Shown one piece after another: positions 1-64,000 of a DNA stretch of 64,000 bases. Location: the IMG/VR virus record IMGVR_UViG_3300042691_053984, positions 1-64,000 of that record. One strand, 5' to 3'. The stretch is from a virus. A program made the translations under genes and the position numbers. Below the pieces are notes generated by a model. The model did not search any database. It saw only the letters and a program-made list of their open reading frames with translations, and was not told the origin of the DNA. The first letter of the stretch is position 1. Every line of letters starts with the position of its first letter.

Positions 1-2
1 TC

Positions 3-209
3 GACGTGTGCGCGCTGCTGCCCCGGATCGACGGCGTGTTCTCGCTGGCTGGGCGCGTCCACTACTACCCGGAGGTGCCGCCTGAAGGCAGCGGCTGGGA
101 ACCCGTGCTCCTCGCACGCAGGTCGACGTCCCGACGGGACCAGGGCGTGGACGGCGTCAGGCTCGGGGTCTTTCCCCGGGCAGGACGACGGGCGCGCGTC
201 CTTCCCTGA
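3..209 (+). CDS. C-terminal end of an unknown plus-strand protein (partial)
   Basis: The frame starting at base 3 is open from the window edge to a TGA at 207-209, giving 68 residues of a gene that begins to the left. Third codon positions are almost all G or C, as in the neighbouring GC-rich genes, and the other two forward frames lack this bias. The visible tail is rich in Arg and Pro and shows no domain I recognise. It runs toward the minus-strand gene that ends at 237, so the two are convergent. Function unknown. Confidence 0.5.
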   Translation, partial: DVCALLPRIDGVFSLAGRVHYYPEVPPEGSGWEPVLLARRSTSRRDQGVDGVRLGVFPRAGRRARVLP

Positions 210-236
210 ACCGACGATTGGGGCACCACCGCGGGA

Positions 237-950
237 TCACCCGTGATAGTGCCTGCTCCAGAACTCGTTGCGTGCCACGGAGGAGATGAGGTCCTTCACC
301 TCGTTCCTCACGTTGGGGATGTCAGACAGCTCCTTCATCGTCGCCTCGTGCTGCGCCTCCAGGTACCGGAGCATGTCCCTCTCCCAACCCTCTGCCTCGT
401 ATGCGTAGTTGAGGTGTTCCTTGTGTTCATCATGGAATACGCTGCAGTCGTCCTCTTTCGGCGGCGTCTGCGGTGACAACTCGTCGTCAAACTTGTGACG
501 TTTTCGCCCGCTGTCGGCCACCTTCTTCCACGCCTGCCGCGCGCTTCCTGACACAGACCCCCTGTCCGACGTGAGGAGACCGTTCTTCGACAGGGCGTAA
601 CCCATACCGTACACCTCCTTGCCGAAACCTGGGCCCACCGAAAACGCGACGATGTCAGCGCCGTGACACTTGGTCTGGTTCCAGACCGCGATGTACCCCT
701 TCACTATCCTGTTGACGGCCACGACCGTCATCTCTTGACGGTACGCGAGGGGCTTCATCTCGTGCGGAACGTCGATGAACTCATCCCCGTAGCGCAGGTA
801 GTCGATCAGCGCGTTCGTGTCGTACAGGTACGCCCTCTTCATTTCCCCGTCCCGGACGACGAGCGCACCCAGGCCCGTGACCTTGCCGAGGGCGGACTCC
901 TCCTCCGACAACAACCTCCTCATCACCCTCTCGTATATCGTGGTTCTCAT
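237..950 (-). CDS. Tandem-paralogue family protein 1 (subtype A), putative packaged protein
   Basis: A 237-residue member, last in a run of six related minus-strand genes (4826 to 237). I chose ATG 950 because GGGGAG lies 5 nt upstream and the family N-terminus starts there (MRTTIYERVMRRLLSE). Family landmarks: a TNALIDYL-GDEFID segment near residues 45-60, YGMGYALS-G-LTSDR-SVS near the middle, FDD then TPP-DDC, and NYAYEAEGWE followed by a helical C-terminus ending in HYHG. It is closest to the gene at 3316 (both have GPGFGKE and LEAQHEAT); the other four form subtype B. No catalytic fold recognised. The leader resembles T4 capsid-targeting peptides, so delivery with the virion is an inference. 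Confidence 0.8.
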   Translation of the reverse strand: MRTTIYERVMRRLLSEEESALGKVTGLGALVVRDGEMKRAYLYDTNALIDYLRYGDEFIDVPHEMKPLAYRQEMTVVAVNRIVKGYIAVWNQTKCHGADIVAFSVGPGFGKEVYGMGYALSKNGLLTSDRGSVSGSARQAWKKVADSGRKRHKFDDELSPQTPPKEDDCSVFHDEHKEHLNYAYEAEGWERDMLRYLEAQHEATMKELSDIPNVRNEVKDLISSVARNEFWSRHYHG

Positions 951-969
951 CGTCACTCCCCTTGCCCCG

Positions 970-1734
970 TCAATCGTTGTCTTCACCGGGGTACTCATTT
1001 TCCCACAGTTCCTGGGCCGCCTCTTTCAATAATCTGTGCAGCACCCGGGTCACGAAGGGATCGTTCGTGGCCGCGCTCAGCTCCGCCACGAAGGTCTCGT
1101 GTGACGAGGAGAGCCACCGCAGCTCCCCCGCCTCCCAACCTTGGGACTCGTAGGCGTGCTGCAGCTGTGGGTTCTTCTCCGGTGGCGTCTCCCCGGAACC
1201 CACGTACAGCTTGCAGTCGTCGCCCGGGAAGTCAGGCGTCCTGCGCTGTTCCTTGGGCAGTGAGACGTCGTCGAACTCCTTCGACCGTCGTTTCTTGCCG
1301 CTGAATATTCGCATCCACGCCCTCTTCGCCGGGAGAGACACGGAGGACCGGTCTGACATCAGGATTCCCTCGTCTGACATGGCGTAACCCAGGCCGTAGA
1401 TGGTGCGTGCGTTCTCGGCCGCGTCGACCCTCTGCTGCGCGACCGCCATCTTCACCTCCCAAGCTCCCCAGCACGGGTTCTTGGGGGCCACGATGACGAT
1501 CTTCCCCCGGATGGCCTCCCGCGCCGCCCGAGCCCCGACGTTCGGGTTCCACGAGGCCCCAACCCGTTGTTCGCTGTACAGGTCGTCGAAAATGGGTCGC
1601 AGCGCCACCGTGTCGTACAGGATGGCGATCCGGTCGAACGAGGAGCTCTCGTACACCCACGCCGCGAGGCGCGCTGCGCCCCCCGACTCCCGAAGCAACC
1701 TTCGGCACACCCTCTCGTATATCGTGTCAGTCAT
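970..1734 (-). CDS. Tandem-paralogue family protein 2 (subtype B), putative packaged protein
   Basis: A 254-residue protein. ATG 1734 is preceded by GGGGAG with 5 nt spacing, and it overlaps the stop of the upstream paralogue by 8 nt (ATGACTGA), which points to translational coupling. The N-terminus MTDTIYERVCRRLLRES is basic, amphipathic and ends in L-R-E|S, the type of site cut by T4-like prohead proteases. Then come NPCWGAWEV (about residue 90), IYGLGYAMSDEGILMSDR, a basic stretch before FDDVSLP, TPDFPGDDCKLY and LQHAYESQGWE. The C-terminus ends in PGEDND. Function unknown; the family is recognised only from its copies in this window. Confidence 0.8.
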   Translation of the reverse strand: MTDTIYERVCRRLLRESGGAARLAAWVYESSSFDRIAILYDTVALRPIFDDLYSEQRVGASWNPNVGARAAREAIRGKIVIVAPKNPCWGAWEVKMAVAQQRVDAAENARTIYGLGYAMSDEGILMSDRSSVSLPAKRAWMRIFSGKKRRSKEFDDVSLPKEQRRTPDFPGDDCKLYVGSGETPPEKNPQLQHAYESQGWEAGELRWLSSSHETFVAELSAATNDPFVTRVLHRLLKEAAQELWENEYPGEDND

Positions 1735-2560
1735 TGTCGCTCCCCGGATAGTGATGTCCAAAAAATGGGGGGAGGCTGTACCTTAGGTATTTCTCCAGCG
1801 CCCTTGGCAGCCTCTTGTCCTCCCTTGCCAGTTCATTGCTGAACGCATCGTGAGACGCGACGAGGTAGTTGAGCATTCCCTTCTCCCAACCCATCGACAT
1901 GTAGGCGTTCTGGAGAGCTGGGTTCTTGTCTGGTTCGGTCTTCCCCGACTTTCCCCTGTACAGATCACAGTCGTCCTTCGGCTCCGGCGTCTTCGGGTTT
2001 CTTGCGTCGTCGAAGGGCAGAGCCTGCCTCTCGCCTTTCTCACGCACCCGGGCCCACGCCGCCTTCGCGGGCCTGCTCGCAGAGATCCTGTCCGACATGA
2101 CGATTCCACTGGGTGACATTGCGTAGGCAAGACCGTACACCGTCCGCGCCATGTCAGCACCTCCCGGTGCCGCGGAACCCACGACCTCCCAGGCACCCCA
2201 ACACGGCTGGTCGGAGGCCTTGATCTGTATTATTCCTCGCACCGCGTCCTCCACCGCCTTGTTGCTCAGCTCTGCCTTTACGTCCACCGCTTCGTCACGG
2301 GTGCGCTGCGACGCTGCGTCAGTGCCCCACGCGGTGTTGTACCTGTCGTCGTGTTCCTTGAACTTGCGCAGTGATTTCATCACATCATCCGGTGAGTACA
2401 GGATCGCCGACTTCAACTGTCCTCCGGCCCCATCGAAGCACAGCGCCGCGAGCGGCAACAGGGCCCTCAGGTGTGAGGTGTGCTTCATGTCATCCTGCGT
2501 GTGCACGTCAGCCTCACACAGGATCCTCTCGTAGATCCTCTCGTAGATTCTTTCAATCAT
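1727..2560 (-). CDS. Tandem-paralogue family protein 3 (subtype B), putative packaged protein
   Basis: A 277-residue protein and one of the longest copies in the array. ATG 2560 has AAGGA 7 nt upstream and overlaps the previous stop by 8 nt (ATGATTGA). The leader MIERIYERIYERILCEAD repeats the element IYERI, as if the motif itself duplicated, and ends in L-C-E|A. It contains an extra segment of about 25 residues (near NTAWGTDAASQRTRDE) before the shared QPCWGAWEV block. AMSPSGIVMSDR, FDDARNPKTPEPKDDC and NAYMSMGWE follow, and the end is HYPGSDND. Function unknown. Confidence 0.8.
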   Translation of the reverse strand: MIERIYERIYERILCEADVHTQDDMKHTSHLRALLPLAALCFDGAGGQLKSAILYSPDDVMKSLRKFKEHDDRYNTAWGTDAASQRTRDEAVDVKAELSNKAVEDAVRGIIQIKASDQPCWGAWEVVGSAAPGGADMARTVYGLAYAMSPSGIVMSDRISASRPAKAAWARVREKGERQALPFDDARNPKTPEPKDDCDLYRGKSGKTEPDKNPALQNAYMSMGWEKGMLNYLVASHDAFSNELAREDKRLPRALEKYLRYSLPPFFGHHYPGSDND

Positions 2561-3314
2561 TGTCCGGTCCTTCGTAGTGTTTGCTGAAGAATTCCGACTC
2601 CGCGAACGACAGGAGTCGCATTGCCGCCTTCGTGGCGGCCGATCCGAACTCCTCTTCCACCTCGTCCATGAACATCTCGTGCATCGCAACGAGGTCATGA
2701 AGCCTGTCCTTCTCCCACCCCTGGGACTTGTATGCGTATTGCAGGTGTGGGTTCTTCTCCGGTGGTGTCAGTTTCGAGGTTCCCCTGTACAACTTGCAGT
2801 CGTCCCCCGGGAAGTCAGGGGTTCGCCGCTTGTCAACGGGCAAGGAGACGTCATCGAGTTCCAACCGCTGCCTCTTGTTTCCGGCGTACACACGCTCCCA
2901 CGCCGCCTTCGCCTTCTTGCTCATCGAGCCCCTGTCCGACATCAAGACGCCTCCGTCAGACAGGGCGTAACCCAACCCATAGGTGATCCTTGCGATGTCC
3001 GGACCTCCCGGGGCAGCAGCCGCGGTGACCTTCCAGGCCCCCCAACACGGGTTGCGGGGCGGGGCAACGTTGATGATTCCCTTCACCGCAGTGTCGGCCG
3101 TGAGCTTGTGAAGCTTCTCCCTCAACGTGTAGTTGTCAAGATCGTACTTCTGCGCTGATCCCGTGTACTCTGCGATGTGATCCAGCAGTTCCTGCGGGTT
3201 GTAGATGACGGCACGCCGTTCTCCGAATTCCTCCCTGACGTACGCCGCGAGCCGTGAGGTGTCGTCCATCGACTCCCTGAGAAGTCGCTTGTAGATGTTC
3301 TCCAGTAGCTTCAT
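2553..3314 (-). CDS. Tandem-paralogue family protein 4 (subtype B), putative packaged protein
   Basis: A 253-residue protein. ATG 3314 has GAGG 4 nt upstream, almost abutting the stop of the upstream gene at 3316. The leader MKLLENIYKRLLRES ends in L-R-E|S. It keeps NPCWGAWKV, TYGLGYALSDGGVLMSDR, LELDDVSLP, TPDFPGDDCKLY and LQYAYKSQGWE in the same order and spacing as the gene at 970. The C-terminus is EFFSKHYEGPDND. The PxND-type ending is shared by three of the subtype B copies. Function unknown. Confidence 0.8.
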   Translation of the reverse strand: MKLLENIYKRLLRESMDDTSRLAAYVREEFGERRAVIYNPQELLDHIAEYTGSAQKYDLDNYTLREKLHKLTADTAVKGIINVAPPRNPCWGAWKVTAAAAPGGPDIARITYGLGYALSDGGVLMSDRGSMSKKAKAAWERVYAGNKRQRLELDDVSLPVDKRRTPDFPGDDCKLYRGTSKLTPPEKNPHLQYAYKSQGWEKDRLHDLVAMHEMFMDEVEEEFGSAATKAAMRLLSFAESEFFSKHYEGPDND

Positions 3315-3315
3315 A

Positions 3316-4044
3316 TCACCTCTTCCAGTAGTGCTTCTGCCAGAATTCACCGATCGCCACGGAGGCGATGAGCCCCTCAACCTCTCTTCTGGCGTTGGGG
3401 ATGTCAGACAACTCTTCCATCGTCGCCTCGTGCTGCGCCTCCAGGTACCGGAGCAGTCCCTTTTCCCAGCCTTCTGCCTCGTACGCGTAGTTCAGGTGTT
3501 CCTTCTCTGGGTCGTTGTGCACTTTGCAATCGTCGTCAGTGGGCGGGGTCACCTTCAATTTCCAGTCGTCGAACTTGTGCCTCTTTCGACCCTTTTCAGC
3601 GACGTTCCTCCACGATGCAGTCGCCTCGCCAGACACGGTGGTCCTATCAGGAGCTAGCAGTCCGTTTGGTGACATGGCGTAACCAAGACCGTATATCTCC
3701 TTGCCGAAACCTGGACCCGCTGCGAGGGACACAACGGCCGCGTCGTAGCAGGGGCCTGTGTCTTCGCCGGGCGTCTTTATCTCGATGAATCCCTTCAAGA
3801 TCCTCTCTTTGGCGACTTTTCTTGTCTCTGACCTGTACGAGAGCTCTCTTCCCTCGAAGCCGTGGGGCGAGTCGATGAACTCGTCTCCGTAAAGTAAGTA
3901 GTCGATCAGTAAATTGGTGTCGTAGACGTATGCCGTCGTGAACTCGCTCTCCCGCCGCACGAAAGCCCCCAATCCAGCTGCGTTGGAGATCGCATATTCC
4001 TCCAACAACCTTGTCATGACCCTTTCTATCAGAGTTTTTCTCAT
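3316..4044 (-). CDS. Tandem-paralogue family protein 5 (subtype A), putative packaged protein
   Basis: A 242-residue protein most similar to the gene at 237: both have TNLLIDYL/TNALIDYL, GDEFIDSPH/GDEFIDVPH, GPGFGKE, KFDD, NYAYEAEGWE and LEAQHEATM. A start at ATG 4044 (MRKTLIERVMTRLLEE) aligns with the family. A GTG at 4062 would overlap the upstream stop and cannot be excluded. The leader ends in L-E-E|Y. Two subtype A copies lie apart in the array (positions 1 and 5), so at least one duplication involved a multi-gene block or rearrangement. Function unknown. Confidence 0.75.
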   Translation of the reverse strand: MRKTLIERVMTRLLEEYAISNAAGLGAFVRRESEFTTAYVYDTNLLIDYLLYGDEFIDSPHGFEGRELSYRSETRKVAKERILKGFIEIKTPGEDTGPCYDAAVVSLAAGPGFGKEIYGLGYAMSPNGLLAPDRTTVSGEATASWRNVAEKGRKRHKFDDWKLKVTPPTDDDCKVHNDPEKEHLNYAYEAEGWEKGLLRYLEAQHEATMEELSDIPNARREVEGLIASVAIGEFWQKHYWKR

Positions 4045-4058
4045 GTGTCCTGCCCTTG

Positions 4059-4826
4059 TCACAAATCCGAAGGTCCGAGGGACATGTCATTGAAGTGGAC
4101 GTCCCAGTAGTGATCTGTCATGTTGGATAACAACTCGTGAATCTCTTCACGGGCATCCTCACCGAATTCTTCCCCCACTGCGTCCCTAAATTTCGAGTGA
4201 TTTTTCCGCACCTGGCCCTCAAATGCGTCTTCCCAGCCTTGGGATTCATACGCATACTGTAGCTGTGGGTTGTCGTTCGGGGCCTCAGACCCATCCTTTC
4301 CACGAAATAGCTGGCAATCGTCGTCGGGAAAGCCCGGCGTCTGTCGTTGTTCCTCCGGTACAGAGACGTCGTCAAGCGGACGAGTTTTCCTCTTCTTGCC
4401 CTTGAAGATATTCATCCACGCGCCACGCGCCTTGTCCGAGACAGAGGTTCGATCTGAGGTGAGCGTTCCGACACTTGACATGGCGTACCCAAGTCCGTAC
4501 GTAGACTTCGCGTCATCACCTGACGCTATGGCCTTCACCTCCCACGCACCCCAACACGGATCCTTGTGAGGTTCGGCCCATATGTACCCCTTGATCACCT
4601 CATCCACGAAGAATGAGACCGTGTTGAACGATTTGTCTTCCCATTCCTGCGGGTCCATTTCCCTCATCCTGAGGAATTCCATGTAAGCGTTCGTGCTGTA
4701 CAGGATTGCGTCTAGGCCTTGCCCATGCCTATAGACGTAGGCGGCACGCCCATTTGCGGTGGGTTCATTAGAGGCCTCGCGAAGGAGCCTTTTCAACACT
4801 TTCAACTTGATGACGTCTCGTCGCAC
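4059..4826 (-). CDS. Tandem-paralogue family protein 6 (subtype B), first gene of the array
   Basis: A 255-residue protein. No ATG fits the family N-terminus. GTG 4826 is 7 nt after AAGGA and gives a leader ending KVLKRLLREAS; a TTG closer to KVLKRLL is the alternative. The open frame continues far upstream, but that part overlaps the divergent lysin gene and is not expected to be translated. It contains DPCWGAWEV, TYGLGYAMSSVGTLTSDR, a KKRKTRPLDDVSVP stretch, TPGFPDDDCQLFRG and LQYAYESQGWE. The C-terminus (NDMSLGPSDL) differs from the other copies. As the first gene of the array, it is transcribed from the divergent region 4827-4911. Confidence 0.75.
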   Translation of the reverse strand: MRRDVIKLKVLKRLLREASNEPTANGRAAYVYRHGQGLDAILYSTNAYMEFLRMREMDPQEWEDKSFNTVSFFVDEVIKGYIWAEPHKDPCWGAWEVKAIASGDDAKSTYGLGYAMSSVGTLTSDRTSVSDKARGAWMNIFKGKKRKTRPLDDVSVPEEQRQTPGFPDDDCQLFRGKDGSEAPNDNPQLQYAYESQGWEDAFEGQVRKNHSKFRDAVGEEFGEDAREEIHELLSNMTDHYWDVHFNDMSLGPSDL

Positions 4827-4846
4827 TCTGGCATCCTTCCTTTGGC

Positions 4847-4878
4847 TGTGAAACAACGCAATTCTATGTGATATATAT
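4847..4878 (+). promoter_or_regulatory. Promoter, TGTGWAA-N14-TATA type
   Basis: TGTGAAAC, 14 nt, then TGATATATAT. The same spacing and core recur before 6078, 12234, 12880 and the tRNA array at 27258. It lies in the divergent region before the lysin at 4912. Confidence 0.6.
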
Positions 4879-4911
4879 ACACCCCAACTTGAATACGAAG
4901 GAGTCGTCAAG

Positions 4912-5616
4912 ATGCGTAGTAATAAAATTATAAGTTTCATCGTGACCCTTACGGCGTTCCTCCTCCTTGGAACGGCCGCCGACGTGATGGCACGTCCACC
5001 CGCAAAGCCTTCAAGGATCGTGCTTGGTAGCCCTCCGCCTAATTGGGTGCCCGAGGGTCCGGGATGGTTCGTGGTACCGTCTCGGGACGAGCTGTTGTCA
5101 TTCCCCGCATCCAGTGGAGAGTGGCGTACGGTGTATTCTTGGATCGACGGTTGCGTCGAGATCGGACGTGTGAAGTACTCCATGGTGGACCAACTTGACG
5201 TTCTTGCCGTCCTCAGGTTGGAGGATTACCTCGGCGTTCCGTGGGAGGCGCGTGGAATCCTTGCATCGGTGTGGTGCATGGAGGCGAGCATGCTAAAGAC
5301 CGGTCGAGGAGGAGGCCCGGTACGCGGTGACTGGCACAACGGAGTTGCGCGTGCCCACGGTCCTGCACAGCTTTGGCCTTGGTTTCGCAATTGGTGTGGT
5401 CTCGGGCCACGTGGTGCGGATAACCTATTCGGAGCGCTCACTTGTTATTGGTCTCGAATGGTAGACAGGTTTCATCACAGAAATGCTTCGCGCTGTGGCC
5501 ACCCGTGGCGGGTCGCCGAGGCGCTCGCGGCAAATGGTCCCAGGTATCTCAATGCAGGGTGCGACGCAGAATCCAGTCACTGGAGGCAGATGTTGCGATG
5601 GCAGCGTAATATATAA
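4912..5616 (+). CDS. Secreted lytic transglycosylase/lysozyme-like lysin
   Basis: 234 residues. The N-terminus is a clear signal peptide: a basic MRSNK start, hydrophobic residues 6-22, then likely cleavage after DVMA. The mature part has a transglycosylase-like core: GILASVWCMEASML (the Glu is the likely catalytic acid, about residue 126), then AHGPAQLWPWF, which resembles the S-x-G-x-x-Q-x-x-P motif of soluble lytic transglycosylases. Several Cys residues fit a periplasmic protein with disulphides. AAGGAG sits 8 nt before ATG 4912. It is divergent from the paralogue array. The likely role is peptidoglycan cleavage at lysis or entry; the exact family is an inference from these motifs. Confidence 0.65.
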   Translation: MRSNKIISFIVTLTAFLLLGTAADVMARPPAKPSRIVLGSPPPNWVPEGPGWFVVPSRDELLSFPASSGEWRTVYSWIDGCVEIGRVKYSMVDQLDVLAVLRLEDYLGVPWEARGILASVWCMEASMLKTGRGGGPVRGDWHNGVARAHGPAQLWPWFRNWCGLGPRGADNLFGALTCYWSRMVDRFHHRNASRCGHPWRVAEALAANGPRYLNAGCDAESSHWRQMLRWQRNI

Positions 5617-5619
5617 GGC

Positions 5620-6036
5620 ATGAATAAAAAAGACGAGGTCGCGCTGACGAGGATGGTCCGCTCCGTAGAGGAATGGCTTCACCTCTCAGCGTTGCCGCGT
5701 TTTTGGTACCCAGAGCTGGTTGCCGAGGAGCTTTCTGGACACATCTGGCGGGGTCGTTGGTGGGATTGGCTTCCTTCTTGGGCCCAGTCACTACGGGAAT
5801 TTGCGGAAGAAGTTGATATCGTCGCCGGGGCGATGAAGGTTGACAGGGTCGAACTCGCGAGGAGCCTCGTTTCCGCGAGCAATGACGCCAACAGTAACGG
5901 GATTTTTTCCGTCCTTTACGAGACGACTCATCCGGTGCCAAACTGGTTGGTCGTCTTGCTCGTCAAGGAGTGGATATTTTACGAACTTCGTCCCGAACTG
6001 AGGTTCGTAATGCAGAGGTACTTAGATCCTGCATAA
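5620..6036 (+). CDS. Hypothetical protein, Trp-rich
   Basis: 138 residues starting 3 nt after the lysin stop, so probably co-transcribed with it. The start has only a weak AAGG very close to ATG, which suggests coupling to the upstream gene. The protein is rich in Trp (a WRGRWWDWLPSW segment near residue 45) and has a hydrophobic stretch (NWLVVLLVKEWIF) near the C-terminus that could be membrane-associated. No known domain seen. Position after a lysin allows a lysis-accessory role, but this is only a guess from context. Confidence 0.6.
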   Translation: MNKKDEVALTRMVRSVEEWLHLSALPRFWYPELVAEELSGHIWRGRWWDWLPSWAQSLREFAEEVDIVAGAMKVDRVELARSLVSASNDANSNGIFSVLYETTHPVPNWLVVLLVKEWIFYELRPELRFVMQRYLDPA

Positions 6037-6040
6037 ATCA

Positions 6041-6072
6041 TGTGTAAACTGCAGGGGTCTCGTTTTATAGTT
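6041..6072 (+). promoter_or_regulatory. Promoter, TGTGWAA-N14-TATA type
   Basis: TGTGTAAA, 14 nt, then TTTTATAGTT. The hexamer TTATAG ends exactly 7 nt before ATG 6078, so transcription should start at or beside the start codon. Confidence 0.6.
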
Positions 6073-6077
6073 TCTAC

Positions 6078-7058
6078 ATGACAGAAACACAACACTGCGT
6101 TGCCACGTTCGATAACCTGTACCTCGTACCAGGTCACAGTGACATTGAAAGCAGGCACGACATCGATTTGACGCCAAATTCCACGGACGTAGCAGTATTC
6201 CAGAACCCGATCATCGCAGCCCCAATGGACACGGTGGTTAACTCTGAGGTCGCAAGCATCATGAGGGAGTTGGGCGGTTCTGCCGTGCTTCATCGGTACG
6301 CGAGCATCGAGGCCCAGCGCGATGAATTCCTCGGAGTTCCTGATGGATATCAGCACGGCGTTTTTTGCGCGGTGGGTGCGGCGGGAGATTGGTGGGAGAG
6401 GTTCCAGGAGTTGTACGCGGCGGGCTGTCGATATTTTTGCGTCGACGTCGCCCACGGTTTCCACAAGCAGGTCGGTCTCGCGCTGGCGCGCATGTCGACT
6501 GAGAAGAGTGACGTTCACCTGATGGCGGGAAACGTGGCCGACCTGAATGGATTTGACTTCCTAGTGAATCACGGTGCGCAATACGTCCGTGTCGGAGTCG
6601 CCGGCGGGTCCGTGTGTGAGACAAGGAACAAGACGGGATTTGGTCTTCCGACCCTCGAATCTGTCGTCCGCTGCGCGCGGTCGACAACTGACGGCATCAT
6701 CGTCGCCGACGGCGGAATTCGTGACAGCGGGGACATCGTCAAGGCGCTTGCCTGTGGCGCCGACATGGTGATGCTTGGGTCCATGCTGGCGGCCCACAGA
6801 GAGTCACCTGGGGATCTTGTAGAAAAAGATGGTGTAACCTATAAGGTTTTTCGTGGTATGGCATCGGAAGGGGCCCAGAAAGACTGGAGAGGTTGGGTTT
6901 CGGTCGCTGAGGGACGTGAGACTCTTGTTCCCCTGAAGGACCGTCCTCTTCGAAAGACCGTGGACACCATTCTGCGAGGCGTCAAGAGTGGATTGTCTTA
7001 CGCCGGTTGTCGATCGTTGATTGGGTTCCCGGAACGATGTCACAAAGTTTTTGCCTAA
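6078..7058 (+). CDS. IMP dehydrogenase / GMP reductase family enzyme
   Basis: 326 residues with a TIM-barrel of the IMPDH/GMPR family and no CBS domains. Landmarks: NPIIAAPMDTV near residue 45, the catalytic loop GGSVCETRNKTGFGLP (Cys nucleophile), IIVADGGIRDSGDIVKALACGADMVMLGSM for phosphate binding, and YKVFRGMASEGAQ. The KTGFG sequence after the Cys is closer to GMP reductases, but I cannot separate IMPDH from GMPR with certainty. It would alter host purine nucleotide pools during infection. No intein interrupts it. The start lacks a ribosome binding site and lies 7 nt after TTATAG, which fits a leaderless mRNA. Confidence 0.85.
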   Translation: MTETQHCVATFDNLYLVPGHSDIESRHDIDLTPNSTDVAVFQNPIIAAPMDTVVNSEVASIMRELGGSAVLHRYASIEAQRDEFLGVPDGYQHGVFCAVGAAGDWWERFQELYAAGCRYFCVDVAHGFHKQVGLALARMSTEKSDVHLMAGNVADLNGFDFLVNHGAQYVRVGVAGGSVCETRNKTGFGLPTLESVVRCARSTTDGIIVADGGIRDSGDIVKALACGADMVMLGSMLAAHRESPGDLVEKDGVTYKVFRGMASEGAQKDWRGWVSVAEGRETLVPLKDRPLRKTVDTILRGVKSGLSYAGCRSLIGFPERCHKVFA

Positions 7059-7069
7059 AAGGAGTTGTT

Positions 7070-7474
7070 ATGTTGGAAGATCTTTCACAGAAACTCAGGA
7101 TCACACGCTCATGGCGTTGGATGCCCGGTATGCTTACCCTTGCCGGTGACAGAATAAAGACGGTCTCCGAGGATGGATCTGTCACCCTTGACAGGGGATA
7201 CGTTTCACTTGATTTGTCAAACAGTTGGTGTGTCATGTATCCAAGGCTTGACATGGGAGACAAACCCGACCCAAGAGATCCTGCCACAATCGGTTGCATG
7301 ATTGAGGTCCTACAGAGGGCAACGGGTTGTGTTGTGTCGCTCTTGTTCAACGCTGCGGCTCAAACGTGGTTGCTGCGGTTCTTTTCACAACAAGACGTCA
7401 ACCAGCGTGAAGTCGAAGGACCCACAGTGGGGGATGTTTTCTTGGCCGCGTTTGAGTCGTTAGAGACAAGCTGA
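7070..7474 (+). CDS. Hypothetical protein
   Basis: 134 residues. ATG 7070 follows AAAAGGAG with 6 nt spacing, 11 nt after the IMPDH/GMPR gene, so the two likely share an mRNA. The frame is open further upstream, but that part lies inside the preceding gene. The sequence looks globular, with a WRWMPGMLTLAGDR segment near the N-terminus and Cys residues near 60 and 90. I recognise no domain. Confidence 0.65.
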   Translation: MLEDLSQKLRITRSWRWMPGMLTLAGDRIKTVSEDGSVTLDRGYVSLDLSNSWCVMYPRLDMGDKPDPRDPATIGCMIEVLQRATGCVVSLLFNAAAQTWLLRFFSQQDVNQREVEGPTVGDVFLAAFESLETS

Positions 7475-7525
7475 AGATTTTGGAGAAAATTCCACCTCGT
7501 CTCCATAACTAAACGTGAGGTGATT

Positions 7526-7897
7526 ATGAACAACTATGTGAATTTTTCAGCTACGTACGAAGATTCTTGTGCTGAGGTGCTTGAACAACTCAATCACATA
7601 TACTCTGACGAACTCAAAGCTCAATTTTTGGGCCTTGAAGTGGAGCTCAAACGTCCTCCAAAGAGGATTGATGATGAAACTAGGCACGTTTCAGGAATCA
7701 TAGTAGACATTAATCTGTGGATGTCACGACCCAGGTTGGAAGTTCCACTCCTGATGTGTACCTTTGAGGTCAAGGGTCAAGACCAATTTGGTGATCTTTT
7801 TCATGAATTAGTGAAAGAGAGCGACTTGATAACCAAATTACCTTGGAAGAAAATTGCGCAACCTACGAAACATGAACTTGACATATCTTTTACATAA
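7526..7897 (+). CDS. Hypothetical protein
   Basis: 123 residues. ATG 7526 follows GAGG with 5 nt spacing; a GTG two codons earlier is less well placed. The upstream sequence at 7481-7510 (TGGAGAAA, 14 nt, CCATAACT) partly resembles the phage promoter motif, but the match is weak. The protein is mixed alpha/beta in appearance, acidic in its first third, with a LEVPLLMCTFEVKGQDQFG segment. No recognised domain. Codon use is more AT-rich than in the genes to the left. Confidence 0.6.
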   Translation: MNNYVNFSATYEDSCAEVLEQLNHIYSDELKAQFLGLEVELKRPPKRIDDETRHVSGIIVDINLWMSRPRLEVPLLMCTFEVKGQDQFGDLFHELVKESDLITKLPWKKIAQPTKHELDISFT

Positions 7898-7979
7898 TTT
7901 GATCACTTTTTTCTCGCGGCATGAACTGTGTGTGCCCATGTTTTTTATTCAAAGCGTCACGAACTAAAAAGGAGTTTTT

Positions 7980-8153
7980 ATGAAAAATATGAATAACTTT
8001 AGCACAAAGACCATCAATCTGAATTCTTCGTACTGGAAGTACGACAGTGATGATACGACACCTGTCATCTCTCGTGGAGAGAGGATCGTTGCATTTCGGG
8101 ATTCGTCCTCACGAGACGTATGCGTCAAGTTCCTCTTGAGGTCGCATGATTGA
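7980..8153 (+). CDS. Small hypothetical protein (57 residues)
   Basis: A short gene. ATG 7980 follows AAAAAGGAG with 5 nt spacing. The product starts MKNMNNFSTKTINLNSSYWK and ends in a hydrophobic/basic VKFLLRSHD. The stop overlaps the next start by 8 nt (ATGATTGA at 8146-8153), the same coupling seen in the paralogue array. The strong ribosome binding site and coupling argue that it is real. Function unknown. Confidence 0.6.
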   Translation: MKNMNNFSTKTINLNSSYWKYDSDDTTPVISRGERIVAFRDSSSRDVCVKFLLRSHD

Positions 8154-8346
8154 GGTCACAAATGTCATCCGCGCATTTCCAGAGACAAACGAAGGAACCT
8201 CTGGAATAAATTCGATCATGGTGAAAAGTCACTGGAACGATCCTACCAAGATAGTCATACTCGTGGAAGGTTGTTCCATCACTGTTCAATCATCTGACTT
8301 GATTGCTGCGATACACAACTCAGCAAACACCGCAAGATTTGTGTGA
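8146..8346 (+). CDS. Small hypothetical protein (66 residues)
   Basis: 66 residues, overlapping the upstream small gene by 8 nt. Its ATG has an AGG 4 nt upstream, so translation is probably coupled. The predicted protein is beta-rich (KIVILVEGCSITVQSSDLIAAI). No domain recognised. Its stop is followed by a possible promoter (TGTGAAAA, 13 nt, TGTTACCATC at 8342-8372), one base shorter than the other motif copies. Confidence 0.55.
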   Translation: MIEVTNVIRAFPETNEGTSGINSIMVKSHWNDPTKIVILVEGCSITVQSSDLIAAIHNSANTARFV

Positions 8347-8417
8347 AAAACTTTTCTCTTTTTGTTACCATCTAAACATCCGGTTGAATTTCCGGACCAC
8401 TTCAAGGAGATTTGAAA

Positions 8418-8948
8418 TTGAGCGACGTCAGCGTTAACATCGGTAAGATTGAGGAAGTGATTGCTGCGGCAAAGGCCCGTAAGGCAGAGCGTGAAGCTGG
8501 GATGGGGGATCCTGTGAAGGAGAAGATTTCCAAGGAGGACCGTTCCGCTCGCAAGGAGCAGATGCTCTCCGAGCGTGAGGCCCGTAAGGCCTCTCGGGCT
8601 GAAAAGCCTGTGAAGCTGAAGGTCAAGAAGACAGCTCCTGACCTCTCTCCTCTCGTTGGGCCGATGGAGGCAACGTATTCTGAGATCACATCTAATTTCA
8701 ATCAGTCACAGATCACATCGCTTGTGCAGCATTTGCAGCGTCACAACCGCCTTCGCTCGGTCGAGATGTCTGCCTCCTCTCCTGTGAAGGAGGGGATGAA
8801 CGTAAAGATTGTCAACGGAGATCCCAAGTTTATTGGAATGACCGGCACGGTGACAGAATCTCGAAGGATCAGGTGTTTTGTGAACGTACCGGGTGCAAAA
8901 AAGCCCGTTTATTGCTTCACAAGTGACGTTGAACCAATCAACGATTAA
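8418..8948 (+). CDS. KOW-domain protein with a basic helical N-terminal region
   Basis: 176 residues. AAGGAG at 8404-8409 fits a TTG start at 8418; a TTG at 8412 is too close to it. Residues 10-75 are a charged, Lys/Arg/Ala/Glu-rich helix likely to be extended or coiled. The C-terminal part has a KOW-like motif, VKEGMNVKIVNGDPKFIGMTGTV, as in NusG/ribosomal L24-type SH3-like domains that bind RNA or the transcription machinery. A role in transcription or translation control is an inference. It may be transcribed from the weak promoter at 8342. Confidence 0.6.
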   Translation: MSDVSVNIGKIEEVIAAAKARKAEREAGMGDPVKEKISKEDRSARKEQMLSEREARKASRAEKPVKLKVKKTAPDLSPLVGPMEATYSEITSNFNQSQITSLVQHLQRHNRLRSVEMSASSPVKEGMNVKIVNGDPKFIGMTGTVTESRRIRCFVNVPGAKKPVYCFTSDVEPIND

Positions 8949-8950
8949 TT

Positions 8951-8975
8951 CACGGGGGTCGCATAGACCCCCGTG
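8951..8975 (+). other. Perfect GC-rich hairpin after the KOW gene
   Basis: CACGGGGGTC, a 5-nt loop GCATA, then GACCCCCGTG: a 10-bp perfect stem. It is followed by ACATATAATT rather than a T-run, so it is not a canonical terminator. It could protect the mRNA 3' end. The TATAATTATT right after it (8979) may be the promoter for the next gene. Confidence 0.5.
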
Positions 8976-8978
8976 ACA

Positions 8979-8988
8979 TATAATTATT
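8979..8988 (+). promoter_or_regulatory. Late-type promoter box TATAATTATT
   Basis: TATAATTATT lies 24 nt before ATG 9003 and 3 nt after a hairpin. No TGTGWAA element is found upstream. Similar boxes precede the fibre genes (16475, 26740) and 38460. Confidence 0.4.
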
Positions 8989-9002
8989 CACGTGGAGGTT
9001 GA

Positions 9003-9428
9003 ATGTCGCCCGAAGAATACCTAAAATTGGTCCATTTCACATGGTCTCGTCACGCTGAGTCTACGTGGTTTGTGTCAGAAGTTGCATATTACGCAGCCGC
9101 GGGTCGAGTCCTTGATTCTCTGAAGGGTCACCTGAGGCTTGGATGTGGAATTGACAAGGAAAAGATCCTTACAGAGTTGGCGGGGCTCCTTCGCAGCCTT
9201 GTCGAACTGTGCACCTGCACTATGTCTCACGGAGAATTCGCGTCTCACAGTTGGGTTTCATCACGTGAGATGGTTCCTGCCGGAGTAAACGGCTGTGCAA
9301 ATAGTATCTTGAACATGATTAGGTCGGCCGAGACCTCTCGTAGGATTCACTTTCTCGCAAATGCGTGCAGCCAATTGGGCTTTACGTTTGACATGGTGGC
9401 CTCTCGCAGTCTAGGTGAACCCCTTTAA
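9003..9428 (+). CDS. Hypothetical protein
   Basis: 141 residues; ATG 9003 follows GGAGG with 4 nt spacing. The sequence is mostly helical with six Cys and several His residues (LCTCTMSHGEF near residue 75), but no regular zinc-binding pattern. No domain recognised. It is followed 9 nt later by another unknown gene and probably belongs to the same transcript. Confidence 0.6.
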   Translation: MSPEEYLKLVHFTWSRHAESTWFVSEVAYYAAAGRVLDSLKGHLRLGCGIDKEKILTELAGLLRSLVELCTCTMSHGEFASHSWVSSREMVPAGVNGCANSILNMIRSAETSRRIHFLANACSQLGFTFDMVASRSLGEPL

Positions 9429-9437
9429 GGAAGTCTA

Positions 9438-9827
9438 ATGGTTACGTATTACGAAAAACGTGGAAACAGATATCACCCAGTGTTAGAGAAAGACCTGTGG
9501 AGTGGAGGTGATACGTGGTCAGAAGGTTGTCACCTTGTGGTGTGCAAACCAGGCGTTAAAACCACGAGGTACAACATTGAACCTGATGACACGGCATTCA
9601 TTGCCGCACAAACGATTCACGCAGAAAAACTTGCAAACCTCTTAGTGAAGGCCTCAGAAGCGAAGTTAAGCCCAGATCCGACAACCCAGGAGCAGAGGGA
9701 CGCTTGGGCTACGTTGAAGAATTCTTTTGGCGGTGGACCGTTTTATGTAAGATACGAATCAGCGCTTTTCATTGTGAGAGAGTTTCTGAACTCCGTAAGG
9801 AATCTTCAAAATGAAGACGTCGAGTGA
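9438..9827 (+). CDS. Hypothetical protein
   Basis: 129 residues; ATG 9438 follows AAGGA with 6 nt spacing. The N-terminal half is beta-rich and aromatic (MVTYYEKRGNRYHPVLEKD), with a WSEGCHLVVCKPG segment. The C-terminal half is helical. Its 3' end overlaps the next gene by 17 nt. No domain recognised. Confidence 0.6.
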   Translation: MVTYYEKRGNRYHPVLEKDLWSGGDTWSEGCHLVVCKPGVKTTRYNIEPDDTAFIAAQTIHAEKLANLLVKASEAKLSPDPTTQEQRDAWATLKNSFGGGPFYVRYESALFIVREFLNSVRNLQNEDVE

Positions 9828-10122
9828 ACCTGAAATCGCCGTGAATTTGATGACGGCAGAAGAAAGACGAGCATGGAACGATGGTTACAACTGCGCTCGT
9901 TTAATGCTGCAGAAGGAACTTGACATCCGCGACGATTCCTTAAGAAGGATCATGTTCCTTCAAGACAAAGAGATGCGTCGATGGCGAGACGCTGGTATCA
10001 CATATGACGCAGTGAGAGCTGCATTGAACAGCTATGAATCTTCAGAGATAAGTTTTGGAAAACTTGTTGAAGAATTGCGTGGATTAGCAGCCGCAGCACT
10101 TGAAAAACTTTCAAGTGAGTGA
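9811..10122 (+). CDS. Hypothetical protein, mostly helical
   Basis: 103 residues. ATG 9811 lies inside the end of the previous gene, with AAGGA 9 nt upstream. The product is strongly helical and charged from about residue 15 to the end (ERRAWNDGYNCARLMLQKEL, then LRRIMFLQDKEMRRW) and could form a coiled coil. No domain recognised. The stop is followed by a short gap before the peptidase-like gene. Confidence 0.6.
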   Translation: MKTSSEPEIAVNLMTAEERRAWNDGYNCARLMLQKELDIRDDSLRRIMFLQDKEMRRWRDAGITYDAVRAALNSYESSEISFGKLVEELRGLAAAALEKLSSE

Positions 10123-10152
10123 TAGTTATACACTTGAAACAAGTGAGTTTTT

Positions 10153-10866
10153 ATGGACAACGATAGCGTATTGAGACAAGCAGGTGAAAGGGCCCTTGAA
10201 AGAGCAATTGCGGCTTGGAATCGTGACATCATCGATCCGCCCAGCCAGTCGATTCGCGACGTTCAGTTTGACCCTGATCGTGCAGAGATCGACGGTTACA
10301 TCAGAAACGCAGTCCTGTTGGGAGGAGTTCAGTATCCAAAAGTCTTCAGGTACACAAAGGACGGCGACTATGAGTGGTGCGGGGCCTTTGCCGCTCACTG
10401 CTGGGAGCCTTTCATTCATGCAGACTTGCGCCAGTTGTACTTTCCCAGCACTTACAGGTTGGACTGCTACGGTCGTTACGTTGCAGGGTTTCAGACGCCA
10501 AATGCACAGGCAGTGGCAAAGAAGTACTCTAAGCCGGCAGAAGGCGCAAGAAAACACATGAAGTTGAGTCACACCTCAAAGGTTGAAGAAGTGAATGCAT
10601 TTGCACCTCGTGCAGGCGACATCCTGCTTGTTGGGACTAGCAATGGGCCCGCGTACGGTGCACATGTCACCCTTGTAGAGAAGTGGGATCCACACACCAA
10701 GGTTTTTCACACCGTTGAAGGAAATGGAACCGGTCTCGGTCCGGACGGCAAGAGACGTCAAGGAGTCGTGAGGGCTGAGCGCCCACTTGGGTCGGCGTCG
10801 CCGACAAAGTTGTACCACGCGCTACGTCTCATCAGGCCTGGTATCACTGATTTCACCAACTTTTGA
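10153..10866 (+). CDS. NlpC/P60- or CHAP-like cysteine peptidase (putative endolysin)
   Basis: 237 residues. The core resembles papain-fold cell-wall peptidases: YEWCGAFAAHCW (Cys nucleophile near residue 77), PRAGDILLVG, GAHVTLVEKWDPHTKVFHTVEGN (catalytic His, then Glu/Asn). There is no signal peptide, so it would need a holin or act as a virion enzyme. About 75 helical residues precede the core and could bind cell wall or virion. It is the second wall enzyme in the window besides the one at 4912. Family assignment is from motif order only; CHAP and NlpC/P60 cannot be separated by eye. Confidence 0.65.
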   Translation: MDNDSVLRQAGERALERAIAAWNRDIIDPPSQSIRDVQFDPDRAEIDGYIRNAVLLGGVQYPKVFRYTKDGDYEWCGAFAAHCWEPFIHADLRQLYFPSTYRLDCYGRYVAGFQTPNAQAVAKKYSKPAEGARKHMKLSHTSKVEEVNAFAPRAGDILLVGTSNGPAYGAHVTLVEKWDPHTKVFHTVEGNGTGLGPDGKRRQGVVRAERPLGSASPTKLYHALRLIRPGITDFTNF

Positions 10867-10887
10867 TTTCGCTCCATAGATATTTGC

Positions 10888-11070
10888 ATGAAGATCACAA
10901 TCAATGAACTGAAAAGAATCATCAGGGAAGTTCTTAGTCAAGAGGCGGTTCCGCCCGGGAAATGGTCCGGCGATGCATCAGGTCCTGCTAGTGATGAGGA
11001 CCTTGAGAGGCTAGGGGGTGATACGTCTGTGGTTCCTTCGTCAGAAATAGGCGGAAGACGAAGACGATGA
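10888..11070 (+). CDS. Small protein with capsid-targeting-like leader
   Basis: 60 residues. The N-terminus MKITINELKRIIREVLSQE nearly matches that of the gene at 26794 (MKITINELRKIVRSVVSE), and the DNA around both starts is also similar (CATAGATATTTGC-ATG against TATAGATATGAAC-ATG). The leader ends in I-R-E|V. The rest is low-complexity, rich in Gly, Ser, Pro and Asp, with a GGRRRR end. There is no ribosome binding site, and the -10-like CATAGA is exactly 7 nt before ATG. Possibly a head-packaged peptide (inference). Confidence 0.6.
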   Translation: MKITINELKRIIREVLSQEAVPPGKWSGDASGPASDEDLERLGGDTSVVPSSEIGGRRRR

Positions 11071-11372
11071 GGTTTGGTCATCGCAACGCAAGCACGCTAC
11101 GTGCATACATCAGGTCTGTCCTGATGGAAATGGGAGGTCCTGCATCTGCATCAGGAACTGACCCAAAAGACGCAAAGGGGTTTTATCCTTATGATATCGA
11201 AAGGGGCGCCGACATTCACTCCTTTTGGTATCGATCCCCAGGCAGAGGGATGGGTAGTGATGGAGATTTCAGGCCCGACGATCCCATGTCTTACATCGGG
11301 ATGTCAGCACCTGCATCGGCTGAGGCAGATGCTACGCCTGCATCCACCACAACCGAGGAACCCTCCGCTTAA
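11067..11372 (+). CDS. Hypothetical protein with capsid-targeting-like leader
   Basis: 101 residues; the start overlaps the previous stop (ATGA). Residues 1-22 form a basic amphipathic helix (STLRAYIRSVLMEMG) with a V-L-M-E|M end, like the other leaders in this window. The rest is low-complexity (Asp, Gly, Ser, Ala, Thr), probably disordered, with an aromatic patch HSFWYRSPGRGMG. Paired with the gene at 10888, it may be a small head-packaged protein. No domain recognised. Confidence 0.55.
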   Translation: MRFGHRNASTLRAYIRSVLMEMGGPASASGTDPKDAKGFYPYDIERGADIHSFWYRSPGRGMGSDGDFRPDDPMSYIGMSAPASAEADATPASTTTEEPSA

Positions 11373-11569
11373 AACGATCTGAGGATTTCAAATATGAACT
11401 CTCGGAGAGAAGCAACTTCCCTTGATTCTATGTTCAATGTCTTCGGATAACCTTCCTCGCCTGGCCTCTTTGGTCTCTTGCCGGCACGTCTTCGGGCCCA
11501 AATGTTGTCCCAAAGCCCTCTTTTCTTCTTTTTTCTTTTTTTCTTTCTTTCTTCAAGGATTTCTAACAT
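11369..11569 (-). CDS. Very basic small protein, lone minus-strand gene
   Basis: 66 residues from ATG 11569; a GAGG is 10 nt upstream, rather far. The product has a run of Lys/Arg (EERKKKRKKKKRGLWDNIWA), a motif RRAGKRPKRPGEEGYPKT and a C-terminal helix SLREFIFEILRSF that recalls the leaders of the cargo-like proteins, but at the other end. From memory, GLWDNIW-R-GK-P-KPG-GYP sequences recur in small phage proteins. It overlaps the convergent gene end at 11372 by 4 nt. It may bind nucleic acid. Confidence is limited by the short, low-complexity sequence. Confidence 0.45.
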   Translation of the reverse strand: MLEILEERKKKRKKKKRGLWDNIWARRRAGKRPKRPGEEGYPKTLNIESREVASLREFIFEILRSF

Positions 11570-11656
11570 AGAATTTTTGCCTCTTTGGTTGTACTTTTGC
11601 AAAAAGTGATGTAAAATGCTCATCACGATGATAAATAACACGTAACTTACAAATAT

Positions 11657-11730
11657 TGAGGTATCGTCTAAAGGAAAGACGTGAGATTTTGGTTCTCGCT
11701 ATCTGGGTTCGAGTCCTAGTACCTCAGCCA
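11657..11730 (+). tRNA. tRNA-Gln (TTG)
   Basis: Full cloverleaf: acceptor TGAGGTA/TACCTCA with the U1-A72 pair typical of tRNA-Gln, anticodon loop TTTTGGT with anticodon TTG, T-loop TTCGAGT, encoded CCA at 11728-11730. It stands alone, away from the main array. Confidence 0.9.
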
Positions 11731-11798
11731 AACCCGTGTGGGTTTCATGATGTGTTATCATGAAGTATCGTTGTTTAAATAGGAAAAGAGTAAAAAGT

Positions 11799-12143
11799 AT
11801 GTTCAATAAGATTGTTGCCAGCGTTATTTCTTCGGTCGTTATGTTTGCCTGCAATATGAAGGAAGAGACTCCAGTTGCCGCTGAGGACGTTGTCTCGGCA
11901 GAGGTCACTGCGGTTGAGCAGCCCAAGGTTGATCCTGTTGCACCGCCCGCAACCACGGTGACCCCACCGATTGCAAATGTTCCGCAGCCTCTTCCGGCGG
12001 TCACTAGCCCTTTAGTCCCGAGCCCGGTGAGTGCAGGTACGACTGCAACTGTGACACCGGCGCCTGCATCGACGCAGGGCTCGGTTGTTGTCCCAGAGGC
12101 TTCGTCTGCTGTGGCACCGACGACAAGCACACTTGCAAAGTAA
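11799..12143 (+). CDS. Pro/Thr/Val-rich lipoprotein
   Basis: 114 residues. From ATG 11799 the product starts with a short basic N-terminus and a hydrophobic segment ending in a lipobox-like V-M-F-A-C, with Cys 18 as the likely lipid-modified residue. The mature part is low-complexity (Pro, Val, Ala, Thr) and probably extended, as in outer-membrane spanin subunits or periplasm-spanning lipoproteins. A spanin role fits the presence of wall hydrolases, but no inner-membrane partner is embedded in it. It is followed by a strong terminator at 12172. Function is inferred from composition. Confidence 0.55.
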   Translation: MFNKIVASVISSVVMFACNMKEETPVAAEDVVSAEVTAVEQPKVDPVAPPATTVTPPIANVPQPLPAVTSPLVPSPVSAGTTATVTPAPASTQGSVVVPEASSAVAPTTSTLAK

Positions 12144-12171
12144 TGTAAATACAATTAACACTGTTCAAATG

Positions 12172-12197
12172 CCCCGGTTCGTTCCGGGGTTTTTTTT
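12172..12197 (+). terminator. Rho-independent terminator
   Basis: CCCCGG, loop TTCGTT, CCGGGG, then eight T. It ends the lipoprotein transcript and lies directly before the next promoter. Confidence 0.85.
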
Positions 12198-12228
12198 GTG
12201 AAAAGCTTGAATCACCGGTGTTATAACT
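12197..12228 (+). promoter_or_regulatory. Promoter, TGTGWAA-N14-TATA type
   Basis: TGTGAAAA, 14 nt, TGTTATAACT. The 10-mer TGTTATAACT is identical at the tRNA array promoter (27198-27207). The hexamer TTATAA ends 7 nt before ATG 12234. Confidence 0.7.
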
Positions 12229-12233
12229 AACTC

Positions 12234-12584
12234 ATGGTTAACATCAAAACAACTCGTGAATGCATCGATTGCGGGATTATTTTTGATCTTCGCTCACCTG
12301 AAAAACGTCGCGCCGGAGGCCTTGCCACCACGTGTCCTGACTGTTCTGAGGAAGCCACTCCCAAGTACCTCGGCCTTACATCAGGCGATGGTAAGCAGGC
12401 TAGCATCACTGTCCTCAAGTTCAATAATTCCAGCGATCGTGAGGCATACCGTGAGATGTGGTACGTAAATTCAGGAATGCTTGTCGGTAAAAGTTGCCAG
12501 ATGGGTATCAGAAAGTCAGACCCGGGTGTTCGATTTCATACAGTGACTCAGTCGACAGCCACCAATCACAAGGGGAAAGCATGA
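12234..12584 (+). CDS. Zinc-ribbon-containing hypothetical protein
   Basis: 116 residues. It has a likely zinc-binding site with Cys pairs CIDC (about residues 10-13) and CPDC (about 34-37) separated by a basic stretch, then a less structured tail. Zinc ribbons of this size often bind nucleic acid or proteins, but nothing narrower can be said. There is no ribosome binding site; the start is 7 nt after the TTATAA of a strong promoter, so the mRNA is probably leaderless. Its stop overlaps the next start. Confidence 0.65.
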   Translation: MVNIKTTRECIDCGIIFDLRSPEKRRAGGLATTCPDCSEEATPKYLGLTSGDGKQASITVLKFNNSSDREAYREMWYVNSGMLVGKSCQMGIRKSDPGVRFHTVTQSTATNHKGKA

Positions 12585-12805
12585 CAAAGACCATTGCGGA
12601 AACATTGGGTAGAATCGGAGACAAGGGTGGTAAAAGGGCAAAAAAGAAGCATTTGGAAAAATCTGTCAAATCTGCACTTTTGTCATCAGCGTCTCTCATG
12701 AAGGATGTAATGAGCTCGTCAGACGTCAGGAAAGTTCAACTCTGTCTTGATCTGAAAAGAAGCTTAGAAGACATCGAAAAGGAATATGGGATCACGTTGA
12801 TTTAA
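12581..12805 (+). CDS. Small basic helical protein
   Basis: 74 residues; ATG 12581 overlaps the previous stop (ATGA) and has AAGGGG 5 nt upstream. The N-terminal half is Lys-rich and helical (GGKRAKKKHLEKSVKSALLS); the C-terminal half is helical and amphipathic. No domain recognised. Confidence 0.6.
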   Translation: MTKTIAETLGRIGDKGGKRAKKKHLEKSVKSALLSSASLMKDVMSSSDVRKVQLCLDLKRSLEDIEKEYGITLI

Positions 12806-12806
12806 A

Positions 12807-12838
12807 TGTGTACTCTATGATCAAGTGATATTATACTT
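12807..12838 (+). promoter_or_regulatory. Promoter, TGTGWAA-N14-TATA type
   Basis: TGTGTACT, 14 nt, TATTATACTT. It is followed at once by the hairpin at 12840-12862, which would be at or near the 5' end of the mRNA for 12880 and the sigma factor. Confidence 0.55.
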
Positions 12839-12839
12839 G

Positions 12840-12862
12840 AAGCGTGCGACTTTCGCACGCTT
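12840..12862 (+). other. Perfect 10-bp hairpin in a 5' leader
   Basis: AAGCGTGCGA, loop CTT, TCGCACGCTT, then AAAAAAG. No T-run follows on either strand, so it is not a terminator. It lies between a promoter and the gene at 12880 and could control translation or stability of that mRNA. Confidence 0.5.
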
Positions 12863-12879
12863 AAAAAAGAGAGAAAGCA

Positions 12880-13242
12880 GTGTTGAAGAGAAACGCAAAG
12901 AAGCAGCACAATAATCAGGATGAGATCATGAACGTAAATCACAACAAGTACCAGTGTCCAGTTCCGGTTCCTCAGGTCGTCAACGTGGATGACATTGCCG
13001 TCTTTTCCGACGAGGAATTGTATGCAAGACTCACTTCGATGGAAAGCGATCGGACCAAGGTCGTTGAGTCTCGCTTTGATCCGATGCTTTGGGAGGTTGA
13101 GATCGCATATCTACGTCGAGAAATGGGAATTAGACGACAGCGTCGTGAAGCTCACGAGGCTTATATGAAAGATAATGCTCACCTTGTCACAGAGGAAGAC
13201 GTGATCGTAGATTTCGATGACACCAGCGTGGTTCTGAATTGA
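12880..13242 (+). CDS. Hypothetical protein upstream of the sigma factor
   Basis: 120 residues from GTG 12880 (GAGAG upstream); ATG 12928 with AGGA 7 nt upstream is an equally good start (104 residues). The central region is helical with a charged [17 protein letters not shown] segment and a basic [18 protein letters not shown] stretch; the C-terminus is acidic. The stop overlaps the TTG start of the sigma gene (TTGA), so the two are translationally linked. It might act with the sigma factor, an inference from position only. Confidence 0.55.
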
Positions 13243-14057
13243 AGAAAAAGATCAGAAATAAATCAAAGAAGGATTCCTCCGCCGGAATTGTCGGAGATTA
13301 TCTGAACAACCTACACAGCATCCCGCAGCTGAAGCACCCAGAGCTAATTGAACTGTTCCAGAACGTAGAGACGGGCGGCGTGAGTGCAGATCGTGCACGT
13401 CGCAAATTGATTGAGTGTAATCTGAGACTTGTGGTTTCCATTGCAAAGCAATACAAGAACCACAATTTGCCGATAGAGGACCTGATCCAGGAGGGGAATA
13501 TTGGCTTAATGAAGGCGGTTGAAAGGTTTAAGTGGGAAAAAGGATTTAAATTTTCCACTTATGCCACTTGGTGGATCCGACAGGCCATCGGACAACACGT
13601 CTTGAAGAGAAAGAGGATCATCCGCCTTCCGGCACACGCAGCCACTGTACAACGTAAGATGCTGCAAGCGGCTGAAGAATACCGTGAAGTCATGGGTTGT
13701 GAACCTTCTCAAGAAGAGCTGAGCGAACTTGTGGGTGCTTCTGAGACAGTGGTGAAGGCCACAATCCACGGAGGAAGGTCGGTCATTTCACTGCAACAGC
13801 CGATGTCTTCGGATGAAGACAGTGACTGCCTTGAAGACAAACTCGAGGACACAAACCCAGAGTCAAACCCGTTTGAGAGAGTGTCTCAACGAGAACTCTT
13901 TGAAATTGCGAGGGGTGTGATTGACCAACTTTCTGCGAAAGAATCCGCCATCATCAGGCTCAGGTTTGGTCTATCACATGACGATAAGGATGATGAAAAG
14001 TTTCCCATCACTCAAAGTGAATTGAAGGTTGCAGTTGAGGAAAAGAGGTTTTCATGA
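13239..14057 (+). CDS. Sigma-70 family factor lacking region 4.2
   Basis: 272 residues with a TTG start in a TTGA overlap. It has region 1.2 ([17 protein letters not shown]), a complete and typical region 2 ([54 protein letters not shown]) with the -10-melting Trp/Tyr residues, region 3 (about 125-185) and the first helices of region 4 ([12 protein letters not shown]). It then ends [19 protein letters not shown], just where the 4.2 helix-turn-helix that reads the -35 element should come. The factor should bind core RNA polymerase and -10 DNA but not contact -35 by itself. The small HTH protein at 14341 could supply that. Confidence 0.85.
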
Positions 14058-14335
14058 TGGAAATTGGAATGATCATACTTTTTTTCAGCCTAAGCCTCGC
14101 GGCGATGATAATCAGCATAGCGTTTGCACACCGGATACTGACTGAGACCAAAATCAAGGCAAGGGCTTTTGAACGTTCGTACTCTGACGACCTAGATACT
14201 GGTGTAAAGGTCGATGAAATGTCGCAGAGGTTAAATGAATTCAGGAACCAGAGGTTTGGTCGACAGTTGGTCAATCCTGAGCAATTGAGGTCATCAATCT
14301 CTTCGCGAACCAAAGCGAAACCAAACAAGGAGTAA
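14054..14335 (+). CDS. Small membrane-anchored protein
   Basis: 93 residues; ATG 14054 overlaps the sigma stop (ATGATGG) and has AAGAGG 5 nt upstream. Residues 4-26 form one transmembrane helix ([20 protein letters not shown]), followed by a charged, helical cytoplasmic-type domain. It lies between the sigma factor and its possible region-4 partner, all closely spaced, so it is part of that operon. An anchor role is possible, but nothing in the sequence shows it. Confidence 0.6.
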
Positions 14336-14340
14336 CTCAA

Positions 14341-14637
14341 GTGGTTTTAAAGAGGGGAACCCGTGTGGATCGTGGTTATGCCACTGTCGGTGAGGACGAA
14401 GGCGTTAACTATAGGGAAATTGCTGACGCAATGACCCAGGCCGGATTTACCATGAATCACTCCTCGGTGAGAAATTATGTTCTCAGGGTGATGCGAAAGT
14501 TTGCCGTGGCCTACGGAGAACGTTGGGGCATAGCCTTGAACGAAGATAGGCTCGACGAGATCGCCAAATCGCCAACGTTCCAACAAGGAATCGCGGACAT
14601 CATGAGAAAAGTCAAGACAAAGAATGATTTGAAATAA
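14341..14637 (+). CDS. HTH protein resembling sigma region 4
   Basis: 98 residues from a GTG start. The segment NYREIADAMTQAGFTMNHSS followed by VRNYVLRVMRKFA has the spacing of a sigma-70 region 4.2 helix-turn-helix (E-I-A in the first helix, S-S-V-R at the start of the recognition helix, then a basic helix). Length and lack of other sigma regions suggest a free-standing region 4. It is two genes after the sigma factor that lacks exactly this part. T4 uses a comparable split (gp55 with gp33), but sequence similarity to gp33 is not evident. A plain phage HTH regulator is the alternative. Confidence 0.55.
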   Translation: MVLKRGTRVDRGYATVGEDEGVNYREIADAMTQAGFTMNHSSVRNYVLRVMRKFAVAYGERWGIALNEDRLDEIAKSPTFQQGIADIMRKVKTKNDLK

Positions 14638-14652
14638 ATAAGGAGGATGCTT

Positions 14653-15051
14653 ATGTCGATCGTAAAGCTCAAGAACTTGCCAAAGTTGACGTTGTTGACG
14701 TTGTTGAGGCGTCGCAAGAAGACGCTAAAACAGTACATGAATGAATTGGGAATCATAACGTATGAAGAACTCAATATCAGGTGTGAAAGGATGGGAATCA
14801 AGGCTCCTTCACTCGAAGAGTTCAATGATGCAAGCCCGGCGGTCGTTAGCTCTCCCACGGAAGGGATTGTTGTGTTAGAGGCTCCACCGATCATCCATGA
14901 ACAAACCGGTAATGTAATCTCCGAGGCGTCGGAAATGACAATAGACCTTGGCAGACGAGCCAAAAAGAAGAAGGCTGATCCGGTGATTGATGCCGAGCTT
15001 CAAGAAGACGAAATGTTTCACGCCACACATGAAGATAACGGTGAAGCGTAA
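14653..15051 (+). CDS. Hypothetical protein, basic N-terminus, acidic tail
   Basis: 132 residues; GGAGG is 6 nt before ATG 14653 (an ATG at 14647 directly abuts GGAGG and is unlikely). Residues 1-50 are basic and helical (LLRRRKKTLKQYMNELGI, then TYEELNIRCERMGI), perhaps a small nucleic-acid-binding domain. The remainder is Pro/Ala-rich, then basic (GRRAKKKKAD) and acidic at the end. It closes the sigma operon. Function unknown. Confidence 0.6.
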   Translation: MSIVKLKNLPKLTLLTLLRRRKKTLKQYMNELGIITYEELNIRCERMGIKAPSLEEFNDASPAVVSSPTEGIVVLEAPPIIHEQTGNVISEASEMTIDLGRRAKKKKADPVIDAELQEDEMFHATHEDNGEA

Positions 15052-15174
15052 CCCGACCTGAAGGTATGATCCCTCACGTTAGGAGGTTTGCCATACGATT
15101 CAAGTTCATCTTGAGTGTCTTCTTTACCTGAATTCTGCATTGCATTATAAAGTTATATTTTCAAGGAGTGATCT

Positions 15175-15396
15175 GTGAACAATTTTTGGAAGTTTTTTGG
15201 TCTGAGTGTTATCGTTTGCGCGTTGTTCTTCTTGTACGCATTCATCCTTATGAACTCGTGGAATTTAGGACTCGCTCTTGCGATCCCAGGCCTGTCGACA
15301 GTGGATTTCATCACGTCGTGTTGGGTGATGATCTTCATCTTTTTGCTCAAGTTGTGCTTTTGGAGCTATCCTGCACGTGCCCAAAAAACCGAGTGA
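15175..15396 (+). CDS. Small protein with two membrane helices
   Basis: 73 residues from a GTG start with AAGGAG 7 nt upstream. Residues 5-27 and 45-65 are hydrophobic membrane segments joined by a short loop (IPGLSTVD), and the C-terminus is basic. Small two-helix membrane proteins of this sort include class II holins, and the window has wall hydrolases, so a holin role is possible but unproven. The 122 nt before it hold only AT-rich sequence with a TATAAAGTTATA stretch. Confidence 0.55.
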   Translation: MNNFWKFFGLSVIVCALFFLYAFILMNSWNLGLALAIPGLSTVDFITSCWVMIFIFLLKLCFWSYPARAQKTE

Positions 15397-15410
15397 TTGA
15401 GACGTTATCA

Positions 15411-15418
15411 TATAATTG
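15411..15418 (+). promoter_or_regulatory. Late-type promoter box TATAATTG
   Basis: TATAATTG lies 27 nt before ATG 15445, with no TGTGWAA element at the expected place. A second TATA-like hexamer, TATCTA (15432-15437), is exactly 7 nt before the ATG. Confidence 0.35.
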
Positions 15419-15444
15419 CAGATAGTTTCCATATCTACATTTGT

Positions 15445-15681
15445 ATGAAGTTTACCGTGGGCGATCTGGTGTTTCTGTCACCCCTTTGTGGGGGTAAGGC
15501 AGAGCTTTCCTCAACACCGGTCTTTTCTTCCATAGAAGACAGCAGGATAGTTGGGTATTTTTACGGCGCTGAGATTGCAGTCGTGATTGACGTGAACTTG
15601 AACGACTGTAGCTCTGTGCTGGTCCTTACCCAAGGCACGTTGGGATGGCTTGCGGGGGCCTGGATAAAGCGGGTAGCCTAG
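15445..15681 (+). CDS. Small hypothetical protein, beta-rich
   Basis: 78 residues from ATG 15445, which has no ribosome binding site. It starts MKFTVGDLVFLSPLCGGKAE, a pattern often seen in small SH3-like beta barrels (KFTVGDLVFL with later VVIDV and VLVLTQG strands). The 3' end overlaps the convergent fibre gene end at 15678 by 4 nt. Function unknown. Confidence 0.55.
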   Translation: MKFTVGDLVFLSPLCGGKAELSSTPVFSSIEDSRIVGYFYGAEIAVVIDVNLNDCSSVLVLTQGTLGWLAGAWIKRVA

Positions 15682-16451
15682 AGAATCGGTACTTCTGCCG
15701 TAAATGATGCGCGAAACTCTGATTGACCAGCTATGGGAAACATAGTGTCTTCACTACCACCAGGTCCACCCCATGTCGCCGGTGTTCCTGAGGTAGTTGC
15801 ATTGGGCATTCCGACAAGTATCATAGATCCCGTCGTAAATGGTATGACAGCGACAGGGACACCGCCCAGAGTGGTGTTCCCGGTGATCAATCCGGTTCCG
15901 ATGGATATACCGTCAAGCCATTTTAACGAGGTTGATCCCGTTGGCGCCACCTGAGTATCTATCGTAAACTCACCGGGCATACTGATCCTGTAGGCACCGT
16001 AACCGCTAGATCCGCCAGACGTGGAGTCGTAAGACAAATTGAACATCAACGTCAGTTTCTTTCCTAGTCGGCAGTATTTACCGTGAAGGTAACGAGTCGT
16101 AGGAAGCGAAAGATTCACCGGTGTTGATGTGACAGTGGGGGTGTATGACGCCCAGTGGTTTGCGACGTCAAGAGATCCACTTATCATCACACCCCCAGAA
16201 AAGACAGATACGCTCCTATTCGCAGAACCCGTGCTGACGAGCAGAAACGTATCTGATCCCATAGATCCTGATCCAAACACTGTTGGATTAAGGAACCTAA
16301 AAACAGAAGAGGAAGACCCATTTGAGACCTCAATGTCTCCTGTCGGCGAAACTTCAATTCTTGCAGTTCCACCTAAAGACCCTGTGAACTCGATGGTTGG
16401 GTTTCCCTCACCCTCTAGTTCTTTAGGTTTTATGACAATGCTTTTTGGCAT
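15678..16451 (-). CDS. Short tail-fibre or virion surface protein
   Basis: 257 residues; GGAAGG is 6 nt before ATG 16451. The N-terminus (SIVIKPKELEGEGNPTIEFT) matches that of the 2147-residue fibre encoded next door (LIIKPGRLTGGDPRVEFTG), so both likely attach to the same site. A neck element (GSMGSDTFLLVSTGSANRS) matches those in the larger fibres. The C-terminal domain from about residue 110 (YTPTVTSTPVNLSLPTTRYL) is related to the one in the gene at 37051 and is probably a receptor-binding or trimerising beta domain. It is downstream of the larger fibres on the same strand. Confidence 0.7.
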   Translation of the reverse strand: MPKSIVIKPKELEGEGNPTIEFTGSLGGTARIEVSPTGDIEVSNGSSSSVFRFLNPTVFGSGSMGSDTFLLVSTGSANRSVSVFSGGVMISGSLDVANHWASYTPTVTSTPVNLSLPTTRYLHGKYCRLGKKLTLMFNLSYDSTSGGSSGYGAYRISMPGEFTIDTQVAPTGSTSLKWLDGISIGTGLITGNTTLGGVPVAVIPFTTGSMILVGMPNATTSGTPATWGGPGGSEDTMFPIAGQSEFRASFTAEVPIL

Positions 16452-16474
16452 AATGGGCCTTCCTCTCTCTTCAG

Positions 16475-16484
16475 TTAATTATAT
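16475..16484 (-). promoter_or_regulatory. Late-type promoter box ATATAATTAA (minus strand)
   Basis: Read on the minus strand, ATATAATTAA lies about 25-30 nt before ATG 16451, similar to the boxes before the other fibre operons. It overlaps the 3' end of the upstream gene. Confidence 0.35.
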
Positions 16485-19400
16485 CAGACTTTCACGTATT
16501 CCACGTCGAACGTTACGTCTCTTCTCTGCGCCTGCACGAAGTAGAAGAAGTCGACGACCTCTCCTTCCACATGGAGCGTGATCCTCTCCGGTGACACTGA
16601 AGTCACGTAGAAAGACTGCATGCCTCCAATCGGGGTGATCTGCACAGTGACAGAGTCAGGGAACACGAGGTTTGTCCAGTACTCTGGGAGCACGATCTCC
16701 GTTGAGCTTGAACGTCCTCTCGCGTAGATACCATGCTCAGGTCCTTCAAGAGAGCCGTACTGTAGCTTCCAGCCTGGTTTGCTTGGGTGGTCGATGACGA
16801 AGCTCTTGGAGCTTGCCTTCAAGGACCCGCTGACAGTAAGGTCGCCGTCGAAGAGCGAGACGTTGGCGGCGCCTTGCGATCCGACGTAGAAGAACGTGTC
16901 GGAGTTCACTGAACCCGAACCGATCATCACGTGGCCTTCGTTCACGATGAAGATGTCTCTTCTTCCACCGCCTTCGCTACCGTTGCCCACCACGAGGAGA
17001 GAATCGGAGTTGTTCAGCTTGTTGTACTTTCCGAAAACGGCCTGCGCAGAGCCAGAGGCAACAACGTATTCGCCTGAGGCGAACGCGTAGTTGCCTGCCG
17101 CCACGGACCCGAGCCCCATCGTGGTTGATCCGTACCCACTTGCCAAGGTCGCGACACCACCAGCGTGTGAGAAGTTACCCAATGCGGTCGTATCTTTACC
17201 TTCAGCGTGAGAACCGATTCCCGTCGCCAATGAGCCGCTACCTTCGGCATGTGAGGCTTCACCGCGGGCTACTGTGAACACACCTTCAGCGTGTGACCAA
17301 GAGCCGGATGTTGTCGTCGCCTTACCTTCAGCATGTGACCATGAGCCAGAGGCAATCGTTGACCATCCTTCAGCGTGCGAGTAGTTGGCCGGAGCTGATG
17401 TCAAGAATCCTTCAGCGTGAGCCGCGACACCCATCGCCAATGAACCGCTGCCTTCCGCGTGAGAGCCTGCACCACCTGCCGTCGTCAAGTCACCTTCCGC
17501 GTGAGCGAACAGGCCTGACGCCAGAGAGAACCTGCCTTCCGCGTGAGCATAGTCGGCCGAGCCCGTCGACATGTAACCTTCCGCGTGAGAAGCCTCACCA
17601 ATCGCCACGGTCTCTCGTCCTTCCGCGTGGGCATAATCCCCGCCGGACCAGACATCTCCTGCACCCATGATGCCTGTCTTGGTATCATATCCTTCCGCGT
17701 GAGAACCTAAACCGAAGGCAATCGTGTTCCATCCTTCCGCGTGGGCGGAATCACCGCCTGACCACCCAGACGAACCTGAGGCACCTGTCTGGGTACTAGT
17801 TCCTTCCGCGTGAGAACCTCCACCGAAGGCAATCGTATTGCCTCCTTCTGCGTGAGCATCGTTTCCACCCACCCAGACATCATCTGCACCCATGACACCT
17901 GTCTTGGTGTTGTATCCTTCCGCGTGAGAGCTTTGACCGAAGGCAATCGTGTTCCATCCTTCCGCGTGGGCATAGTTGCCACCAGACCACCCAGACGAAC
18001 CTGAGGCACCTGTTTGGGTACTAGTTCCTTCAGCGTGAGAACCTGCACCGAAGGCAGTCGTGCTGTTTCCTTCTGCGTGGGCATAGTTACCACCCGTCCA
18101 GACATCATCTGCACCCATGACACCTGTCTTGGTCCCAGCTCCTTCCGCGTGAGAGCTTTGACCGAAGGCAGTCGTGCTCTCTCCTTCCGCATGGGCGGAA
18201 TCACCGCCAGACCACCCAGCTGAACCTGAGGCACCTGTCTTGGTATCATATCCTTCCGCGTGAGAACTTAGACCGAAGGCAATCGTGGTGCTGCCTTCCG
18301 CGTGGGCATTGCCTCCACCGCTCCGGACTCCTTCGTAGTTTGTTGCTCCAGTCTGGGTCTGATACCCTTCCGCATGGGACGAGAGACCCGTAGCAATGCT
18401 CAAATTCCCGTTCGCCAGCGAGCCCGTGAGGAACACCGTGCCTCCCGCGAAAGTGAAGGCCGAAGACGCCGCAAATGCACCACCGTTGTTGTACTGGATT
18501 CCGGTGTCCGGCGATCCAGGTGTCGTAGTCGCCGTGGACGTGATGGTCACTGCACCGTTCGACTCCGAAGAAATCGAGATGCCCGTTCCGGCGATGAGGT
18601 ACGAAGTTCCGTCTGCGAGCGTCGTCAGTGAACCTGACAGGCCCTCGTTGAACTTCACCGCACCTGTGAACGTCGAGCCTGAGATCGTGGCAACCACACT
18701 GTTGTTGACGCTGAGTGTGTAGGCGCCGTTTGCACCACTGTCTGTCGACACGAGGCCTGTGCCCATCGTCAGTTGACGCTCATTTGTGAGCGTTCCATCG
18801 TATCCCAAGGTCAGGTAAGATGCACCGACCGGTGCGCTCGATGGAACAGTCGCAGCGATTGTAACCGACCCGTTCGACTCAGTCGTCAGCGTGATGTTTG
18901 CCCCCGCCTTGAGGTAGTCGCTTCCGTCAGCCAGCTTCGTCAACGAACCGCTGAAGCCGAGGCTCGCAGTGATGATCGAGGCCTGCAGTTTGGCGACCTG
19001 AAGGTTGGAGTATGAAGTGAGTGCAACCGGTAAGCTGCCTGTCGCGGACGAAGCCGTCCTGCCCAGGGCAAACTCGTCGGCCGTCTCCTTCCACAGGAAG
19101 GCCACATTGTCCTCTCCCGATAGACCCATGATGAGACCTCTGTCACCGACAGGCGCCGCGATGGTACCTGAGGCAAAACCGAGACCGACCACGGAGTCAG
19201 ACACTTCGAGGTTCGTGGTGTTCACGGTGACGAACAATCCGTTTACGATGAGGTCACCTGCCACCACTGCGTTCTGCACGCTGAGGGTGTCCGTGTCCTT
19301 GTTGAAGGTGAAGGTTGAGTCACCCGCAAATGAATTGTTGTCGTTGAACTGGACCTGTGTCGTGGATCCACCCGCGTTCGTCGTGGCTGTCGAGGCGATC

Positions 19401-22400
19401 TCGATCCACCCACCTGAACCTGTCGTCACGGTGATGGCTGCACCCGCACGGATGTAGGACGTCCCGTCCACGAGCTGTGTCAGTGAGCCTGACAGGCCCT
19501 CGTTGAACTTCACCACACCTGTAAAAGTGGACCCAGAGATCGTAGCCACCACACTGTTGTTGATGCCCACCGTGTAGTTTCCGCCGAGACCGCCATCGGT
19601 TGATACGAGACCTGTACCCATGGTGAAGACGCGCTCATTCGTGAGGGCGCCGTTGAGTCCCAATGTCAGGTATGAAGCGCCGGCCGGTGCCAGTCCCGTC
19701 GTGGCAATTGTCACTGACCCATTTGACTCCGTCGTCAGTGCGATGTTGGCTCCTGCCTTGAGGTAGTCGCTATCGTCTGCAAGCTTTGTCAGAGAACCAG
19801 ATAGGCCTTCGTTGAACTTCACCACACCTGTGAAAGTGGACCCAGAGATCGTCGCCACCACACTGTTGTTGACACTGAGTGTATAGGCGCCGTTTGCTCC
19901 TCCGTCGTTAGAAAGAAGCCCTGTTCCCATCGTCAGTTGACGCTCATTCGTGAGCGTTCCATCGTATCCCAAGGTCAGGTAAGACGCGCCGACCGGAGCG
20001 CTTGATGGCACTGTTGCAGCGATCGTCACCGCGCCGTTTGACTCCGTCGTCAGTGTGATATTGGCACCTGCCTTGAGGTAGTCGCTTCCGTCAACCAACT
20101 TTGTCAGAGAACCACTGAAACCCAAGCTTGCAGTGATGATCGAGGCCTGTAGGTTGGCGACGTGAAGGTTCGAGTACGAGTTGAGAGAGATCGGTAGGCT
20201 GCCCGTCGAGCTGGCGCTCGTCCGACCCAACGCAAATTCATCAGCGACCTCCTTCCACAGCAATGCCACGTTATCCTCATTCTGCAGACCCATGATGAGG
20301 CCTCTATCACCTGCAGGTGCCGCGAGGGTGCCTGAGGCAAATCCGAGTCCGATCACCGAGTCTGATACTTCGAGGTTTGTGGAATTGACTGTGACGAATG
20401 TACCGTTGACCGTGAGGTCTCCGGCCACAATCACATTCTGCACGTTCAAGGTGTCAGTATCCTTGTTGAAGGTGAAGGTTGAGTCACCTGCGAAGGCATT
20501 GCTGTCGTTGAACTGTACCTGTGTCGTGGAACCGCCTGCGTTTGTCGTGGCCGTCGAGGCAATCTCGATCCAACCGCCCGAGCCCGTCGTCACAGTGATG
20601 GCTGCACCCGCACGGATGTAGGACGTGCCGTCCACGAGCTGTGTCAGTGAGCCTGACAGGCCCTCGTTGAACTTCACCACACCTGTGAAGGTTGATCCAG
20701 AGATCGTGGCCACCACATTGTTGTTGATTCCGATCGTGTAAGCACCGTTTGCTCCGCCGTCGGTGGACAAGAGACCTGTGCCCATCGTCAGTTGACGCTC
20801 ATTCGTGAGCGTTCCATCATAGCCCAACGTCAGGTAAGATGCACCGACCGGAGCGCTTGATGGCACCGTCGCAGCGATCGTAACTGACCCATTCGACTCC
20901 GTCGTCAAGGTGACGTTGGCACCTGCCCTCAGATAGTCGCTACCATCAACCAACTTCGTCAATGAACCGCTGAGGCCCACAGCAAACCTGCCTGTGCCTG
21001 ACACATAGGTGTTGCCTGCAAAGGTGGCCGTGTTTCTGGCTCCTTGCGTTCCTACGTACAGGAACGTGTCTGTACCCAGCGAGGCGGACCCGATCATCAC
21101 GTTGTCAGGGTTGACGAGGAAGATGTCGTTCCGGTCGTTGTTGGCAGTGCCATCTCCAACGATGAACAGGGAGTCTGTGTTACCCGTCTTGTTCCATCGA
21201 CCCACCACATTCTGGCCAACGCCTGCTGCGATAGTACCCACGCCTGCTGCGTGAGAGTAGTTGGCTGACGCAGTAGTCAGAGTGCCCTCTGCGTGTGAAG
21301 CTTGCCCCGAAGCCAGTGTGCGCCACCCTTCGGCATGCGCGGAATCACCTGACGCCGTGGTGAAGTAACCCTCTGCGTGAGAGTAGAAACCGGTAAATTC
21401 AGCACCTGCCAGGGTACCGTAACCCTCTGCGTGTGAATATTGACCTGCGGCAGTAGTGAAGCCACCTTCAGAGTGCGCATTAGAATTTGAGGCCGTAGTG
21501 TAATAACCCTCTGCGTGAGCCCACGAACCCTCTGAGAGAGAGCCAAATCCTTCCGCGTGAGAGAAGTTACCCAGTGCTCTCGTCCCGTCACCTTCTGCAT
21601 GGGAAGCCACACCTTCGGCAATGGAGTACCATCCTTCCGCATGAGAGTTCTGGCCCGAAGCGATGGACCCCTCACCGTTCGCTAGCGAACCAGTGAGGAA
21701 CACCGTGTTGCTGGCAAACGTAAAGTCAGCCGATGCCGCAAAGGCGCCGCCGCTGTTGAACTGGATGCCTGTCTCGGGGGATCCGGGCGTCGTGGTAGAC
21801 GTGATGGTCACCGCGCCGTTCGACTCCGACGTGACCGTGATCCCTGCACCTGCGCGCAGGTAGGACGTCCCGTCCGTAAGAGTTGTCAGAGAACCAGATA
21901 AACCTTCATTGAACTTCACTGCGCCCGTGAAGGTTGAACCAGAGATCGTCGCCACCACACCGTTGTTGATGCCCACGGTAAAGTTTCCACCTGCACCACC
22001 GTCAGTGGCAACAAGACCCGTTCCTGCCGTAAAAACCCTCTCATTGTCGAGGCTTGCGTCTGACGCAAGCGTCAAGAACTGAGCAGTCGGTGCAGCGCCT
22101 CCCGCAGCCGAGATCGTCACCTGACCCAACCCACCAGTTGTCAACGTGATGTTGGCGCCTGCCCTGAGGTAGTCGCTGCCGTCAACCAACTTCGTCAGAG
22201 AACCGCTGAAGCCCAGGCTTGCCGTGATGATGGCACCCTGGATGTTGGCGACTCGTAGGTTTGCGTAGGAAGAAAGCGCGACCGGAAGGCTTCCCGTGGC
22301 CGAAGATGCAGTCCTGCCCAACGCAAATTCATCTTGTGCCTCCTTCCACAGGAGGGCCACGTTGTCCTCGTTGCTGAGGCCCATGATGAGGCCCCTGTCA

Positions 22401-22927
22401 CCCACCGGGGCTGCGATTGTGCCGGACGCAAATCCCAGACCGACGACGGAGTCGTTCACCTCGAGGTTCGTGGTGTTGACAGTGACGAACGTTCCGTTCA
22501 CCGTGAGGTCGCCCGCGACCACCACGTTTTGTACACTGAGGGTGTCAGTGTCCTTGTTGAAAGTGAACGTGGAATCTCCGCCAAAGGTTCCACCGTCGTT
22601 AAATTGGACGCCGTTTGAGGTGGCTGCAGGGGCCACCGTGGATGCGATCGTGACCGCGCCGTTCGACTCCGTCGTCAGCGAGATGCCCGCTCCTGCGCGG
22701 AGGTAGTCGCTGCCGTCGTCGAGCTTCGTCAACGAACCCGTGAGGCCTTGAGCCACGACGAGTGGCCCCCCCTCGAATGTGAAAGCCTGACCTGTTTCGT
22801 CAAGCGTGAATGTCATGGCGCCTTGCGCGCCGATCGTGAGACTTGAAGTCCCACCAGCTGAACCGGTGAACTCGACGCGCGGATCGCCGCCCGTCAACCT
22901 ACCTGGTTTAATGATTAAGTCTGACAT
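16484..22927 (-). CDS. Giant modular tail-fibre protein (2147 residues) with YadA-like beta-roll repeats
   Basis: 2147 residues. Residues 1-80 match the N-terminal anchor of the gene at 15678. Then come repeated modules GLSGSLTKL-DGSDYL-AGA followed by LTTESNGSVTI and TLTNERQLTMGTGL. Two beta-roll regions follow (about 426-562 and 1510-1945) built of 14-residue SHAEG/AHAEG repeats, like the heads of YadA-type trimeric adhesins. The second region holds alternating 37- and 38-residue units. Neck elements (VVGRWNKTGNTDSLFIVGDG, GTDTFLYVGTQG) join modules. The C-terminal domain (from about 2040: KSFVIDHPSKPGWKLQYG) is shared with the gene at 22960. Probably a trimeric receptor-binding fibre. GGGAG lies 11 nt before ATG 22927. 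Confidence 0.85.
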   Translation of the reverse strand: MSDLIIKPGRLTGGDPRVEFTGSAGGTSSLTIGAQGAMTFTLDETGQAFTFEGGPLVVAQGLTGSLTKLDDGSDYLRAGAGISLTTESNGAVTIASTVAPAATSNGVQFNDGGTFGGDSTFTFNKDTDTLSVQNVVVAGDLTVNGTFVTVNTTNLEVNDSVVGLGFASGTIAAPVGDRGLIMGLSNEDNVALLWKEAQDEFALGRTASSATGSLPVALSSYANLRVANIQGAIITASLGFSGSLTKLVDGSDYLRAGANITLTTGGLGQVTISAAGGAAPTAQFLTLASDASLDNERVFTAGTGLVATDGGAGGNFTVGINNGVVATISGSTFTGAVKFNEGLSGSLTTLTDGTSYLRAGAGITVTSESNGAVTITSTTTPGSPETGIQFNSGGAFAASADFTFASNTVFLTGSLANGEGSIASGQNSHAEGWYSIAEGVASHAEGDGTRALGNFSHAEGFGSLSEGSWAHAEGYYTTASNSNAHSEGGFTTAAGQYSHAEGYGTLAGAEFTGFYSHAEGYFTTASGDSAHAEGWRTLASGQASHAEGTLTTASANYSHAAGVGTIAAGVGQNVVGRWNKTGNTDSLFIVGDGTANNDRNDIFLVNPDNVMIGSASLGTDTFLYVGTQGARNTATFAGNTYVSGTGRFAVGLSGSLTKLVDGSDYLRAGANVTLTTESNGSVTIAATVPSSAPVGASYLTLGYDGTLTNERQLTMGTGLLSTDGGANGAYTIGINNNVVATISGSTFTGVVKFNEGLSGSLTQLVDGTSYIRAGAAITVTTGSGGWIEIASTATTNAGGSTTQVQFNDSNAFAGDSTFTFNKDTDTLNVQNVIVAGDLTVNGTFVTVNSTNLEVSDSVIGLGFASGTLAAPAGDRGLIMGLQNEDNVALLWKEVADEFALGRTSASSTGSLPISLNSYSNLHVANLQASIITASLGFSGSLTKLVDGSDYLKAGANITLTTESNGAVTIAATVPSSAPVGASYLTLGYDGTLTNERQLTMGTGLLSNDGGANGAYTLSVNNSVVATISGSTFTGVVKFNEGLSGSLTKLADDSDYLKAGANIALTTESNGSVTIATTGLAPAGASYLTLGLNGALTNERVFTMGTGLVSTDGGLGGNYTVGINNSVVATISGSTFTGVVKFNEGLSGSLTQLVDGTSYIRAGAAITVTTGSGGWIEIASTATTNAGGSTTQVQFNDNNSFAGDSTFTFNKDTDTLSVQNAVVAGDLIVNGLFVTVNTTNLEVSDSVVGLGFASGTIAAPVGDRGLIMGLSGEDNVAFLWKETADEFALGRTASSATGSLPVALTSYSNLQVAKLQASIITASLGFSGSLTKLADGSDYLKAGANITLTTESNGSVTIAATVPSSAPVGASYLTLGYDGTLTNERQLTMGTGLVSTDSGANGAYTLSVNNSVVATISGSTFTGAVKFNEGLSGSLTTLADGTSYLIAGTGISISSESNGAVTITSTATTTPGSPDTGIQYNNGGAFAASSAFTFAGGTVFLTGSLANGNLSIATGLSSHAEGYQTQTGATNYEGVRSGGGNAHAEGSTTIAFGLSSHAEGYDTKTGASGSAGWSGGDSAHAEGESTTAFGQSSHAEGAGTKTGVMGADDVWTGGNYAHAEGNSTTAFGAGSHAEGTSTQTGASGSSGWSGGNYAHAEGWNTIAFGQSSHAEGYNTKTGVMGADDVWVGGNDAHAEGGNTIAFGGGSHAEGTSTQTGASGSSGWSGGDSAHAEGWNTIAFGLGSHAEGYDTKTGIMGAGDVWSGGDYAHAEGRETVAIGEASHAEGYMSTGSADYAHAEGRFSLASGLFAHAEGDLTTAGGAGSHAEGSGSLAMGVAAHAEGFLTSAPANYSHAEGWSTIASGSWSHAEGKATTTSGSWSHAEGVFTVARGEASHAEGSGSLATGIGSHAEGKDTTALGNFSHAGGVATLASGYGSTTMGLGSVAAGNYAFASGEYVVASGSAQAVFGKYNKLNNSDSLLVVGNGSEGGGRRDIFIVNEGHVMIGSGSVNSDTFFYVGSQGAANVSLFDGDLTVSGSLKASSKSFVIDHPSKPGWKLQYGSLEGPEHGIYARGRSSSTEIVLPEYWTNLVFPDSVTVQITPIGGMQSFYVTSVSPERITLHVEGEVVDFFYFVQAQRRDVTFDVEYVKV
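17089..18400 (-). repeat. Coding repeats: SHAEG beta-roll, 37/38-residue tandem units
   Basis: Encodes 14-residue SHAEG/AHAEG repeats. From about 17630 to 18370 these are expanded into alternating 37- and 38-residue units (TKTGVMGADDVW type and TQTGASGSSGWSGG type), about 111 and 114 bp, with high DNA identity between copies. Confidence 0.8.
18762..18835 (-). repeat. Dispersed 70-bp class coding repeat (copy 1 of 3)
   Basis: This stretch (encoding TLGYDGTLTNERQLTMGTGL) recurs almost identically at about 19926-20000 and 20780-20853 in the same gene. Such direct repeats allow unequal recombination to lengthen or shorten the fibre. Confidence 0.7.
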
Positions 22928-22959
22928 GATGAGTGTTTCTCCCTTTGTGATTTGTTTGG

Positions 22960-25900
22960 TTAACCTTCGTACTCAACATCAAAAGTAAAGTCTGTTCTCT
23001 CTGCCTGGGCCTTGTAATAATATTCGATGTCGTTATCCAGGCATTCGACACTGAATTCTGAGATAGAGGTTGTAACCACGTAAATGACACTAGGAGACCC
23101 GATGGGTGTGAGGTGGACAGTGATGGAAGATTCGTCCACGAGGTTTTTCCAATATTCCGGTAGCTTGACAGTTCTTTCCTTCGTTCGACCCCTCACGTAC
23201 ACACCGTTCTCTGGTCCCTCAAGCGTCCCGTGACGCAGTTTCCAACCTGGTTTGTTTGGGTGTTCAATGACGAAGCTCTTCACGGTGGCGGCAAACTCAC
23301 CGTTCACTTCAAGTGCGTAATTTGGTGTGGAGGTATTGATACCTACCTTTGAATTGACGACAGACAATGTGCTGACGTTGTTACCATTCTTGACGTCAAG
23401 CGTGCCGCTGACGACCATATTTCCGTCGAAACGAGCGTTTGCGGCGGTTCCTTTTGTGCCCACATAGAAGAAAGTGTCGGGTGCTAGCGAGGCCGAACCA
23501 ACCATGACGGAACCGGAGTTGACGAGGAATATGTTACTTCTTTCTCCCAAACTACTGAACGGGCCTAAAGTGTTGGTTGGGGTCGGGTACCAGCCGTCCC
23601 CGTTGCCAACAATGAACAGGGAATCAGTATTCAGTCTGTTATATTTACCCACCACGGTCTGGTGGTTTCCCTGCGCAAAGGTGTACAAACCTCCTGCGTG
23701 CGAGTATTCTCCGAAAGCAAGGCATCCTTGGCCTTCTGCGTGAGAGTAATTGCCATAAGCGCGAGTGTACTGGCCTTCTGCGTGAGAAAAATTACCCGAT
23801 GCAGTCGTAATGCTGCCCTCTGTGTGGGAACCTTGACCAGACGCGAGTGTGTACGTGCCCTCTGCGTGGGCGGCGAAGGCGGATGCTGTGGTGAACCAAC
23901 CTTCGGCGTGAGAAGAACCACCTTGGGCTAACGTGTCAATGCCTTCGGCATGATCGCCGCTCGCTGCGGCACGAGTACGTACGCCTTCCGCGTGAGTGTA
24001 TGGTGCAGACGCCGTGGTGAGCCAACCTTCGGCGTGAGAGTAGTTGCCTTGCGCAAGAGTCAACCGGCCTTCGGCATGTGACCATTGACCTGAAGCAAGT
24101 GAACCTGAGCCCTCTGCGTGTGCGCCAAGGCCTGAGGCAACAGTGTTACCTCCTTCAGAGTGTGAGAATTGACCTGAAGCAAGTGAACCTGAGCCTTCCG
24201 CGTGGGCGGCCTGACCTTGTGCAACGTTTCTGAAACCTCTTGAGTGAGAGAAATCACCGGACGCTGTGGTGAGGTAGCCTTCCGAGTGAGCAGCCTGTCC
24301 TTGTGCCGTTGTCAACTCACCTTCTGCGTGAGAGAAATCACCGGACGCTACGGTGCGATAACCCTCAGTGTGAGCAGTCTGCCCTGATGCCACCGTCTCC
24401 TCTCCTTCTGCGTGCGCAAAAGAATTTGAAGCCGTCGTGAAGTAACCTTCTGCGTGAGAGTAGATGCCTTCCGCAAGCGTAAATTCTCCCTCTGCATGTG
24501 AGCCCAGGCCGGTTGCACGTGTCGAGTCTCCTTCGGCGTGGGCGTACCAGTCCGACGCCGTGGTGAAGTAACCTTCTGCGTGAGAGTAGTTGCCCTGCGC
24601 AAGCGTTTGCCAACCCTCCGCATGCGCGCTGATGCCCACTGCTACCGTGAGCAGACCTTCCGCGTGTGTGGCGCGTCCTTCTGCACGTGTCTTCTCTCCT
24701 TCTGCGTGCGCAGCGAGGGCACTGGCTGTTGTGTACAACCCCTCGGTGTGAGAGTAGGTGCCGTCAGCCCAAGTCCTATATCCTTCTGAGTGTGCACCAA
24801 AGCCGTCTGCAATGGTCTCGTGACCCTCTGCATGTGCAGAGGTATTTGAAGCCGTAGAAAGAAAACCCTCGGCGTGTGAATAGGGGCCTTGCGCGTGCGT
24901 CTGTTGACCCTCGGCGTGAGAATATACTCCCTCAGCTAAAGTGTTGTCTCCGATGGATAGCGACCCAGTCAAGAAAACAGTGTCGCTTGCAAATGTGAAA
25001 TTCGCGGTCGCGGCAAATACGCCGCCATTGTTAAATTGTATACCTGTGTCGGGGGCGCCGGGCGGCGTGCCCACAGCAGACGTGATAGTGATCGCCCCAT
25101 TAGATTCCGAGGTGATCGAGATTCCCGCTCCCGCAATCAGGTACGATGTACCGTCAATAAGCTGGGTGAGTGAGCCGCTTAGGCCCACCTCAAACCGGCC
25201 AGTTCCCGACACGTATGTATCACCCGCAAATGTGGCCGTCGTGGCCGAGCCCTGCGTTCCCACATAAAAGAAAGTATCTGTACCTATCGATGAAGATCCT
25301 ACCATCACCGAATCAGGATTTACGAGTAAGATGTCACGACGGTTGGCGTTCGAATCCCCGGTGCCATTTCCCACGACGAAGAGAGAATCCTCATTGTCAC
25401 GCTTGTTGTACTTTCCGACGACAGTCTGGCCTGAACCAGAGGCGATGGTAAACACGCCGCCTGCATGAGAGTAGGTGCCTACTGCCTCTGAACCCCAACC
25501 CTCGGCATGCGAAGCGCCTCCAGAGGCCGTTGCGTAAAATCCTTCGGCGTGAGCGTAGTTCCCAAGGGCCCGAGTCCTATATCCCTCAGAGTGAGATCCG
25601 CCTCCCTCTGCGTGGGTGTACTCACCCTCAGCGTGAGAAGAATCACCCGATCCTGTGGTAAAAAGGCCCTCAGAGTGAGATTGCTCTCCTGAAGCCAGTG
25701 TGTACCAGCCCTCTGCGTGGGCACGAATCTCTGATGCCACAGTTAGCGTGCCCTCGGCGTGCGTCGCCATGGCAGACGCACGTGTAGACCATCCCTCTGC
25801 GTGCGAAAAGATGCCAGACGCAGTCGTTAAATATCCCTCAGAGTGAGCAGAGTCCCCGGAAGCAAGTGTATTATCTCCCTCTGCGTGCGCGCCCCCTCCT

Positions 25901-26718
25901 GTCGTTCTTGTTGCAAAGCCTTCTGCGTGGGATAGGTTTCCTTCTGCCCTTGTGCTTGCACCCTCTGCGTGAGAATAATCACCTTGAGCCGTTGTTTCTT
26001 GACCTTCTGCGTGAGAAGCCTGCCCAAGAGCAAACGCATTCCAGCCTTCTGCGTGAGCGTAGATGGCGGAAGCTGTCGTTAGATAACCCTCAGTGTGAGA
26101 GGCCTCCCCTGACGCAAGGGTCTTGAATCCCTCGGCGTGGGCGTAATCTCCACGGGTCGTCGTGTTGTAACCCTCGGCATGCGAAAATCCCCCCTGGCCT
26201 ATCGTGCCTGTGCCCGCCCGAGAAAGCTCACCCTCTGCGTGTGCATAATAATTTGAAGCCGTGGTGCGATAACCCTCAGCGTGAGAAGCTGCGCCTGCTG
26301 CAAGCGTAAATTCTCCCTCTGCATGTGAGTACTGGCCTGCTGCGGTAGAGACATTTCCCTGTGCCAGTGTTCCCGTCAGGTACAGGTTGCCGCTCACGAA
26401 AGTGAACGCAGAAGAGCCGAGGAAGTAACCGCCACCATTATACTGCACGCTATTGACGGGAAGACTCAAGTCTCCTGATGGGCCTGACGCGAGGGGGATG
26501 GAAGATCCCCAGGGACCTTCATCAGAGGGCTTGGGGCCGTACAGGTTCCAGGCCGACGTATCTATATAGAGGTCGTCTACCAATCCCAACGTGTCTGCAG
26601 GAGGTCCCACACCGTTCAATATCGTATTACACACTGCACATGCGTCGCCGGATTCCCTTGGGACCTCTCTGCGATACGAATACGTCTTTTTGTAGCGGGT
26701 CGCGTCTCTTCTAACCAT
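22960..26718 (-). CDS. Tail-fibre protein (1252 residues) with YadA-like beta-roll repeats
   Basis: 1252 residues; GAGG is 7 nt before ATG 26718. The first 110 residues are unique, with a CAVC pair and a LGLVDDLYIDTSAWNLYG segment resembling linkers of phage fibres. Two beta-roll regions follow (about 129-426 and 589-1019) of 14-residue repeats SHAEG-xxTxASG-xxx. Each ends in a neck element (VVGKYNKRDNEDSLFVVGNG, RRDILLVNPDSVMVGSSS). Between them is a GLSGSLTQLIDGTSYL module. The C-terminal domain (from about 1146: KSFVIEHPNKPGWKLRHG) matches that of the gene at 16484. A trimeric adhesin fibre is the likely role. Confidence 0.85.
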   Translation of the reverse strand: MVRRDATRYKKTYSYRREVPRESGDACAVCNTILNGVGPPADTLGLVDDLYIDTSAWNLYGPKPSDEGPWGSSIPLASGPSGDLSLPVNSVQYNGGGYFLGSSAFTFVSGNLYLTGTLAQGNVSTAAGQYSHAEGEFTLAAGAASHAEGYRTTASNYYAHAEGELSRAGTGTIGQGGFSHAEGYNTTTRGDYAHAEGFKTLASGEASHTEGYLTTASAIYAHAEGWNAFALGQASHAEGQETTAQGDYSHAEGASTRAEGNLSHAEGFATRTTGGGAHAEGDNTLASGDSAHSEGYLTTASGIFSHAEGWSTRASAMATHAEGTLTVASEIRAHAEGWYTLASGEQSHSEGLFTTGSGDSSHAEGEYTHAEGGGSHSEGYRTRALGNYAHAEGFYATASGGASHAEGWGSEAVGTYSHAGGVFTIASGSGQTVVGKYNKRDNEDSLFVVGNGTGDSNANRRDILLVNPDSVMVGSSSIGTDTFFYVGTQGSATTATFAGDTYVSGTGRFEVGLSGSLTQLIDGTSYLIAGAGISITSESNGAITITSAVGTPPGAPDTGIQFNNGGVFAATANFTFASDTVFLTGSLSIGDNTLAEGVYSHAEGQQTHAQGPYSHAEGFLSTASNTSAHAEGHETIADGFGAHSEGYRTWADGTYSHTEGLYTTASALAAHAEGEKTRAEGRATHAEGLLTVAVGISAHAEGWQTLAQGNYSHAEGYFTTASDWYAHAEGDSTRATGLGSHAEGEFTLAEGIYSHAEGYFTTASNSFAHAEGEETVASGQTAHTEGYRTVASGDFSHAEGELTTAQGQAAHSEGYLTTASGDFSHSRGFRNVAQGQAAHAEGSGSLASGQFSHSEGGNTVASGLGAHAEGSGSLASGQWSHAEGRLTLAQGNYSHAEGWLTTASAPYTHAEGVRTRAAASGDHAEGIDTLAQGGSSHAEGWFTTASAFAAHAEGTYTLASGQGSHTEGSITTASGNFSHAEGQYTRAYGNYSHAEGQGCLAFGEYSHAGGLYTFAQGNHQTVVGKYNRLNTDSLFIVGNGDGWYPTPTNTLGPFSSLGERSNIFLVNSGSVMVGSASLAPDTFFYVGTKGTAANARFDGNMVVSGTLDVKNGNNVSTLSVVNSKVGINTSTPNYALEVNGEFAATVKSFVIEHPNKPGWKLRHGTLEGPENGVYVRGRTKERTVKLPEYWKNLVDESSITVHLTPIGSPSVIYVVTTSISEFSVECLDNDIEYYYKAQAERTDFTFDVEYEG
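23660..26330 (-). repeat. Coding repeats: long 14-residue SHAEG beta-roll arrays
   Basis: Two arrays (about 25440-26330 and 23660-24950) of 42-bp units encoding S/A-H-A/S-E-G-x-x-T-x-A-S-G-x-x. They are separated by a GLSGSLT module. Third-position changes are frequent, so these units are older than those at 17630-18370. Confidence 0.8.
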
Positions 26719-26739
26719 ATGTGAGCCTCATGATTTCCA

Positions 26740-26749
26740 CATAATTATC
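26740..26749 (-). promoter_or_regulatory. Late-type promoter box GATAATTATG (minus strand)
   Basis: Read on the minus strand, GATAATTATG lies about 21-30 nt before ATG 26718. It shares TAATTATG with the palindrome at 38482-38493 before another minus-strand late-type gene. Confidence 0.4.
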
Positions 26750-26793
26750 ATCTTCTGACGATATAAAACCAAATTACTGGTATAGATATGAAC

Positions 26794-27132
26794 ATGAAGA
26801 TCACAATAAATGAACTGCGTAAAATTGTCAGAAGCGTTGTCAGCGAATGCTATGGTTGGCCCGTGGAATCTGAAGCACCGCTTTACGGTGTCAAGGGCAC
26901 GGTGGGCAAGCCTTCGAAGCACGACCCCAAGAACTCCGCGTTACGCGTTCCAAAGGGCCGAAATTCCAGGATGAACGAGTCGTTCACCAAGATCTCACCC
27001 CGCGAAATCGCTGAGTGGCGCAAGGGAAACCTCGGCTACATCCAGGAGAACGACGAGGTGACCGAGGGTTCCTGCTCCGAGTGCGGCGGTGGCATGATCG
27101 AGGGTGAGTGCTCCGAGTGCGGCGCCTACTGA
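26794..27132 (+). CDS. Zinc-ribbon protein with capsid-targeting-like leader
   Basis: 112 residues from ATG 26794; ATG 26788 is in frame, but 26794 matches the start of the gene at 10888 and lies 7 nt after TATAGA. The leader MKITINELRKIVRSVVSE ends in V-S-E|C. The middle is basic and Pro-rich (KPSKHDPKNSALRVPKGRN), then a helix SPREIAEWRKGNLGYI. The C-terminus has a two-knuckle Cys pattern, CSECGGG then CSECGAY, a likely zinc ribbon. There is no ribosome binding site. It may be a head-packaged protein (inference). It is divergent from the fibre operon. Confidence 0.65.
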   Translation: MKITINELRKIVRSVVSECYGWPVESEAPLYGVKGTVGKPSKHDPKNSALRVPKGRNSRMNESFTKISPREIAEWRKGNLGYIQENDEVTEGSCSECGGGMIEGECSECGAY

Positions 27133-27158
27133 GGCAAGACCTCCCCCGTAAAAAAGCG

Positions 27159-27247
27159 GCGACTCTTCACTTTTCTGTGAACAATCCTGAGATCTCGTGT
27201 TATAACTTGATCATACGGTAACGGTTCATTGAAAAGTAAAGAGTCGC
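27159..27247. repeat. 17-bp inverted repeat flanking the tRNA promoter
   Basis: GCGACTCTTCACTTTTC (27159-27175) and GAAAAGTAAAGAGTCGC (27231-27247) pair at 16 of 17 positions, with a 55-nt loop that contains the promoter TGTGAACA-N14-TGTTATAACT. The right arm is followed by a T-rich run up to the first tRNA. Confidence 0.6.
27176..27207 (+). promoter_or_regulatory. Promoter of the tRNA array, TGTGWAA-N14-TATA type
   Basis: TGTGAACA, 14 nt, TGTTATAACT, the same 10-mer as at 12219-12228. It lies about 50 nt before the first tRNA. Confidence 0.7.
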
Positions 27248-27257
27248 TTTTGTTTTT

Positions 27258-27333
27258 GCTGGAGTAGCTCAGTCGGTAGAGCTCTCGATTTGTAATCGAG
27301 GGGTCGCAGGTTCAAGTCCTGTCTCCAGCACCA
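27258..27333 (+). tRNA. tRNA-Thr (TGT)
   Basis: Acceptor GCTGGAG/CTCCAGC, anticodon stem CTCGA/TCGAG with loop TTTGTAA, anticodon TGT, T-loop TTCAAGT, encoded CCA. Confidence 0.9.
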
Positions 27334-27347
27334 AAAAAAACATCGAT

Positions 27348-27419
27348 GTGCCTATAGCTTAGCGGGAAAAGCCGTCTATAGTCAAGGCGAGGACGAAGGT
27401 TCGAATCCTTCTGGGCACA
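27348..27419 (+). tRNA. tRNA, anticodon uncertain (reads AGT)
   Basis: Acceptor GTGCCTA/TGGGCAC, D-stem GCTT/AAGC, T-arm GAAGG-TTCGAAT-CCTTC. The only anticodon stem that pairs is CGTCT/AGGCG with loop ATAGTCA, which puts AGT at 34-36 (Thr, ACU) and leaves out base 26. An A at position 34 is rare in bacterial tRNAs, so the identity is doubtful. No CCA is encoded. Confidence 0.6.
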
Positions 27420-27436
27420 TCATCTTTATCTCATGT

Positions 27437-27530
27437 GGGAGTGTAGGTTAATGGTTAAACCCCCGGCCTTATACTCCGGTCAGAGTCTGATAAGCTCAAT
27501 ATGTGGGTTCAACTCCCACCGCTCCCACCA
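27437..27530 (+). tRNA. Class II tRNA (long variable arm), anticodon unresolved
   Basis: Acceptor GGGAGTG/CGCTCCC, D-arm GGTT/AACC, long variable arm with GAG/CTC pairing, T-arm GTGGG-TTCAACT-CCCAC, encoded CCA. The anticodon stem CCGGC/TCCGG has a mismatched last pair and loop CTTATAC, giving TAT by position. Class II tRNAs normally read Leu, Ser or Tyr codons, which TAT (Ile, AUA) is not. A one-base shift gives ATA (Tyr). Confidence 0.6.
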
Positions 27531-27537
27531 TCACCAT

Positions 27538-27610
27538 GCACCCATAGCTCAACGGTTAGAGCCGCCCGCTCATAACGGGTTGGTTGGGGGTTCAAATCCC
27601 TCTGGGTGTA
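27538..27610 (+). tRNA. tRNA with CAT anticodon (Met or lysidine-type Ile)
   Basis: Acceptor GCACCCA/TGGGTGT with a G-U first pair, anticodon stem GCCCG/CGGGT, loop CTCATAA, anticodon CAT, T-arm GGGGG-TTCAAAT-CCCTC. No CCA encoded. Initiator, elongator Met and Ile2 forms cannot be told apart by eye. Confidence 0.85.
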
Positions 27611-27616
27611 CTCATT

Positions 27617-27693
27617 GCCCTCGTAGCTCAGTTGGATAGAGCGACGCATTCCTAACGCGTAGGTCACAAGTTCGATCCTTGTCGGGGGCACCA
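27617..27693 (+). tRNA. tRNA-Arg (CCT)
   Basis: Acceptor GCCCTCG/CGGGGGC, anticodon loop TTCCTAA, anticodon CCT, T-arm ACAAG-TTCGATC-CTTGT, encoded CCA. The last anticodon-stem pair is A-C. Confidence 0.85.
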
Positions 27694-27736
27694 AATTTGT
27701 TTATACAAACTAATTGTCTTATATAAGATGTAACAT

Positions 27737-27812
27737 GCGGGTTTAGCTCAGCTAGTAGAGCGGCGTCCTTCCAAGTCGCAGGTCGTCGGGGCAGAACCGA
27801 CAATCCGCTCCA
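27737..27812 (+). tRNA. tRNA-Gly (TCC) with an aberrant T-loop
   Basis: Acceptor GCGGGTT/AATCCGC, anticodon stem GCGTC/GTCGC with one T-T mismatch, loop CTTCCAA, anticodon TCC, T-stem GTCGG/CCGAC, encoded CCA. The T-loop reads GGCAGAA and lacks the usual TTC. It lies 15 nt before the homing-endonuclease gene. Confidence 0.75.
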
Positions 27813-27827
27813 AATAATAAATTTAAA

Positions 27828-28664
27828 GTGCAACAATTTATTTGCAAAATTTGTGAGAAAGAGTTTGAGACCGGGCAGTCTTTGGGGTCTCACAAACGAT
27901 CGCACTCAAGAAAATTAATTAATTGTGAAATTTGTCACCAAAAATTTGGTGTCAATTCACTTGAAAAGCACAAAATAATTTGCCTTGAAAAAGAAAGATT
28001 GAGTTACAAGCATTGTGAAAAATGCGGAAAAGATTTCAAATCTTACTCAAGTCGTTTTTGTAGTAGAAGTTGTGCAAATGGTCATTCAGTAAATGAACAT
28101 CAAAAAATGAAAGTTTCAAGTTCGCTTATCTTTCATCACTCAGAATCAGAAAGCTTTCTCTTAAAAAGAAAAGATAAAAATTGTAAATATTGCGGAATTA
28201 TAACAAAATCGATCAATAATCGCCCAACTAAAGAGTATTGCACACCCCCTTGTTTAAAAGCAAAAGAAAAGAAATCACAAGCTATTTCTTTAAAAGTAAA
28301 AGGTAAGACTGGTGGCTATAGAAAACAGGGTGGAAGAGGTAAAGGATGTTTTTATAAAGAAATTTGGCTGGATTCGTCTTGGGAATTGGCGTTGGCTAAG
28401 CGATTAGATGATTTAGGAATTAGTTGGGAGCGAGACACAGGTAAACATAGATTGCCATACTTTGATGAAAGTGGAAATAAAAAAAATTATTTTCCTGATT
28501 TTTACATACCAAGCCTTAATCTTTATATTGAAGTAAAAGGATTTTGGACTCCAGGCGTAAAGTACAAAATGCTTGCAGTAGAGCAAAATAATAAACATCT
28601 CAATATTTTGATACTAGATTCTCTTTCTCAAATTGAAACATTAAAATTGAATATTGATGCGTAG
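27828..28664 (+). CDS. Free-standing homing endonuclease, zinc fingers plus PD-(D/E)XK domain
   Basis: 278 residues from a GTG start, inserted between tRNA-Gly and tRNA-Asn; its TAG stop lies inside the first bases of tRNA-Asn. Four Cys/His clusters come first: C2H2-like CKICEKEF-HKRSH, CEICHQKF-H-C, CEKCGKDF-FCSRSC and CKYCG-YCTPPC. The nuclease core follows: WLDSSWELALAKRLDDLGI (Glu), YFPDFYIPSLN (PD) and YIEVKGFW (E-x-K). The same core is found in the gene at 54193. The gene is much more AT-rich than its surroundings, which fits a mobile element. Its likely activity is site-specific cutting of genomes lacking it. Confidence 0.8.
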   Translation: MQQFICKICEKEFETGQSLGSHKRSHSRKLINCEICHQKFGVNSLEKHKIICLEKERLSYKHCEKCGKDFKSYSSRFCSRSCANGHSVNEHQKMKVSSSLIFHHSESESFLLKRKDKNCKYCGIITKSINNRPTKEYCTPPCLKAKEKKSQAISLKVKGKTGGYRKQGGRGKGCFYKEIWLDSSWELALAKRLDDLGISWERDTGKHRLPYFDESGNKKNYFPDFYIPSLNLYIEVKGFWTPGVKYKMLAVEQNNKHLNILILDSLSQIETLKLNIDA

Positions 28665-28730
28665 TAGCTCAGTCGGTAGAGCATGTGGCTGTTAACCACA
28701 GTGTCGCTGGATCGTTCCCAGCCTGCGCAG
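28658..28730 (+). tRNA. tRNA-Asn (GTT) with an aberrant T-loop
   Basis: Acceptor TGCGTAG/CTGCGCA, anticodon stem TGTGG/CCACA, loop CTGTTAA, anticodon GTT. The T-stem GCTGG/CCAGC encloses ATCGTTC, so bases 54 and 58 are A and T instead of T and A. The first 7 nt overlap the endonuclease stop region. Confidence 0.8.
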
Positions 28731-28735
28731 TACAT

Positions 28736-28822
28736 GGAAGTGTGCTAGAGTGGTTTAATAGACCGGTCTTGAAAACCGGAGAGATGTGATAGTCTCCGTG
28801 GGTTCGAATCCCACCGCTTCCT
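28736..28822 (+). tRNA. tRNA-Ser (TGA)
   Basis: Class II tRNA: acceptor GGAAGTG/CGCTTCC, anticodon stem CCGGT/ACCGG, loop CTTGAAA, anticodon TGA, variable arm GAGA-TCTC, T-loop TTCGAAT. Confidence 0.9.
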
Positions 28823-28853
28823 AAGAATACTTTTGAGGTCCATATATACGGAT

Positions 28854-29783
28854 ATGAAACTACGTTCACTAATGCACAACCTGTTCGTTGAAAACGCCGA
28901 CCTCCGTCGCATGGACGTCGCACAGATCATCGACGACACAGATCCGGCCTACCTGCAAAAGACTCTCGACACCAGGAATCCAGGTGGTAGCCTCCAGGCA
29001 GGCTCACAGTTCCTGACTCCCATGACGGTCGAGGACCTTAAGTCCGCCGAGTGGATTCCGCTCAGCCATCCCGCCGTCAAGTCTCCGGCCATCGCCTTCA
29101 CGGCCCAGATCCCGGGTAAGTTGGGTATCACGGAGATAGACAACCTCGACGACGACGCTCCTGTCAAGTTTCAGCTGTCACACGGCGGCACAGGCGGTAA
29201 GAGCGGTAGGTCAGCCGAGGTCGTCTCCACGTTTTCTGACGCTCTCTTGAGAGTGGACAACACCACCCTGATCGCGGGGCCGAGCGGTGACAAGACGGTG
29301 GTGTGGACGTTTCACCCGGGCGATCCGTCTCCGCCCTTCAACGAGATCACGATCGACGACGTTCGAGAACTGTACCCTGACATGTTGGCGACGGCGCGAG
29401 AGGCCCGAGAGTTGGGCTTCAACTTCGTCAAAAAAGTCGACTCATTGGGCATCAATGAAGGTAGGATCACCGATTTTTTCAAGGGTCTTGCCGGCATACC
29501 AACATATGATAAGGAAAAAATGGGATTCAACGTGCCCAAGAACGAGTGGTTCTTGAAGCACATCAATGAATTGAATCCCGCCAAGCTCGGTTCTCTCATG
29601 CGTAGCGTCTCGTCCGCCGTGGGGCAGGCACCGTACATCATGCACGATTCGGTGCAGTCAGAGGTCTCACGTTTGAGGGACTACATCAGGGCTACCCTCA
29701 AGCAGAGGGGCTACGACAACGAATATGCGATGAGGGTGAGCAACGGTTTGATATACCACGCCTACAAGGGTGGAAGTGAGTGA
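28854..29783 (+). CDS. Unknown protein in the tRNA array, cargo-like leader
   Basis: 309 residues from ATG 28854, which has no ribosome binding site and lies exactly 7 nt after CATATA. The N-terminus MKLRSLMHNLFVENADLRR is basic and hydrophobic and ends in F-V-E|N, like the other leaders here. The middle has LIAGPSGDKTVVWTFHPGDP (about residue 140), a Trp-Thr-Phe-His-Pro-Gly pattern also seen, as I recall, in secreted effector-like proteins. The C-terminal part has a helix SRLRDYIRATLKQRG like a second leader. No certain domain. It could be a head-packaged protein; function unknown. Confidence 0.65.
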   Translation: MKLRSLMHNLFVENADLRRMDVAQIIDDTDPAYLQKTLDTRNPGGSLQAGSQFLTPMTVEDLKSAEWIPLSHPAVKSPAIAFTAQIPGKLGITEIDNLDDDAPVKFQLSHGGTGGKSGRSAEVVSTFSDALLRVDNTTLIAGPSGDKTVVWTFHPGDPSPPFNEITIDDVRELYPDMLATAREARELGFNFVKKVDSLGINEGRITDFFKGLAGIPTYDKEKMGFNVPKNEWFLKHINELNPAKLGSLMRSVSSAVGQAPYIMHDSVQSEVSRLRDYIRATLKQRGYDNEYAMRVSNGLIYHAYKGGSE

Positions 29784-29784
29784 C

Positions 29785-29855
29785 GGGGGATTAGTTTAGG
29801 GGTAAAACATGTGCTTTGCACGCACAGGTCACCAGTTCGACTCTGGTATCCTCCA
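29785..29855 (+). tRNA. tRNA-Ala (TGC)
   Basis: Acceptor GGGGGAT/ATCCTCC, anticodon stem TGTGC/GCACA, loop TTTGCAC, anticodon TGC, T-loop TTCGACT. It starts 2 nt after the preceding stop. Confidence 0.9.
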
Positions 29856-29895
29856 TTTAAATTTGCTTCGTGTCTTTGGTCTCATACTTATGATC

Positions 29896-30480
29896 ATGAC
29901 GATCAACTCCAAGCGTAGGAACAAGAGCATCACACTGAAGCTGCAGTACCTAAAGCTTGAGCTAGAAGAGCGCGAAGATGAGTTGCGAGCCCTTGAGAAA
30001 GAATTCTTGAGAGAATTGAGCTCTCTGCAGCTAGAGTCCCTCTCACTTCCGCACAAATCCGCTCCTCCTGCCCGGGTATCTCCGCCGCATCCTGATGAAG
30101 TCATCGACTTTTCCCCTCGTCAAGAGGGTCCTGATGACGTCAAGAAGCTGTGGAGAAACATCGCACTTGTCACTCATCCTGACAAGACAGGAGGAGATCC
30201 CATAAAGGATGAACTATACAAAAAAGCGGGTGATTCTTGGAAGGGCGGATCGTACATCGATCTGTACAAGATAGCGCTTGAGCTCGGCATCGAACCACCT
30301 GACACGGACACGACGTACACGATCCTAGAGTCACTGTCTCTAGACCTAGAAAAAAAGATAAAGGAGAGGGAAAAGTCCCTGCTATGGGAATGGGGGCACT
30401 CTTCAGACCCCGCGAAGAGGCAGGGGTTGATGGATGCATACCTCGCGTCCATGGGAAAAAAGAGAAAAAATTTGAGTTGA
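29896..30480 (+). CDS. J-domain-like protein with N-terminal coiled coil
   Basis: 194 residues from ATG 29896, 7 nt after CATACT and without a ribosome binding site (ATG 29890 is an alternative). Residues 10-55 form a coiled coil (LKLQYLKLELEEREDELRAL). After a Pro-rich linker comes a J-domain-like segment, KKLWRNIALVTHPDKTGGDP, with the diagnostic HPD tripeptide. A helix EKKIKEREKSLLWEW lies near the C-terminus. J-domains recruit and stimulate DnaK-type chaperones. The phage protein might redirect host Hsp70 during assembly, which is inference. It sits inside the tRNA array. Confidence 0.7.
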   Translation: MTINSKRRNKSITLKLQYLKLELEEREDELRALEKEFLRELSSLQLESLSLPHKSAPPARVSPPHPDEVIDFSPRQEGPDDVKKLWRNIALVTHPDKTGGDPIKDELYKKAGDSWKGGSYIDLYKIALELGIEPPDTDTTYTILESLSLDLEKKIKEREKSLLWEWGHSSDPAKRQGLMDAYLASMGKKRKNLS

Positions 30481-30525
30481 GGTGAAAACGTCGTCGAGAC
30501 TGTTTTAATATGGAAAAGAAAATGA

Positions 30526-30611
30526 GCCCAAGTGGTGGAATGGTAGACACGACAGACTCAAAATCTGTTATCCGTGAGGGTGTGCGAGTTCGAGTCTCGC
30601 CTTGGGCACCA
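30526..30611 (+). tRNA. tRNA-Leu (CAA)
   Basis: Class II tRNA: acceptor GCCCAAG/CTTGGGC, anticodon stem ACAGA/TCTGT, loop CTCAAAA, anticodon CAA, T-loop TTCGAGT, encoded CCA. Confidence 0.9.
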
Positions 30612-30616
30612 GATGA

Positions 30617-30699
30617 GCCAAAGTGGTGTAATTGGCAGCCACGCGTGACTTAGGATCACGTGCTCGTAGAGCGTGCAGGTTCAAGTCCTGTCTTTGGCA
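30617..30699 (+). tRNA. tRNA-Leu (TAG)
   Basis: Class II tRNA: acceptor GCCAAAG/CTTTGGC, anticodon stem CGTGA/TCACG, loop CTTAGGA, anticodon TAG, T-loop TTCAAGT. No CCA encoded. Confidence 0.9.
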
Positions 30700-30710
30700 C
30701 TGAATCAACG

Positions 30711-30740
30711 AGGCCGGGGAATTACTTCCCCGGCCTTTTT
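30711..30740 (+). terminator. Terminator of the tRNA array
   Basis: AGGCCGGGGAA, 4-nt loop, TTCCCCGGCCT and a T-run: an 11-bp stem just after the last tRNA. Confidence 0.9.
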
Positions 30741-30813
30741 GAGTTTAAGAACCTGCAACATTCGGTTGAGACATTGGCGCCGAGCATCCAGAGCCATTCA
30801 CAGAATGAATATC

Positions 30814-30849
30814 AAAAACGGGCCAGGGTAATCCTGGCCCGTTTTTTTT
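30814..30849. terminator. Bidirectional terminator
   Basis: AAAAACGGGCCAGG, loop GTAAT, CCTGGCCCGTTTTT. T-runs follow on both strands, so it backs up the tRNA terminator and ends the minus-strand fibre gene at 30863. Confidence 0.9.
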
Positions 30850-30862
30850 CTGTCACTACGTG

Positions 30863-33800
30863 TTACACGAGGACCTGGACGATGGGGAACGTTGCCGATA
30901 TCACGATCTTGAAGTCGTCGTAGAAGATCTGGTCGGCGCCGAACACTTTCACCTTCGTGTCGAGTGGTTGCTTTCCGACGAGAACGAACTGTCTTCTGTT
31001 GATCGGGACCACGGCCCAGACTCCACCTCCACCCGGACCATCGTAGGTGATGGCCGCAGTGCCTACCGCGATGTTTTTGGCAAAGTTTCTCGAAGAGATC
31101 GAGCCCACCTCCACCACGGACGTGTCAAACACGTAACCTTCAGGCAGGGTAAATATGTAATTACCGCTTCCTCGGTTCACACCGGTCAACACGATCGTGT
31201 TGTTCATGTTCGCCATTCCGCTCTCGACGGTGATGAACACGGGATCCAAGGCGGTGCCCGCGCTGAATGAGGAGCTGGTTTCAAACTGCAGGTTCGTGCC
31301 GCCCATCAGCAGGCTTCCGCTTTGCTGAAAGAAGTCTCCCGCAACGACGCTGTTGACGGACGCCGCGAGGGGTTTTCTTTCGTCAAAAAACTGGAGCAAG
31401 TCGCCCCCGCTGCCGACAGTTACCTTGGTGACGAAAGAGGCCGAAGTGCTGAGGGTCGACGTACCTGCGGCCGTACCGATGATGAAGTTATCGTTATTGG
31501 CCGGTGCCACAGTCAGCGAAGAGGAGGGATTCAGGACAAGCCTCCTGTCTACCTCGTTGGTCGTGAGGTCGGCCCGTAAAAATCCGGTGTGCGGAAGGAC
31601 CTCGGTGCTGGTGGTATTACCTCCAACAAAGAGCCTTGCGCCAAACGGAGAAACTGTGTTAATGGCCGGTGAACCCGCAAGTCTCGCATCCCAGTCCAGA
31701 ACTCTTCCTGTGGTGGTGTCAATTGCACCGACGCCCTTGCGTGACACCGAATCCAAGGTCGTGAAGGCTCCTCCGACGTACAGGCTCGACCCAGACACTG
31801 CGAGGGCGAAGACAGCGGAACCCGGGCGCGGGTTAAATCCGGAGGGCTCCCCTGTCGTCGTGTCCACCTCCCCGAGGTAGGTCCGCGACGAGCCGCTGAG
31901 GGTGGTGAAGACTCCTCCGACGTACAGGCTCGACCCAGACACTGCGAGGGCGTAGACGAAGTTACCTGCGTTTGACGCAAACGCCGTCGGTGTTCCGGTC
32001 GTTGTGTCCACCGCCCCGAGGTAGGTCCGCGACGACCCGCTGAGGGTGGTGAAGGTACCACCTACGTACAAGCTCGACCCAGACACTGCGAGGTCGTTGA
32101 CTTGGCTTCCTACGCTTGTGTCTGCGGCAAAGGGCAGCAGGTTGCCAGTCGTTGTGTCCACCGCTCCGAGGCGGAGACGGGACGAGCCGCTGAGGGTGGT
32201 GAATGAACCACCTACGAACAGGCTCGATCCCGACACTGCGAGGGCGAGGACGGTGCCACCTGCGTCTGCGGCAAATGGCAACAGGTTGCCAGTCGTTGTG
32301 TCCACCGCGCCGAGGCGGTCTCGGGTTGACCCGCTGAGGGTGGTGAAGACTCCTCCGACGTACAGGCTCGACCCCGACACTGCGAGGGCGAGGACGGTGT
32401 TGTTGGTGTCCACTTTGAACGTCGCATCCAGCTTTCCGTCAGATCGGATCTTTGCGAGCCTGAGTCTTTGCTCACCCAAGACACCGGTGAAAGATCCACC
32501 GATGATGGTGCTGCCGTCAGGCAAAGTGACAGAATCATTAACGTCTCCTCCGCTTGCGGCGATTCCACCCAAGTATCCGGTTCTCTCCGGAGAGATCGCC
32601 GTGTTAAAGAATGCACCTCGATCTGCGGCCTTAAACGGAGAGCCGAATGTGCCGGCCATGTAAAGATCTGAACCCGTGACGACGATGTTGTTGACGTTCA
32701 GCGTCGCCAGGCTCGTGGATCCCACCCTGAGTCCCGACCGATTTATCTCTCCCGTTCCCGCGTTGACCGTTATGAGCCCGTTGAACTGTGTGGGTTCCAG
32801 CGCGTTCGAGGCTCCCGTAAACTGCCCGCCGATGAACACCTTGCTTCCCAAGGAGGAGATTGTACTAACATCGGTTCCCCTAATTGATGGGTTGATGGTA
32901 CGAGCCCCCAACGCCGTTGATGTTGCTCCGAAGAACGTGCGCGGGATAGTCGACGTAATCCTCGTGAACGAACCTCCCCAGTACAAGGTCGACCCAGACA
33001 GGGCCAAGGCAAGGACGGAACCATTAGCTCCAATATTACCCACGGGGGTGCCTGTCGTGGTGTTCACAGCACCACCGTAGAGTGCGCTTGAACCAGAGAG
33101 GGTGGTGAATGTACCTCCTACGAACAGGGTCGATCCAGATACCACCAGGGCCCTGACGCTGGTCGATGTGGTCATGTTTGCGGCAAAGGGCAGCAGGTTG
33201 CCAGTCGTTGTGTTCACCGCCCCGAGGCCGACCCGCGACGAGCCGCTGAGGGTGGTGAAGACTCCACCTACGTACAGGGCCGAGCCGGAAACGGCCAGGA
33301 CCCAGGGGACGGCGTTGGCGTCTGCGGCGAACGGCGTCGGTGCCCCTGTCGTCGTGTTCACAGCACCGAGGCTGTTCCGCGACGACCCGCTGAGGGTGGT
33401 GAAGGTACCACCTACGTACAAGCTTGATCCAGACACCTCTAGCGAGTAAACTGTGGACGGTGCGTTTGTGTTTGCGGCAAACGGCCTCAGGTTGCCAGTC
33501 GTTGTGTCCACCGCTCCGAGGCTGACTCGGGACGAGCCGCTGATGGTGGAGAAAAATCCTCCGATGAACAACGACGATCCGGACACCTTCAGGGCTTGGA
33601 CTGTGTTTCCTACGTTGGGATTAAACGCAAGGTCCAGCGTGCCATCAGATTTTATCTTTGCCACGTTGTTTCTTGCTACGCCGAGGACGCTGGAGAACGC
33701 TCCTCCGATGAACACGCTTCCTTCAGGTAAACCGGCAGACGCGTTGATGACGCCGAGAGCGCTGCCCGATGTCACGTCCACGTAGTTGGTGATCGCGCCC

Positions 33801-36800
33801 GGTAGCGTGGGATCCCCGTCAATCAACAATCCTGAGGCTGCGTTCTCCACGTAGTGTTGAAACATTCCGCCGATATAGAGATCCGAACCTGTGACGGCGA
33901 GGGTGCTGACGGACCCAGATAGACCAAACCTCGCATCAAATGATCCGTCGATGGCACCCGTAGTCGAATCAACAACGCCGAAGCGGTTCCTGTTTTGGTT
34001 GGAAATTCTGGTGAACTCTCCGCCTACATACAACCTAGAACCTGAAACCGCCAGAGCCCTGACTGCGCCGTTCGCGTCTGCGGCAAACGCCGTGGGCGCC
34101 CCCGTTGTGGTGTTCACAGCACCGGTGTAGGATTTTGTCGAACCGCTGAGGGTCGTGAAGTTACCCCCGACGTACAGGCTTGACCCCGACACTGCCAGGG
34201 CGAAGACGGCGCTATTTGTGGACGCAGCAAATGGCCTCAGGTTGCCAGTCGTTGTGTCCACCGCGGCGAGGCACAACCGGGTTGACCCGCTGAGGGTGTT
34301 GAAGATTCCACCCGCGTACAAAGCAGACCCAGACACTACGAGGGCGTAGACGCTACCGTTTGCGTTCGGGTTCCACGAAGAATTGAGCGTACCGTCCGCG
34401 TTGATCTTGGCCAGCCTGTTCCTTGTCTGTCCGAGGATGGTCGTGAAGTCTCCACCGACAATCACGCTGTTGTCAGGAAGAACGACAGAGGCAGAGACAG
34501 CCGCGTTGGTCGCGAGACTCTTGATGTTGAGGAACCCAGAATCTGACTTTCTCGCAGACATTCCACCCTGGACAACCCTGGTTTTTTGCCTGAAAGCCCC
34601 TCCCAAGAACACATCCGATCCCCAGATAGAAATGGAGTTCACTCCGCCGTCGACGGCGCTCGATGAAATAAATGTCCCTGTCGTCGTATCCACCACGGCA
34701 AAATTGTTTTGAAGCGTTCCGGTGATAGAGGTGAAAACTCCACCCACGTACAGTCTTGACCCCGACACCGCCAGGGCGTTGACGTTGCCGTTCGCGTCTG
34801 CGGCAAACGACGTCGGTGTTCCGGTGGTGGTGTTCACAGCACCGAGGTCGGAGCGTACAGAGCCGCTGAGAGCGGTGAAGTCTCCTCCTACGTACAAGGC
34901 GGATCCAGAGACCGCCAGAGCTCTGACAGCTGTTCCGCCTGTCGCACCAGCGGCAAAAGACCTCAAGTTGCCCGTCGTGGTGTCCACCGCGCCGAGGCGG
35001 TCTCGGGCTGAGCCGCTGAGGGTGGTGAAGTCTCCGCCTACGAATAGGCTCGACCCCGACACCGCCAGGGCGTAGACGAGGGAACCGGATGATACATCTG
35101 CGGAGAAATTCTGAAAAACCAGGCTCTTGTCTAGAACACCGGAACCGTATGTTTTTCTATAGTTGGCGTTGAGCGCTGCGAGCTTTTGTTTCCTTGAGAG
35201 GTATATGTGTTCTCCCGGTGACAGCCACAGCTCATTATTTCTCATGAAAAGATGGGAGATGCTGCCGCGGGTTCCCAGAATTTCCTGAGATTTTATGTTT
35301 CCCGTCGTGGTGTCCACGGCTCCAAAGCAGGCCTGCAACGACCCGCTGAGGGCGCCGAAAGTTCCGCCCACGTACAAGGTCGACCCCGACACCGCCAGGG
35401 CGTTGACTGTGTTGTTTGTGTCTGCGGCAAATGGAAGCAGGTTACCAGTCGTGGTGTCCACCGCGGCGAGGCGGTTTCGGGCTGAGCCACTGAGGGTGGT
35501 GAATGTACCACCTACGAACAGGCTCGACCCAGACAACGTCAGGAAGTTGACTGTGTTGTTTGTGTCTGCGGCAAATGGAAGCAGGTTACCAGTCGTGGTG
35601 TCCACCGCGGCGAGATCGAGGCGTTGTACGCCTTGTACGACTGAGAAAGCCCCTCCGACGAATAGCGTCGATCCTGACAACACCAGCTCGTTGACGTTGC
35701 CGTTCACGTATGGAACGAAGGCCTTCACGTTGCCCGTCGTGGTGTCCACCGCCCCGAGGAAGTCTCGGAATGATCCGCTGAGGGTGGAGAATGTACCTCC
35801 GACGAACAGGGTCGATCCAGATACCACCAGGGCGCTGACGGTGCTGTTGGCGGTTGCCTCAAACCTTGTGGCCTGACCTGTCGTGATGTCCACCGCCCCA
35901 AGACGGGTTCGAATTGAGCCACCCAAGGCGCTGAACTGTCCGCCCACGTACAAGGTCGACCCAGACACTGCGAGGGAGTTGACGGTGCTGCTCGGTTCCG
36001 GATTAAATATAGGATCCAGGGTATCATCGGCCCTTATCTTTACGAGGTTTCTCCTTACCTCCCCCAAGATATTTGTGAAGGAGCCTCCGACAATGGTGCT
36101 GCCGTCCGGCAGGTCGATTGACGTGAAAACTGTGCCGAAGGCGCCGAGAGGATATCTCTTTATTTGACCGTTTACCGTGTTGAGGGAGAACAACCTCTCG
36201 CCGTTCGTGCCGACGTAATCAAAGTCTCCGCCCGCAAACAACGTAGATCCGGACAACTTCAGCGCCCTTACAGTCGAGTTCGTCGTCACGTCCCAAGACG
36301 ATAGTTGTCCGTCGCTGCCTATGTGCGCAAGGTTGTTTCTGCGGTCTTCATTGCACCTCGTGAACGTACCTCCGACAAATGCGCCGCCCGTTCCGTCAGG
36401 CTCTATGGCCAGGACAGTTCCGTTGATTCCGACGAGGGCGTCCCTTGCTTGAGTTGAGATAGAGGCAAAATCAAAAGATCCCCTCCTCCCCTCGAGGGGT
36501 CTCGATCCCGTGAGGGCGACCCCAAACCCTTTGACATTTTCGTCGATATTGACGGAACCGTCTGACCCGGACGTCAACCGGATATTTCCGCCGGCCTTCA
36601 GGTAATCGCTGCCGTCGACGAGCCTCGCCAGAGAGCCTGAGATTGTGTCAACGACGAGTGCATTCGTGGTCTTGTTGAACGTGAACGTGGACGATCCGTT
36701 GACCGCAGTCCCACCGTCATTGAAAAACACACTCCCGTCGACGCCGGGCGGCGTCGACGGGGCTGCGGTGGATGAGATGGTGATCGATCCGTTTGAGGCA

Positions 36801-37027
36801 GAGGCGATCTGAACGTTCTCCCCTGCGATCAAGTATGATGATCCGTCTGAAAGCCGCGTCAAAGATCCTGACAGGCCTTCAGGTATGCTGATCGCGTGCA
36901 ACCCTTGGTTCAGTACCGTGTAGGGTGACTGTGTGACAGGTTCCGCTGTGTCTCTTTCTACCTGAGATTGAGATTCTACCGTTGATCTTTCTTGCTCTAT
37001 GACACTTAGGTTGTCTTCTCTTGACAT
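30863..37027 (-). CDS. Giant tail-fibre or adhesin (2054 residues) of beta-propeller repeats
   Basis: 2054 residues; GAGGAGG is 7 nt before ATG 37027. The N-terminus MSREDNLSVIEQERSTVESQ matches that of the gene at 37051, so the two share an anchor. A short GLSGSLTRLSDGSSYLIAG module follows. From about residue 200 to 1900 there are dozens of units of about 45 residues of the type ALAVSGSSLYVGG, FTTLSGSSR, LGAVDTTTGNLLPFAADTN, which resemble DUF5122-type beta-propeller blades. The C-terminal 150 residues are distinct and probably fold and bind receptor. A propeller-based fibre shaft differs from the beta-roll fibres next door; the role in host recognition is inferred. Confidence 0.8.
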   Translation of the reverse strand: MSREDNLSVIEQERSTVESQSQVERDTAEPVTQSPYTVLNQGLHAISIPEGLSGSLTRLSDGSSYLIAGENVQIASASNGSITISSTAAPSTPPGVDGSVFFNDGGTAVNGSSTFTFNKTTNALVVDTISGSLARLVDGSDYLKAGGNIRLTSGSDGSVNIDENVKGFGVALTGSRPLEGRRGSFDFASISTQARDALVGINGTVLAIEPDGTGGAFVGGTFTRCNEDRRNNLAHIGSDGQLSSWDVTTNSTVRALKLSGSTLFAGGDFDYVGTNGERLFSLNTVNGQIKRYPLGAFGTVFTSIDLPDGSTIVGGSFTNILGEVRRNLVKIRADDTLDPIFNPEPSSTVNSLAVSGSTLYVGGQFSALGGSIRTRLGAVDITTGQATRFEATANSTVSALVVSGSTLFVGGTFSTLSGSFRDFLGAVDTTTGNVKAFVPYVNGNVNELVLSGSTLFVGGAFSVVQGVQRLDLAAVDTTTGNLLPFAADTNNTVNFLTLSGSSLFVGGTFTTLSGSARNRLAAVDTTTGNLLPFAADTNNTVNALAVSGSTLYVGGTFGALSGSLQACFGAVDTTTGNIKSQEILGTRGSISHLFMRNNELWLSPGEHIYLSRKQKLAALNANYRKTYGSGVLDKSLVFQNFSADVSSGSLVYALAVSGSSLFVGGDFTTLSGSARDRLGAVDTTTGNLRSFAAGATGGTAVRALAVSGSALYVGGDFTALSGSVRSDLGAVNTTTGTPTSFAADANGNVNALAVSGSRLYVGGVFTSITGTLQNNFAVVDTTTGTFISSSAVDGGVNSISIWGSDVFLGGAFRQKTRVVQGGMSARKSDSGFLNIKSLATNAAVSASVVLPDNSVIVGGDFTTILGQTRNRLAKINADGTLNSSWNPNANGSVYALVVSGSALYAGGIFNTLSGSTRLCLAAVDTTTGNLRPFAASTNSAVFALAVSGSSLYVGGNFTTLSGSTKSYTGAVNTTTGAPTAFAADANGAVRALAVSGSRLYVGGEFTRISNQNRNRFGVVDSTTGAIDGSFDARFGLSGSVSTLAVTGSDLYIGGMFQHYVENAASGLLIDGDPTLPGAITNYVDVTSGSALGVINASAGLPEGSVFIGGAFSSVLGVARNNVAKIKSDGTLDLAFNPNVGNTVQALKVSGSSLFIGGFFSTISGSSRVSLGAVDTTTGNLRPFAANTNAPSTVYSLEVSGSSLYVGGTFTTLSGSSRNSLGAVNTTTGAPTPFAADANAVPWVLAVSGSALYVGGVFTTLSGSSRVGLGAVNTTTGNLLPFAANMTTSTSVRALVVSGSTLFVGGTFTTLSGSSALYGGAVNTTTGTPVGNIGANGSVLALALSGSTLYWGGSFTRITSTIPRTFFGATSTALGARTINPSIRGTDVSTISSLGSKVFIGGQFTGASNALEPTQFNGLITVNAGTGEINRSGLRVGSTSLATLNVNNIVVTGSDLYMAGTFGSPFKAADRGAFFNTAISPERTGYLGGIAASGGDVNDSVTLPDGSTIIGGSFTGVLGEQRLRLAKIRSDGKLDATFKVDTNNTVLALAVSGSSLYVGGVFTTLSGSTRDRLGAVDTTTGNLLPFAADAGGTVLALAVSGSSLFVGGSFTTLSGSSRLRLGAVDTTTGNLLPFAADTSVGSQVNDLAVSGSSLYVGGTFTTLSGSSRTYLGAVDTTTGTPTAFASNAGNFVYALAVSGSSLYVGGVFTTLSGSSRTYLGEVDTTTGEPSGFNPRPGSAVFALAVSGSSLYVGGAFTTLDSVSRKGVGAIDTTTGRVLDWDARLAGSPAINTVSPFGARLFVGGNTTSTEVLPHTGFLRADLTTNEVDRRLVLNPSSSLTVAPANNDNFIIGTAAGTSTLSTSASFVTKVTVGSGGDLLQFFDERKPLAASVNSVVAGDFFQQSGSLLMGGTNLQFETSSSFSAGTALDPVFITVESGMANMNNTIVLTGVNRGSGNYIFTLPEGYVFDTSVVEVGSISSRNFAKNIAVGTAAITYDGPGGGGVWAVVPINRRQFVLVGKQPLDTKVKVFGADQIFYDDFKIVISATFPIVQVLV
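31640..36260 (-). repeat. Coding repeats: about 45-residue propeller blades
   Basis: Tandem units of about 135-145 bp encoding VGGTFTTLSGSSR, LGAVDTTTG and LAVSGSSLY elements. Neighbouring units are nearly identical in DNA in places (for example 31850-32400), with occasional variant units starting from an LPDGS-IIGGSF element. Confidence 0.8.
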
Positions 37028-37050
37028 TTTTTATCCTCCTCGGTTTGGTA

Positions 37051-38004
37051 TTAAACGACTGGAATCGTTGCGATGAATGAGACGCGTAGGTTTTGTGTCT
37101 GCCCGATGTAAAAATTACCGGACCCCCACGCTAGAGGTTGAGAAACCGAGGAGAGATCTTGTCCCACGAGCACAAGCGTCGTTGCCGTGTCTGGCACCAC
37201 TGACCATCCTCCACCTGAGCCTGCTACGTCAGCCAGCAAGGCCGACATTCCAACGTGTGTACCGTCTACGTACTTTGGCGGCGTTCCCGCGGTCAAAGAC
37301 GTGGAGAAACCGGGAGGTAAGGAGATCTTGTATGTGCCGCTTCCCGCGGAAGAACCCGCAGACGCCTCGTACGAAAGACTGAACATCAGGGTCATCATTT
37401 TACCCTGCACCGCATACTTACCGTAAATGTTGTGCACGGTGGGTAAGGTCGGGGAGGTTGTCGTGGCAGTGACGGCGGGAGTGTATGAGAACCACGATGT
37501 CTCATTTGTCGCCGTGGACGTGATCGTGACCGAACCATTCGCACCAGTCACCAACAGGACGCCCGTTCCGCCTCTCAGGAAGGCAGTACCGTTTGCAAGA
37601 TTTGTCAAAGAGCCCGACAGATTTGTGACGCGGAGGGTGTTCGTGGCGCTGTTAAAGGTAAAATTTGAAGATCCACCAAAAGTGCCGCCATCGTTGAATT
37701 GAACCTCGGTGTCTGCACCCCCTGGCACTGGAACACCTGCCGTCGAAGAAATGGTGATCGACCCATTTGATCCTGTGCTCAGTACGACGTTAGTACCTGC
37801 GACGAGGTAGTCTTCGCCGGTCGCCAACCTTGTCAACGAGCCGCTGAGACCCAACGGGAAACTGGATGGGCCATCCGACGGTAGAACGATGACTCCTGGG
37901 TTTGGTGCGGCGAGGACTGGGTCTGGACCCCTCTCTGCCGAAGCCTGTTGTTCAGCAACGACTCTGTCTGTTTCGATCTGATCTAAACTGGATTCTCTTG
38001 ACAT
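37051..38004 (-). CDS. Tail-fibre protein (317 residues)
   Basis: 317 residues; GAGGAG is 9 nt before ATG 38004. The N-terminal 30 residues (MSRESSLDQIETDRV and on) pair with those of the 2054-residue neighbour. Two GLSGSLTRLATGEDYL-type modules follow. The C-terminal domain from about residue 175 (SYTPAVTATTTSPTLPTVHN) is related to that of the gene at 15678, ending in ATIPVV against AEVPIL. Probably a short fibre or tip subunit, first gene of this fibre pair. Confidence 0.7.
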   Translation of the reverse strand: MSRESSLDQIETDRVVAEQQASAERGPDPVLAAPNPGVIVLPSDGPSSFPLGLSGSLTRLATGEDYLVAGTNVVLSTGSNGSITISSTAGVPVPGGADTEVQFNDGGTFGGSSNFTFNSATNTLRVTNLSGSLTNLANGTAFLRGGTGVLLVTGANGSVTITSTATNETSWFSYTPAVTATTTSPTLPTVHNIYGKYAVQGKMMTLMFSLSYEASAGSSAGSGTYKISLPPGFSTSLTAGTPPKYVDGTHVGMSALLADVAGSGGGWSVVPDTATTLVLVGQDLSSVSQPLAWGSGNFYIGQTQNLRVSFIATIPVV

Positions 38005-38034
38005 GACTTTGATCTCCTCGGTGATTTAATGGTT

Positions 38035-38460
38035 TTACTTTACGATCTTAGAAACCGGTCTCTTGCTCCACATCCTACATGACCAGTAGGCTGCCTTTGT
38101 CCTGTCAGAGGCACGACCTGTACCGCACCCGTGACGCGCTCTGAAACTCTTTCGCGCCTTCGGGTTGTCACGACGTATCTCCATGTTGGGGTCACCGAAG
38201 TTGACCTTCTTCACGTTCCCAGTCTTGGGATCTTTGACGAAGACCTTGAACTTCTTCACGTCGCCTCGCATGGGTTTGCCCAGCTGCACTTTGCGTCCCC
38301 TATATTCGGCTTCGTTTAACGTGTTCGATTCCTCATCGATCGATTCATTGATGATTGCCGCAAAATTCAACTCGTAGTCCTCAAACACACCAGTCATCTC
38401 TAACATGATGGCTTCGTCTATTATCGTGTTGAATATGTCCTGAGAAATCTTTAACTTCAT
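38035..38460 (-). CDS. DUF5872-like virion protein with cargo-like leader
   Basis: 141 residues; AGGGG is 6 nt before ATG 38460. The N-terminus MKLKISQDIFNTIIDEAIML has an I-D-E|A site like the other leaders. From about residue 57 there is a basic domain: YRGRKVQLGKPMRGDVKKFK, VFVKDPKTGNVKKVNFGDPN, then RRDNPKARKSFRARHGC and YWSCRMW. From memory this domain matches DUF5872, common in phage genomes and often fused to head or core proteins. The conserved Cys and basic residues suggest nucleic-acid or metal binding. A head-packaged or virion role is inferred. Confidence 0.75.
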   Translation of the reverse strand: MKLKISQDIFNTIIDEAIMLEMTGVFEDYELNFAAIINESIDEESNTLNEAEYRGRKVQLGKPMRGDVKKFKVFVKDPKTGNVKKVNFGDPNMEIRRDNPKARKSFRARHGCGTGRASDRTKAAYWSCRMWSKRPVSKIVK

Positions 38461-38481
38461 GTTACACCCCTTCACATTGGA

Positions 38482-38493
38482 CCATAATTATGG
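38482..38493. promoter_or_regulatory. Palindrome CCATAATTATGG between divergent genes
   Basis: A perfect 12-bp palindrome, 22 nt before ATG 38460 (minus) and 17 nt before ATG 38510 (plus). It contains TAATTATG as in the fibre promoter at 26740 and could serve both directions or bind a regulator. Confidence 0.45.
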
Positions 38494-38509
38494 CAGGGTG
38501 GTGATTGTC

Positions 38510-38941
38510 ATGGATAAAATAGACAGGTTCGTAGGTGAACACTCATTTTTGAACAATTTCCACAAGTCAACCTTGTATTTCAGGGGTAAAAAGTATCCGA
38601 CCGTGGAGCACGCATATCAGTCACATAAATCCTCAGAACCCGAGGTTCAAGAGATCATCAGGTGTGCAAGTGATCCGATGGAGGCAAAAAAATTGGGAAG
38701 GTCGATCACGTTGCCTCAAGATTGGGATACGATGAAGGTTTCCCTAATGAAGGAACTGCTCACTGCAAAGTTTGAAAATCCGCTGCTTCGTGAGCTCTTG
38801 AAGTCCACCGGAGACCGCGAGTTGGTCCATGACAATAGATTCAATGACAGATTTTGGGGAGTGTGTCGTGGGTCAGGAGAGAACTGGCTGGGACGGCTTC
38901 TTGAAGAAGTGAGGGCTGCCGCCCTCGAAGACGAGGGGTGA
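38510..38941 (+). CDS. NADAR (YbiA-like) domain protein
   Basis: 143 residues from ATG 38510. It is a near-minimal NADAR/YbiA domain: FVGEHSFLNNFHKSTLYFRG (cf. F-x-S-N-F), KYPTVEHAYQSHKSSEP (the E-H-x-Y-Q motif), MEAKKLGRSI and RFNDRFWGVCRGSGENWLGR at the C-terminus. Known NADARs are N-glycosidases; YbiA acts on riboflavin-pathway intermediates, and NADARs paired with DarT remove ADP-ribose from guanine in DNA. In a phage it could undo ADP-ribosylation by a host defence system (inference). It begins a three-gene plus-strand island inside minus-strand structural genes, next to a palindrome that may carry its promoter. Confidence 0.85.
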   Translation: MDKIDRFVGEHSFLNNFHKSTLYFRGKKYPTVEHAYQSHKSSEPEVQEIIRCASDPMEAKKLGRSITLPQDWDTMKVSLMKELLTAKFENPLLRELLKSTGDRELVHDNRFNDRFWGVCRGSGENWLGRLLEEVRAAALEDEG

Positions 38942-38944
38942 ATC

Positions 38945-39331
38945 ATGCAGAACACGAAGATGGTTGTGGTTGTGAGGAAGGACCTGAGCATGAGGAAGGG
39001 AAAGTTTGCGTCGCAGGTCGCGAACGCGGCGCTGCAGTTTCTTCTCGGAAACAACGAGTCTGAACGTGCCGATGAGATGCACGTGAAACTCTCACATGAA
39101 GAGGTCACCTGGTTGAGAGGTGGTATGTCACGCATCATCGCGACCGTCGATTCGGGTGATGCCTTGCAGGACCTGTTGCTGAAGGCTGAGGTAAATGGGA
39201 TACCTGCATTTCCTGTGTTCGACAACAGGGTCACCCTTGACGGTGACCGGACGTTGACGTGTGTTGCCTTCGGTCCGTGCGAAGGACAGGAACTATCGAT
39301 CCTAACGGGAAGACTCAAGATCATCCAGTGA
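38945..39331 (+). CDS. Peptidyl-tRNA hydrolase type 2 (PTH2) family protein
   Basis: 128 residues; starts 3 nt after the NADAR stop. It has the PTH2 pattern: KMVVVVRKDLSMRKGKFASQ then VANAALQFL (K-x-x-x-Q and the helix after it), VTWLRGGMSRIIATVDSGDA, LLLKAEVNGIPAFPVFDNR, and the ending CVAFGPCEGQELSILTGRLK. PTH2 cleaves peptidyl-tRNA, and the family is typical of archaea and eukaryotes. Together with twelve tRNA genes it suggests the phage protects its tRNA pool. Related domains of unknown role with the same fold are the alternative. Confidence 0.75.
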   Translation: MQNTKMVVVVRKDLSMRKGKFASQVANAALQFLLGNNESERADEMHVKLSHEEVTWLRGGMSRIIATVDSGDALQDLLLKAEVNGIPAFPVFDNRVTLDGDRTLTCVAFGPCEGQELSILTGRLKIIQ

Positions 39332-39364
39332 ACACCGAAGCGTCACAGAATATGATGGTATGAT

Positions 39365-39685
39365 ATGTCAGACGATTTAAGAAATACCCTAAAATCAGTG
39401 ATCGACACCATACAGAGACAGCAACTCATCCTTCAGGCCATGTCTTCAGCCGTGAATAGCACGGTTTTTTTGTGCATGGATTCGAAGGAACGCTGTGGCA
39501 CTCAAGACTGTGAAAAGGTGGCGATTTGGACGGGTAAGTCAGGTGTCGCCTGTGATAGGCACCTTGCAGAAAACGTGTCGACCGGATCGACAACGTTGGA
39601 TGACTGGCAACAAGTTCCCAACTCTGAACACGTCAGGAACTTGGAGACTTTTTTGGACCTCTGGCGAGGTGTTGACATCAATTAA
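39365..39685 (+). CDS. Cys/His-containing hypothetical protein
   Basis: 106 residues; the N-terminal 40 residues are helical (LRNTLKSVIDTIQRQQLILQ). Then comes a possible metal site, CMDSKERCGTQDCEKVAIW with CDRHLAE, four Cys and one His in a span that could bind zinc. The start has no ribosome binding site and has TATGAT 8 nt upstream. It overlaps the convergent gene end at 39682 by 4 nt. Function unknown; last gene of the NADAR island. Confidence 0.55.
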   Translation: MSDDLRNTLKSVIDTIQRQQLILQAMSSAVNSTVFLCMDSKERCGTQDCEKVAIWTGKSGVACDRHLAENVSTGSTTLDDWQQVPNSEHVRNLETFLDLWRGVDIN

Positions 39686-39912
39686 ATGTTTGTGAGCATC
39701 GCCTGAATGGCTGTCTCAACCTTTCTCCTGAGTTCTTCGGGAAGAGCCGACAGAAGAACATAGTGTTCAGGCTTGATGGGAGATATCTGGGGACCTTCTA
39801 CGGTATACTGATCGAGTCCTTGAACACCGACTTTCAAGACCAAAGGAGGCTTTCCCTTTCGTGATGAAAGGATTGGAGAATATAGGTCTACGTTTTGAAA
39901 TTTGTTGTTCAT
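39682..39912 (-). CDS. Small hypothetical protein in the baseplate operon
   Basis: 76 residues; AAAGGG is 7 nt before ATG 39912. Two parts: a beta-like KPPLVLKVGVQGLDQYTV segment and a C-terminal helix (LPEELRRKVETAIQAML). It directly follows the small coiled-coil gene at 39914. No domain recognised; last gene of the long minus-strand baseplate transcript. Confidence 0.6.
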   Translation of the reverse strand: MNNKFQNVDLYSPILSSRKGKPPLVLKVGVQGLDQYTVEGPQISPIKPEHYVLLSALPEELRRKVETAIQAMLTNI

Positions 39913-39913
39913 A

Positions 39914-40093
39914 TCAACCCTTTAGAATCTGTCTGCTTTCATTTAACGCGGCTGACGCAGAAGCCAACCTCTTACTCAGTTCGTTTGCCTGATGCTCGAG
40001 TTCTGATACGTCAGACCCCTCTCTTCTTTTTACTGCGATCTTTTCTCTCAACATGGTTATCTGTTCTGTTAACATCTCTGTGGTTGCTGGCAT
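39914..40093 (-). CDS. Small coiled-coil protein (59 residues)
   Basis: 59 residues from ATG 40093, with GAGG 6 nt upstream. Almost the entire sequence is one heptad-rich helix (MLTEQITMLREKIAVKRREG, then LEHQANELSKRLASASAALN). It sits between the large tail protein and a small unknown gene, with 8 nt to the upstream stop. Structural or chaperone role possible; not shown by the sequence. Confidence 0.6.
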   Translation of the reverse strand: MPATTEMLTEQITMLREKIAVKRREGSDVSELEHQANELSKRLASASAALNESRQILKG

Positions 40094-40101
40094 TTTATAC
40101 C

Positions 40102-43100
40102 TCAATATCTTTTTAGGATTCCTGATAGTTGTTGTAGCAGCAGTACATCCCTGATTCTGCTTCTGTCTTCTTGACCCAAATACATTTCTGATCCAAGATA
40201 CTCTAGCTTGCTTCTTTCTAACATGTGAGATTCTATCGTAAAATTTGTGCCTTTAAATTGGGTCTTTCTTGGCACGAGTTGCTCGATGAATCTTCCAAAA
40301 GATTTGTCAAACCATCTAAAGAACTCAAAGAAGGACTGAAAATTTAATTTGTCTTTTATCCTGTTGAAGTAAACGTCTCTGAGTTTTTCAAGATCGGGAT
40401 AGTCCGGTGAATACAACAATTCCGGTGAGCCAATTGCGTTTTCTATTGCGTCAAATGTAGAGAACATAGTAACTATGTCTCTGTTTAGGGCATCAATGAG
40501 TGAAAACTCTATTGACATCCTCGTGTCATCTGTCGGACGTTCACTTTTTGTTATTTCGTGGACAGGTCCCAACTGAGACCATGGATTTTCCTGTACGAGT
40601 CCAAAATCTTCATATCCTCTCACTCTGATCTTTTCATCAGTTGCTGCTTCGTCAAAATACGGTGAAAGGTGACTGTAGTCAAAGATTTCTCCCACAAAAC
40701 TCTTCGTTGAACTCGGAAGTCCAGTACCGGACAGGTGTAAGTCATTTTGACTGAAATCAAGCACTGTTAATTGTCCATTTGAACTTGCGGTCCTTGACTC
40801 CTGTTTCATCATTGAATCTATTCTGACCTTTTCAAACGAACCCTCCCTGGTTGAAACGAAGTTGTAGTTCACGAGCGGATCTTGCACACCCAACGACTTG
40901 TAATTACGTGTGTGCTCTGTGAACTCAGATAACGTCAATCCCTTTGACCAAAACCTAACATTTGACGACTGTCCGTTAAACAAGGTTGTTCGTGCATCAC
41001 TTGGTACATTTGCTGTATCGTTTAGATGCCTTGATACAATTGAGAACGCCTGATTCTCTCCCATTGAGATGAAATTTTGCATGTTTGTTGAATTTTTTTC
41101 CCTTAATACGTTAATTTCACCTGTGGGATTTTCGTGAAACCAAGAACTAGTGGACGATATCCAAGCTATGTCTCCATCATTTTGGGAGGCAGCCATCAAA
41201 AAATAGGAAGACGAGTTAATAGAGTCAACAGAGTCATTCCTGTTGCAACCAAAAACAACGTTCCATCTTTCGTTGTCATAAAAAGAACTTTTGGGCAGGT
41301 CAAGCTGTAATCCTAATAAAGGAGATGAAGCTGAGTCACCTGTCCTTAAGTACAATTTAAGATAATTTCTATCTGCCAGCCTATCAAACACTAACAACAA
41401 ATTTGCAACAAGATTTGGTTCTAGAGTTCCAACAAAGCTCCACGGATGTTGTTCGCTTATGTCAAAGTTGCACAACCTCACAAGGCTTTGAACCTCAGAT
41501 GAAGGTTGTTGTCTATATTTGAATATTCCCTCTATTGACCAAGAACCTGACGTAAAAAGTCCATCATTTGGATTGTTTGAAATTCCATACGGTGGAAACA
41601 ATTCAGTGTTGACCATGTCACCAGAGATATTAGGAAAGCCTGGTTCTGTCCTTGATCCTGACAAAAACGGACTTAGCACCAGTGATCCGGATGAAAACTG
41701 CAACATCACTCCACTGTCTATTCTTTTTTCTCTTGCGAAAGAAATTGCCTTTGTTGTGGGACCTCCAAATTCTCTAATCCTCAGAGAATTATTTGGATCT
41801 ACCCCGATTGATCTCAGGAAAGATTTTATTGCGTGTTGAGTTCCCTTAGAACGAATTACTTCAGGCATATTTATGAGAATGCGTCTCATGATTTCATTTT
41901 GAACTTCACGCAGACTCAATGTGGAAGTTGAAATGTTTGAATCGATGTTTTCTCCATCTACGTATTGCTCTATGGTTGAGTTGTTGAAAAACGAAGGTAG
42001 ATAGACACCCCATGAACTCACCAAATCAGACAAAAAGTTGTCAGGTGCGCTATCAAATTTGTTGTAATCAACGTGTTTGATAGTACTAAATGCGTCCACA
42101 TACAACTTAATCTCATCAAAAAATTTGGACCAAATGTACAAAAATGACATAATAACTTGTGCAGATGTCATTTTCCCTTGTCTTGGTAATCCTGATCCAC
42201 CATAAAATTCTTTTGTGTCAGCAGCAAGAGGGGCTTCAATATTTTCAACAATTGAAGCTTCCTCAAAATAATGCTGAGGAATCAATCTTGTGATTATGTT
42301 TGGATTTTCTTGATCATACGCTGATGCACTTGATATTAAGTCTTCATTTAATGAAGTGACTCCAAGATATGCAGGAAACAGGATTGGTGAAAACAGTTTG
42401 TTTTCATATATCATCGGATTTTCATCTGATTCTTCAGCGTTTAGCCTCAATGGCCCTAAAAAATTTTGTATTAGACCGTGTAAAGAATTACCGGAAGAGT
42501 CAAGTACTATTGAGTTTATTTGATCATTCTCGTACTGAGTTAGAGGCGGAGGTGGTTCATTGAACTTGTAATACAATTTTAAATCTGGCGATGCAAACAC
42601 CGACTTCTTTGCATATGATTTTTGTTGTTGTATCGAACGAATTGAATGAAAGACCCTCAACTCATCAAGACTGCCGCTAAAGGTCTGCACGGGTTCATAG
42701 ATGGAACCATCCACCTTTGTTGAGCTACCCGAACCTATCGTTATGTCGGCATCTCTTAAGTCTAGATCGTGCATTGAATATGAGTGCTTAGAACTATTCA
42801 CAAGCGCTTCATTTACGAATAGGTCAAGTTTACCAAGTGATTTTTCTCTGTCCCAAACTGCACAAATGTGACTAAATTTGTTCTTGGAAATTGGAGCCTT
42901 AACATTTAAAGACACACTTCCAGAAACTACGGCAAACATCAATTCGCTTTCATTACTCGAATATCCACTGTCAATGTAAATGCCTATGTTAGATGTGTCA
43001 TCTCTTCTTTTCTGAAAGATAACTTGTTTTCCGCCTAATACATTTGATGGAAATACCTGAGCCTCAAAACTGATTGACGTTCCCTTTGGACTGATTATTG

Positions 43101-43584
43101 ATTCTCCGGTATTGTTTTTTGAAATTTCTGGGAACAAAGATCCTGCATAGTCTTTTGTTTTTATCCATGTTCCAAGTTCTTCGTCAAATCCATTGCTTGG
43201 TGTTTCGTTTATCAACGTTCCTGAAAACGCAAGATAACCCCTAAATTTTGGAAATTGATCAAACACCCACTTTTCAAATCCTGTTAGGTTTTCAAAAAAC
43301 CTTTCAACTTCTACTTTGCTTCCATCAAACGGATAAGAGTTAATAATCTGATCAAACGCAATGTTGACTTTTGTCTCGGCAGAAGAAAAGAAGGTATGAT
43401 TTTCAAATTTAGACCAATCTACATTGAGTTGCTGAGTGCTTTTTAGCGGGAAATTACCTGGTTCGTATTTAAATGACGCCGTGCTTGCGATGTTTGTATT
43501 TTTCACTTGAGAAAAATTCAACTGAAGAGGTCTTGAATCCTCAAGAGTTGATTTTAAAAATGATGGAATGTACTTTTTGAACAT
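40102..43584 (-). CDS. Large tail/baseplate protein with LamG-like domains
   Basis: 1160 residues from ATG 43584; a TTG at 43596 overlapping the upstream stop (TTGA) is possible. Two segments resemble laminin-G/concanavalin domains: about residues 165-315 (ISFEAQVFPSN, FSHICAVWDREKSLGKLDLF, DADITIGSGSS) and about 680-895 (WSIEGIFKYRQQPS, VVFGCNRNDSV). Between them is an alpha-helical region with KGTQHAIKSFLRSIGVDPNN. LamG-type domains bind sugars, so it may contact the host surface or link fibres to the baseplate. It follows the gp6 homologue by two genes, a position where baseplate wedge or fibre-connector genes are found. Confidence 0.65.
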   Translation of the reverse strand: MFKKYIPSFLKSTLEDSRPLQLNFSQVKNTNIASTASFKYEPGNFPLKSTQQLNVDWSKFENHTFFSSAETKVNIAFDQIINSYPFDGSKVEVERFFENLTGFEKWVFDQFPKFRGYLAFSGTLINETPSNGFDEELGTWIKTKDYAGSLFPEISKNNTGESIISPKGTSISFEAQVFPSNVLGGKQVIFQKRRDDTSNIGIYIDSGYSSNESELMFAVVSGSVSLNVKAPISKNKFSHICAVWDREKSLGKLDLFVNEALVNSSKHSYSMHDLDLRDADITIGSGSSTKVDGSIYEPVQTFSGSLDELRVFHSIRSIQQQKSYAKKSVFASPDLKLYYKFNEPPPPLTQYENDQINSIVLDSSGNSLHGLIQNFLGPLRLNAEESDENPMIYENKLFSPILFPAYLGVTSLNEDLISSASAYDQENPNIITRLIPQHYFEEASIVENIEAPLAADTKEFYGGSGLPRQGKMTSAQVIMSFLYIWSKFFDEIKLYVDAFSTIKHVDYNKFDSAPDNFLSDLVSSWGVYLPSFFNNSTIEQYVDGENIDSNISTSTLSLREVQNEIMRRILINMPEVIRSKGTQHAIKSFLRSIGVDPNNSLRIREFGGPTTKAISFAREKRIDSGVMLQFSSGSLVLSPFLSGSRTEPGFPNISGDMVNTELFPPYGISNNPNDGLFTSGSWSIEGIFKYRQQPSSEVQSLVRLCNFDISEQHPWSFVGTLEPNLVANLLLVFDRLADRNYLKLYLRTGDSASSPLLGLQLDLPKSSFYDNERWNVVFGCNRNDSVDSINSSSYFLMAASQNDGDIAWISSTSSWFHENPTGEINVLREKNSTNMQNFISMGENQAFSIVSRHLNDTANVPSDARTTLFNGQSSNVRFWSKGLTLSEFTEHTRNYKSLGVQDPLVNYNFVSTREGSFEKVRIDSMMKQESRTASSNGQLTVLDFSQNDLHLSGTGLPSSTKSFVGEIFDYSHLSPYFDEAATDEKIRVRGYEDFGLVQENPWSQLGPVHEITKSERPTDDTRMSIEFSLIDALNRDIVTMFSTFDAIENAIGSPELLYSPDYPDLEKLRDVYFNRIKDKLNFQSFFEFFRWFDKSFGRFIEQLVPRKTQFKGTNFTIESHMLERSKLEYLGSEMYLGQEDRSRIRDVLLLQQLSGILKRY

Positions 43585-43592
43585 GAAATTTC

Positions 43593-45092
43593 TCAAGTTT
43601 TGTTGATTTTAAACACAGATGATGTGTTTTTGTAAATTTGCTTTTCATTCCCAACTATTAACATTACATCTATTACATAGGATTTTGTAGCAATAAGGTT
43701 TGACGCGTCAAGTTCAAAAAACATGGTGTTTAGGTCACTTGACAATCTCGTTGAACCCTTTTCATAATCAAAGGGAATGATTGCATAATCTGCATTGACG
43801 TCTCTAACGCTGTAAAATGCGTCAGTGACTAATCCTTGGAGATTTCCTAAAGAATTTACGGGAATTTTCTTGCTTTTCACAAATGGAGATTCATTGTCAA
43901 AGATGTTAACTTTGGTTACCACTTTTTCAAATGGTTCAATAAGATCTTTGAGGCCATAGGTGGATACCGTAAATCTCTTTGGCGCAAGATAATTTCCTGC
44001 AACATAAGAAGGATGTACCGTAATCGTAGATCCCGTGACAAAAACCTTGTTGCCATCAAGAGAAGTCCAGATAGGTGTAAAAAGCACTTTTTGCGCATCA
44101 ACGCTTAGTGCGTTTTTTATATGTACGTTATCAGAGGGAAGCAATATTGATGCAGAATACATTCCAGGAGTTTGAAAACTTCCTAAGTGATGCTGACTTC
44201 CGGTAAATATGAATTGCTCAACACCACCAGAAATAGGTAATTTTAAGATTAAGGCTATGCAGTTAGATCCCGTTAATTCATTAGAGTTTTGCGATAAATT
44301 ACGAGGTACACCTTTGTCATAATTAAATAAAAAGGAAGTGACCCTAGAATCAAATGTCATCCCCTGAGTAGTATCTTGTATTGAATCGTCGAATCCAACG
44401 ATAAGTTGAGGACGCTTTGTTTGATCGAAGGCATGTCGTGACGCAAATCTTTTTACGAAATACGTTCGCTGATCTTCTTCTTCTGATTGTGAAAAAGAAA
44501 TTCGAAATCCTGAATCTGGAATTTGTCCTGCAAGAACACCTGATAGCACCGGCGTGATATCAACATTAATGTCTTCTTCACCAGTCAAAAAGTATTGAGT
44601 TTCTTCAAGAGAACCTGTAAAAAAGTCACAAACAGTTCCCAATGAACCTGAATTATTACAACCGGGTGAAATCCACTTAGTTCCACCTAGGGATGCTGTA
44701 AAAAAATTTGATACATCAAGATCTGCGTAAAAAGTAACGTCTCTTCCGTGTCCTTCTTCAAAAGACTTTGACAAAGGGGAGACGATCAGGTTGAATTTAT
44801 TTGGCGTAGGTTGTCCTCCATATACGTCAAATAATTTTAAGTGTGCAAAGAAACTGGGATGGGTTGGGTCAATTTTACCTTTTTCAAATAAATTTTTTGC
44901 TTCACTGATATCGAAATGAATCAATCCTCTCGATAATTCAATGTTAGGAGAATCTCCTTCAAACGTAGCACCGTAAATCTTGAAAAGATCTATAGTTCCT
45001 GCGTTGCCTACGTTTGAATTGTAGGTCCTGATGCCGTTTATGACACGATTGGTTACGTAAGTGTCCTTATCTGACTTGAATATCTTGTACAT
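43593..45092 (-). CDS. Putative baseplate or tail structural protein
   Basis: 499 residues; its ATG overlaps the stop of the gp6 homologue by 1 nt (TAATG) and has GGGTGA upstream. It is beta-rich throughout. The N-terminal 230 residues (IFKSDKDTYVTNRVINGIRT, then LSRGLIHFDISEAK, VDITPVLSGVLAG, RPQLIVGFDD) resemble DNRLRE-like jelly-roll domains that decorate structural proteins. The rest has repeated beta-sandwich-like segments. Gene order (gp25, gp6, this, LamG protein) suggests a baseplate or proximal fibre component. No catalytic motif seen. Confidence 0.6.
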   Translation of the reverse strand: MYKIFKSDKDTYVTNRVINGIRTYNSNVGNAGTIDLFKIYGATFEGDSPNIELSRGLIHFDISEAKNLFEKGKIDPTHPSFFAHLKLFDVYGGQPTPNKFNLIVSPLSKSFEEGHGRDVTFYADLDVSNFFTASLGGTKWISPGCNNSGSLGTVCDFFTGSLEETQYFLTGEEDINVDITPVLSGVLAGQIPDSGFRISFSQSEEEDQRTYFVKRFASRHAFDQTKRPQLIVGFDDSIQDTTQGMTFDSRVTSFLFNYDKGVPRNLSQNSNELTGSNCIALILKLPISGGVEQFIFTGSQHHLGSFQTPGMYSASILLPSDNVHIKNALSVDAQKVLFTPIWTSLDGNKVFVTGSTITVHPSYVAGNYLAPKRFTVSTYGLKDLIEPFEKVVTKVNIFDNESPFVKSKKIPVNSLGNLQGLVTDAFYSVRDVNADYAIIPFDYEKGSTRLSSDLNTMFFELDASNLIATKSYVIDVMLIVGNEKQIYKNTSSVFKINKT

Positions 45093-46933
45093 TAAATCAC
45101 CCTTCCGATGATATCAACTTCAGGATATCGAAATTCAAAGATTCCACCTGGGGGTGGAATGATTATTCCCTTTCTCGTGTTTTCACTTACATTAAATGAT
45201 GAGGAACTATATTGTCTATTACTGACGTTATTGCGGATGTTTCTAAATTCAACTGTTTCAATTGAAATTATTCCGCTGACCGCAGCAATAGCTCTAAGAA
45301 CGTCTGAGACTATGATGGGTTGGTCTATCTGAAAGTTTTTTATGTTCATCATTTCCTGCAATCTTACTAGAACCTGTTGTATGACAATGTTTTTATTGAG
45401 AGCAGGATCTAACACAACATCAAATTGACACGTTAGGTTTATCACCCTTGCGTCAAGTACGTCAATTGCGTCAGATATTAACCTGTAAGGATTTAAAAAT
45501 TTTTGAAGATTTTGTTTCAAAGTGTCAGGTGAAGTTATCAATCTTTGTTCTGGGTCTCTGGATATGATAAACAATTGAGTTGCAAGTGGGTTGTTTGCAT
45601 TGGATCTAACGGCGGCCCTAAACACTCTTCCAAAATTAGATGGTAACGAATACACCCTGGCTAGCAAGTCTTCACGTGTGACGATTCTGTCTTGTGAATT
45701 TTTGATAGACGGAATCAGACTTCTTAGATCGTTAACTGTTGGTGAATCCTCACCGCCGGAGGCATTTGAAGAATTTGACACAGATAGTGATGCTCTCACC
45801 CTTTCTGCAATGATTGCAGTTGGATTTTCTGGGAAACTTGCTATGAGTGATGATACCACAGATACTGACCCTGCTCGTACATTATGCGATAGTCCACCAC
45901 CGTATCGATATGTCACCGTAATGTTTGTGTTATTTGCAATGACACCAAGTGTTTTGGTTTGAAGTAGCTGTTGTGGGTTAACAGATATTCTTGAAAATGT
46001 TTTTGTATGAGGAAAAGAAATGGCAAATTCAGAAGGATCGGGTATTACGTCATCCTCTAACGTGTCAGCTGACCCACCTCCAAATGTTAGTGTTGTTTTT
46101 CTGCTTCCAAGTTCAGTATTTGCAATGAATCGATATGGAGCAGGAATTACCCTCAAGGTATCTTTGACAAGATCACTATCACCAGCAGTGTTTAAAACAT
46201 TTTTATAAACAACGTCATGAGTTAATGACTTCACTTGATGATACGTATTTCCAAATCCGTCGACTACATTGATGATGTCAGTAACGTTTGCATTTGATAA
46301 CGTGAATTCCCTGAATGGGATGAAACTGCTGCCAACGGAAAATAGTTCAGTTGTTTCGTTTCCGGAGATGCAGGTACCGCGTGCAGTCAATATAAATGAC
46401 CTTGCTGTTCCATCAGAATTTCTATTACCGATTTTTATGGTCGCATAATAACTGCCATCACTTCTTTTTTTTGCAAAATCTACGTCATCCATCAGGTTAA
46501 ACTTAGTTCCCGTGTCTGATTCAAACACACTTCCCATTTCAATAATTGGAAATGCCTCTGAATTTGGAACCACCTGACCTCCGACTTTTATGGCAGGCAC
46601 CTCTATGTAAAGATTGACCGCGACCAGCGCTGGTGCGGCCCCAACTATGGGAACACCGGCGTCTCTGAGGTGTCTTTGTATGTTTGACGTCTCAACCGCA
46701 ACGTCGGGTATTGTTTCACCATACTGGTGGTCTAGATAGAACGACATGTTGTCACCTACGTAGGCCGCCATGTCCAAAAACAATCCACCCAACGAGGATT
46801 CAGAAAAATCTCTCAGGCGATCAGGATAGTAGTTCCTTGCATATTCAAGTATTTGACTACGCAAAGAGTCAAAGTCCTTTGCAAGGTACTTTCTTTGCCT
46901 GATATTTTTTAATTCATCTGTTTTAAGAGACAT
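45092..46933 (-). CDS. Baseplate wedge protein, gp6/J-like
   Basis: 613 residues. The N-terminus has the signature of T4 gp6-like and gpJ-like baseplate proteins: LAKDFDSLRSQILEYARNYY, DFSESSLGGLFLDMAAYVGD, NMSFYLDHQ. The C-terminal half has TVNDLRSLIPSIKNSQDRIV, VTREDLLARVYSLPS and QQVLVRLQEMMNIKNFQIDQ, as in the J domain region. In T4, gp6 dimers form the ring that holds the wedges together and triggers sheath contraction. It is next to gp25 and upstream of other structural genes, as expected for a contractile-tailed phage. Confidence 0.88.
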   Translation of the reverse strand: MSLKTDELKNIRQRKYLAKDFDSLRSQILEYARNYYPDRLRDFSESSLGGLFLDMAAYVGDNMSFYLDHQYGETIPDVAVETSNIQRHLRDAGVPIVGAAPALVAVNLYIEVPAIKVGGQVVPNSEAFPIIEMGSVFESDTGTKFNLMDDVDFAKKRSDGSYYATIKIGNRNSDGTARSFILTARGTCISGNETTELFSVGSSFIPFREFTLSNANVTDIINVVDGFGNTYHQVKSLTHDVVYKNVLNTAGDSDLVKDTLRVIPAPYRFIANTELGSRKTTLTFGGGSADTLEDDVIPDPSEFAISFPHTKTFSRISVNPQQLLQTKTLGVIANNTNITVTYRYGGGLSHNVRAGSVSVVSSLIASFPENPTAIIAERVRASLSVSNSSNASGGEDSPTVNDLRSLIPSIKNSQDRIVTREDLLARVYSLPSNFGRVFRAAVRSNANNPLATQLFIISRDPEQRLITSPDTLKQNLQKFLNPYRLISDAIDVLDARVINLTCQFDVVLDPALNKNIVIQQVLVRLQEMMNIKNFQIDQPIIVSDVLRAIAAVSGIISIETVEFRNIRNNVSNRQYSSSSFNVSENTRKGIIIPPPGGIFEFRYPEVDIIGRVI

Positions 46934-46961
46934 ATTTCACCATCTGTAAGTATGTAATGAA

Positions 46962-47432
46962 TTACATGGCATTTAGGTTTATTTGCAACATCTTGTTTTT
47001 TACACCAAGAGAAGGCACGTTATACGTGATTTTGATGTAAATCCTTGCAAGTGACCGATTGTCGATCTTTGTAGAGTCAGAAAGATAGTTTTCCAATGAA
47101 ACAAATGGCATCCACTTTTTCACCGCCGAATTTATCCTATCTATCGCAGCGGTGTCAAAGTCGTCCTGTGAAACAAGTTCAGAAAGAAGTGGTTTTAGGT
47201 TTGCTCCAAATTCATAGATTCCCAACCTCTCACCCCAGTTTGTTAATATCAAATTTCTCAAGTTATCGTGAACAACGTCTGACAGTTTGTCATATGTCAC
47301 AAATATTTCACCGTCATTTTCATTGATCTGTAACGGTGTTTTAATACCAATCGGTACCGGACTTGATTCTATCCTTTCTACGACTTTTTGCTCAAAAGTC
47401 TTTCCGGTGCTTTTAAAACTATATGATCCCAT
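46962..47432 (-). CDS. Baseplate wedge protein gp25/GPW
   Basis: 156 residues. Typical gp25/W family features: GIKTPLQINENDGEIFVTYD, VHDNLRNLILTNWGERLGIY followed by EFGANL (the conserved E-R-x-x-x-x-x-F-G-x-x-L core), and a C-terminal IYIKITYNVPSLGVKN strand region. In contractile systems this protein nucleates the sheath on the baseplate. It is just upstream of the gp6 homologue, the common order. On the minus strand a TATATAAATG stretch lies directly before the start, similar to the T4 late promoter TATAAATA. Confidence 0.88.
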   Translation of the reverse strand: MGSYSFKSTGKTFEQKVVERIESSPVPIGIKTPLQINENDGEIFVTYDKLSDVVHDNLRNLILTNWGERLGIYEFGANLKPLLSELVSQDDFDTAAIDRINSAVKKWMPFVSLENYLSDSTKIDNRSLARIYIKITYNVPSLGVKNKMLQINLNAM

Positions 47433-47460
47433 GACATTTATATATGGGGAATCTCAAATA

Positions 47461-49104
47461 TCAAGATACCTTTACTTTTAAAGACCCTCTTTGAATAAAA
47501 CCATGTGGAGGAATCATGGGAACAGTAAGACCTGCTAAACTGACAGGTTGACCTGCCTGGCTTAGGGCGACCATATTGGCATATATTATACTCATGAACT
47601 TTATGACATCGTCTGAAAGGTAGATTGGATCGCCTTCTCTTGCACAAGGAAAAGGTGAATCATCGCCGATAATGATCGGACCATCAGAGTCTATAATAAA
47701 ATCAGTGACTGACGCCAACCTCCCGGTTTTTTGTGAAGTCACAGTTAAAAATTCATTAGAATTTATTTCTACATTTGCACCTGAATTAATCGTTGTGTTT
47801 CCCGCAGAATTAATTGTCACATTTCCGCCACTATCAATCGTGATTGATGAATTTTTTGCTTTTATAGTGACGTGACCCGTGGATTTTGCCATTACCGTTG
47901 TCACAACAGATCCAGCGTCATCTTTGACCAAAATTTGTGCGTCTTTTCTTCCTATCACTCTGATTTTATCAGACTTCATTAAAACAACTGCATCTCCATT
48001 TGGATCGTCAGACACAGAAAATTGCTTGTTTATGTCAGAAATTTGAAGGTTTCCATCAACCTTGGTTCTCTGTGAGATCAACAGCCGACTCTTGTCATTT
48101 ATCCAGTCTGGATCTCCTTCGTCCTTGACTACTTCACGTTCACTTTTTCCAATCTCTTTCTTAAAATTAGATCCGTCTATCAACTTTGAATCGACAACTT
48201 TTCCTAACGTCCTTTCAGTCTGTCCTCTTCCTGCGACCATATCGATCGAACCTGCACTTTCTGCAAAGTCATTCGTGGTTTTTTGTGGCACCTTACCTCT
48301 GCCATCATCTGTTTCTGTCGTTGTTCCTATTGGTCCCAATCTATCTGTTCCCAGGACTATCAAGGTATTATTGCTTCCTTCTATTGCAATATCACCGGGT
48401 CTTTTTTTAAATCTTGGAACTGGTTCATATGTCATCAATTTTGATGCATCACTATTTTTCAATAAATTTTCGTAGAAAAACTCATCATCGGAGTCAACAA
48501 CTGAAGTGTCTATTGATGTTTTTGTCCCTTGATCGGTTTTTCTGGCTTGACCTACGCGGTATTCGTAGACCGCCTTATCTCTTTCGTTTGCAATGTCTTT
48601 TGTAGCGGGAAAGAAGCTTTGTTCGTATGCTCGTGGAGGATGTGTGTGATTGACGTCATCAACATGCTTGATCTCTGTGATCTTGGAAACCCAATATCCA
48701 ATTTCTTGATCTTGAAAAGTTTCAAACATTACCCACACATGCTCGCCCGGCTTGCAAGGCAATGCAATATGAGACGATAAAAATGGAAAAAGAAACATCG
48801 GATTTTCTACAGACGTTGCATTTATGTCATAAATTCTTTTTCCGATGATTGTATTTCTGGGCAGGACACGAGCAAGCTCAAGATTTGATACGTTAATTGA
48901 CGCCCAATACGCCTTTTTCTTTTCATAGGCTTCATCATTACCATTGAAAAACATCTCTGCGTCAGGAATCACGTCAATCACAACAAATCTATGAAAAATT
49001 ACGTTGTTTCCTGGTACTTCAACCTGTTGGTCGGTGAAATTCCGACCCATTGCAATTGTTTTTGCAAATTCTGAATTGTTGTATTTACCGAGAAACTTGC
49101 TCAT
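47461..49104 (-). CDS. Baseplate hub/spike protein, gp5-like
   Basis: 547 residues. The N-terminal domain has an OB-fold-like pattern (VIDVIPDAEMFF, INVSNLELARVLPRNTIIG, GEHVWVMFETFQDQEIGYWV), as in gp5/VgrG-type hubs that plug the tail tube. The C-terminal part contains a beta-helix of short repeats (SITIDSGGNVTINSAGNTTI, then NSGANVEINS), the usual membrane-piercing needle. There is no lysozyme domain between them, unlike T4 gp5. The end carries IYLSDDVIKFMS and PPHGFIQRGSLKV. It is the likely spike that perforates the host envelope. Confidence 0.75.
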   Translation of the reverse strand: MSKFLGKYNNSEFAKTIAMGRNFTDQQVEVPGNNVIFHRFVVIDVIPDAEMFFNGNDEAYEKKKAYWASINVSNLELARVLPRNTIIGKRIYDINATSVENPMFLFPFLSSHIALPCKPGEHVWVMFETFQDQEIGYWVSKITEIKHVDDVNHTHPPRAYEQSFFPATKDIANERDKAVYEYRVGQARKTDQGTKTSIDTSVVDSDDEFFYENLLKNSDASKLMTYEPVPRFKKRPGDIAIEGSNNTLIVLGTDRLGPIGTTTETDDGRGKVPQKTTNDFAESAGSIDMVAGRGQTERTLGKVVDSKLIDGSNFKKEIGKSEREVVKDEGDPDWINDKSRLLISQRTKVDGNLQISDINKQFSVSDDPNGDAVVLMKSDKIRVIGRKDAQILVKDDAGSVVTTVMAKSTGHVTIKAKNSSITIDSGGNVTINSAGNTTINSGANVEINSNEFLTVTSQKTGRLASVTDFIIDSDGPIIIGDDSPFPCAREGDPIYLSDDVIKFMSIIYANMVALSQAGQPVSLAGLTVPMIPPHGFIQRGSLKVKVS

Positions 49105-49113
49105 AGCAACCTC

Positions 49114-49485
49114 TTATCTCTTGTTAATTTTGTCAAAAATGTCATCGACGTCAAGTTCTTCATTTTTTTTGTCGGCTTTGTCGATCAACTCCGCAAGTTT
49201 GATCAATTGATCATTTGCCTTACTCATTCTTTCAATGTACGTTGCCATTGTTTTTCCATGTACCGCGTGCTCTGAGCTTTTATCCTGAGATATCTTCACT
49301 AGTCTTGCAAACATTGCGTATGAATTTTGTCTGTCAGAAATTGCATTTTCGTATATTTCTGTCCACAATTGACGCTTCTTGTCGTTTAACGTCTCTATCT
49401 GTTTTAATAGACCACTAAAATCTTTGATTCTTTCTTCGACAGATTTATTGGAAATGCCAACGGTATCATCTTGACTTTCAGACAT
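49114..49485 (-). CDS. Small coiled-coil protein next to the hub gene
   Basis: 123 residues, almost all helix: FSGLLKQIETLNDKKRQLWT, then MATYIERMSKANDQLIKLAE, LIDKADKKNEEL and an acidic VDDIFDKINKR end. It overlaps the sigma gene by 1 nt and precedes the hub gene by 9 nt. A structural or chaperone role is possible. No domain recognised. Confidence 0.6.
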   Translation of the reverse strand: MSESQDDTVGISNKSVEERIKDFSGLLKQIETLNDKKRQLWTEIYENAISDRQNSYAMFARLVKISQDKSSEHAVHGKTMATYIERMSKANDQLIKLAELIDKADKKNEELDVDDIFDKINKR

Positions 49486-50303
49486 TATTCACTCCCAATT
49501 ATGTCAAATTCTGTTCCTACTTTGATTTTTTTATAATGTTTTTTGATAGTTTGCATTGTTGTTGTCAACAATTTGGGACTCAAACCAGACAGTTCTCTCA
49601 TATACAGTAATATTGCTCGCTTATTTAAAAGATCAATATCGTCTATGTTTTCAAAGATGGTTATGATTGAATTAATACACGAAAGCTCGTTTTCAGTTTT
49701 GATTTTTGATCTTATGTCGTGCAAAGTGTTAAGTATGTCATTTGATGCGTATCTAGACTCAAACAAAGAATCAACACCTGGAATTATGGATTGTTCTTCA
49801 ATTGACTTTAGTTCCAACGATGTTAATGAGTCCGGATCATCCAACGAGATTGAGCGCTTCACCTTTTGAAGTTTTTGTTTCGTCTTAGAAATGAGCCAAT
49901 TTTTTGCAACAACGTTGAAATAAGAGAATGCGTTTGTCCCGCGAGATCCATCAAATTTGTGTATTGTCTCAAAAAGGAAGTTGACACAGTCGCTTTTGAG
50001 GTCATCATAAGAATCGTGCATGCTAGAGAACTTGTGTATGTTGATCAAATTTTCTGCGAGTTTTTCAAACGCAGGCATTATCTCTTCCATGTAAAGTTTG
50101 TTTCTTTCTTTCTTTTCGTTTGTGAGCTGGTATGCTGTTATTGCAGCTTGTGTATTTTGGTTGAAATACATTTTTGTTAATTTTGCTGCTTTTTTTGCCT
50201 CTTCACTCAGGCGTTTCATTTCCTCTTGATATGCGGGCCCTGCTTTTGACTGCGTTTCATCTGAAGATTGTCGCCTCTTTAATTTTTTCCGTAATCCCAT
50301 CAC
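49485..50303 (-). CDS. Late-transcription sigma factor, gp55-like
   Basis: 272 residues. The central region has the gp55/sigma region 2-like pattern: DDLKSDCVNFLFETIHKFDG, SRGTNAFSYFNVVAKNWLIS, KTKQKLQKVKRSISLDD. N-terminal to it is a long charged helical stretch; C-terminal to it are helices with LLTTTMQTIKKHYKKIKVGT. In T4, gp55 replaces sigma-70 and directs polymerase to TATAAATA late promoters. Several TATA-rich boxes without a -35 partner occur in this window. The gene lies inside the baseplate operon. The alternative is a regulator with only the region 2 fold. Confidence 0.8.
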   Translation of the reverse strand: MMGLRKKLKRRQSSDETQSKAGPAYQEEMKRLSEEAKKAAKLTKMYFNQNTQAAITAYQLTNEKKERNKLYMEEIMPAFEKLAENLINIHKFSSMHDSYDDLKSDCVNFLFETIHKFDGSRGTNAFSYFNVVAKNWLISKTKQKLQKVKRSISLDDPDSLTSLELKSIEEQSIIPGVDSLFESRYASNDILNTLHDIRSKIKTENELSCINSIITIFENIDDIDLLNKRAILLYMRELSGLSPKLLTTTMQTIKKHYKKIKVGTEFDIIGSE

Positions 50304-50602
50304 TTCATTTCCTTCCCTATTTCATCTTGAAGCGGTTCAACCAACAGATTTGCAACCAACAAAACTGCATCACGTGACAATTGAATGTCGTCTAAAAGTT
50401 CTCTCACCACAGGTTCATCGCTTAATACTTCCAGTTTTGCCCTAATTGATGCACGATTGTAACACGCGTCAAGAACGTCAAGAGATTCTTCGATTTTATC
50501 AACAACATTTTCAAATCTCTCAGAAAATTCGAGGTTCTTTCTCACGCTTAACACGAGGAGAAATAACAAAATCGCGCAAAAAATAGACAAAAATATGATC
50601 AA
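50300..50602 (-). CDS. Small membrane-anchored coiled-coil protein
   Basis: 100 residues; overlaps the late sigma gene and the upstream glycosyltransferase by 4 nt each. Residues 1-20 are a membrane helix (MIIFLSIFCAILLFLLVLSV), and the rest is helical and acidic (ENVVDKIEESLDVLDACYNR). Tight overlaps on both sides suggest regulated co-translation. Function unknown. Confidence 0.65.
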   Translation of the reverse strand: MIIFLSIFCAILLFLLVLSVRKNLEFSERFENVVDKIEESLDVLDACYNRASIRAKLEVLSDEPVVRELLDDIQLSRDAVLLVANLLVEPLQDEIGKEMK

Positions 50603-51765
50603 ATCACTTCTCCCAAAATGGCATCGTACATACTACAAATAGACCCAAAGTTGTGTGTTGTACTTAGTTTCTCAGACAGGCTCATTGCCCACTGCTTGGG
50701 AATTGTGGGTGATTGTCTGAATTTCAACACTTTTTTCTTGAAGTCATCTTCATTTGGGAACGCCCACTGCATTCCGGGCAAAAATATCTTGTTGTCTATT
50801 CTAGAAGAATGCACATTTTCCATTTTGTAGTCAACGGAAATAAAGCGTCCTTGGTTCAAGAAGTCAAGATGTCCTGACCAGTTGGTTGCAATGACCGGAA
50901 GACCAGCAACAGACGCTTCCAAAAGCGGTAGTCCGTATCCTTCTCCTCGAGTCGCTGACACAAGAGCGTGGATCTTTGGGTGTTTATATAACGAGATCAC
51001 TTCGTCATCATTCATGTCCCCGTGAACCAAATAAACCTTTGGATATGGACCCTTTCTGACCTCTGACAACATTGTGTTAAAAATACTTAACACAGATTGT
51101 CTGTCAATCTTTGTATTCCGACTCGTGTTTGTCTTTACAAAGATTCCTACGTCTTTATCGTCCTTAAACGTTTCACATAGCCACTTGATTGAAAAAAACG
51201 TGTTCTTTCTATCGTTGTAAGGATTGTTTCCGGTCAATTGTCCAAAGACTAAAAAATTAAAGCCTGTTGGTACATCAAACAAATTATTGTCAACGTTCTC
51301 GTGATGATCCAGCCTTTCAAGATATGACTCTGGAACGACATGTATCTGCTTATTTGTTTTGCCCGTGGACTCAAAACATTTCTTTACATGTGTCGACGGT
51401 ACAATGACAGTATCCATCTTGTTTATGTCGTTCAGCCATGCCGGATTGCACCTATCTGTCTCTACGCCTGCAGTGAGACCTACGTTATGTCGGGCGATTT
51501 GAGTGTCCCATTCGTTTGGAAGTTGCAGCTGAACAGAAACATCGGCTGTACCCCTTAGATCGGTGGTCCTTTCCATCACCTTTCCAATAAATCCATTGTC
51601 ATGGTCAGGATTTATAAACCACGGAGTATCACCCCACGGCAATAACTGAAATTTCACGTCAATGTTGGGTTTTGATAAAAGCCACTTTGCCAACTGACGA
51701 CAGTGAACACCATAACCAGACTGCGTCAACACGGGGCCACGTAAGATCACACTTTTCTTCATCAT
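50599..51765 (-). CDS. GT4-type glycosyltransferase
   Basis: 388 residues from ATG 51765, overlapping the upstream glycosyltransferase (ATGATGA). GT-B fold features: KSVILRGPVLTQSGYGVHCR (glycine-rich N-terminus, acceptor side), LVFGQLTGNNPYNDRKNTFF, and TRGEGYGLPLLEASVAGLPV, the E-x7-E donor motif with GEG-GLP-LEA. Family GT4 enzymes transfer activated sugars to glycans or proteins. Paired with the gene at 51762 it may glycosylate virion proteins or host surface glycans, which the sequence cannot decide. Confidence 0.85.
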   Translation of the reverse strand: MMKKSVILRGPVLTQSGYGVHCRQLAKWLLSKPNIDVKFQLLPWGDTPWFINPDHDNGFIGKVMERTTDLRGTADVSVQLQLPNEWDTQIARHNVGLTAGVETDRCNPAWLNDINKMDTVIVPSTHVKKCFESTGKTNKQIHVVPESYLERLDHHENVDNNLFDVPTGFNFLVFGQLTGNNPYNDRKNTFFSIKWLCETFKDDKDVGIFVKTNTSRNTKIDRQSVLSIFNTMLSEVRKGPYPKVYLVHGDMNDDEVISLYKHPKIHALVSATRGEGYGLPLLEASVAGLPVIATNWSGHLDFLNQGRFISVDYKMENVHSSRIDNKIFLPGMQWAFPNEDDFKKKVLKFRQSPTIPKQWAMSLSEKLSTTHNFGSICSMYDAILGEVI

Positions 51766-53009
51766 ATCTCGGTTATCTCCCAACGCTTGTATGTCTGCTT
51801 CCACGTATCGATGCAGTTGGTCAAGGTTTCATCCCACCTTTTGATCATGTCGTTCATACCGTAATTTTTACGTGCGTGCTCCATTGCCTTCAGCCCGAGT
51901 TGCTCTCTATCTTCAGGACCTAATTCGTACATCTTCATGAAAGCATTTGCGACTGATTTGTGAGACACAAAGTCTTCATAAATGTATGGAACACTTTGGC
52001 TACCGGCTAAAGACCTCACTTCCGGCTCAAGGGCTACTCCGTATTCAAATCCGGTTTCGTGATCTTCCACCTGTCGCGTCAAACCACCTGTTTTAATTGC
52101 AATCACGGGAGTTCCACACATCTTTGCCTCAAGAACCCCAAGTCCAAATCCTTCGTTGCACGACCTATTGACAAGCACGTCAGATATGTTGTAAAGAGAT
52201 GACATTTCCTCAAACTCTATCCTTTCTTTCGAGAAGAGGACGTGTTTCTGTAGACCAAACAAGTTGACAACCTCGTGAAGATTTGGACCTTCATTATCAA
52301 AAGGTTCTGTATGCATGATCATGGTGGCATTCCTATGCCCATGTTTTGCCTCAAGTTCATCTAGGAAAATCTTCCACGAATTTATAATGTCACTCGCAAG
52401 TTTTCTTCTTGCATTTCTGCTCACGTACAGGCCGATGAAGTGATCCTTCTTTTCCTTCCCGAGGAGTTTGATTTTGAATTTTTCTTTTTCATCCCTGGGA
52501 AGAGGCTTGAATATCCATTCAGGAACTGAATGAGGTATGTAGTTGGTCTTGTCTGGAAATCTTTTGTGAACCATTTCATACGTCGGCCAGTTGATACAAT
52601 TGATCAGATCTGTACTTTCGTATAATACCCTGTTGAACTCCGGCCACGGAGGATTGTCCCAGAGGTGATTGTAAGTTATCGGGCAGATTTGGTGGATCTC
52701 ATCTTCCATCTGCCACACCCAAATAAAGAAACGTGGATCGGTGAACAATAACATTGCATCAGGTTTGATCTGTGCAAGCGCTTGCCTCAGCAGATTTCTG
52801 TCTCCGAAAGCATTTGTGGGCTTAATGATAAAATCGGGATTTACAACTTGTTCATCGTAGTTTGAATGCTTTATTGCACCACCAAAAACATAGAACTTGT
52901 ACTTGCCCGTAGAAATCAATCCGTTGATCAGCCATCTAGCCTGAGTTCCCACACCGCTAGCCGCCAAAGGATGATCACAAAGCATTAAAATTGTTTTCTT
53001 TTTTTCCAT
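51762..53009 (-). CDS. GT4-type glycosyltransferase
   Basis: 415 residues. N-terminus KTILMLCDHPLAASGVGTQA is the acceptor-side Rossmann half; the donor side has LYVSRNARRKLASDIINSWK, MIMHTEPFDNEGP, SSLYNISDVLVNRSCNEGFG, LGVLEAKMCGTPVIA. The E-x7-E motif (EGFGLGVLE) is complete. It is co-transcribed and overlapping with the second GT4 enzyme and lies on the minus-strand structural transcript, before the nuclease gene. The substrate cannot be told from sequence. Confidence 0.88.
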   Translation of the reverse strand: MEKKKTILMLCDHPLAASGVGTQARWLINGLISTGKYKFYVFGGAIKHSNYDEQVVNPDFIIKPTNAFGDRNLLRQALAQIKPDAMLLFTDPRFFIWVWQMEDEIHQICPITYNHLWDNPPWPEFNRVLYESTDLINCINWPTYEMVHKRFPDKTNYIPHSVPEWIFKPLPRDEKEKFKIKLLGKEKKDHFIGLYVSRNARRKLASDIINSWKIFLDELEAKHGHRNATMIMHTEPFDNEGPNLHEVVNLFGLQKHVLFSKERIEFEEMSSLYNISDVLVNRSCNEGFGLGVLEAKMCGTPVIAIKTGGLTRQVEDHETGFEYGVALEPEVRSLAGSQSVPYIYEDFVSHKSVANAFMKMYELGPEDREQLGLKAMEHARKNYGMNDMIKRWDETLTNCIDTWKQTYKRWEITEI

Positions 53010-53028
53010 AAAAACCTATTTAGCAAAA

Positions 53029-53835
53029 TTATACGCAATGCTGTGTATTTTTATACTGACAATATGTGCAAGAGTCCCTGTTTTTTAGGGCAATTCCCTT
53101 TCTAACGGAAGAGATCATGCTATTAAGGGCCTTTAATGCACGTCCAGACGTTACGTCTCCAACGGAGACTTTGACCAATTCACAATGCGAGCCTCTCTTT
53201 GCGGATCTTTTAAGCAAGACAAATCCACACCTTACGTGTCGTGGGTCTATGTTTGTCTTGCCTGACCAAAAGTTTTTATAGAATATGAGTTGTTGCTGGA
53301 TTTTATGATCAGACTTTTTATCAGCCGTCCAACCCCACGCTGTGGTCTTCCAGTCTAATAACCAATATTGGTCTTCCCCTCTTTTCCCCTTTGTCTTGAT
53401 GATTCCATCAATAAATCCCTTGAATGCGTGATTCGGATGTTTTTCAATCGCCTCGTACAGGGCATGCTCTGCATCTACTGTTTCCCACGAAGGAAAATTA
53501 TCTTCAAGAAATTGTGGAATGTCAGCCAAAATGTCAATTGCCTCTCGCTTAAAAGAGTCAAGTAATTCAGTCTTGTATTCTGCAATTTCTTTGTTTTTTT
53601 CAAAAGACTCGATCAACAAATTGACCGCAACATCTGTGTTCATCACACGTGTTTTTAAAAAATCTTCGCATGAAGCGTGTACCGCGGTGCCAAAGTCCAA
53701 GATAGGTGAAGGAACAAAAAGGTCAATCTTATCGATGTGCCTCAGTTTGTGACGATAGGAACAGTCTTGCCACTCCTTCAATTCACTGAAACTTACGTGA
53801 GGTTTTCCTGTGGGAAGATTTTCAAAAGCGCTCAT
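53029..53835 (-). CDS. RecB/Cas4-family PD-(D/E)XK nuclease with possible Fe-S cluster
   Basis: 268 residues from ATG 53835, without a clear ribosome binding site. Motifs in order: SFSELKEWQDCSYRHKLRHI (first Cys), ILDFGTAVHASCEDFL (F-G-x-x-x-H), AFKGFIDGIIK (catalytic Asp), LLDWKTTAWGW (D-x-K), KIQQQLIFYKNFW (Q-x-x-x-Y), and a C-terminal SCTYCQYKNTQHC. Four Cys (one early, three late) match the 4Fe-4S binding arrangement of Cas4 and AddB nucleases. It would process DNA ends. Isolated from other replication genes here and not next to a CRISPR array. Confidence 0.85.
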   Translation of the reverse strand: MSAFENLPTGKPHVSFSELKEWQDCSYRHKLRHIDKIDLFVPSPILDFGTAVHASCEDFLKTRVMNTDVAVNLLIESFEKNKEIAEYKTELLDSFKREAIDILADIPQFLEDNFPSWETVDAEHALYEAIEKHPNHAFKGFIDGIIKTKGKRGEDQYWLLDWKTTAWGWTADKKSDHKIQQQLIFYKNFWSGKTNIDPRHVRCGFVLLKRSAKRGSHCELVKVSVGDVTSGRALKALNSMISSVRKGIALKNRDSCTYCQYKNTQHCV

Positions 53836-53854
53836 TGTCAAAATTTAAACAAAA

Positions 53855-53886
53855 ATAAAAAAAAGTTCAATCTAGTTAGATTGAAC
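53855..53886 (-). terminator. Terminator after the split-intein locus
   Basis: On the minus strand: GTTCAATCT, loop AACT, AGATTGAAC, then TTTTTTTTATTTTT. It ends the glycan operon 22 nt after the intein C-half gene. Confidence 0.85.
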
Positions 53887-53908
53887 CTTTAAGTTTAGTT
53901 GAAGTTAT

Positions 53909-54196
53909 TCAGCTTCTTTTTGAGACAGCACGCCCTAATTGTCTCTCCCAATCTTTGTCTTTTCTGACCTCCTTGTTCTTTTCCCAAGCGGCCTGCAGAA
54001 CGACTGGATTTACGTCTAAATTCTTAGAAAGCTTAATTAAAGCGTTGATATCTTTTGGAAAACAATTGTGGACAACAATGTTATTGCACACCCAAAACAA
54101 ATCATCATTTTTCTCATCAAGGGATGAAAGTTCTAAATTGTGAACTGTTCCGGTGTACGACAATCTTTCAATTTTTTCGATTTTTGCAGTTTTCAT
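53909..54196 (-). CDS. Split-intein C-half fused to the C-terminal part of UDP-glucose dehydrogenase
   Basis: 95 residues. Residues 1-44 are a C-terminal intein fragment: YTGTVHNLELSS (block F with His), then NDDLFWVCNNIVVHN ending in the essential His-Asn (block G). The next residue is the +1 Cys of the C-extein, CFPKDINALIKLSKN, which is the UDP-glucose dehydrogenase motif around its catalytic Cys. Only 51 extein residues follow, so the usual C-terminal UDP-binding domain is missing. Its start overlaps the endonuclease stop by 4 nt (ATGA). Trans-splicing with the product of 54923 would restore a 301-residue enzyme. Confidence 0.9.
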   Translation of the reverse strand: MKTAKIEKIERLSYTGTVHNLELSSLDEKNDDLFWVCNNIVVHNCFPKDINALIKLSKNLDVNPVVLQAAWEKNKEVRKDKDWERQLGRAVSKRS

Positions 54197-54900
54197 AAAA
54201 TGTTTTTTTCCTTGAGTTCATCATCAAAAACAAGTCTTATCTTCAACTCAGGATTAGACTTTTTTATATTTTCCCATTTTTTTTCATTTAAACTAAAGTG
54301 ATATTTATTTTTGATATCAATATATTCATCGGAATCAGGAAGGTAAAAATCTGGATAGTATGATTTCTCTGAACCGTTTTCATCCTTATACTTGATTCTT
54401 CCTTTGTGGGCTACAAAATTTACTCCTTCATTTTGTAGCCATCTTGCGTATGCAAGTTCCCATGTTCCCTGTAGCTTACAAATGGAGCCGTCAGATTTTT
54501 CAAAGTCAAACCATTTACACTTTCCTACTTTGACGCCATCAAACTTTCCTTCAGCCCAAGCCTTTTTTACAAGTTCACGTGTCATGTTTTTAAAATTTTC
54601 ATCTGACTTGAACCTTTCAGATCTTTTCTTCCCTGCTTTGACTGCAATCTCGGGATTTTTCATCGGATTTTTTTCACCTGAAATATATCCTTTTTCAAGG
54701 TGAGTCTTTGAAACCTTTTTTGCCCACTCAGGATGAGTTTCTTTTGTTCGATAAGTTTTTCCAAACGATGGATTTTTTTCTCCGGTTTGGAATAGGCTCA
54801 CACATTTTGTAGAACAAAATTTTCTTTTTCTTTCTTTGTAAGAAACTGTGAACAAAACTTGGCAGTTTTTACAACTTATGTCAATTTTTTTCATACCCAT
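54193..54900 (-). CDS. PD-(D/E)XK homing endonuclease inside the fractured dehydrogenase gene
   Basis: 235 residues. The N-terminal 45 residues have two Cys pairs (SCKNCQVLF, KFCSTKC), a zinc finger, then Gly/Lys-rich linkers with repeats of KNP-x-x like those in NUMOD-type DNA-binding motifs (GEKNPSFGKTY, GEKNPMKNPEIAVKAGKK). The nuclease core is GTWELAYARWLQNEGVNF, YYPDFYLPDSDEYIDIKNK (Glu, PD, D-x-K), shared with the gene at 27828. It is encoded between two halves of a split intein, on the same strand, overlapping the C-half gene by 4 nt. The likely role is mobilising the locus. Confidence 0.85.
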   Translation of the reverse strand: MGMKKIDISCKNCQVLFTVSYKERKRKFCSTKCVSLFQTGEKNPSFGKTYRTKETHPEWAKKVSKTHLEKGYISGEKNPMKNPEIAVKAGKKRSERFKSDENFKNMTRELVKKAWAEGKFDGVKVGKCKWFDFEKSDGSICKLQGTWELAYARWLQNEGVNFVAHKGRIKYKDENGSEKSYYPDFYLPDSDEYIDIKNKYHFSLNEKKWENIKKSNPELKIRLVFDDELKEKNIL

Positions 54901-54949
54901 AGGTATTGGCGGTCATTGCTTTTCATATGGTAAAAAGTTCATCTGTTTC
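54893..54949 (+). pseudogene. Antisense relic of a nucleotide-sugar dehydrogenase active site
   Basis: On the plus strand, opposite the boundary between the intein N-half and the endonuclease gene, one frame reads IPIGIGGHCFSYGKKFICF and then stops. GIGGHC is the catalytic Cys motif of UDP-sugar dehydrogenases. Bases 54902-54919 match the corresponding DNA of the paralogue at 61208-61226 at 16 of 18 positions. It is too short to be a gene and must be a leftover of recombination. Confidence 0.6.
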
Positions 54950-55975
54950 TAAAATTTCAGATGCTTGAATGAGCAAAATTTGATTGTTTCTCTTGATTGG
55001 TAGGATATGACACGGTGTACAGGTTACTGACGTTTCAGTACCGTTGACAATGACTGTGAATTTGATCACTTCACCATGATAAGCACGAGCATGAATTTCT
55101 TCAACTCGCTTAGTGTTCGTTTCATTTAAAGTGTGATTTGAACTAATGACTGAATCATATGGTTTGATATCTTGAACTAAGACGCTGCCTTTTTCGGTTA
55201 GCACGGCGGTGTCACCGACAATACAATGCCCGCCGTACCCACGATCCCCATCGGGACCGGGAACTGACCAATGAGAATTTCCCAATCTTACATCATACTT
55301 TGCGTATTCAACGACTTTATCGTAGTCAATGTTTAGACCGTCCTTATCCAAAGCCTCACAAATTTGCGACATCTCGTTCGCAAATGAGACCTTTGTGGCT
55401 AAGAAACAATTAGTCACGTACTTCACCATTTCCGCAGTAGTTGAAGACGTTTTGATGAGCGGAACCTTGGGAAATGCTGTTTGAAACACTTGCTTTACCC
55501 TGTTGATCCAGGGCCGAGGTCCACCGAGGATTATTCGATTCTGGTTTCTCATGTCATCGAGGGCGTTTGCCTCTGTGAGGAACTCAGGATTGAAGACAAC
55601 CTTGAGACCGGTTCCTTCAAACTTTTTGTTCCAACTCTCTGTGGAACCGGGTGGTACTGTTGACTTTACTACCGCGATTCGTTCTCCGGGGATATCTGCC
55701 AGCTCCTGAAGCACACCACCCACGATGGACAGGTCGGCCTCTCCGTCCTCATACATGGGAGTGGGTAAACACACAAAGTAAACCCCTGAGAAATTATCTT
55801 GTGCCTCACAAGAGGCCACAAGATCACCCGTAGATGCTGCATTTCCAAGGCTGCCTTCGGCACACTTTCCCGCCTTGTCATATGTGTGAACCTTGAAACC
55901 TCTTTCCGAGAAAACAGTGGTGATTGAACCACCTACGAAACCTTGACCGATCACAGCGATAGAATTTTGAGACAT
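54923..55975 (-). CDS. UDP-glucose 6-dehydrogenase N-terminal part fused to split-intein N-half
   Basis: 350 residues; AGGAG is 8 nt before ATG 55975. Residues 1-250 are the UDP-glucose/GDP-mannose dehydrogenase N-terminal and central domains: IAVIGQGFVGGSITTVF (NAD site), VYFVCLPTPM, VVKSTVPPGST, NPEFLTEANALDDM, TTAEMVKYVTNCFLATKVSF, and PGPDGDRGYGGH. The next residue, the catalytic Cys, is also Cys 1 of a 100-residue intein N-half (CIVGDTAVLTEKGS, block A; VTCTPCHILP, block B with T-x-x-H). The rest of the enzyme is encoded at 53909. It would convert UDP-glucose (or a related sugar) to the uronic acid only after trans-splicing. Confidence 0.9.
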   Translation of the reverse strand: MSQNSIAVIGQGFVGGSITTVFSERGFKVHTYDKAGKCAEGSLGNAASTGDLVASCEAQDNFSGVYFVCLPTPMYEDGEADLSIVGGVLQELADIPGERIAVVKSTVPPGSTESWNKKFEGTGLKVVFNPEFLTEANALDDMRNQNRIILGGPRPWINRVKQVFQTAFPKVPLIKTSSTTAEMVKYVTNCFLATKVSFANEMSQICEALDKDGLNIDYDKVVEYAKYDVRLGNSHWSVPGPDGDRGYGGHCIVGDTAVLTEKGSVLVQDIKPYDSVISSNHTLNETNTKRVEEIHARAYHGEVIKFTVIVNGTETSVTCTPCHILPIKRNNQILLIQASEILETDELFTI

Positions 55976-56034
55976 CACGACCACTCCTGATTTGTTAATC
56001 AACGTAATTTAAGACATTTAAATGTTCATGTGAA

Positions 56035-56976
56035 TCACGTTAATTCTACCCAGTCCAAAACCGTCGCCGTCTCCGGTCTGATTGGGTTCTTTAGCCAATT
56101 GCCGTTCTGATCGATTGGATTGTTGAAACCGATTGGTCTTGCGACTGCCTCAATTGAATTCGGGTAATTCAAATCATGGTCGCCTTCATTTATGTATTCG
56201 TAGTACTTCCACCCGGTTTCATCCTTTGCGGGCCAATATGCACCATAACGCTTGTTTCCTCTCACTCTGCCTTGCGTGCCTCTTATATCGGTGTATATTG
56301 CAACGGCCTGAGGAACGGCTGAAAGAGTGGCAACGTAATCTTTCATCTTACCCTCTGACATCAACTTCTTGACCTTGAATCGCATTTCATTCTCGGAATC
56401 CATTCCGCCTTCGTGATTTACGTTCTTTTCATGCCACGGTGCTATCTGTTCAATGACAGCTCTGCTGTAGATTGCATCTGCTGACGGACAGATCTTGTCG
56501 CGTGTCAGGTCGGCAAAAAACCTGTTCTTACCTGAGGCAGGTTGTCTTTCAGGTGAAAATTGCCTGATGTCATGGGATCTATGAGTGACCTGTCGTTGTG
56601 CGTCTAACGTGTAAGATCCCACGATGTCAACGTTCATTTCCAAAAATGACATCACGTCTTGCAACCAACCGTTCAAGACAAATTGCATGTCCCCCTGCAA
56701 CATGCAAATATAGTCCCCAGATGCCATCGAGACTATCTTATTTAATCCGATTGCAAACTCATTGGCGTAATTTCTCGTGCCTTGTCTGATCACCTTTACA
56801 CCTCTCTCTTCGAGGCTCAGAAGGTAATCTGACGTTCCATGCTCGATAGATGCATTATCGATGACGATCAATTCCTTGTTTTCGTAATCTTTGGTGGTGT
56901 CTATCAGCGACTCAAGGCAACTTTTAAGATAATAAAGCCTGTTGCAATTGACGATTCCAAAGGTGATCTTTTTCAA
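56035..56976 (-). CDS. GT2-type glycosyltransferase
   Basis: 313 residues from TTG 56976, which overlaps the epimerase stop (TTGA) and has GAGG 5 nt upstream; an ATG at 57039 would overlap the epimerase by 67 nt and is rejected. GT-A features: KITFGIVNCNRLYYLKSCLE, ELIVIDNASIEHG (D-N-A), ASGDYICMLQGDMQF (the D-x-D-like metal site is reduced to G-D-M). The C-terminal 150 residues contain WHEKNVNHEGGMDSENEMRF, close to the usual E-D acceptor-site motif, and Trp/Tyr-rich segments. Substrate unknown. Confidence 0.8.
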   Translation of the reverse strand: MKKITFGIVNCNRLYYLKSCLESLIDTTKDYENKELIVIDNASIEHGTSDYLLSLEERGVKVIRQGTRNYANEFAIGLNKIVSMASGDYICMLQGDMQFVLNGWLQDVMSFLEMNVDIVGSYTLDAQRQVTHRSHDIRQFSPERQPASGKNRFFADLTRDKICPSADAIYSRAVIEQIAPWHEKNVNHEGGMDSENEMRFKVKKLMSEGKMKDYVATLSAVPQAVAIYTDIRGTQGRVRGNKRYGAYWPAKDETGWKYYEYINEGDHDLNYPNSIEAVARPIGFNNPIDQNGNWLKNPIRPETATVLDWVELT

Positions 56977-58013
56977 TTTGTCCTCACTGAGTCGATTATT
57001 TCTGCAACGATTGTCGGGAGTGTCTTTGTGATATTCCAACTAGGATAGTGGGATCGAAACTTGGACATGTCACTTATGTAACATATGTGATCTCCGATAC
57101 GCGCTTTGTCCGACACATTAAAGTCTAGTTTATGACCCAAGCTACTCAGGATGCCTATTGTTTCGAGTATCGATGCGTTATTCTGCACTCCGCCGCCGAT
57201 GTTGTAGACTTCGCCCGGGCGTGGGTTTTTCATAAACTCATGGAATGCCGTGCAAACGTCGTATGAATGTATCTGGTCTCTGACCTGCTTTCCTTTGTGT
57301 CCATAAATTGTGTATGGGGTGCCTTTTACTGCACACTTTACGATGTACGACAAGAATCCATGTAATTCAACACCTGCATGCTGTGGGCCTGTGAGGCAGC
57401 CTCCTCTGAACACGCCTACGGGCATACCAAAGTATCGTGCATACTCCTGTGCCAGAAGATCAGCAGATGTCTTTGACACCCCAAATAGAGAGTGTGTCGT
57501 CTGGTCTATTGACATCGATTCGTTGATACCATTGCAATACTTTTCGTCTGCGTAATCGAATCTTGATTCTTTTTCGATCAAGTTCAAACGATTCGGAGTA
57601 TCACCATACACTTTATTGGTGCTGACGTGTACAAACGGAGATTCCGGAGTTGTTAGCCTAGCTGACTCTAGTACGTTTAGGGTACCCACTGCATTCGTGG
57701 CAAAGTCATCATGTGGAATTTTGGCCGCAAGATCGTGTGACGGTTGTGCAGCTGCGTGGACGATGTAGTCCGGCTTATGAATTCCAAATATCTCGAGGAT
57801 TTTTTTGAAATCCCTGATGTCTGAGTCTTCGTGAGTGTAATGAGGGGTTTTGCACAGCTCACTCGTCACAGATGACGTATCGCCGCCAATACCAAAAAAT
57901 GTTTTTCTCATGTTGTTGTCTATACCGACAACACGATGTCCTGCCGCAAGAAAGAATCTTGCGACTTCAGATCCAATCAAACCTGATGCGCCTGTGATTA
58001 AGATTGTTTTCAT
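56973..58013 (-). CDS. NAD-dependent sugar-nucleotide epimerase (CDP-tyvelose epimerase-like)
   Basis: 346 residues, extended SDR fold: ILITGASGLIGSEVARFF (G-x-x-G-x-x-G), FFGIGGDTSSV, YIVHAAAQPSHDLAA, FVHVSTNKVYGDTPN and VGVFRGGCLTGPQHAGVELHG. These fit CDP-paratose/tyvelose 2-epimerase relatives. The catalytic Y-x-x-x-K is here F-G-V-S-K (LFGVSKTSAD), so Phe replaces the usual Tyr. From memory some members of this subfamily share this, but it should be checked. It lies first in a pair with the GT2 gene (TTGA overlap). Confidence 0.8.
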   Translation of the reverse strand: MKTILITGASGLIGSEVARFFLAAGHRVVGIDNNMRKTFFGIGGDTSSVTSELCKTPHYTHEDSDIRDFKKILEIFGIHKPDYIVHAAAQPSHDLAAKIPHDDFATNAVGTLNVLESARLTTPESPFVHVSTNKVYGDTPNRLNLIEKESRFDYADEKYCNGINESMSIDQTTHSLFGVSKTSADLLAQEYARYFGMPVGVFRGGCLTGPQHAGVELHGFLSYIVKCAVKGTPYTIYGHKGKQVRDQIHSYDVCTAFHEFMKNPRPGEVYNIGGGVQNNASILETIGILSSLGHKLDFNVSDKARIGDHICYISDMSKFRSHYPSWNITKTLPTIVAEIIDSVRTN

Positions 58014-58022
58014 ATCTTTGGT

Positions 58023-58679
58023 TTAAATCTTTGTCAGGTACGATGTGATGCTGGCGTTAAACGGCCTTTTTGGATTATTAGAAATAATTTTTTTGCTCCA
58101 GATTATTTCTACTTTGTCTACTGAACTCTTTATGTCTTCAAAAGAGGTCGCAGAGATGTACGAGCTCTGAAAACGCTCTTTTTGCAGCAAAGAAATAAAT
58201 AAATCATACGTTGTTGGTTGGTTCTCTACGTTATACTCCGGGTAGAATTCCTTGATACTCGTGTGCATATCTTCCATGATGAAGATTCCGCCTTTTTTTA
58301 GGTTTGGCCACAAAACCTCAAGCGCATTTTGCTGCTGTCTCATTGTGTGACCGCCGTCATCTATGATCACGTCAAATTCTCCCAATTTTTCTGCAAAAGA
58401 TTTCAAGGATTCTTTGCTATCACAGTCAACAATGTGCATGGTGACGTTGTTTAGATCTGACAAGTTGATCTCATTTATGTCAACGCAATGTATCTCAGCG
58501 TTTGGAAAATATTCCCTCCACATCCTGATGCTTGCACCCTTGAAGACCCCGATTTCAAGAATTTTAATGTGAGAGTCTCTTAGGTGAGATAAAATTTTTT
58601 CATAATGTGGAAGATAGAAATGTGTGACTTTGTCAGTTTCAAACTTTTTACCAATACTCAGCAGATCATTGTTTGACAT
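58023..58679 (-). CDS. SAM-dependent O-methyltransferase (macrocin O-methyltransferase-like)
   Basis: 218 residues; AAAGGA is 6 nt before ATG 58679, and the longer frame upstream overlaps the previous gene. Class I methyltransferase motifs: KILEIGVFKGASIRMWREYF (motif I), HCVDINEINL (acidic residue for SAM), FDVIIDDGGHTMRQQQNALE (metal-binding D-D-G-G-H as in macrocin/mycinamicin O-methyltransferases), FIMEDMHTSIKEF. Members of this family methylate sugar hydroxyls. In this operon it probably modifies the glycan assembled by the surrounding glycosyltransferases. Confidence 0.82.
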   Translation of the reverse strand: MSNNDLLSIGKKFETDKVTHFYLPHYEKILSHLRDSHIKILEIGVFKGASIRMWREYFPNAEIHCVDINEINLSDLNNVTMHIVDCDSKESLKSFAEKLGEFDVIIDDGGHTMRQQQNALEVLWPNLKKGGIFIMEDMHTSIKEFYPEYNVENQPTTYDLFISLLQKERFQSSYISATSFEDIKSSVDKVEIIWSKKIISNNPKRPFNASITSYLTKI

Positions 58680-58704
58680 AAGCTTTCCTTTAGTTGCCGT
58701 AGGA

Positions 58705-59388
58705 TTATAATCCGCACATTTTATGTGTTTCATCCATGTCTAGTAAACACACCCAAAGTTCAGGCAAATACCTCCAGTTATCAGAAGACGGGGACGATGG
58801 GTTCTTGTTTTTTCTAAAATCCACTAAAAATCCATGCGTTTTCATGAGATTTTCTTTACTAGGATACGGTAGGTTCTTTACGTGTGAAGCTGTCGTCCAC
58901 CAAAAATTTCCTGAATAGTTTCTTGCTACTTTATTTTTAACCTTATATGCTTCGGAGAATCTTGTTCCCACCGAATTGTGATGTGCCAACTTTTGCCGGC
59001 AAGTTTCGTGACTGTGCACCACACAATTAAGCATCGATTGTGTCCATTCACATTTCTTGTTGATCAGTGAAGGTTTTGAGGCATTTTTAAGGTGCATGTA
59101 AAGTATTTGATCGTCATCATTCATTTCACTTGCGTCACTTGCCATTTTTTCCAACGTGGGAAATTCATAAGAATACCTGTCGTTAACGTGATTAACGTGA
59201 AAAACTTTTTCGTAAGTAGAAAAATCAGTTTTTAAATCAGTCTTGTTTCCAACTGTTACAACTCGTATTTCTTGCAGGTCTTCTAGCAATTTTGCTTCGA
59301 CGATTTGCCTGTAAATATTTTGAAAAATTTCGTGTGAAAACTTTCCGCTATCGGAAGAAACGAGGTAGTGCATGTAGCAATAATTCAT
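58705..59388 (-). CDS. Putative glycosyltransferase (NYSGNFWW type)
   Basis: 227 residues from ATG 59388, overlapping the upstream stop (ATGA). Landmarks: MNYCYMHYLVSSDSG at the N-terminus, DDDQILYMHLKNASKP with a D-D-D cluster, NYSGNFWWTTASHVKNLPYP and the C-terminal ELWVCLLDMDETHKMCG. S-G-N-F-W-W-x-x-x-x-H/Y-x-x-x-L-P is, as I recall, typical of a family of uncharacterised sugar transferases in polysaccharide clusters. It follows a GT-like gene and precedes a methyltransferase. Substrate not predictable. Confidence 0.6.
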   Translation of the reverse strand: MNYCYMHYLVSSDSGKFSHEIFQNIYRQIVEAKLLEDLQEIRVVTVGNKTDLKTDFSTYEKVFHVNHVNDRYSYEFPTLEKMASDASEMNDDDQILYMHLKNASKPSLINKKCEWTQSMLNCVVHSHETCRQKLAHHNSVGTRFSEAYKVKNKVARNYSGNFWWTTASHVKNLPYPSKENLMKTHGFLVDFRKNKNPSSPSSDNWRYLPELWVCLLDMDETHKMCGL

Positions 59389-60359
59389 AAAATAAATAAT
59401 GCTTGACTCGTCATAGACGACACCTTTGTGTCTATTATGTTTATTGCCCGCTGGATCATGAAATCCATGGTTAGTTCTTGTTGAATTTCTGATACGTTTT
59501 TTTCTAATTCTTTCCATCTATCGTCGAGAAGCAGTTCATCAATCTTTCTTTCCATAGAAAGGAAGTCAAGATCGTATCCCATCGATGAATAGTGAATATT
59601 TTCTTGGCATGTCCATGGCGTGATTTGCTGTTTTAACGCCAAGACACACTTTTCAAGTACCATATATTCATAAAATTTTCTTGAAGAAAGGCCGATTCCA
59701 GGTAGATCTATACAAATCTTGCTTCTACTGATATAGTCATAAAATTCATGTGGTTGCAATATTTGATCAAAAATCTGAACGTTTAGATCTTTTCTTCTGC
59801 TTTTTATGTCATTAAGCACTTGATAGCCCCTGTTTGATGCACCGGGCCACCATCTTTTTGGGTCACGATTTTTAGGCCACGCATGTGGCTTTAATTTAGC
59901 AAACTTCGATCCTCCAGCAAAAAATACATCAATATCTTTGTCAGATTGTGACAACTTCTTCTTTGTACTTTGAATTGTGCGCGGGTCATTGCTAAAAATT
60001 CCTAATGCATGAACGTCTGATTTGAAAGGGTAGAATTGATTGTATTCTGGGTCTGTGTTTACTTGGGATTTCAGTACCAGCACGTCTTGCGGTTTATACG
60101 ATTCAAGGACGTTGTTGTAGGCAGACCAAATGATTTTGCAATCTGCGGTCGTGCCCCCACTCCCGTCATCGGCGTCTATCAGTACCAGTAACCTTTTTTC
60201 GTTTTTTTCGTAAATAAAGGCACCAAAATTTTTTCCTAAATTTTCAGTTGAAAGCCGGTGATCAAGTTTTGAATGGCCTGTCAATATTCTTTTATGCAGC
60301 TCTGATTGAAAATTTAAGATGTGATCTCGTGTATTAATTCCAAAGTGAGTGATCATCAA
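59385..60359 (-). CDS. Putative glycosyltransferase (GT-B-like)
   Basis: 324 residues; overlaps both neighbours by 4 nt. The C-terminal half has QILQPHEFYDYISRSKICID followed by LPGIGLSSRKFYEYMVLEKC, a pattern close to the donor-binding half of GT-B enzymes, including exostosin-like ones. The N-terminal half has LLVLIDADDGSGG and PQDVLVLKSQ, a Rossmann-like beginning. Arg/Lys-rich middle (RDPKRWWPGASNRG). AT-rich and closely packed with other glycan genes. Which sugar or acceptor is used cannot be told. Confidence 0.6.
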   Translation of the reverse strand: MMITHFGINTRDHILNFQSELHKRILTGHSKLDHRLSTENLGKNFGAFIYEKNEKRLLVLIDADDGSGGTTADCKIIWSAYNNVLESYKPQDVLVLKSQVNTDPEYNQFYPFKSDVHALGIFSNDPRTIQSTKKKLSQSDKDIDVFFAGGSKFAKLKPHAWPKNRDPKRWWPGASNRGYQVLNDIKSRRKDLNVQIFDQILQPHEFYDYISRSKICIDLPGIGLSSRKFYEYMVLEKCVLALKQQITPWTCQENIHYSSMGYDLDFLSMERKIDELLLDDRWKELEKNVSEIQQELTMDFMIQRAINIIDTKVSSMTSQALFIL

Positions 60360-61123
60360 GTTGTCCTGTTTTCAATTCTTCCAATTAACCTTAATTTTCT
60401 TAATTCATCAATTTCAGGTGCCTCTATTATTCCTGGTATTTTTTTGTAGTTTGTTGACCTATATTCGACTTTTTGCTCATTAGCAACGGGAACGTAGTAA
60501 TACGTAGCCAAAGACTTTCTAGATTTATCTTCTGGGCAGTTTAGAGGCTCTGGGTGTCCGTGGTTTGACGTCTGGTCTGTTCGAAAGATAACCATTCTTC
60601 CAAACAACGGTGAAATCTTTTTTACGCATTGCGACATCTTTGCGTCCCACATCTCAAGATCACCACCATATGATTCTTTCCAATCAGCATTCAAATATAA
60701 GATTACGTTTAATTTTCTAAACGCATTTAACTCTTTATGAATATTGAAGTCTTCATGAATGTCAAGTTTTCCGCCCCGCAAGATTTGGTGTAAGCCACCA
60801 CCGTTTAATTTGGGATCAGCTATTATCCCATAAATCCCAGAAATTTCTTCTAAAAAATTTATGAAGTCTTTTGACTTCATAAATTCAAAAAAATTATGAA
60901 ATATTACAGGTAATTTTTCAATTTCATTGAAAGCCAACTTTTTTTCTAGTGGGTTGTCGTACAACCACCACACTTTTTCAGTTGAGCTTGGAAAATTTTC
61001 CAACAATTCATGCAAAAATTCTTGTGTAAACAAATCATCTATTACGATGTGATTAAATGGTGTGGATGTTGCAAATATTTTTGCATACTGATTTGATAAA
61101 TTTTTTAAATTTTTTTTTAGCAT
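60356..61123 (-). CDS. 2-oxoglutarate/Fe(II)-dependent dioxygenase
   Basis: 255 residues. The double-stranded beta-helix core shows the metal ligands H-x-D (LDIHEDFNIH, about residue 125) and a second His (SNHGHPEPL, about residue 195), plus a downstream Arg for 2-oxoglutarate (SRKSLATYYYVP). The N-terminal part (PFNHIVIDDLFTQEFLHELL) is typical of this family. Such enzymes hydroxylate peptides, small molecules or sugars. In a glycan operon it may modify a sugar or a glycosylated protein; the sequence does not decide. Confidence 0.82.
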   Translation of the reverse strand: MLKKNLKNLSNQYAKIFATSTPFNHIVIDDLFTQEFLHELLENFPSSTEKVWWLYDNPLEKKLAFNEIEKLPVIFHNFFEFMKSKDFINFLEEISGIYGIIADPKLNGGGLHQILRGGKLDIHEDFNIHKELNAFRKLNVILYLNADWKESYGGDLEMWDAKMSQCVKKISPLFGRMVIFRTDQTSNHGHPEPLNCPEDKSRKSLATYYYVPVANEQKVEYRSTNYKKIPGIIEAPEIDELRKLRLIGRIENRTT

Positions 61124-61130
61124 AAAGAAT

Positions 61131-61871
61131 TTAAACCTTATATTTTAAAATTAAATCTAATGCAATTGATTTAAATTGTTTATCTAACAGCTCTGCATTC
61201 TGTATCACACAGTGACCGCCAATACCATTAGTTGGTGGAGTTAAAACCGGCCTTACAACATTTGTTTTCCCAAGTTTTTTATAACCGTCATTGTAGGTAG
61301 AGTTATAAAACGTCATGACATCGCTAAAGTCTGCGTCAAAATGTTCGCAAGCCTTGAGCGCTTCGCCGTGATATGCAATGCATAATCCATAATAGCTTGT
61401 GTCAAGTAATTTGGCTAATTCGCTTGTTTCAGCATTTTTACACACACGATTTTTTATTCTTAAAAAATCAAAGTGTTCTGAAACTTTCGTGGCATCTGCA
61501 TGGACAGGCGAACCGATTAATTTTTCAAAAGTCAACAGTCCTTCATACAGGTGAGGATGCACCCCCCTGCACGGGGAGTGTGCAACAATTGTGTTTGGCA
61601 ACCTTTCTTTTATTTTTGAAGTTGTGCCTATTGCCACCGTAGAGTGAATAATCACGACCTTTGCGCAAGATTCAATGACATTTTGCACAACAGCTTCTAC
61701 AAAATCAAAAGATTCATTGTATGGAATTGAGACGTTTAAAACGTCTAATGATATTAGCCCATCATTTCTTTCGATGTCTTTGACAAAGATATTAAATTTT
61801 TCATCAGCTAGGTAAAGCTGATGGATGGCTTTTCCAATTTCTCCGTACCCTAAGATGCCAATTCTCATCAT
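61131..61871 (-). CDS. Minimal nucleotide-sugar dehydrogenase-like protein
   Basis: 246 residues from ATG 61871 (an ATG at 61868 is equivalent; GGGG lies 4-7 nt upstream). NAD site RIGILGYGEIGKAIHQLY, VVIIHSTVAIGTTSKIKER (S-T-V-x-x-G-T), SELAKLLDTSYYGLCIAYH, and TPPTNGIGGHCVIQN with the catalytic Cys about residue 222. Only 24 residues follow, so the C-terminal sugar-nucleotide-binding domain is missing, even more than in the split enzyme at 54923. It is a second, uninterrupted member of the family. It may act on a different sugar or have lost activity. Confidence 0.75.
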   Translation of the reverse strand: MMRIGILGYGEIGKAIHQLYLADEKFNIFVKDIERNDGLISLDVLNVSIPYNESFDFVEAVVQNVIESCAKVVIIHSTVAIGTTSKIKERLPNTIVAHSPCRGVHPHLYEGLLTFEKLIGSPVHADATKVSEHFDFLRIKNRVCKNAETSELAKLLDTSYYGLCIAYHGEALKACEHFDADFSDVMTFYNSTYNDGYKKLGKTNVVRPVLTPPTNGIGGHCVIQNAELLDKQFKSIALDLILKYKV

Positions 61872-61890
61872 AAAACCCCAAAGTTGATGA

Positions 61891-62778
61891 TCATAATAAT
61901 CTATGATCGTTAGCAATGTTTTTATAAAGTTTAACAATTTCATCTATGTGAAATCGTTTAGCAACCTCGTATGAAGAATCTGATAGGAATTTTCTTTGAT
62001 CAACGTCATCAATTAAAATATTTAGATTTTCTATCAATTCATCAATATTTTGAATTTTTATGTATGCGTTATAGCCAAACTGATCAAAGCTTTCATAAGG
62101 AATACTGATTGTTGGTATTCCATAACTTTGAAAGTTTGATAATTTGGTATTTGGTTTGTATTTTTTTATAGCCTCAATTACGGTACTAGAGTGTGATGAC
62201 TCATCTAAAAAGATGAGACCGATATCAAGAGACATAAAAATTTCATCGCATTTTTCTCTTGTGCTTGGGGAAACATTGACAAAATCAATGTTTTTTTCTT
62301 TACAAAAATTTATAATTTTGTCTGCCTGGCTTAATTGCTCGGGTAGACCTACGTAACCTATTTTAGTTACTTTTTTATTTAAATTTATTTTTTTATAATC
62401 AGTGTTTGTAGTGTGATGGGGAATAACAAAAATAGGCTTTTTTATGAATTGCTCTAATTCACTCTTGCATAAATCATTGTTGACAATGAAAAAATCATAA
62501 ACATCATGACAATAGTTTTTTAGCTGTATGTCTTTGGCTCCTCTAAAAAAAGCGTCGCCGACGGGCATGTCTAAAATGTCATAGCCTATGATTTTATTGT
62601 TTTTTTTATTTAGTTCAGCAATACCTGGAATGTGATTTCTAATCATTATTGAAAATTGATTTTTGCCAACCTTGGATTCATGACTGTTAAAAAATTCAGA
62701 GTTTTCAATTTTAGATGAAATCTGCTTGCCTCTAATGAGGCCTGATGTTCGATCGCTCAATCCTAAAAAATTGATCAT
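61891..62778 (-). CDS. Putative glycosyltransferase (GT-B-like)
   Basis: 295 residues. It has a Rossmann-like N-terminus (FLGLSDRTSGLIRGKQISSK), IIGYDILDMPVGDAF, then FIKKPIFVIPHHT, KIGYVGLPEQLSQADKIINF, and a donor-half-like NTKLSNFQSYGIPTISIPYE with LIENLNILIDDV. This fits glycosyltransferases that lack the full GT4 signature. It overlaps the upstream methyltransferase by 4 nt. Strongly AT-rich codon use (many AAA, ATT, TTT codons). Function inferred from fold and context. Confidence 0.6.
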   Translation of the reverse strand: MINFLGLSDRTSGLIRGKQISSKIENSEFFNSHESKVGKNQFSIMIRNHIPGIAELNKKNNKIIGYDILDMPVGDAFFRGAKDIQLKNYCHDVYDFFIVNNDLCKSELEQFIKKPIFVIPHHTTNTDYKKINLNKKVTKIGYVGLPEQLSQADKIINFCKEKNIDFVNVSPSTREKCDEIFMSLDIGLIFLDESSHSSTVIEAIKKYKPNTKLSNFQSYGIPTISIPYESFDQFGYNAYIKIQNIDELIENLNILIDDVDQRKFLSDSSYEVAKRFHIDEIVKLYKNIANDHRLL

Positions 62779-63593
62779 ATTTCTGTTTTACTCGCGATGA
62801 TTACATGTTGGTAAGTTTTACCGCTCCACAACTTGACATACTCTTGCGAACGTAAATTTAGTTTAAATAAAAGTTTTGAAACTTGTTCGACATTTGGTTG
62901 ATAAATATGACCGAATGGTTCTTGATTAAGCGGTCTAGCATCTACAGGAAATGATAGCATCAATTTTCCAGTTGAAGAAATAATCTTTGATATATCAACC
63001 AATATTTGCTCACCTTGCTCTGGCGTTAAATGCTCTAGCACTTCTGCAAACATGATCAAATCAAAAAAATCGCCCTTATACAAGTTTGACAAAGACGTTC
63101 TGTCTGCATCAAAGTAACTTGCATTTATTCCAAAAATAGTCTGTAGCTCAAGATAGCATGGGAGTATATCTGCTGAGTAGAAATCAAAATTTGCCTTGTA
63201 AAATTCTTTGTAGAGAATGTTGCTATGAATTCCGTGGCATGGCCCAATATCTAAATAAGTTTTTGCATTTTCTTTTTTTGAAAGAAAGTTTTCCCATGAC
63301 CATTTAGGTCTAATCCCAAATCCTTTAGACCAAGCGGGTTCAATTAATTCTTTTAGAATCCATTGCTTAATGGACTGTTTTTCAAGCAAAGATAGATCAT
63401 TATAATTTTCAATGAAACTTTTGAACTCTTGCTCTAGTTCTTTAGACATAACATCTGTTCTGTTGTAGCAATAGTTCTCTAATTCTTGGTTTGTGTGTGG
63501 GCAAAAAGTTTTGCCCCATTTTTGAAAAAAATCATTATCAAAGTTCTTTGAATTTAATTTTCTGAAAATCTCTTCATGGGGCATATCAAACAC
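62775..63593 (-). CDS. SAM-dependent methyltransferase
   Basis: 272 residues. Motif I is TYLDIGPCHGIHSNILYKEF (D-x-G-x-C-x-G), then FYSADILPCYL (acidic residue for SAM), FFDLIMFAEVLEHLTPEQGE (F-D-x-I and E-V-L-E-H), and KLMLSFPVDARPLNQEPFGH. The H-L-T-P and the later P-F-G-H suggest sugar or lipid-linked methylation as in polysaccharide clusters. The N-terminal 80 residues are helical and unassigned. The start ATG has AAAGAGTG upstream and lies 15 nt after the preceding gene. Confidence 0.78.
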   Translation of the reverse strand: MFDMPHEEIFRKLNSKNFDNDFFQKWGKTFCPHTNQELENYCYNRTDVMSKELEQEFKSFIENYNDLSLLEKQSIKQWILKELIEPAWSKGFGIRPKWSWENFLSKKENAKTYLDIGPCHGIHSNILYKEFYKANFDFYSADILPCYLELQTIFGINASYFDADRTSLSNLYKGDFFDLIMFAEVLEHLTPEQGEQILVDISKIISSTGKLMLSFPVDARPLNQEPFGHIYQPNVEQVSKLLFKLNLRSQEYVKLWSGKTYQHVIIASKTEI

Positions 63594-63608
63594 TCTTTGG
63601 TTTGCAAT

Positions 63609-64000
63609 TTAAATTTTTATTTGTTGATCAATCCAGTCATAGGTAATATTAACACCTTCTATTAAAGGTTGTTTAGGTTTCCAACCTACTTTTAAATAAA
63701 TTAAGTTGTTATCTGAATTTCTTCCCCTTACGCCCACTGGGCCGTCAATATTTTTAATATTGATATGCTTGCCAGCTATAAAGGCGACCATCTTCACAAG
63801 ATCATTTATTTTGATCATCTCTTCAGAACCGATGTTGACAGTAGATTGACAATCTGATCTCATCAGCCTGAGAACACCTTCTACACACTCATCGACATAA
63901 AGAAAGGATCGCGTCTGTTGTCCATCACCCCACACCTCTATGGTTCCACCATCGTCACATTCAGCGACTTTTCTACAGATGGCAGCTGGTGCTTTTTCTT
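63609..64000 (-). CDS. GDP-mannose 3,5-epimerase-like protein (5' part outside the window)
   Basis: The C-terminal 130 residues of an extended SDR enzyme entering from the right edge. Landmarks: PAAICRKVAE, IEVWGDGQQTRSFLYVDECV, EGVLRLMRSD, VNIGSEEMIKINDLVKMVAF, GPVGVRGRNSDNNLI and VGWKPKQPLIEGV. The R-G-R-N-S-D and W-G-D-G-x-Q-T-R-S-F segments are typical of GDP-mannose 3,5-epimerase, known mainly from plants and some bacteria and phages. It makes GDP-L-galactose or GDP-L-gulose. The NAD site and Y-x-x-x-K lie outside the window. Confidence 0.82.
   Translation of the reverse strand, partial: EKAPAAICRKVAECDDGGTIEVWGDGQQTRSFLYVDECVEGVLRLMRSDCQSTVNIGSEEMIKINDLVKMVAFIAGKHINIKNIDGPVGVRGRNSDNNLIYLKVGWKPKQPLIEGVNITYDWIDQQIKI

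Follow-up and report, generated by a model that had tools for sequence, protein, structure and literature searches.

Six tandem genes of a T4-type phage are likely to encode head-internal (ejection) proteins, which would be targeted to the head by a short leader, cleaved by a protease and delivered to the host, and which probably share a GNAT-like domain. The phage is represented by IMG/VR record IMGVR_UViG_3300042691_053984 (132.9 kb), and the window, the whole stretch of DNA that was analyzed, covers its positions 1-64,000. In the proposed mechanism, each array protein would be made as a precursor with an amphipathic leader of 14-17 residues acting like a T4 capsid-targeting sequence. The leader would carry the protein into the prohead core, a gp21-type prohead protease would cut it off after L-x-E, and the mature domain would be packed with the DNA and enter the host as infection starts. 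By analogy with Ip1-3 of T4, which inhibit GmrSD enzymes, each a different one (PMC12373910), the six divergent copies would most likely act on distinct variants of one host target, or block them, e.g., a defence nuclease or a transcription component; target and activity are here a guess.

The array comprises six adjacent paralogous ORFs on the minus strand that occupy exactly positions 237-4826 in the ORF listing of the window, as the original prediction had it. By coordinate, the order is A1 (240..950, 237 aa), B1 (973..1734, 254 aa), B2 (1730..2560, 277 aa), B3 (2556..3314, 253 aa), A2 (3319..4044, 242 aa), and B4 (4062..4826, 255 aa), that is, two copies of subtype A and four of subtype B. 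Usable starts lie at 950, 1734, 2560, 3314, 4044, and 4826, the last being a GTG. The intergenic spacings of +14, +1, -8, -8, and +19 bases are tight, and the array is therefore regarded as one compact operon read B4>A2>B3>B2>B1>A1, with B4 as its first and A1 as its last gene. The T4 late-promoter octamer was not found within the 64-kb window, and promoter and terminator scans gave results at chance level. The divergent neighbour of the array on the plus strand (4912..5616) appears transglycosylase-like by eye (SVWCMEASM ... AHGPAQLW), with no Pfam or PHROG match; a gene resembling it is also found near a family member in another contig (L007). A suspected second array at 54-63.6 kb of the window consists of sugar-metabolism genes belonging to different families.

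The six proteins can be aligned end to end with 38 invariant columns (n = 6). Of the motifs described initially, CWGAWEV is confined to the B type (the A copies have CHGADIV and CYDAAVV). The two subtypes are recovered as clades of the tree, with support of 100/99 for A1+A2 and 100/98 for B1-B4, but their order (A B B B A B) is not one of strict alternation. When B3 was searched against the complete record, it returned the six array copies and none further, with E values from 1.7e-176 to 1.2e-29. A1 is 61% identical to A2 and 33-37% identical to every other copy, and the GxG loop (GPGFGK) is kept in A1 and A2 and absent from B1, B2, B3, and B4. Between the dosage and diversity roles initially suggested, diversification is favoured in view of the low identity to A1 (33-61%) and the loss of this putative cofactor loop from the B copies. 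A selfish or neutral tandem duplication with no special role is very improbable: A1+A2 and B1-B4 are lineage-specific clades, as it would have them, but all six ORFs are intact with the same 38 columns and the leader conserved, two to four copies are retained in related phages too, and identity down to 33% among intact copies indicates that the array has long been maintained.

All six array proteins start with a basic N-terminal leader of 14-17 residues that ends in L-x-E, the glutamate of the cut site being residue 14-17. In T4, gp21 cleaves after L/I-x-E and capsid-targeting sequences span 10-19 residues (PMC9026906); the array leaders have this cleavage motif at their end and fall within this length range. 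The leaders are MRTTIYERVMRRLLSE in A1 (next residue E), MTDTIYERVCRRLLRE in B1 (S), MIERIYERIYERILCE in B2 (A), MKLLENIYKRLLRE in B3 (S), MRKTLIERVMTRLLEE in A2 (Y, or E if the cut follows LLE), and MRRDVIKLKVLKRLLRE in B4 (A), so that in A2 the residue following the predicted cut is E or Y and not A/S/G. A leader is present in 6/6 array copies as against 8/122 other genes of the phage, a comparison whose criterion was framed after the array was seen and whose six copies are mutually related; leader starts were mostly picked by eye or by simple rules. The leaders of the other genes are just loosely similar to those of the array. An unrelated 101-aa protein (11067..11372, plus strand) has the comparable leader MRFGHRNASTLRAYIRSVLME, and an unrelated 141-aa protein of unknown function, phrog_7595 (38035..38460, minus strand), has MKLKISQDIFNTIIDE followed by A; a similar leader-bearing protein (5135-5440) and a relative (4684-5082), respectively, occur in contig L039.

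The record also encodes protease and head genes, namely a gp21-type prohead protease (phrog_207, E 1.1e-49), a T4-type gp23 (phrog_138, E 2e-73) whose N-terminus contains QVLKE followed by S, and a T4-type gp20 portal (phrog_213). Several of the eight other leader-bearing genes belong to the cluster of head genes at 112-127 kb, and T4 IPIII is known to influence head assembly (PMC9026906), both of which would suit head core or scaffold-type proteins that the leader brings into the prohead for assembly or DNA condensation and not for the host. This explanation is nevertheless unlikely, given that copy number (1 to 6) and sequence vary strongly among phages, that the predicted fold is compact and enzyme-like, and that neighbouring proteins sharing the leader can be recognised as enzymes.

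The proposed role of the leader is further supported by its distribution in other phages. In independent phages whose family members were found by a domain motif without a leader term, the leaders vary in sequence and have the LxE end in common. In a larger set, [LIF]xE[AGS] stands at the expected place in 30/33 single-domain members vs 103/443 matched ORFs (23%; p 5e-15), and in fusions an internal site lies right before the domain in 6/9 cases vs 28/135 windows elsewhere in these proteins (p 0.006). In eight contigs (L009, L010, L050, L067, L079, L103, L117, and L154), one leader recurs within the phage on proteins that are otherwise unrelated. The unrelated neighbours with the same leader include an ART-PolyVal protein (E 1e-7), an RNase_T exonuclease, a zeta-toxin-like kinase, a polyA polymerase head, and PAP2; the ART-PolyVal protein lies within the same leader operon of L067, and ART-PolyVal is among the domains of proteins for which injection is predicted (PMC5512222). 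The phrog_207 protease was detected in 17/19 long contigs with leader-bearing members vs 0/5 with the domain in giant ORFs (p 5e-4); the two long contigs with leader-bearing members and no detected protease are possibly incomplete.

Amphipathic basic helices serve many roles, and the leader might instead be another sorting or interaction helix (e.g., for membrane or partner binding) on proteins acting in the cell late in infection. We consider this improbable in view of the invariable L-x-E terminus, placed as far from the start as in T4 targeting sequences, the internal LxE sites ahead of the domain in 6/9 fusions, and the association of the leader with a gp21-type protease. The original proposal of a set of injected effectors is well supported at the sequence level by the L-x-E leader, the T4-type protease that this genome encodes, the leader on unrelated enzymes, and the co-occurrence of leader and protease; the different host targets that it also names are conjecture. 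In a wider reading, to which we give about an even chance, a general head-delivery system would be common to many uncultivated T4-type phages, in which interchangeable leaders of 14-20 residues route many, mostly unknown, enzymes into the head and then the host, the six-copy GNAT-like family being the most amplified cargo seen here. Leader types in these phages include MKITKxQLRxIIKEE, MKxLLTEWRxFLxEG, MNLLREYIRELLTES, and similar ones.

Judged by sequence, the six array proteins are members of an unnamed superfamily that is absent from Pfam and PHROGs and is found in >100 uncultivated viral contigs. The array matches the broad superfamily with an hhalign E value of 2e-25 and HMM E values of 1e-8 to 1e-25, as compared with 1.2 at best for decoys. 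When the six array proteins and 37 relatives were scanned against Pfam and PHROG, nothing usable emerged, with one PF00583 match at E 0.12. Seven family members used as tblastn queries found no match among 50,697 phage records, in which an MCP query with the same tool matched 2,530 records as positive control. A scan of viral contigs with B3 alone gave nothing. A first scan of species genomes revealed no relative, and a second one revealed 4 loci in metagenome-assembled genomes, which are probably phage contigs. Some distant relatives form part of giant ORFs (L048, L055, L083, L102, and L111).

Models and motifs make a divergent GNAT-like fold of the acetyltransferase superfamily probable for the mature domain. 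Two structure models (pLDDT 86-87, pTM 0.82-0.86), including an AlphaFold2 model of B3 (pLDDT 85.9, pTM 0.82), show a confident alpha/beta fold with GNAT-like element order and motifs, and the predicted strand order differs from the textbook GNAT. The best PDB match of both models is an acetyltransferase, weak in each case (E 0.12 and 0.45), and the BFVD structure matches include named GNATs (E 0.02-0.06). GNAT motifs were sought as motif A (R/Q-x-x-G-x-G/A) followed in register by motif B (N-x-x-A-x-x-L/V-Y). The broad family has GxGP (GxGPLLYD) and then SxxAxxVW with the spacing of GNAT motifs A/B, a feature lost in the four B copies, and a GNAT profile aligns in this register with a score of 19.1 vs <=14.8 in 30 shuffles, at an hhalign probability of 1.6%. 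Since neither a GNAT profile nor a solved GNAT structure was matched significantly in Pfam, PDB, or hhalign, the domain is called GNAT-like and no more. To our knowledge, the most invariant family residues (DR, DD, TP..DDC) are not among the known GNAT catalytic residues. A PDB sequence search with the family profile gave syntaxin as its sole match, which is due to chance. The initial reading had recognised no domain, and Pfam and PHROGs agree, but the fold and motifs still point to a divergent GNAT-like domain. Packaged and ejected proteins with a phage-specific, non-GNAT fold, acting as binding inhibitors with the extra copies as decoys or variants, constitute a less likely but tangible alternative; it draws on the missing significant matches in PDB, Pfam, and PHROG, the GxG loss in 4/6 copies, and the T4 Ip1-3 inhibitors of GmrSD (PMC12373910). 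The GNAT-like element order, the register of motif A (GxGPLLYD) and motif B (SxxAxxVW), and the top rank of GNATs among structure matches speak against it.

The predicted ejection proteins resemble T4 Ip1, Ip2, Ip3, and Alt in their short N-terminal leader ending in L/I-x-E, in the accompanying T4-type head and protease genes, and in the presence of several leader-bearing proteins per phage with unrelated mature domains behind a common leader. Unlike in T4, the mature domain of the array is larger, unrelated in sequence, and repeated six times as homologous copies within a single operon, the leaders have their own consensus sequences, and packaging is predicted. In phiKZ and SPN3US, head proteins that are paralogous and identical in their N-terminal residues undergo cleavage at x-x-E by a gp21-related protease and are then ejected (PMC5694885). 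This resembles the route proposed for the array, but the propeptides are mostly >100 residues with the cut motif AXE in SPN3US, as opposed to 14-17 residues and L-x-E. Polyvalent proteins (Iyer et al. 2017, PMC5512222), which include two GNAT families and ART-PolyVal, are likewise a setting in which GNAT-like and ART domains are proposed to be injected, and both the giant ORFs of some array-family relatives and the ART-PolyVal protein of L067 recall them. However, polyvalent proteins are long polypeptides with several disparate domains, whereas array members are single-domain proteins of 237-277 aa with individual leaders. Rac, a GNAT of phiKMV-like phages, modifies the alpha subunit of host RNA polymerase by acetylation (PMC7824862) and, compared by description, is similar as a phage protein with a possible GNAT-like fold that may alter host machinery; the array proteins differ in their putative capsid leader, none being mentioned for Rac in the available part of that source.

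Injected proteins are largely unknown beyond a few model phages, and the precedent of T4 Ip1-3 indicates that each such protein can put a different defence nuclease of the host out of action. The superfamily described here, missing from Pfam, PHROGs, and, for the queries tried, the isolate collection, is linked with a leader recognisable in the sequence itself. If this leader is confirmed, injected effectors would become predictable from metagenomic phage genomes, and the six-copy array would be well suited to the question of why phages amplify one effector family. If the general delivery system is real, a leader scan would yield a list of injected effectors straight from the sequence.

Six adjacent open reading frames (ORFs) occupy positions 237-4826 on the minus strand of the window, where the original prediction had placed them, and a search of the whole 132,858-base record, of which the window covers bases 1-64000, found these six copies and no others. 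Because the intergenic spacing is tight (+14, +1, -8, -8 and +19 bases), the ORFs are read as one operon, predicted to be transcribed from B4 (GTG at 4826) to A1 (stop at 237). Their products are 237-277 amino acids long and share 38 invariant alignment columns, and GC content is 58.8% in the array versus 47.9% in the window. The assignment of the copies to subtypes A (A1, A2) and B (B1-B4) was correct, but the two do not strictly alternate as had been proposed (by coordinate they run A B B B A B), and the CWGAWEV motif, named for all six proteins, is confined to the B type. A tree of the six copies with homologues, also proposed at that stage, was built without the N-terminal leaders; A1 and A2 form one clade and B1-B4 another, both well supported, and one protein of another viral stretch, L007, is closest to the A/B group. 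As sampled, the amplification is thus confined to this lineage, and its age allows for identities to A1 of 33-61%.

The array family has no match in Pfam or PHROGs, and tblastn against 50,697 phages gave zero family matches. Scanning viral contigs with alignments brought up six further records with 1-4 copies apiece, and a codon-degenerate scan for DRxSVSxxAxxVW led to a much larger superfamily with the motifs GxGPLLYDIA, DRxSVSxxAxxVW, LDD and TPxxDDC/DNC. An additional scan gave 118 viral stretches, with 78 loci retained, and 84,980 species genomes yielded four matches, every one in metagenome-assembled genomes. With hhalign, the array family matches the superfamily at E 2e-25, and HMM E-values for most members are 1e-8 to 1e-25 in both directions (best decoy, 1.2); the homology is secure. 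In five stretches (L048, L055, L083, L102 and L111), from phages in which no gp21-type protease was detected, the domain is embedded in ORFs of ~2000-3400 amino acids, like polyvalent proteins.

AlphaFold2, another check put forward originally, gave confident models of B3 (15 sequences; pLDDT 85.9, pTM 0.82) and of a protein from stretch L066 (37 sequences; pLDDT 87.2, pTM 0.86). In these models the elements around the conserved motifs run strand, glycine loop, helix, short strand, helix, an order that GNAT motifs A and B share. The best PDB matches of both are acetyltransferases (NAT9 and KKT23; PaiA), yet at E 0.12-0.45, and among the BFVD matches named GNATs rank under several unnamed phage proteins, at E 0.02-0.06. 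The alignment of a profile built from 16 bacterial GNATs follows the predicted register and scores 19.1 (maximum for 30 column-shuffled versions, 14.8), but its probability is only 1.6%. In view of this probability and the PDB E-values, the modelled domain is named GNAT-like and is not filed as a GNAT. The GPGFGK motif is kept in the A copies and lost from the B copies, which therefore may not bind acetyl-CoA.

Other genes of the record show a T4-type head through PHROG matches to the gp23 major head protein (phrog_138, E 1.8e-73), the gp21-type maturation protease (phrog_207, E 1.1e-49) and the gp20 portal (phrog_213, E 4.7e-67). The head protein matches 2,530 phage records, all at identity <60%, including Microcystis, Flavobacterium, Prochlorococcus and enterobacterial T4-like phages. 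In T4, capsid-targeting sequences of 10-19 residues are cleaved by gp21 after L/I-x-E (PMC9026906); they direct internal proteins to the prohead core and are removed ahead of DNA packaging (PMC5694885). All six array proteins open with a basic amphipathic segment closing with L-x-E, with the glutamate of the putative cut site at residue 14-17 (RRLLSE/E, RRLLRE/S, ERILCE/A, KRLLRE/S, TRLLEE/Y and KRLLRE/A, the slash marking the cut), and an L-x-E site is also present in the N-terminus of the phage's own head protein (MSQLLENQAAQVLKE, followed by SN). The strict leader pattern occurs in 8/122 other genes of the same phage, a comparison framed after the array had been seen, and tests in other phages therefore carry more weight.

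Leaders of the broad family vary by phage (MNLLREYIRELLTE before S, MKLIMENWRKFLNE before G, MKKLLTEWRKFLAE before G and MRITESTLRQLIRETLLTE before A), and the L-x-E terminus recurs across them. The pattern [LIF]xE[AGS] lies in the leader region of 30/33 single-domain members from the large scan versus 103/443 ORFs of comparable size and no relation to the family, scored in matched windows (p 5e-15), or 28/33 versus 70/443 when a methionine is required 7-22 residues ahead of the glutamate (p 2e-16). In the fusions, an internal site stands immediately ahead of the domain in 6/9 proteins versus 28/135 other windows of the same nine (p 0.006). Since independence is incomplete among members from related phages, these leader p-values serve as guides.

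The leaders are also shared beyond the family. Consecutive genes in L067 and L079 run in series, each opening with an MKxLLTEWRxYLxES-type leader; L050 has a LREYIR type, L103, L117 and L154 mostly LRQYIR, and L009 and L010 MKIRLxxLRxIIRE. The mature parts behind shared leaders are unlike one another and include ART-PolyVal (E 1.3e-7), RNase_T exonuclease (E 1.5e-13), a zeta-toxin-like kinase (E 1.3e-12), a polyA polymerase head (E 2e-36) and a PAP2 phosphatase (E 7e-9). One leader on unrelated cargo would be the behaviour expected of a sorting signal, and T4 Ip1-3 likewise have nothing in common but their leader (PMC12373910). ART-PolyVal is among the domains of polyvalent proteins, for which injection along with DNA is predicted (PMC5512222). 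Beside two family members, L009:6629-7690 (-) encodes a 354-residue leader-bearing protein, ADP-ribosyltransferase-like by eye and without a Pfam match. Among 19 long contigs in which the family is present as leader-bearing single proteins, 17 carry phrog_207, in contrast to 0/5 contigs with the domain inside giant ORFs (p 5e-4), which links the leader-bearing form with the protease expected to cleave the leader off; both negative contigs may be incomplete records.

Several other features were observed. An IMP dehydrogenase/GMP reductase gene lies at 6078-7058 (+; PF00478, E 1.6e-72). Proteins of 2147 and 1252 residues at 16484-26718 (-), built of SHAEG motifs resembling trimeric-adhesin head repeats, are probably fibres, and a 2054-residue protein at 30863-37027 (-) consists of LYVGGxFTTLSGSxRxxLGAVDTTTG units resembling bacterial beta-propeller repeats. 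A tRNA cluster at 27258-30700 (+) holds 10/11 of the window's tRNA genes and is broken by a zinc-finger/endonuclease ORF (27828-28664) and further ORFs. From 50599 to 64000 (-), and onward to ~79.8 kb of the record, extends a long run of glycosyltransferase, nucleotide-sugar and methyltransferase-like genes, whose extent is unusual given the phage size. At 53909-56002 (-), a UDP-glucose/GDP-mannose dehydrogenase gene is apparently split by a fractured intein at a GGHC site: the N-part closes with a segment resembling Hint (CIVGDTAVLT, its Cys codon at 55225, -), between the parts lies a separate ORF for a Phage_endo_I/DUF7487-like endonuclease (54193-54900), and an IntC-like ORF ending NNIVVHN/CFPKDIN with the dehydrogenase C-terminal part runs from 54196 to 53909. 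In phage stretch L039, the bacterial trio DUF444 (YeaH-like), SpoVR and PrkA kinase, encoded in adjacent genes (8652-13099), adjoins a distant family member.

Most likely, the array operon would be translated late in infection, the leader would drive the proteins into the prohead core, the gp21-type protease would cut after L-x-E, and the mature proteins would be packed together with DNA, ejected and act inside the host; late expression, ejection and action are the steps that we infer. No late promoter was recognised in the window. Of the dosage and diversity roles in the original prediction, diversity is favoured: six copies this divergent agree better with variants of a single host factor, a defence nuclease family for instance, than with dosage. 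Phages were already known to package internal proteins that bear capsid-targeting leaders; searches of open papers retrieved no description of the superfamily, its array or leader-tagged cargo sets. What is new is the superfamily with its six-copy array, together with evidence for leader-tagged cargo sets as common in uncultivated T4-type phages.
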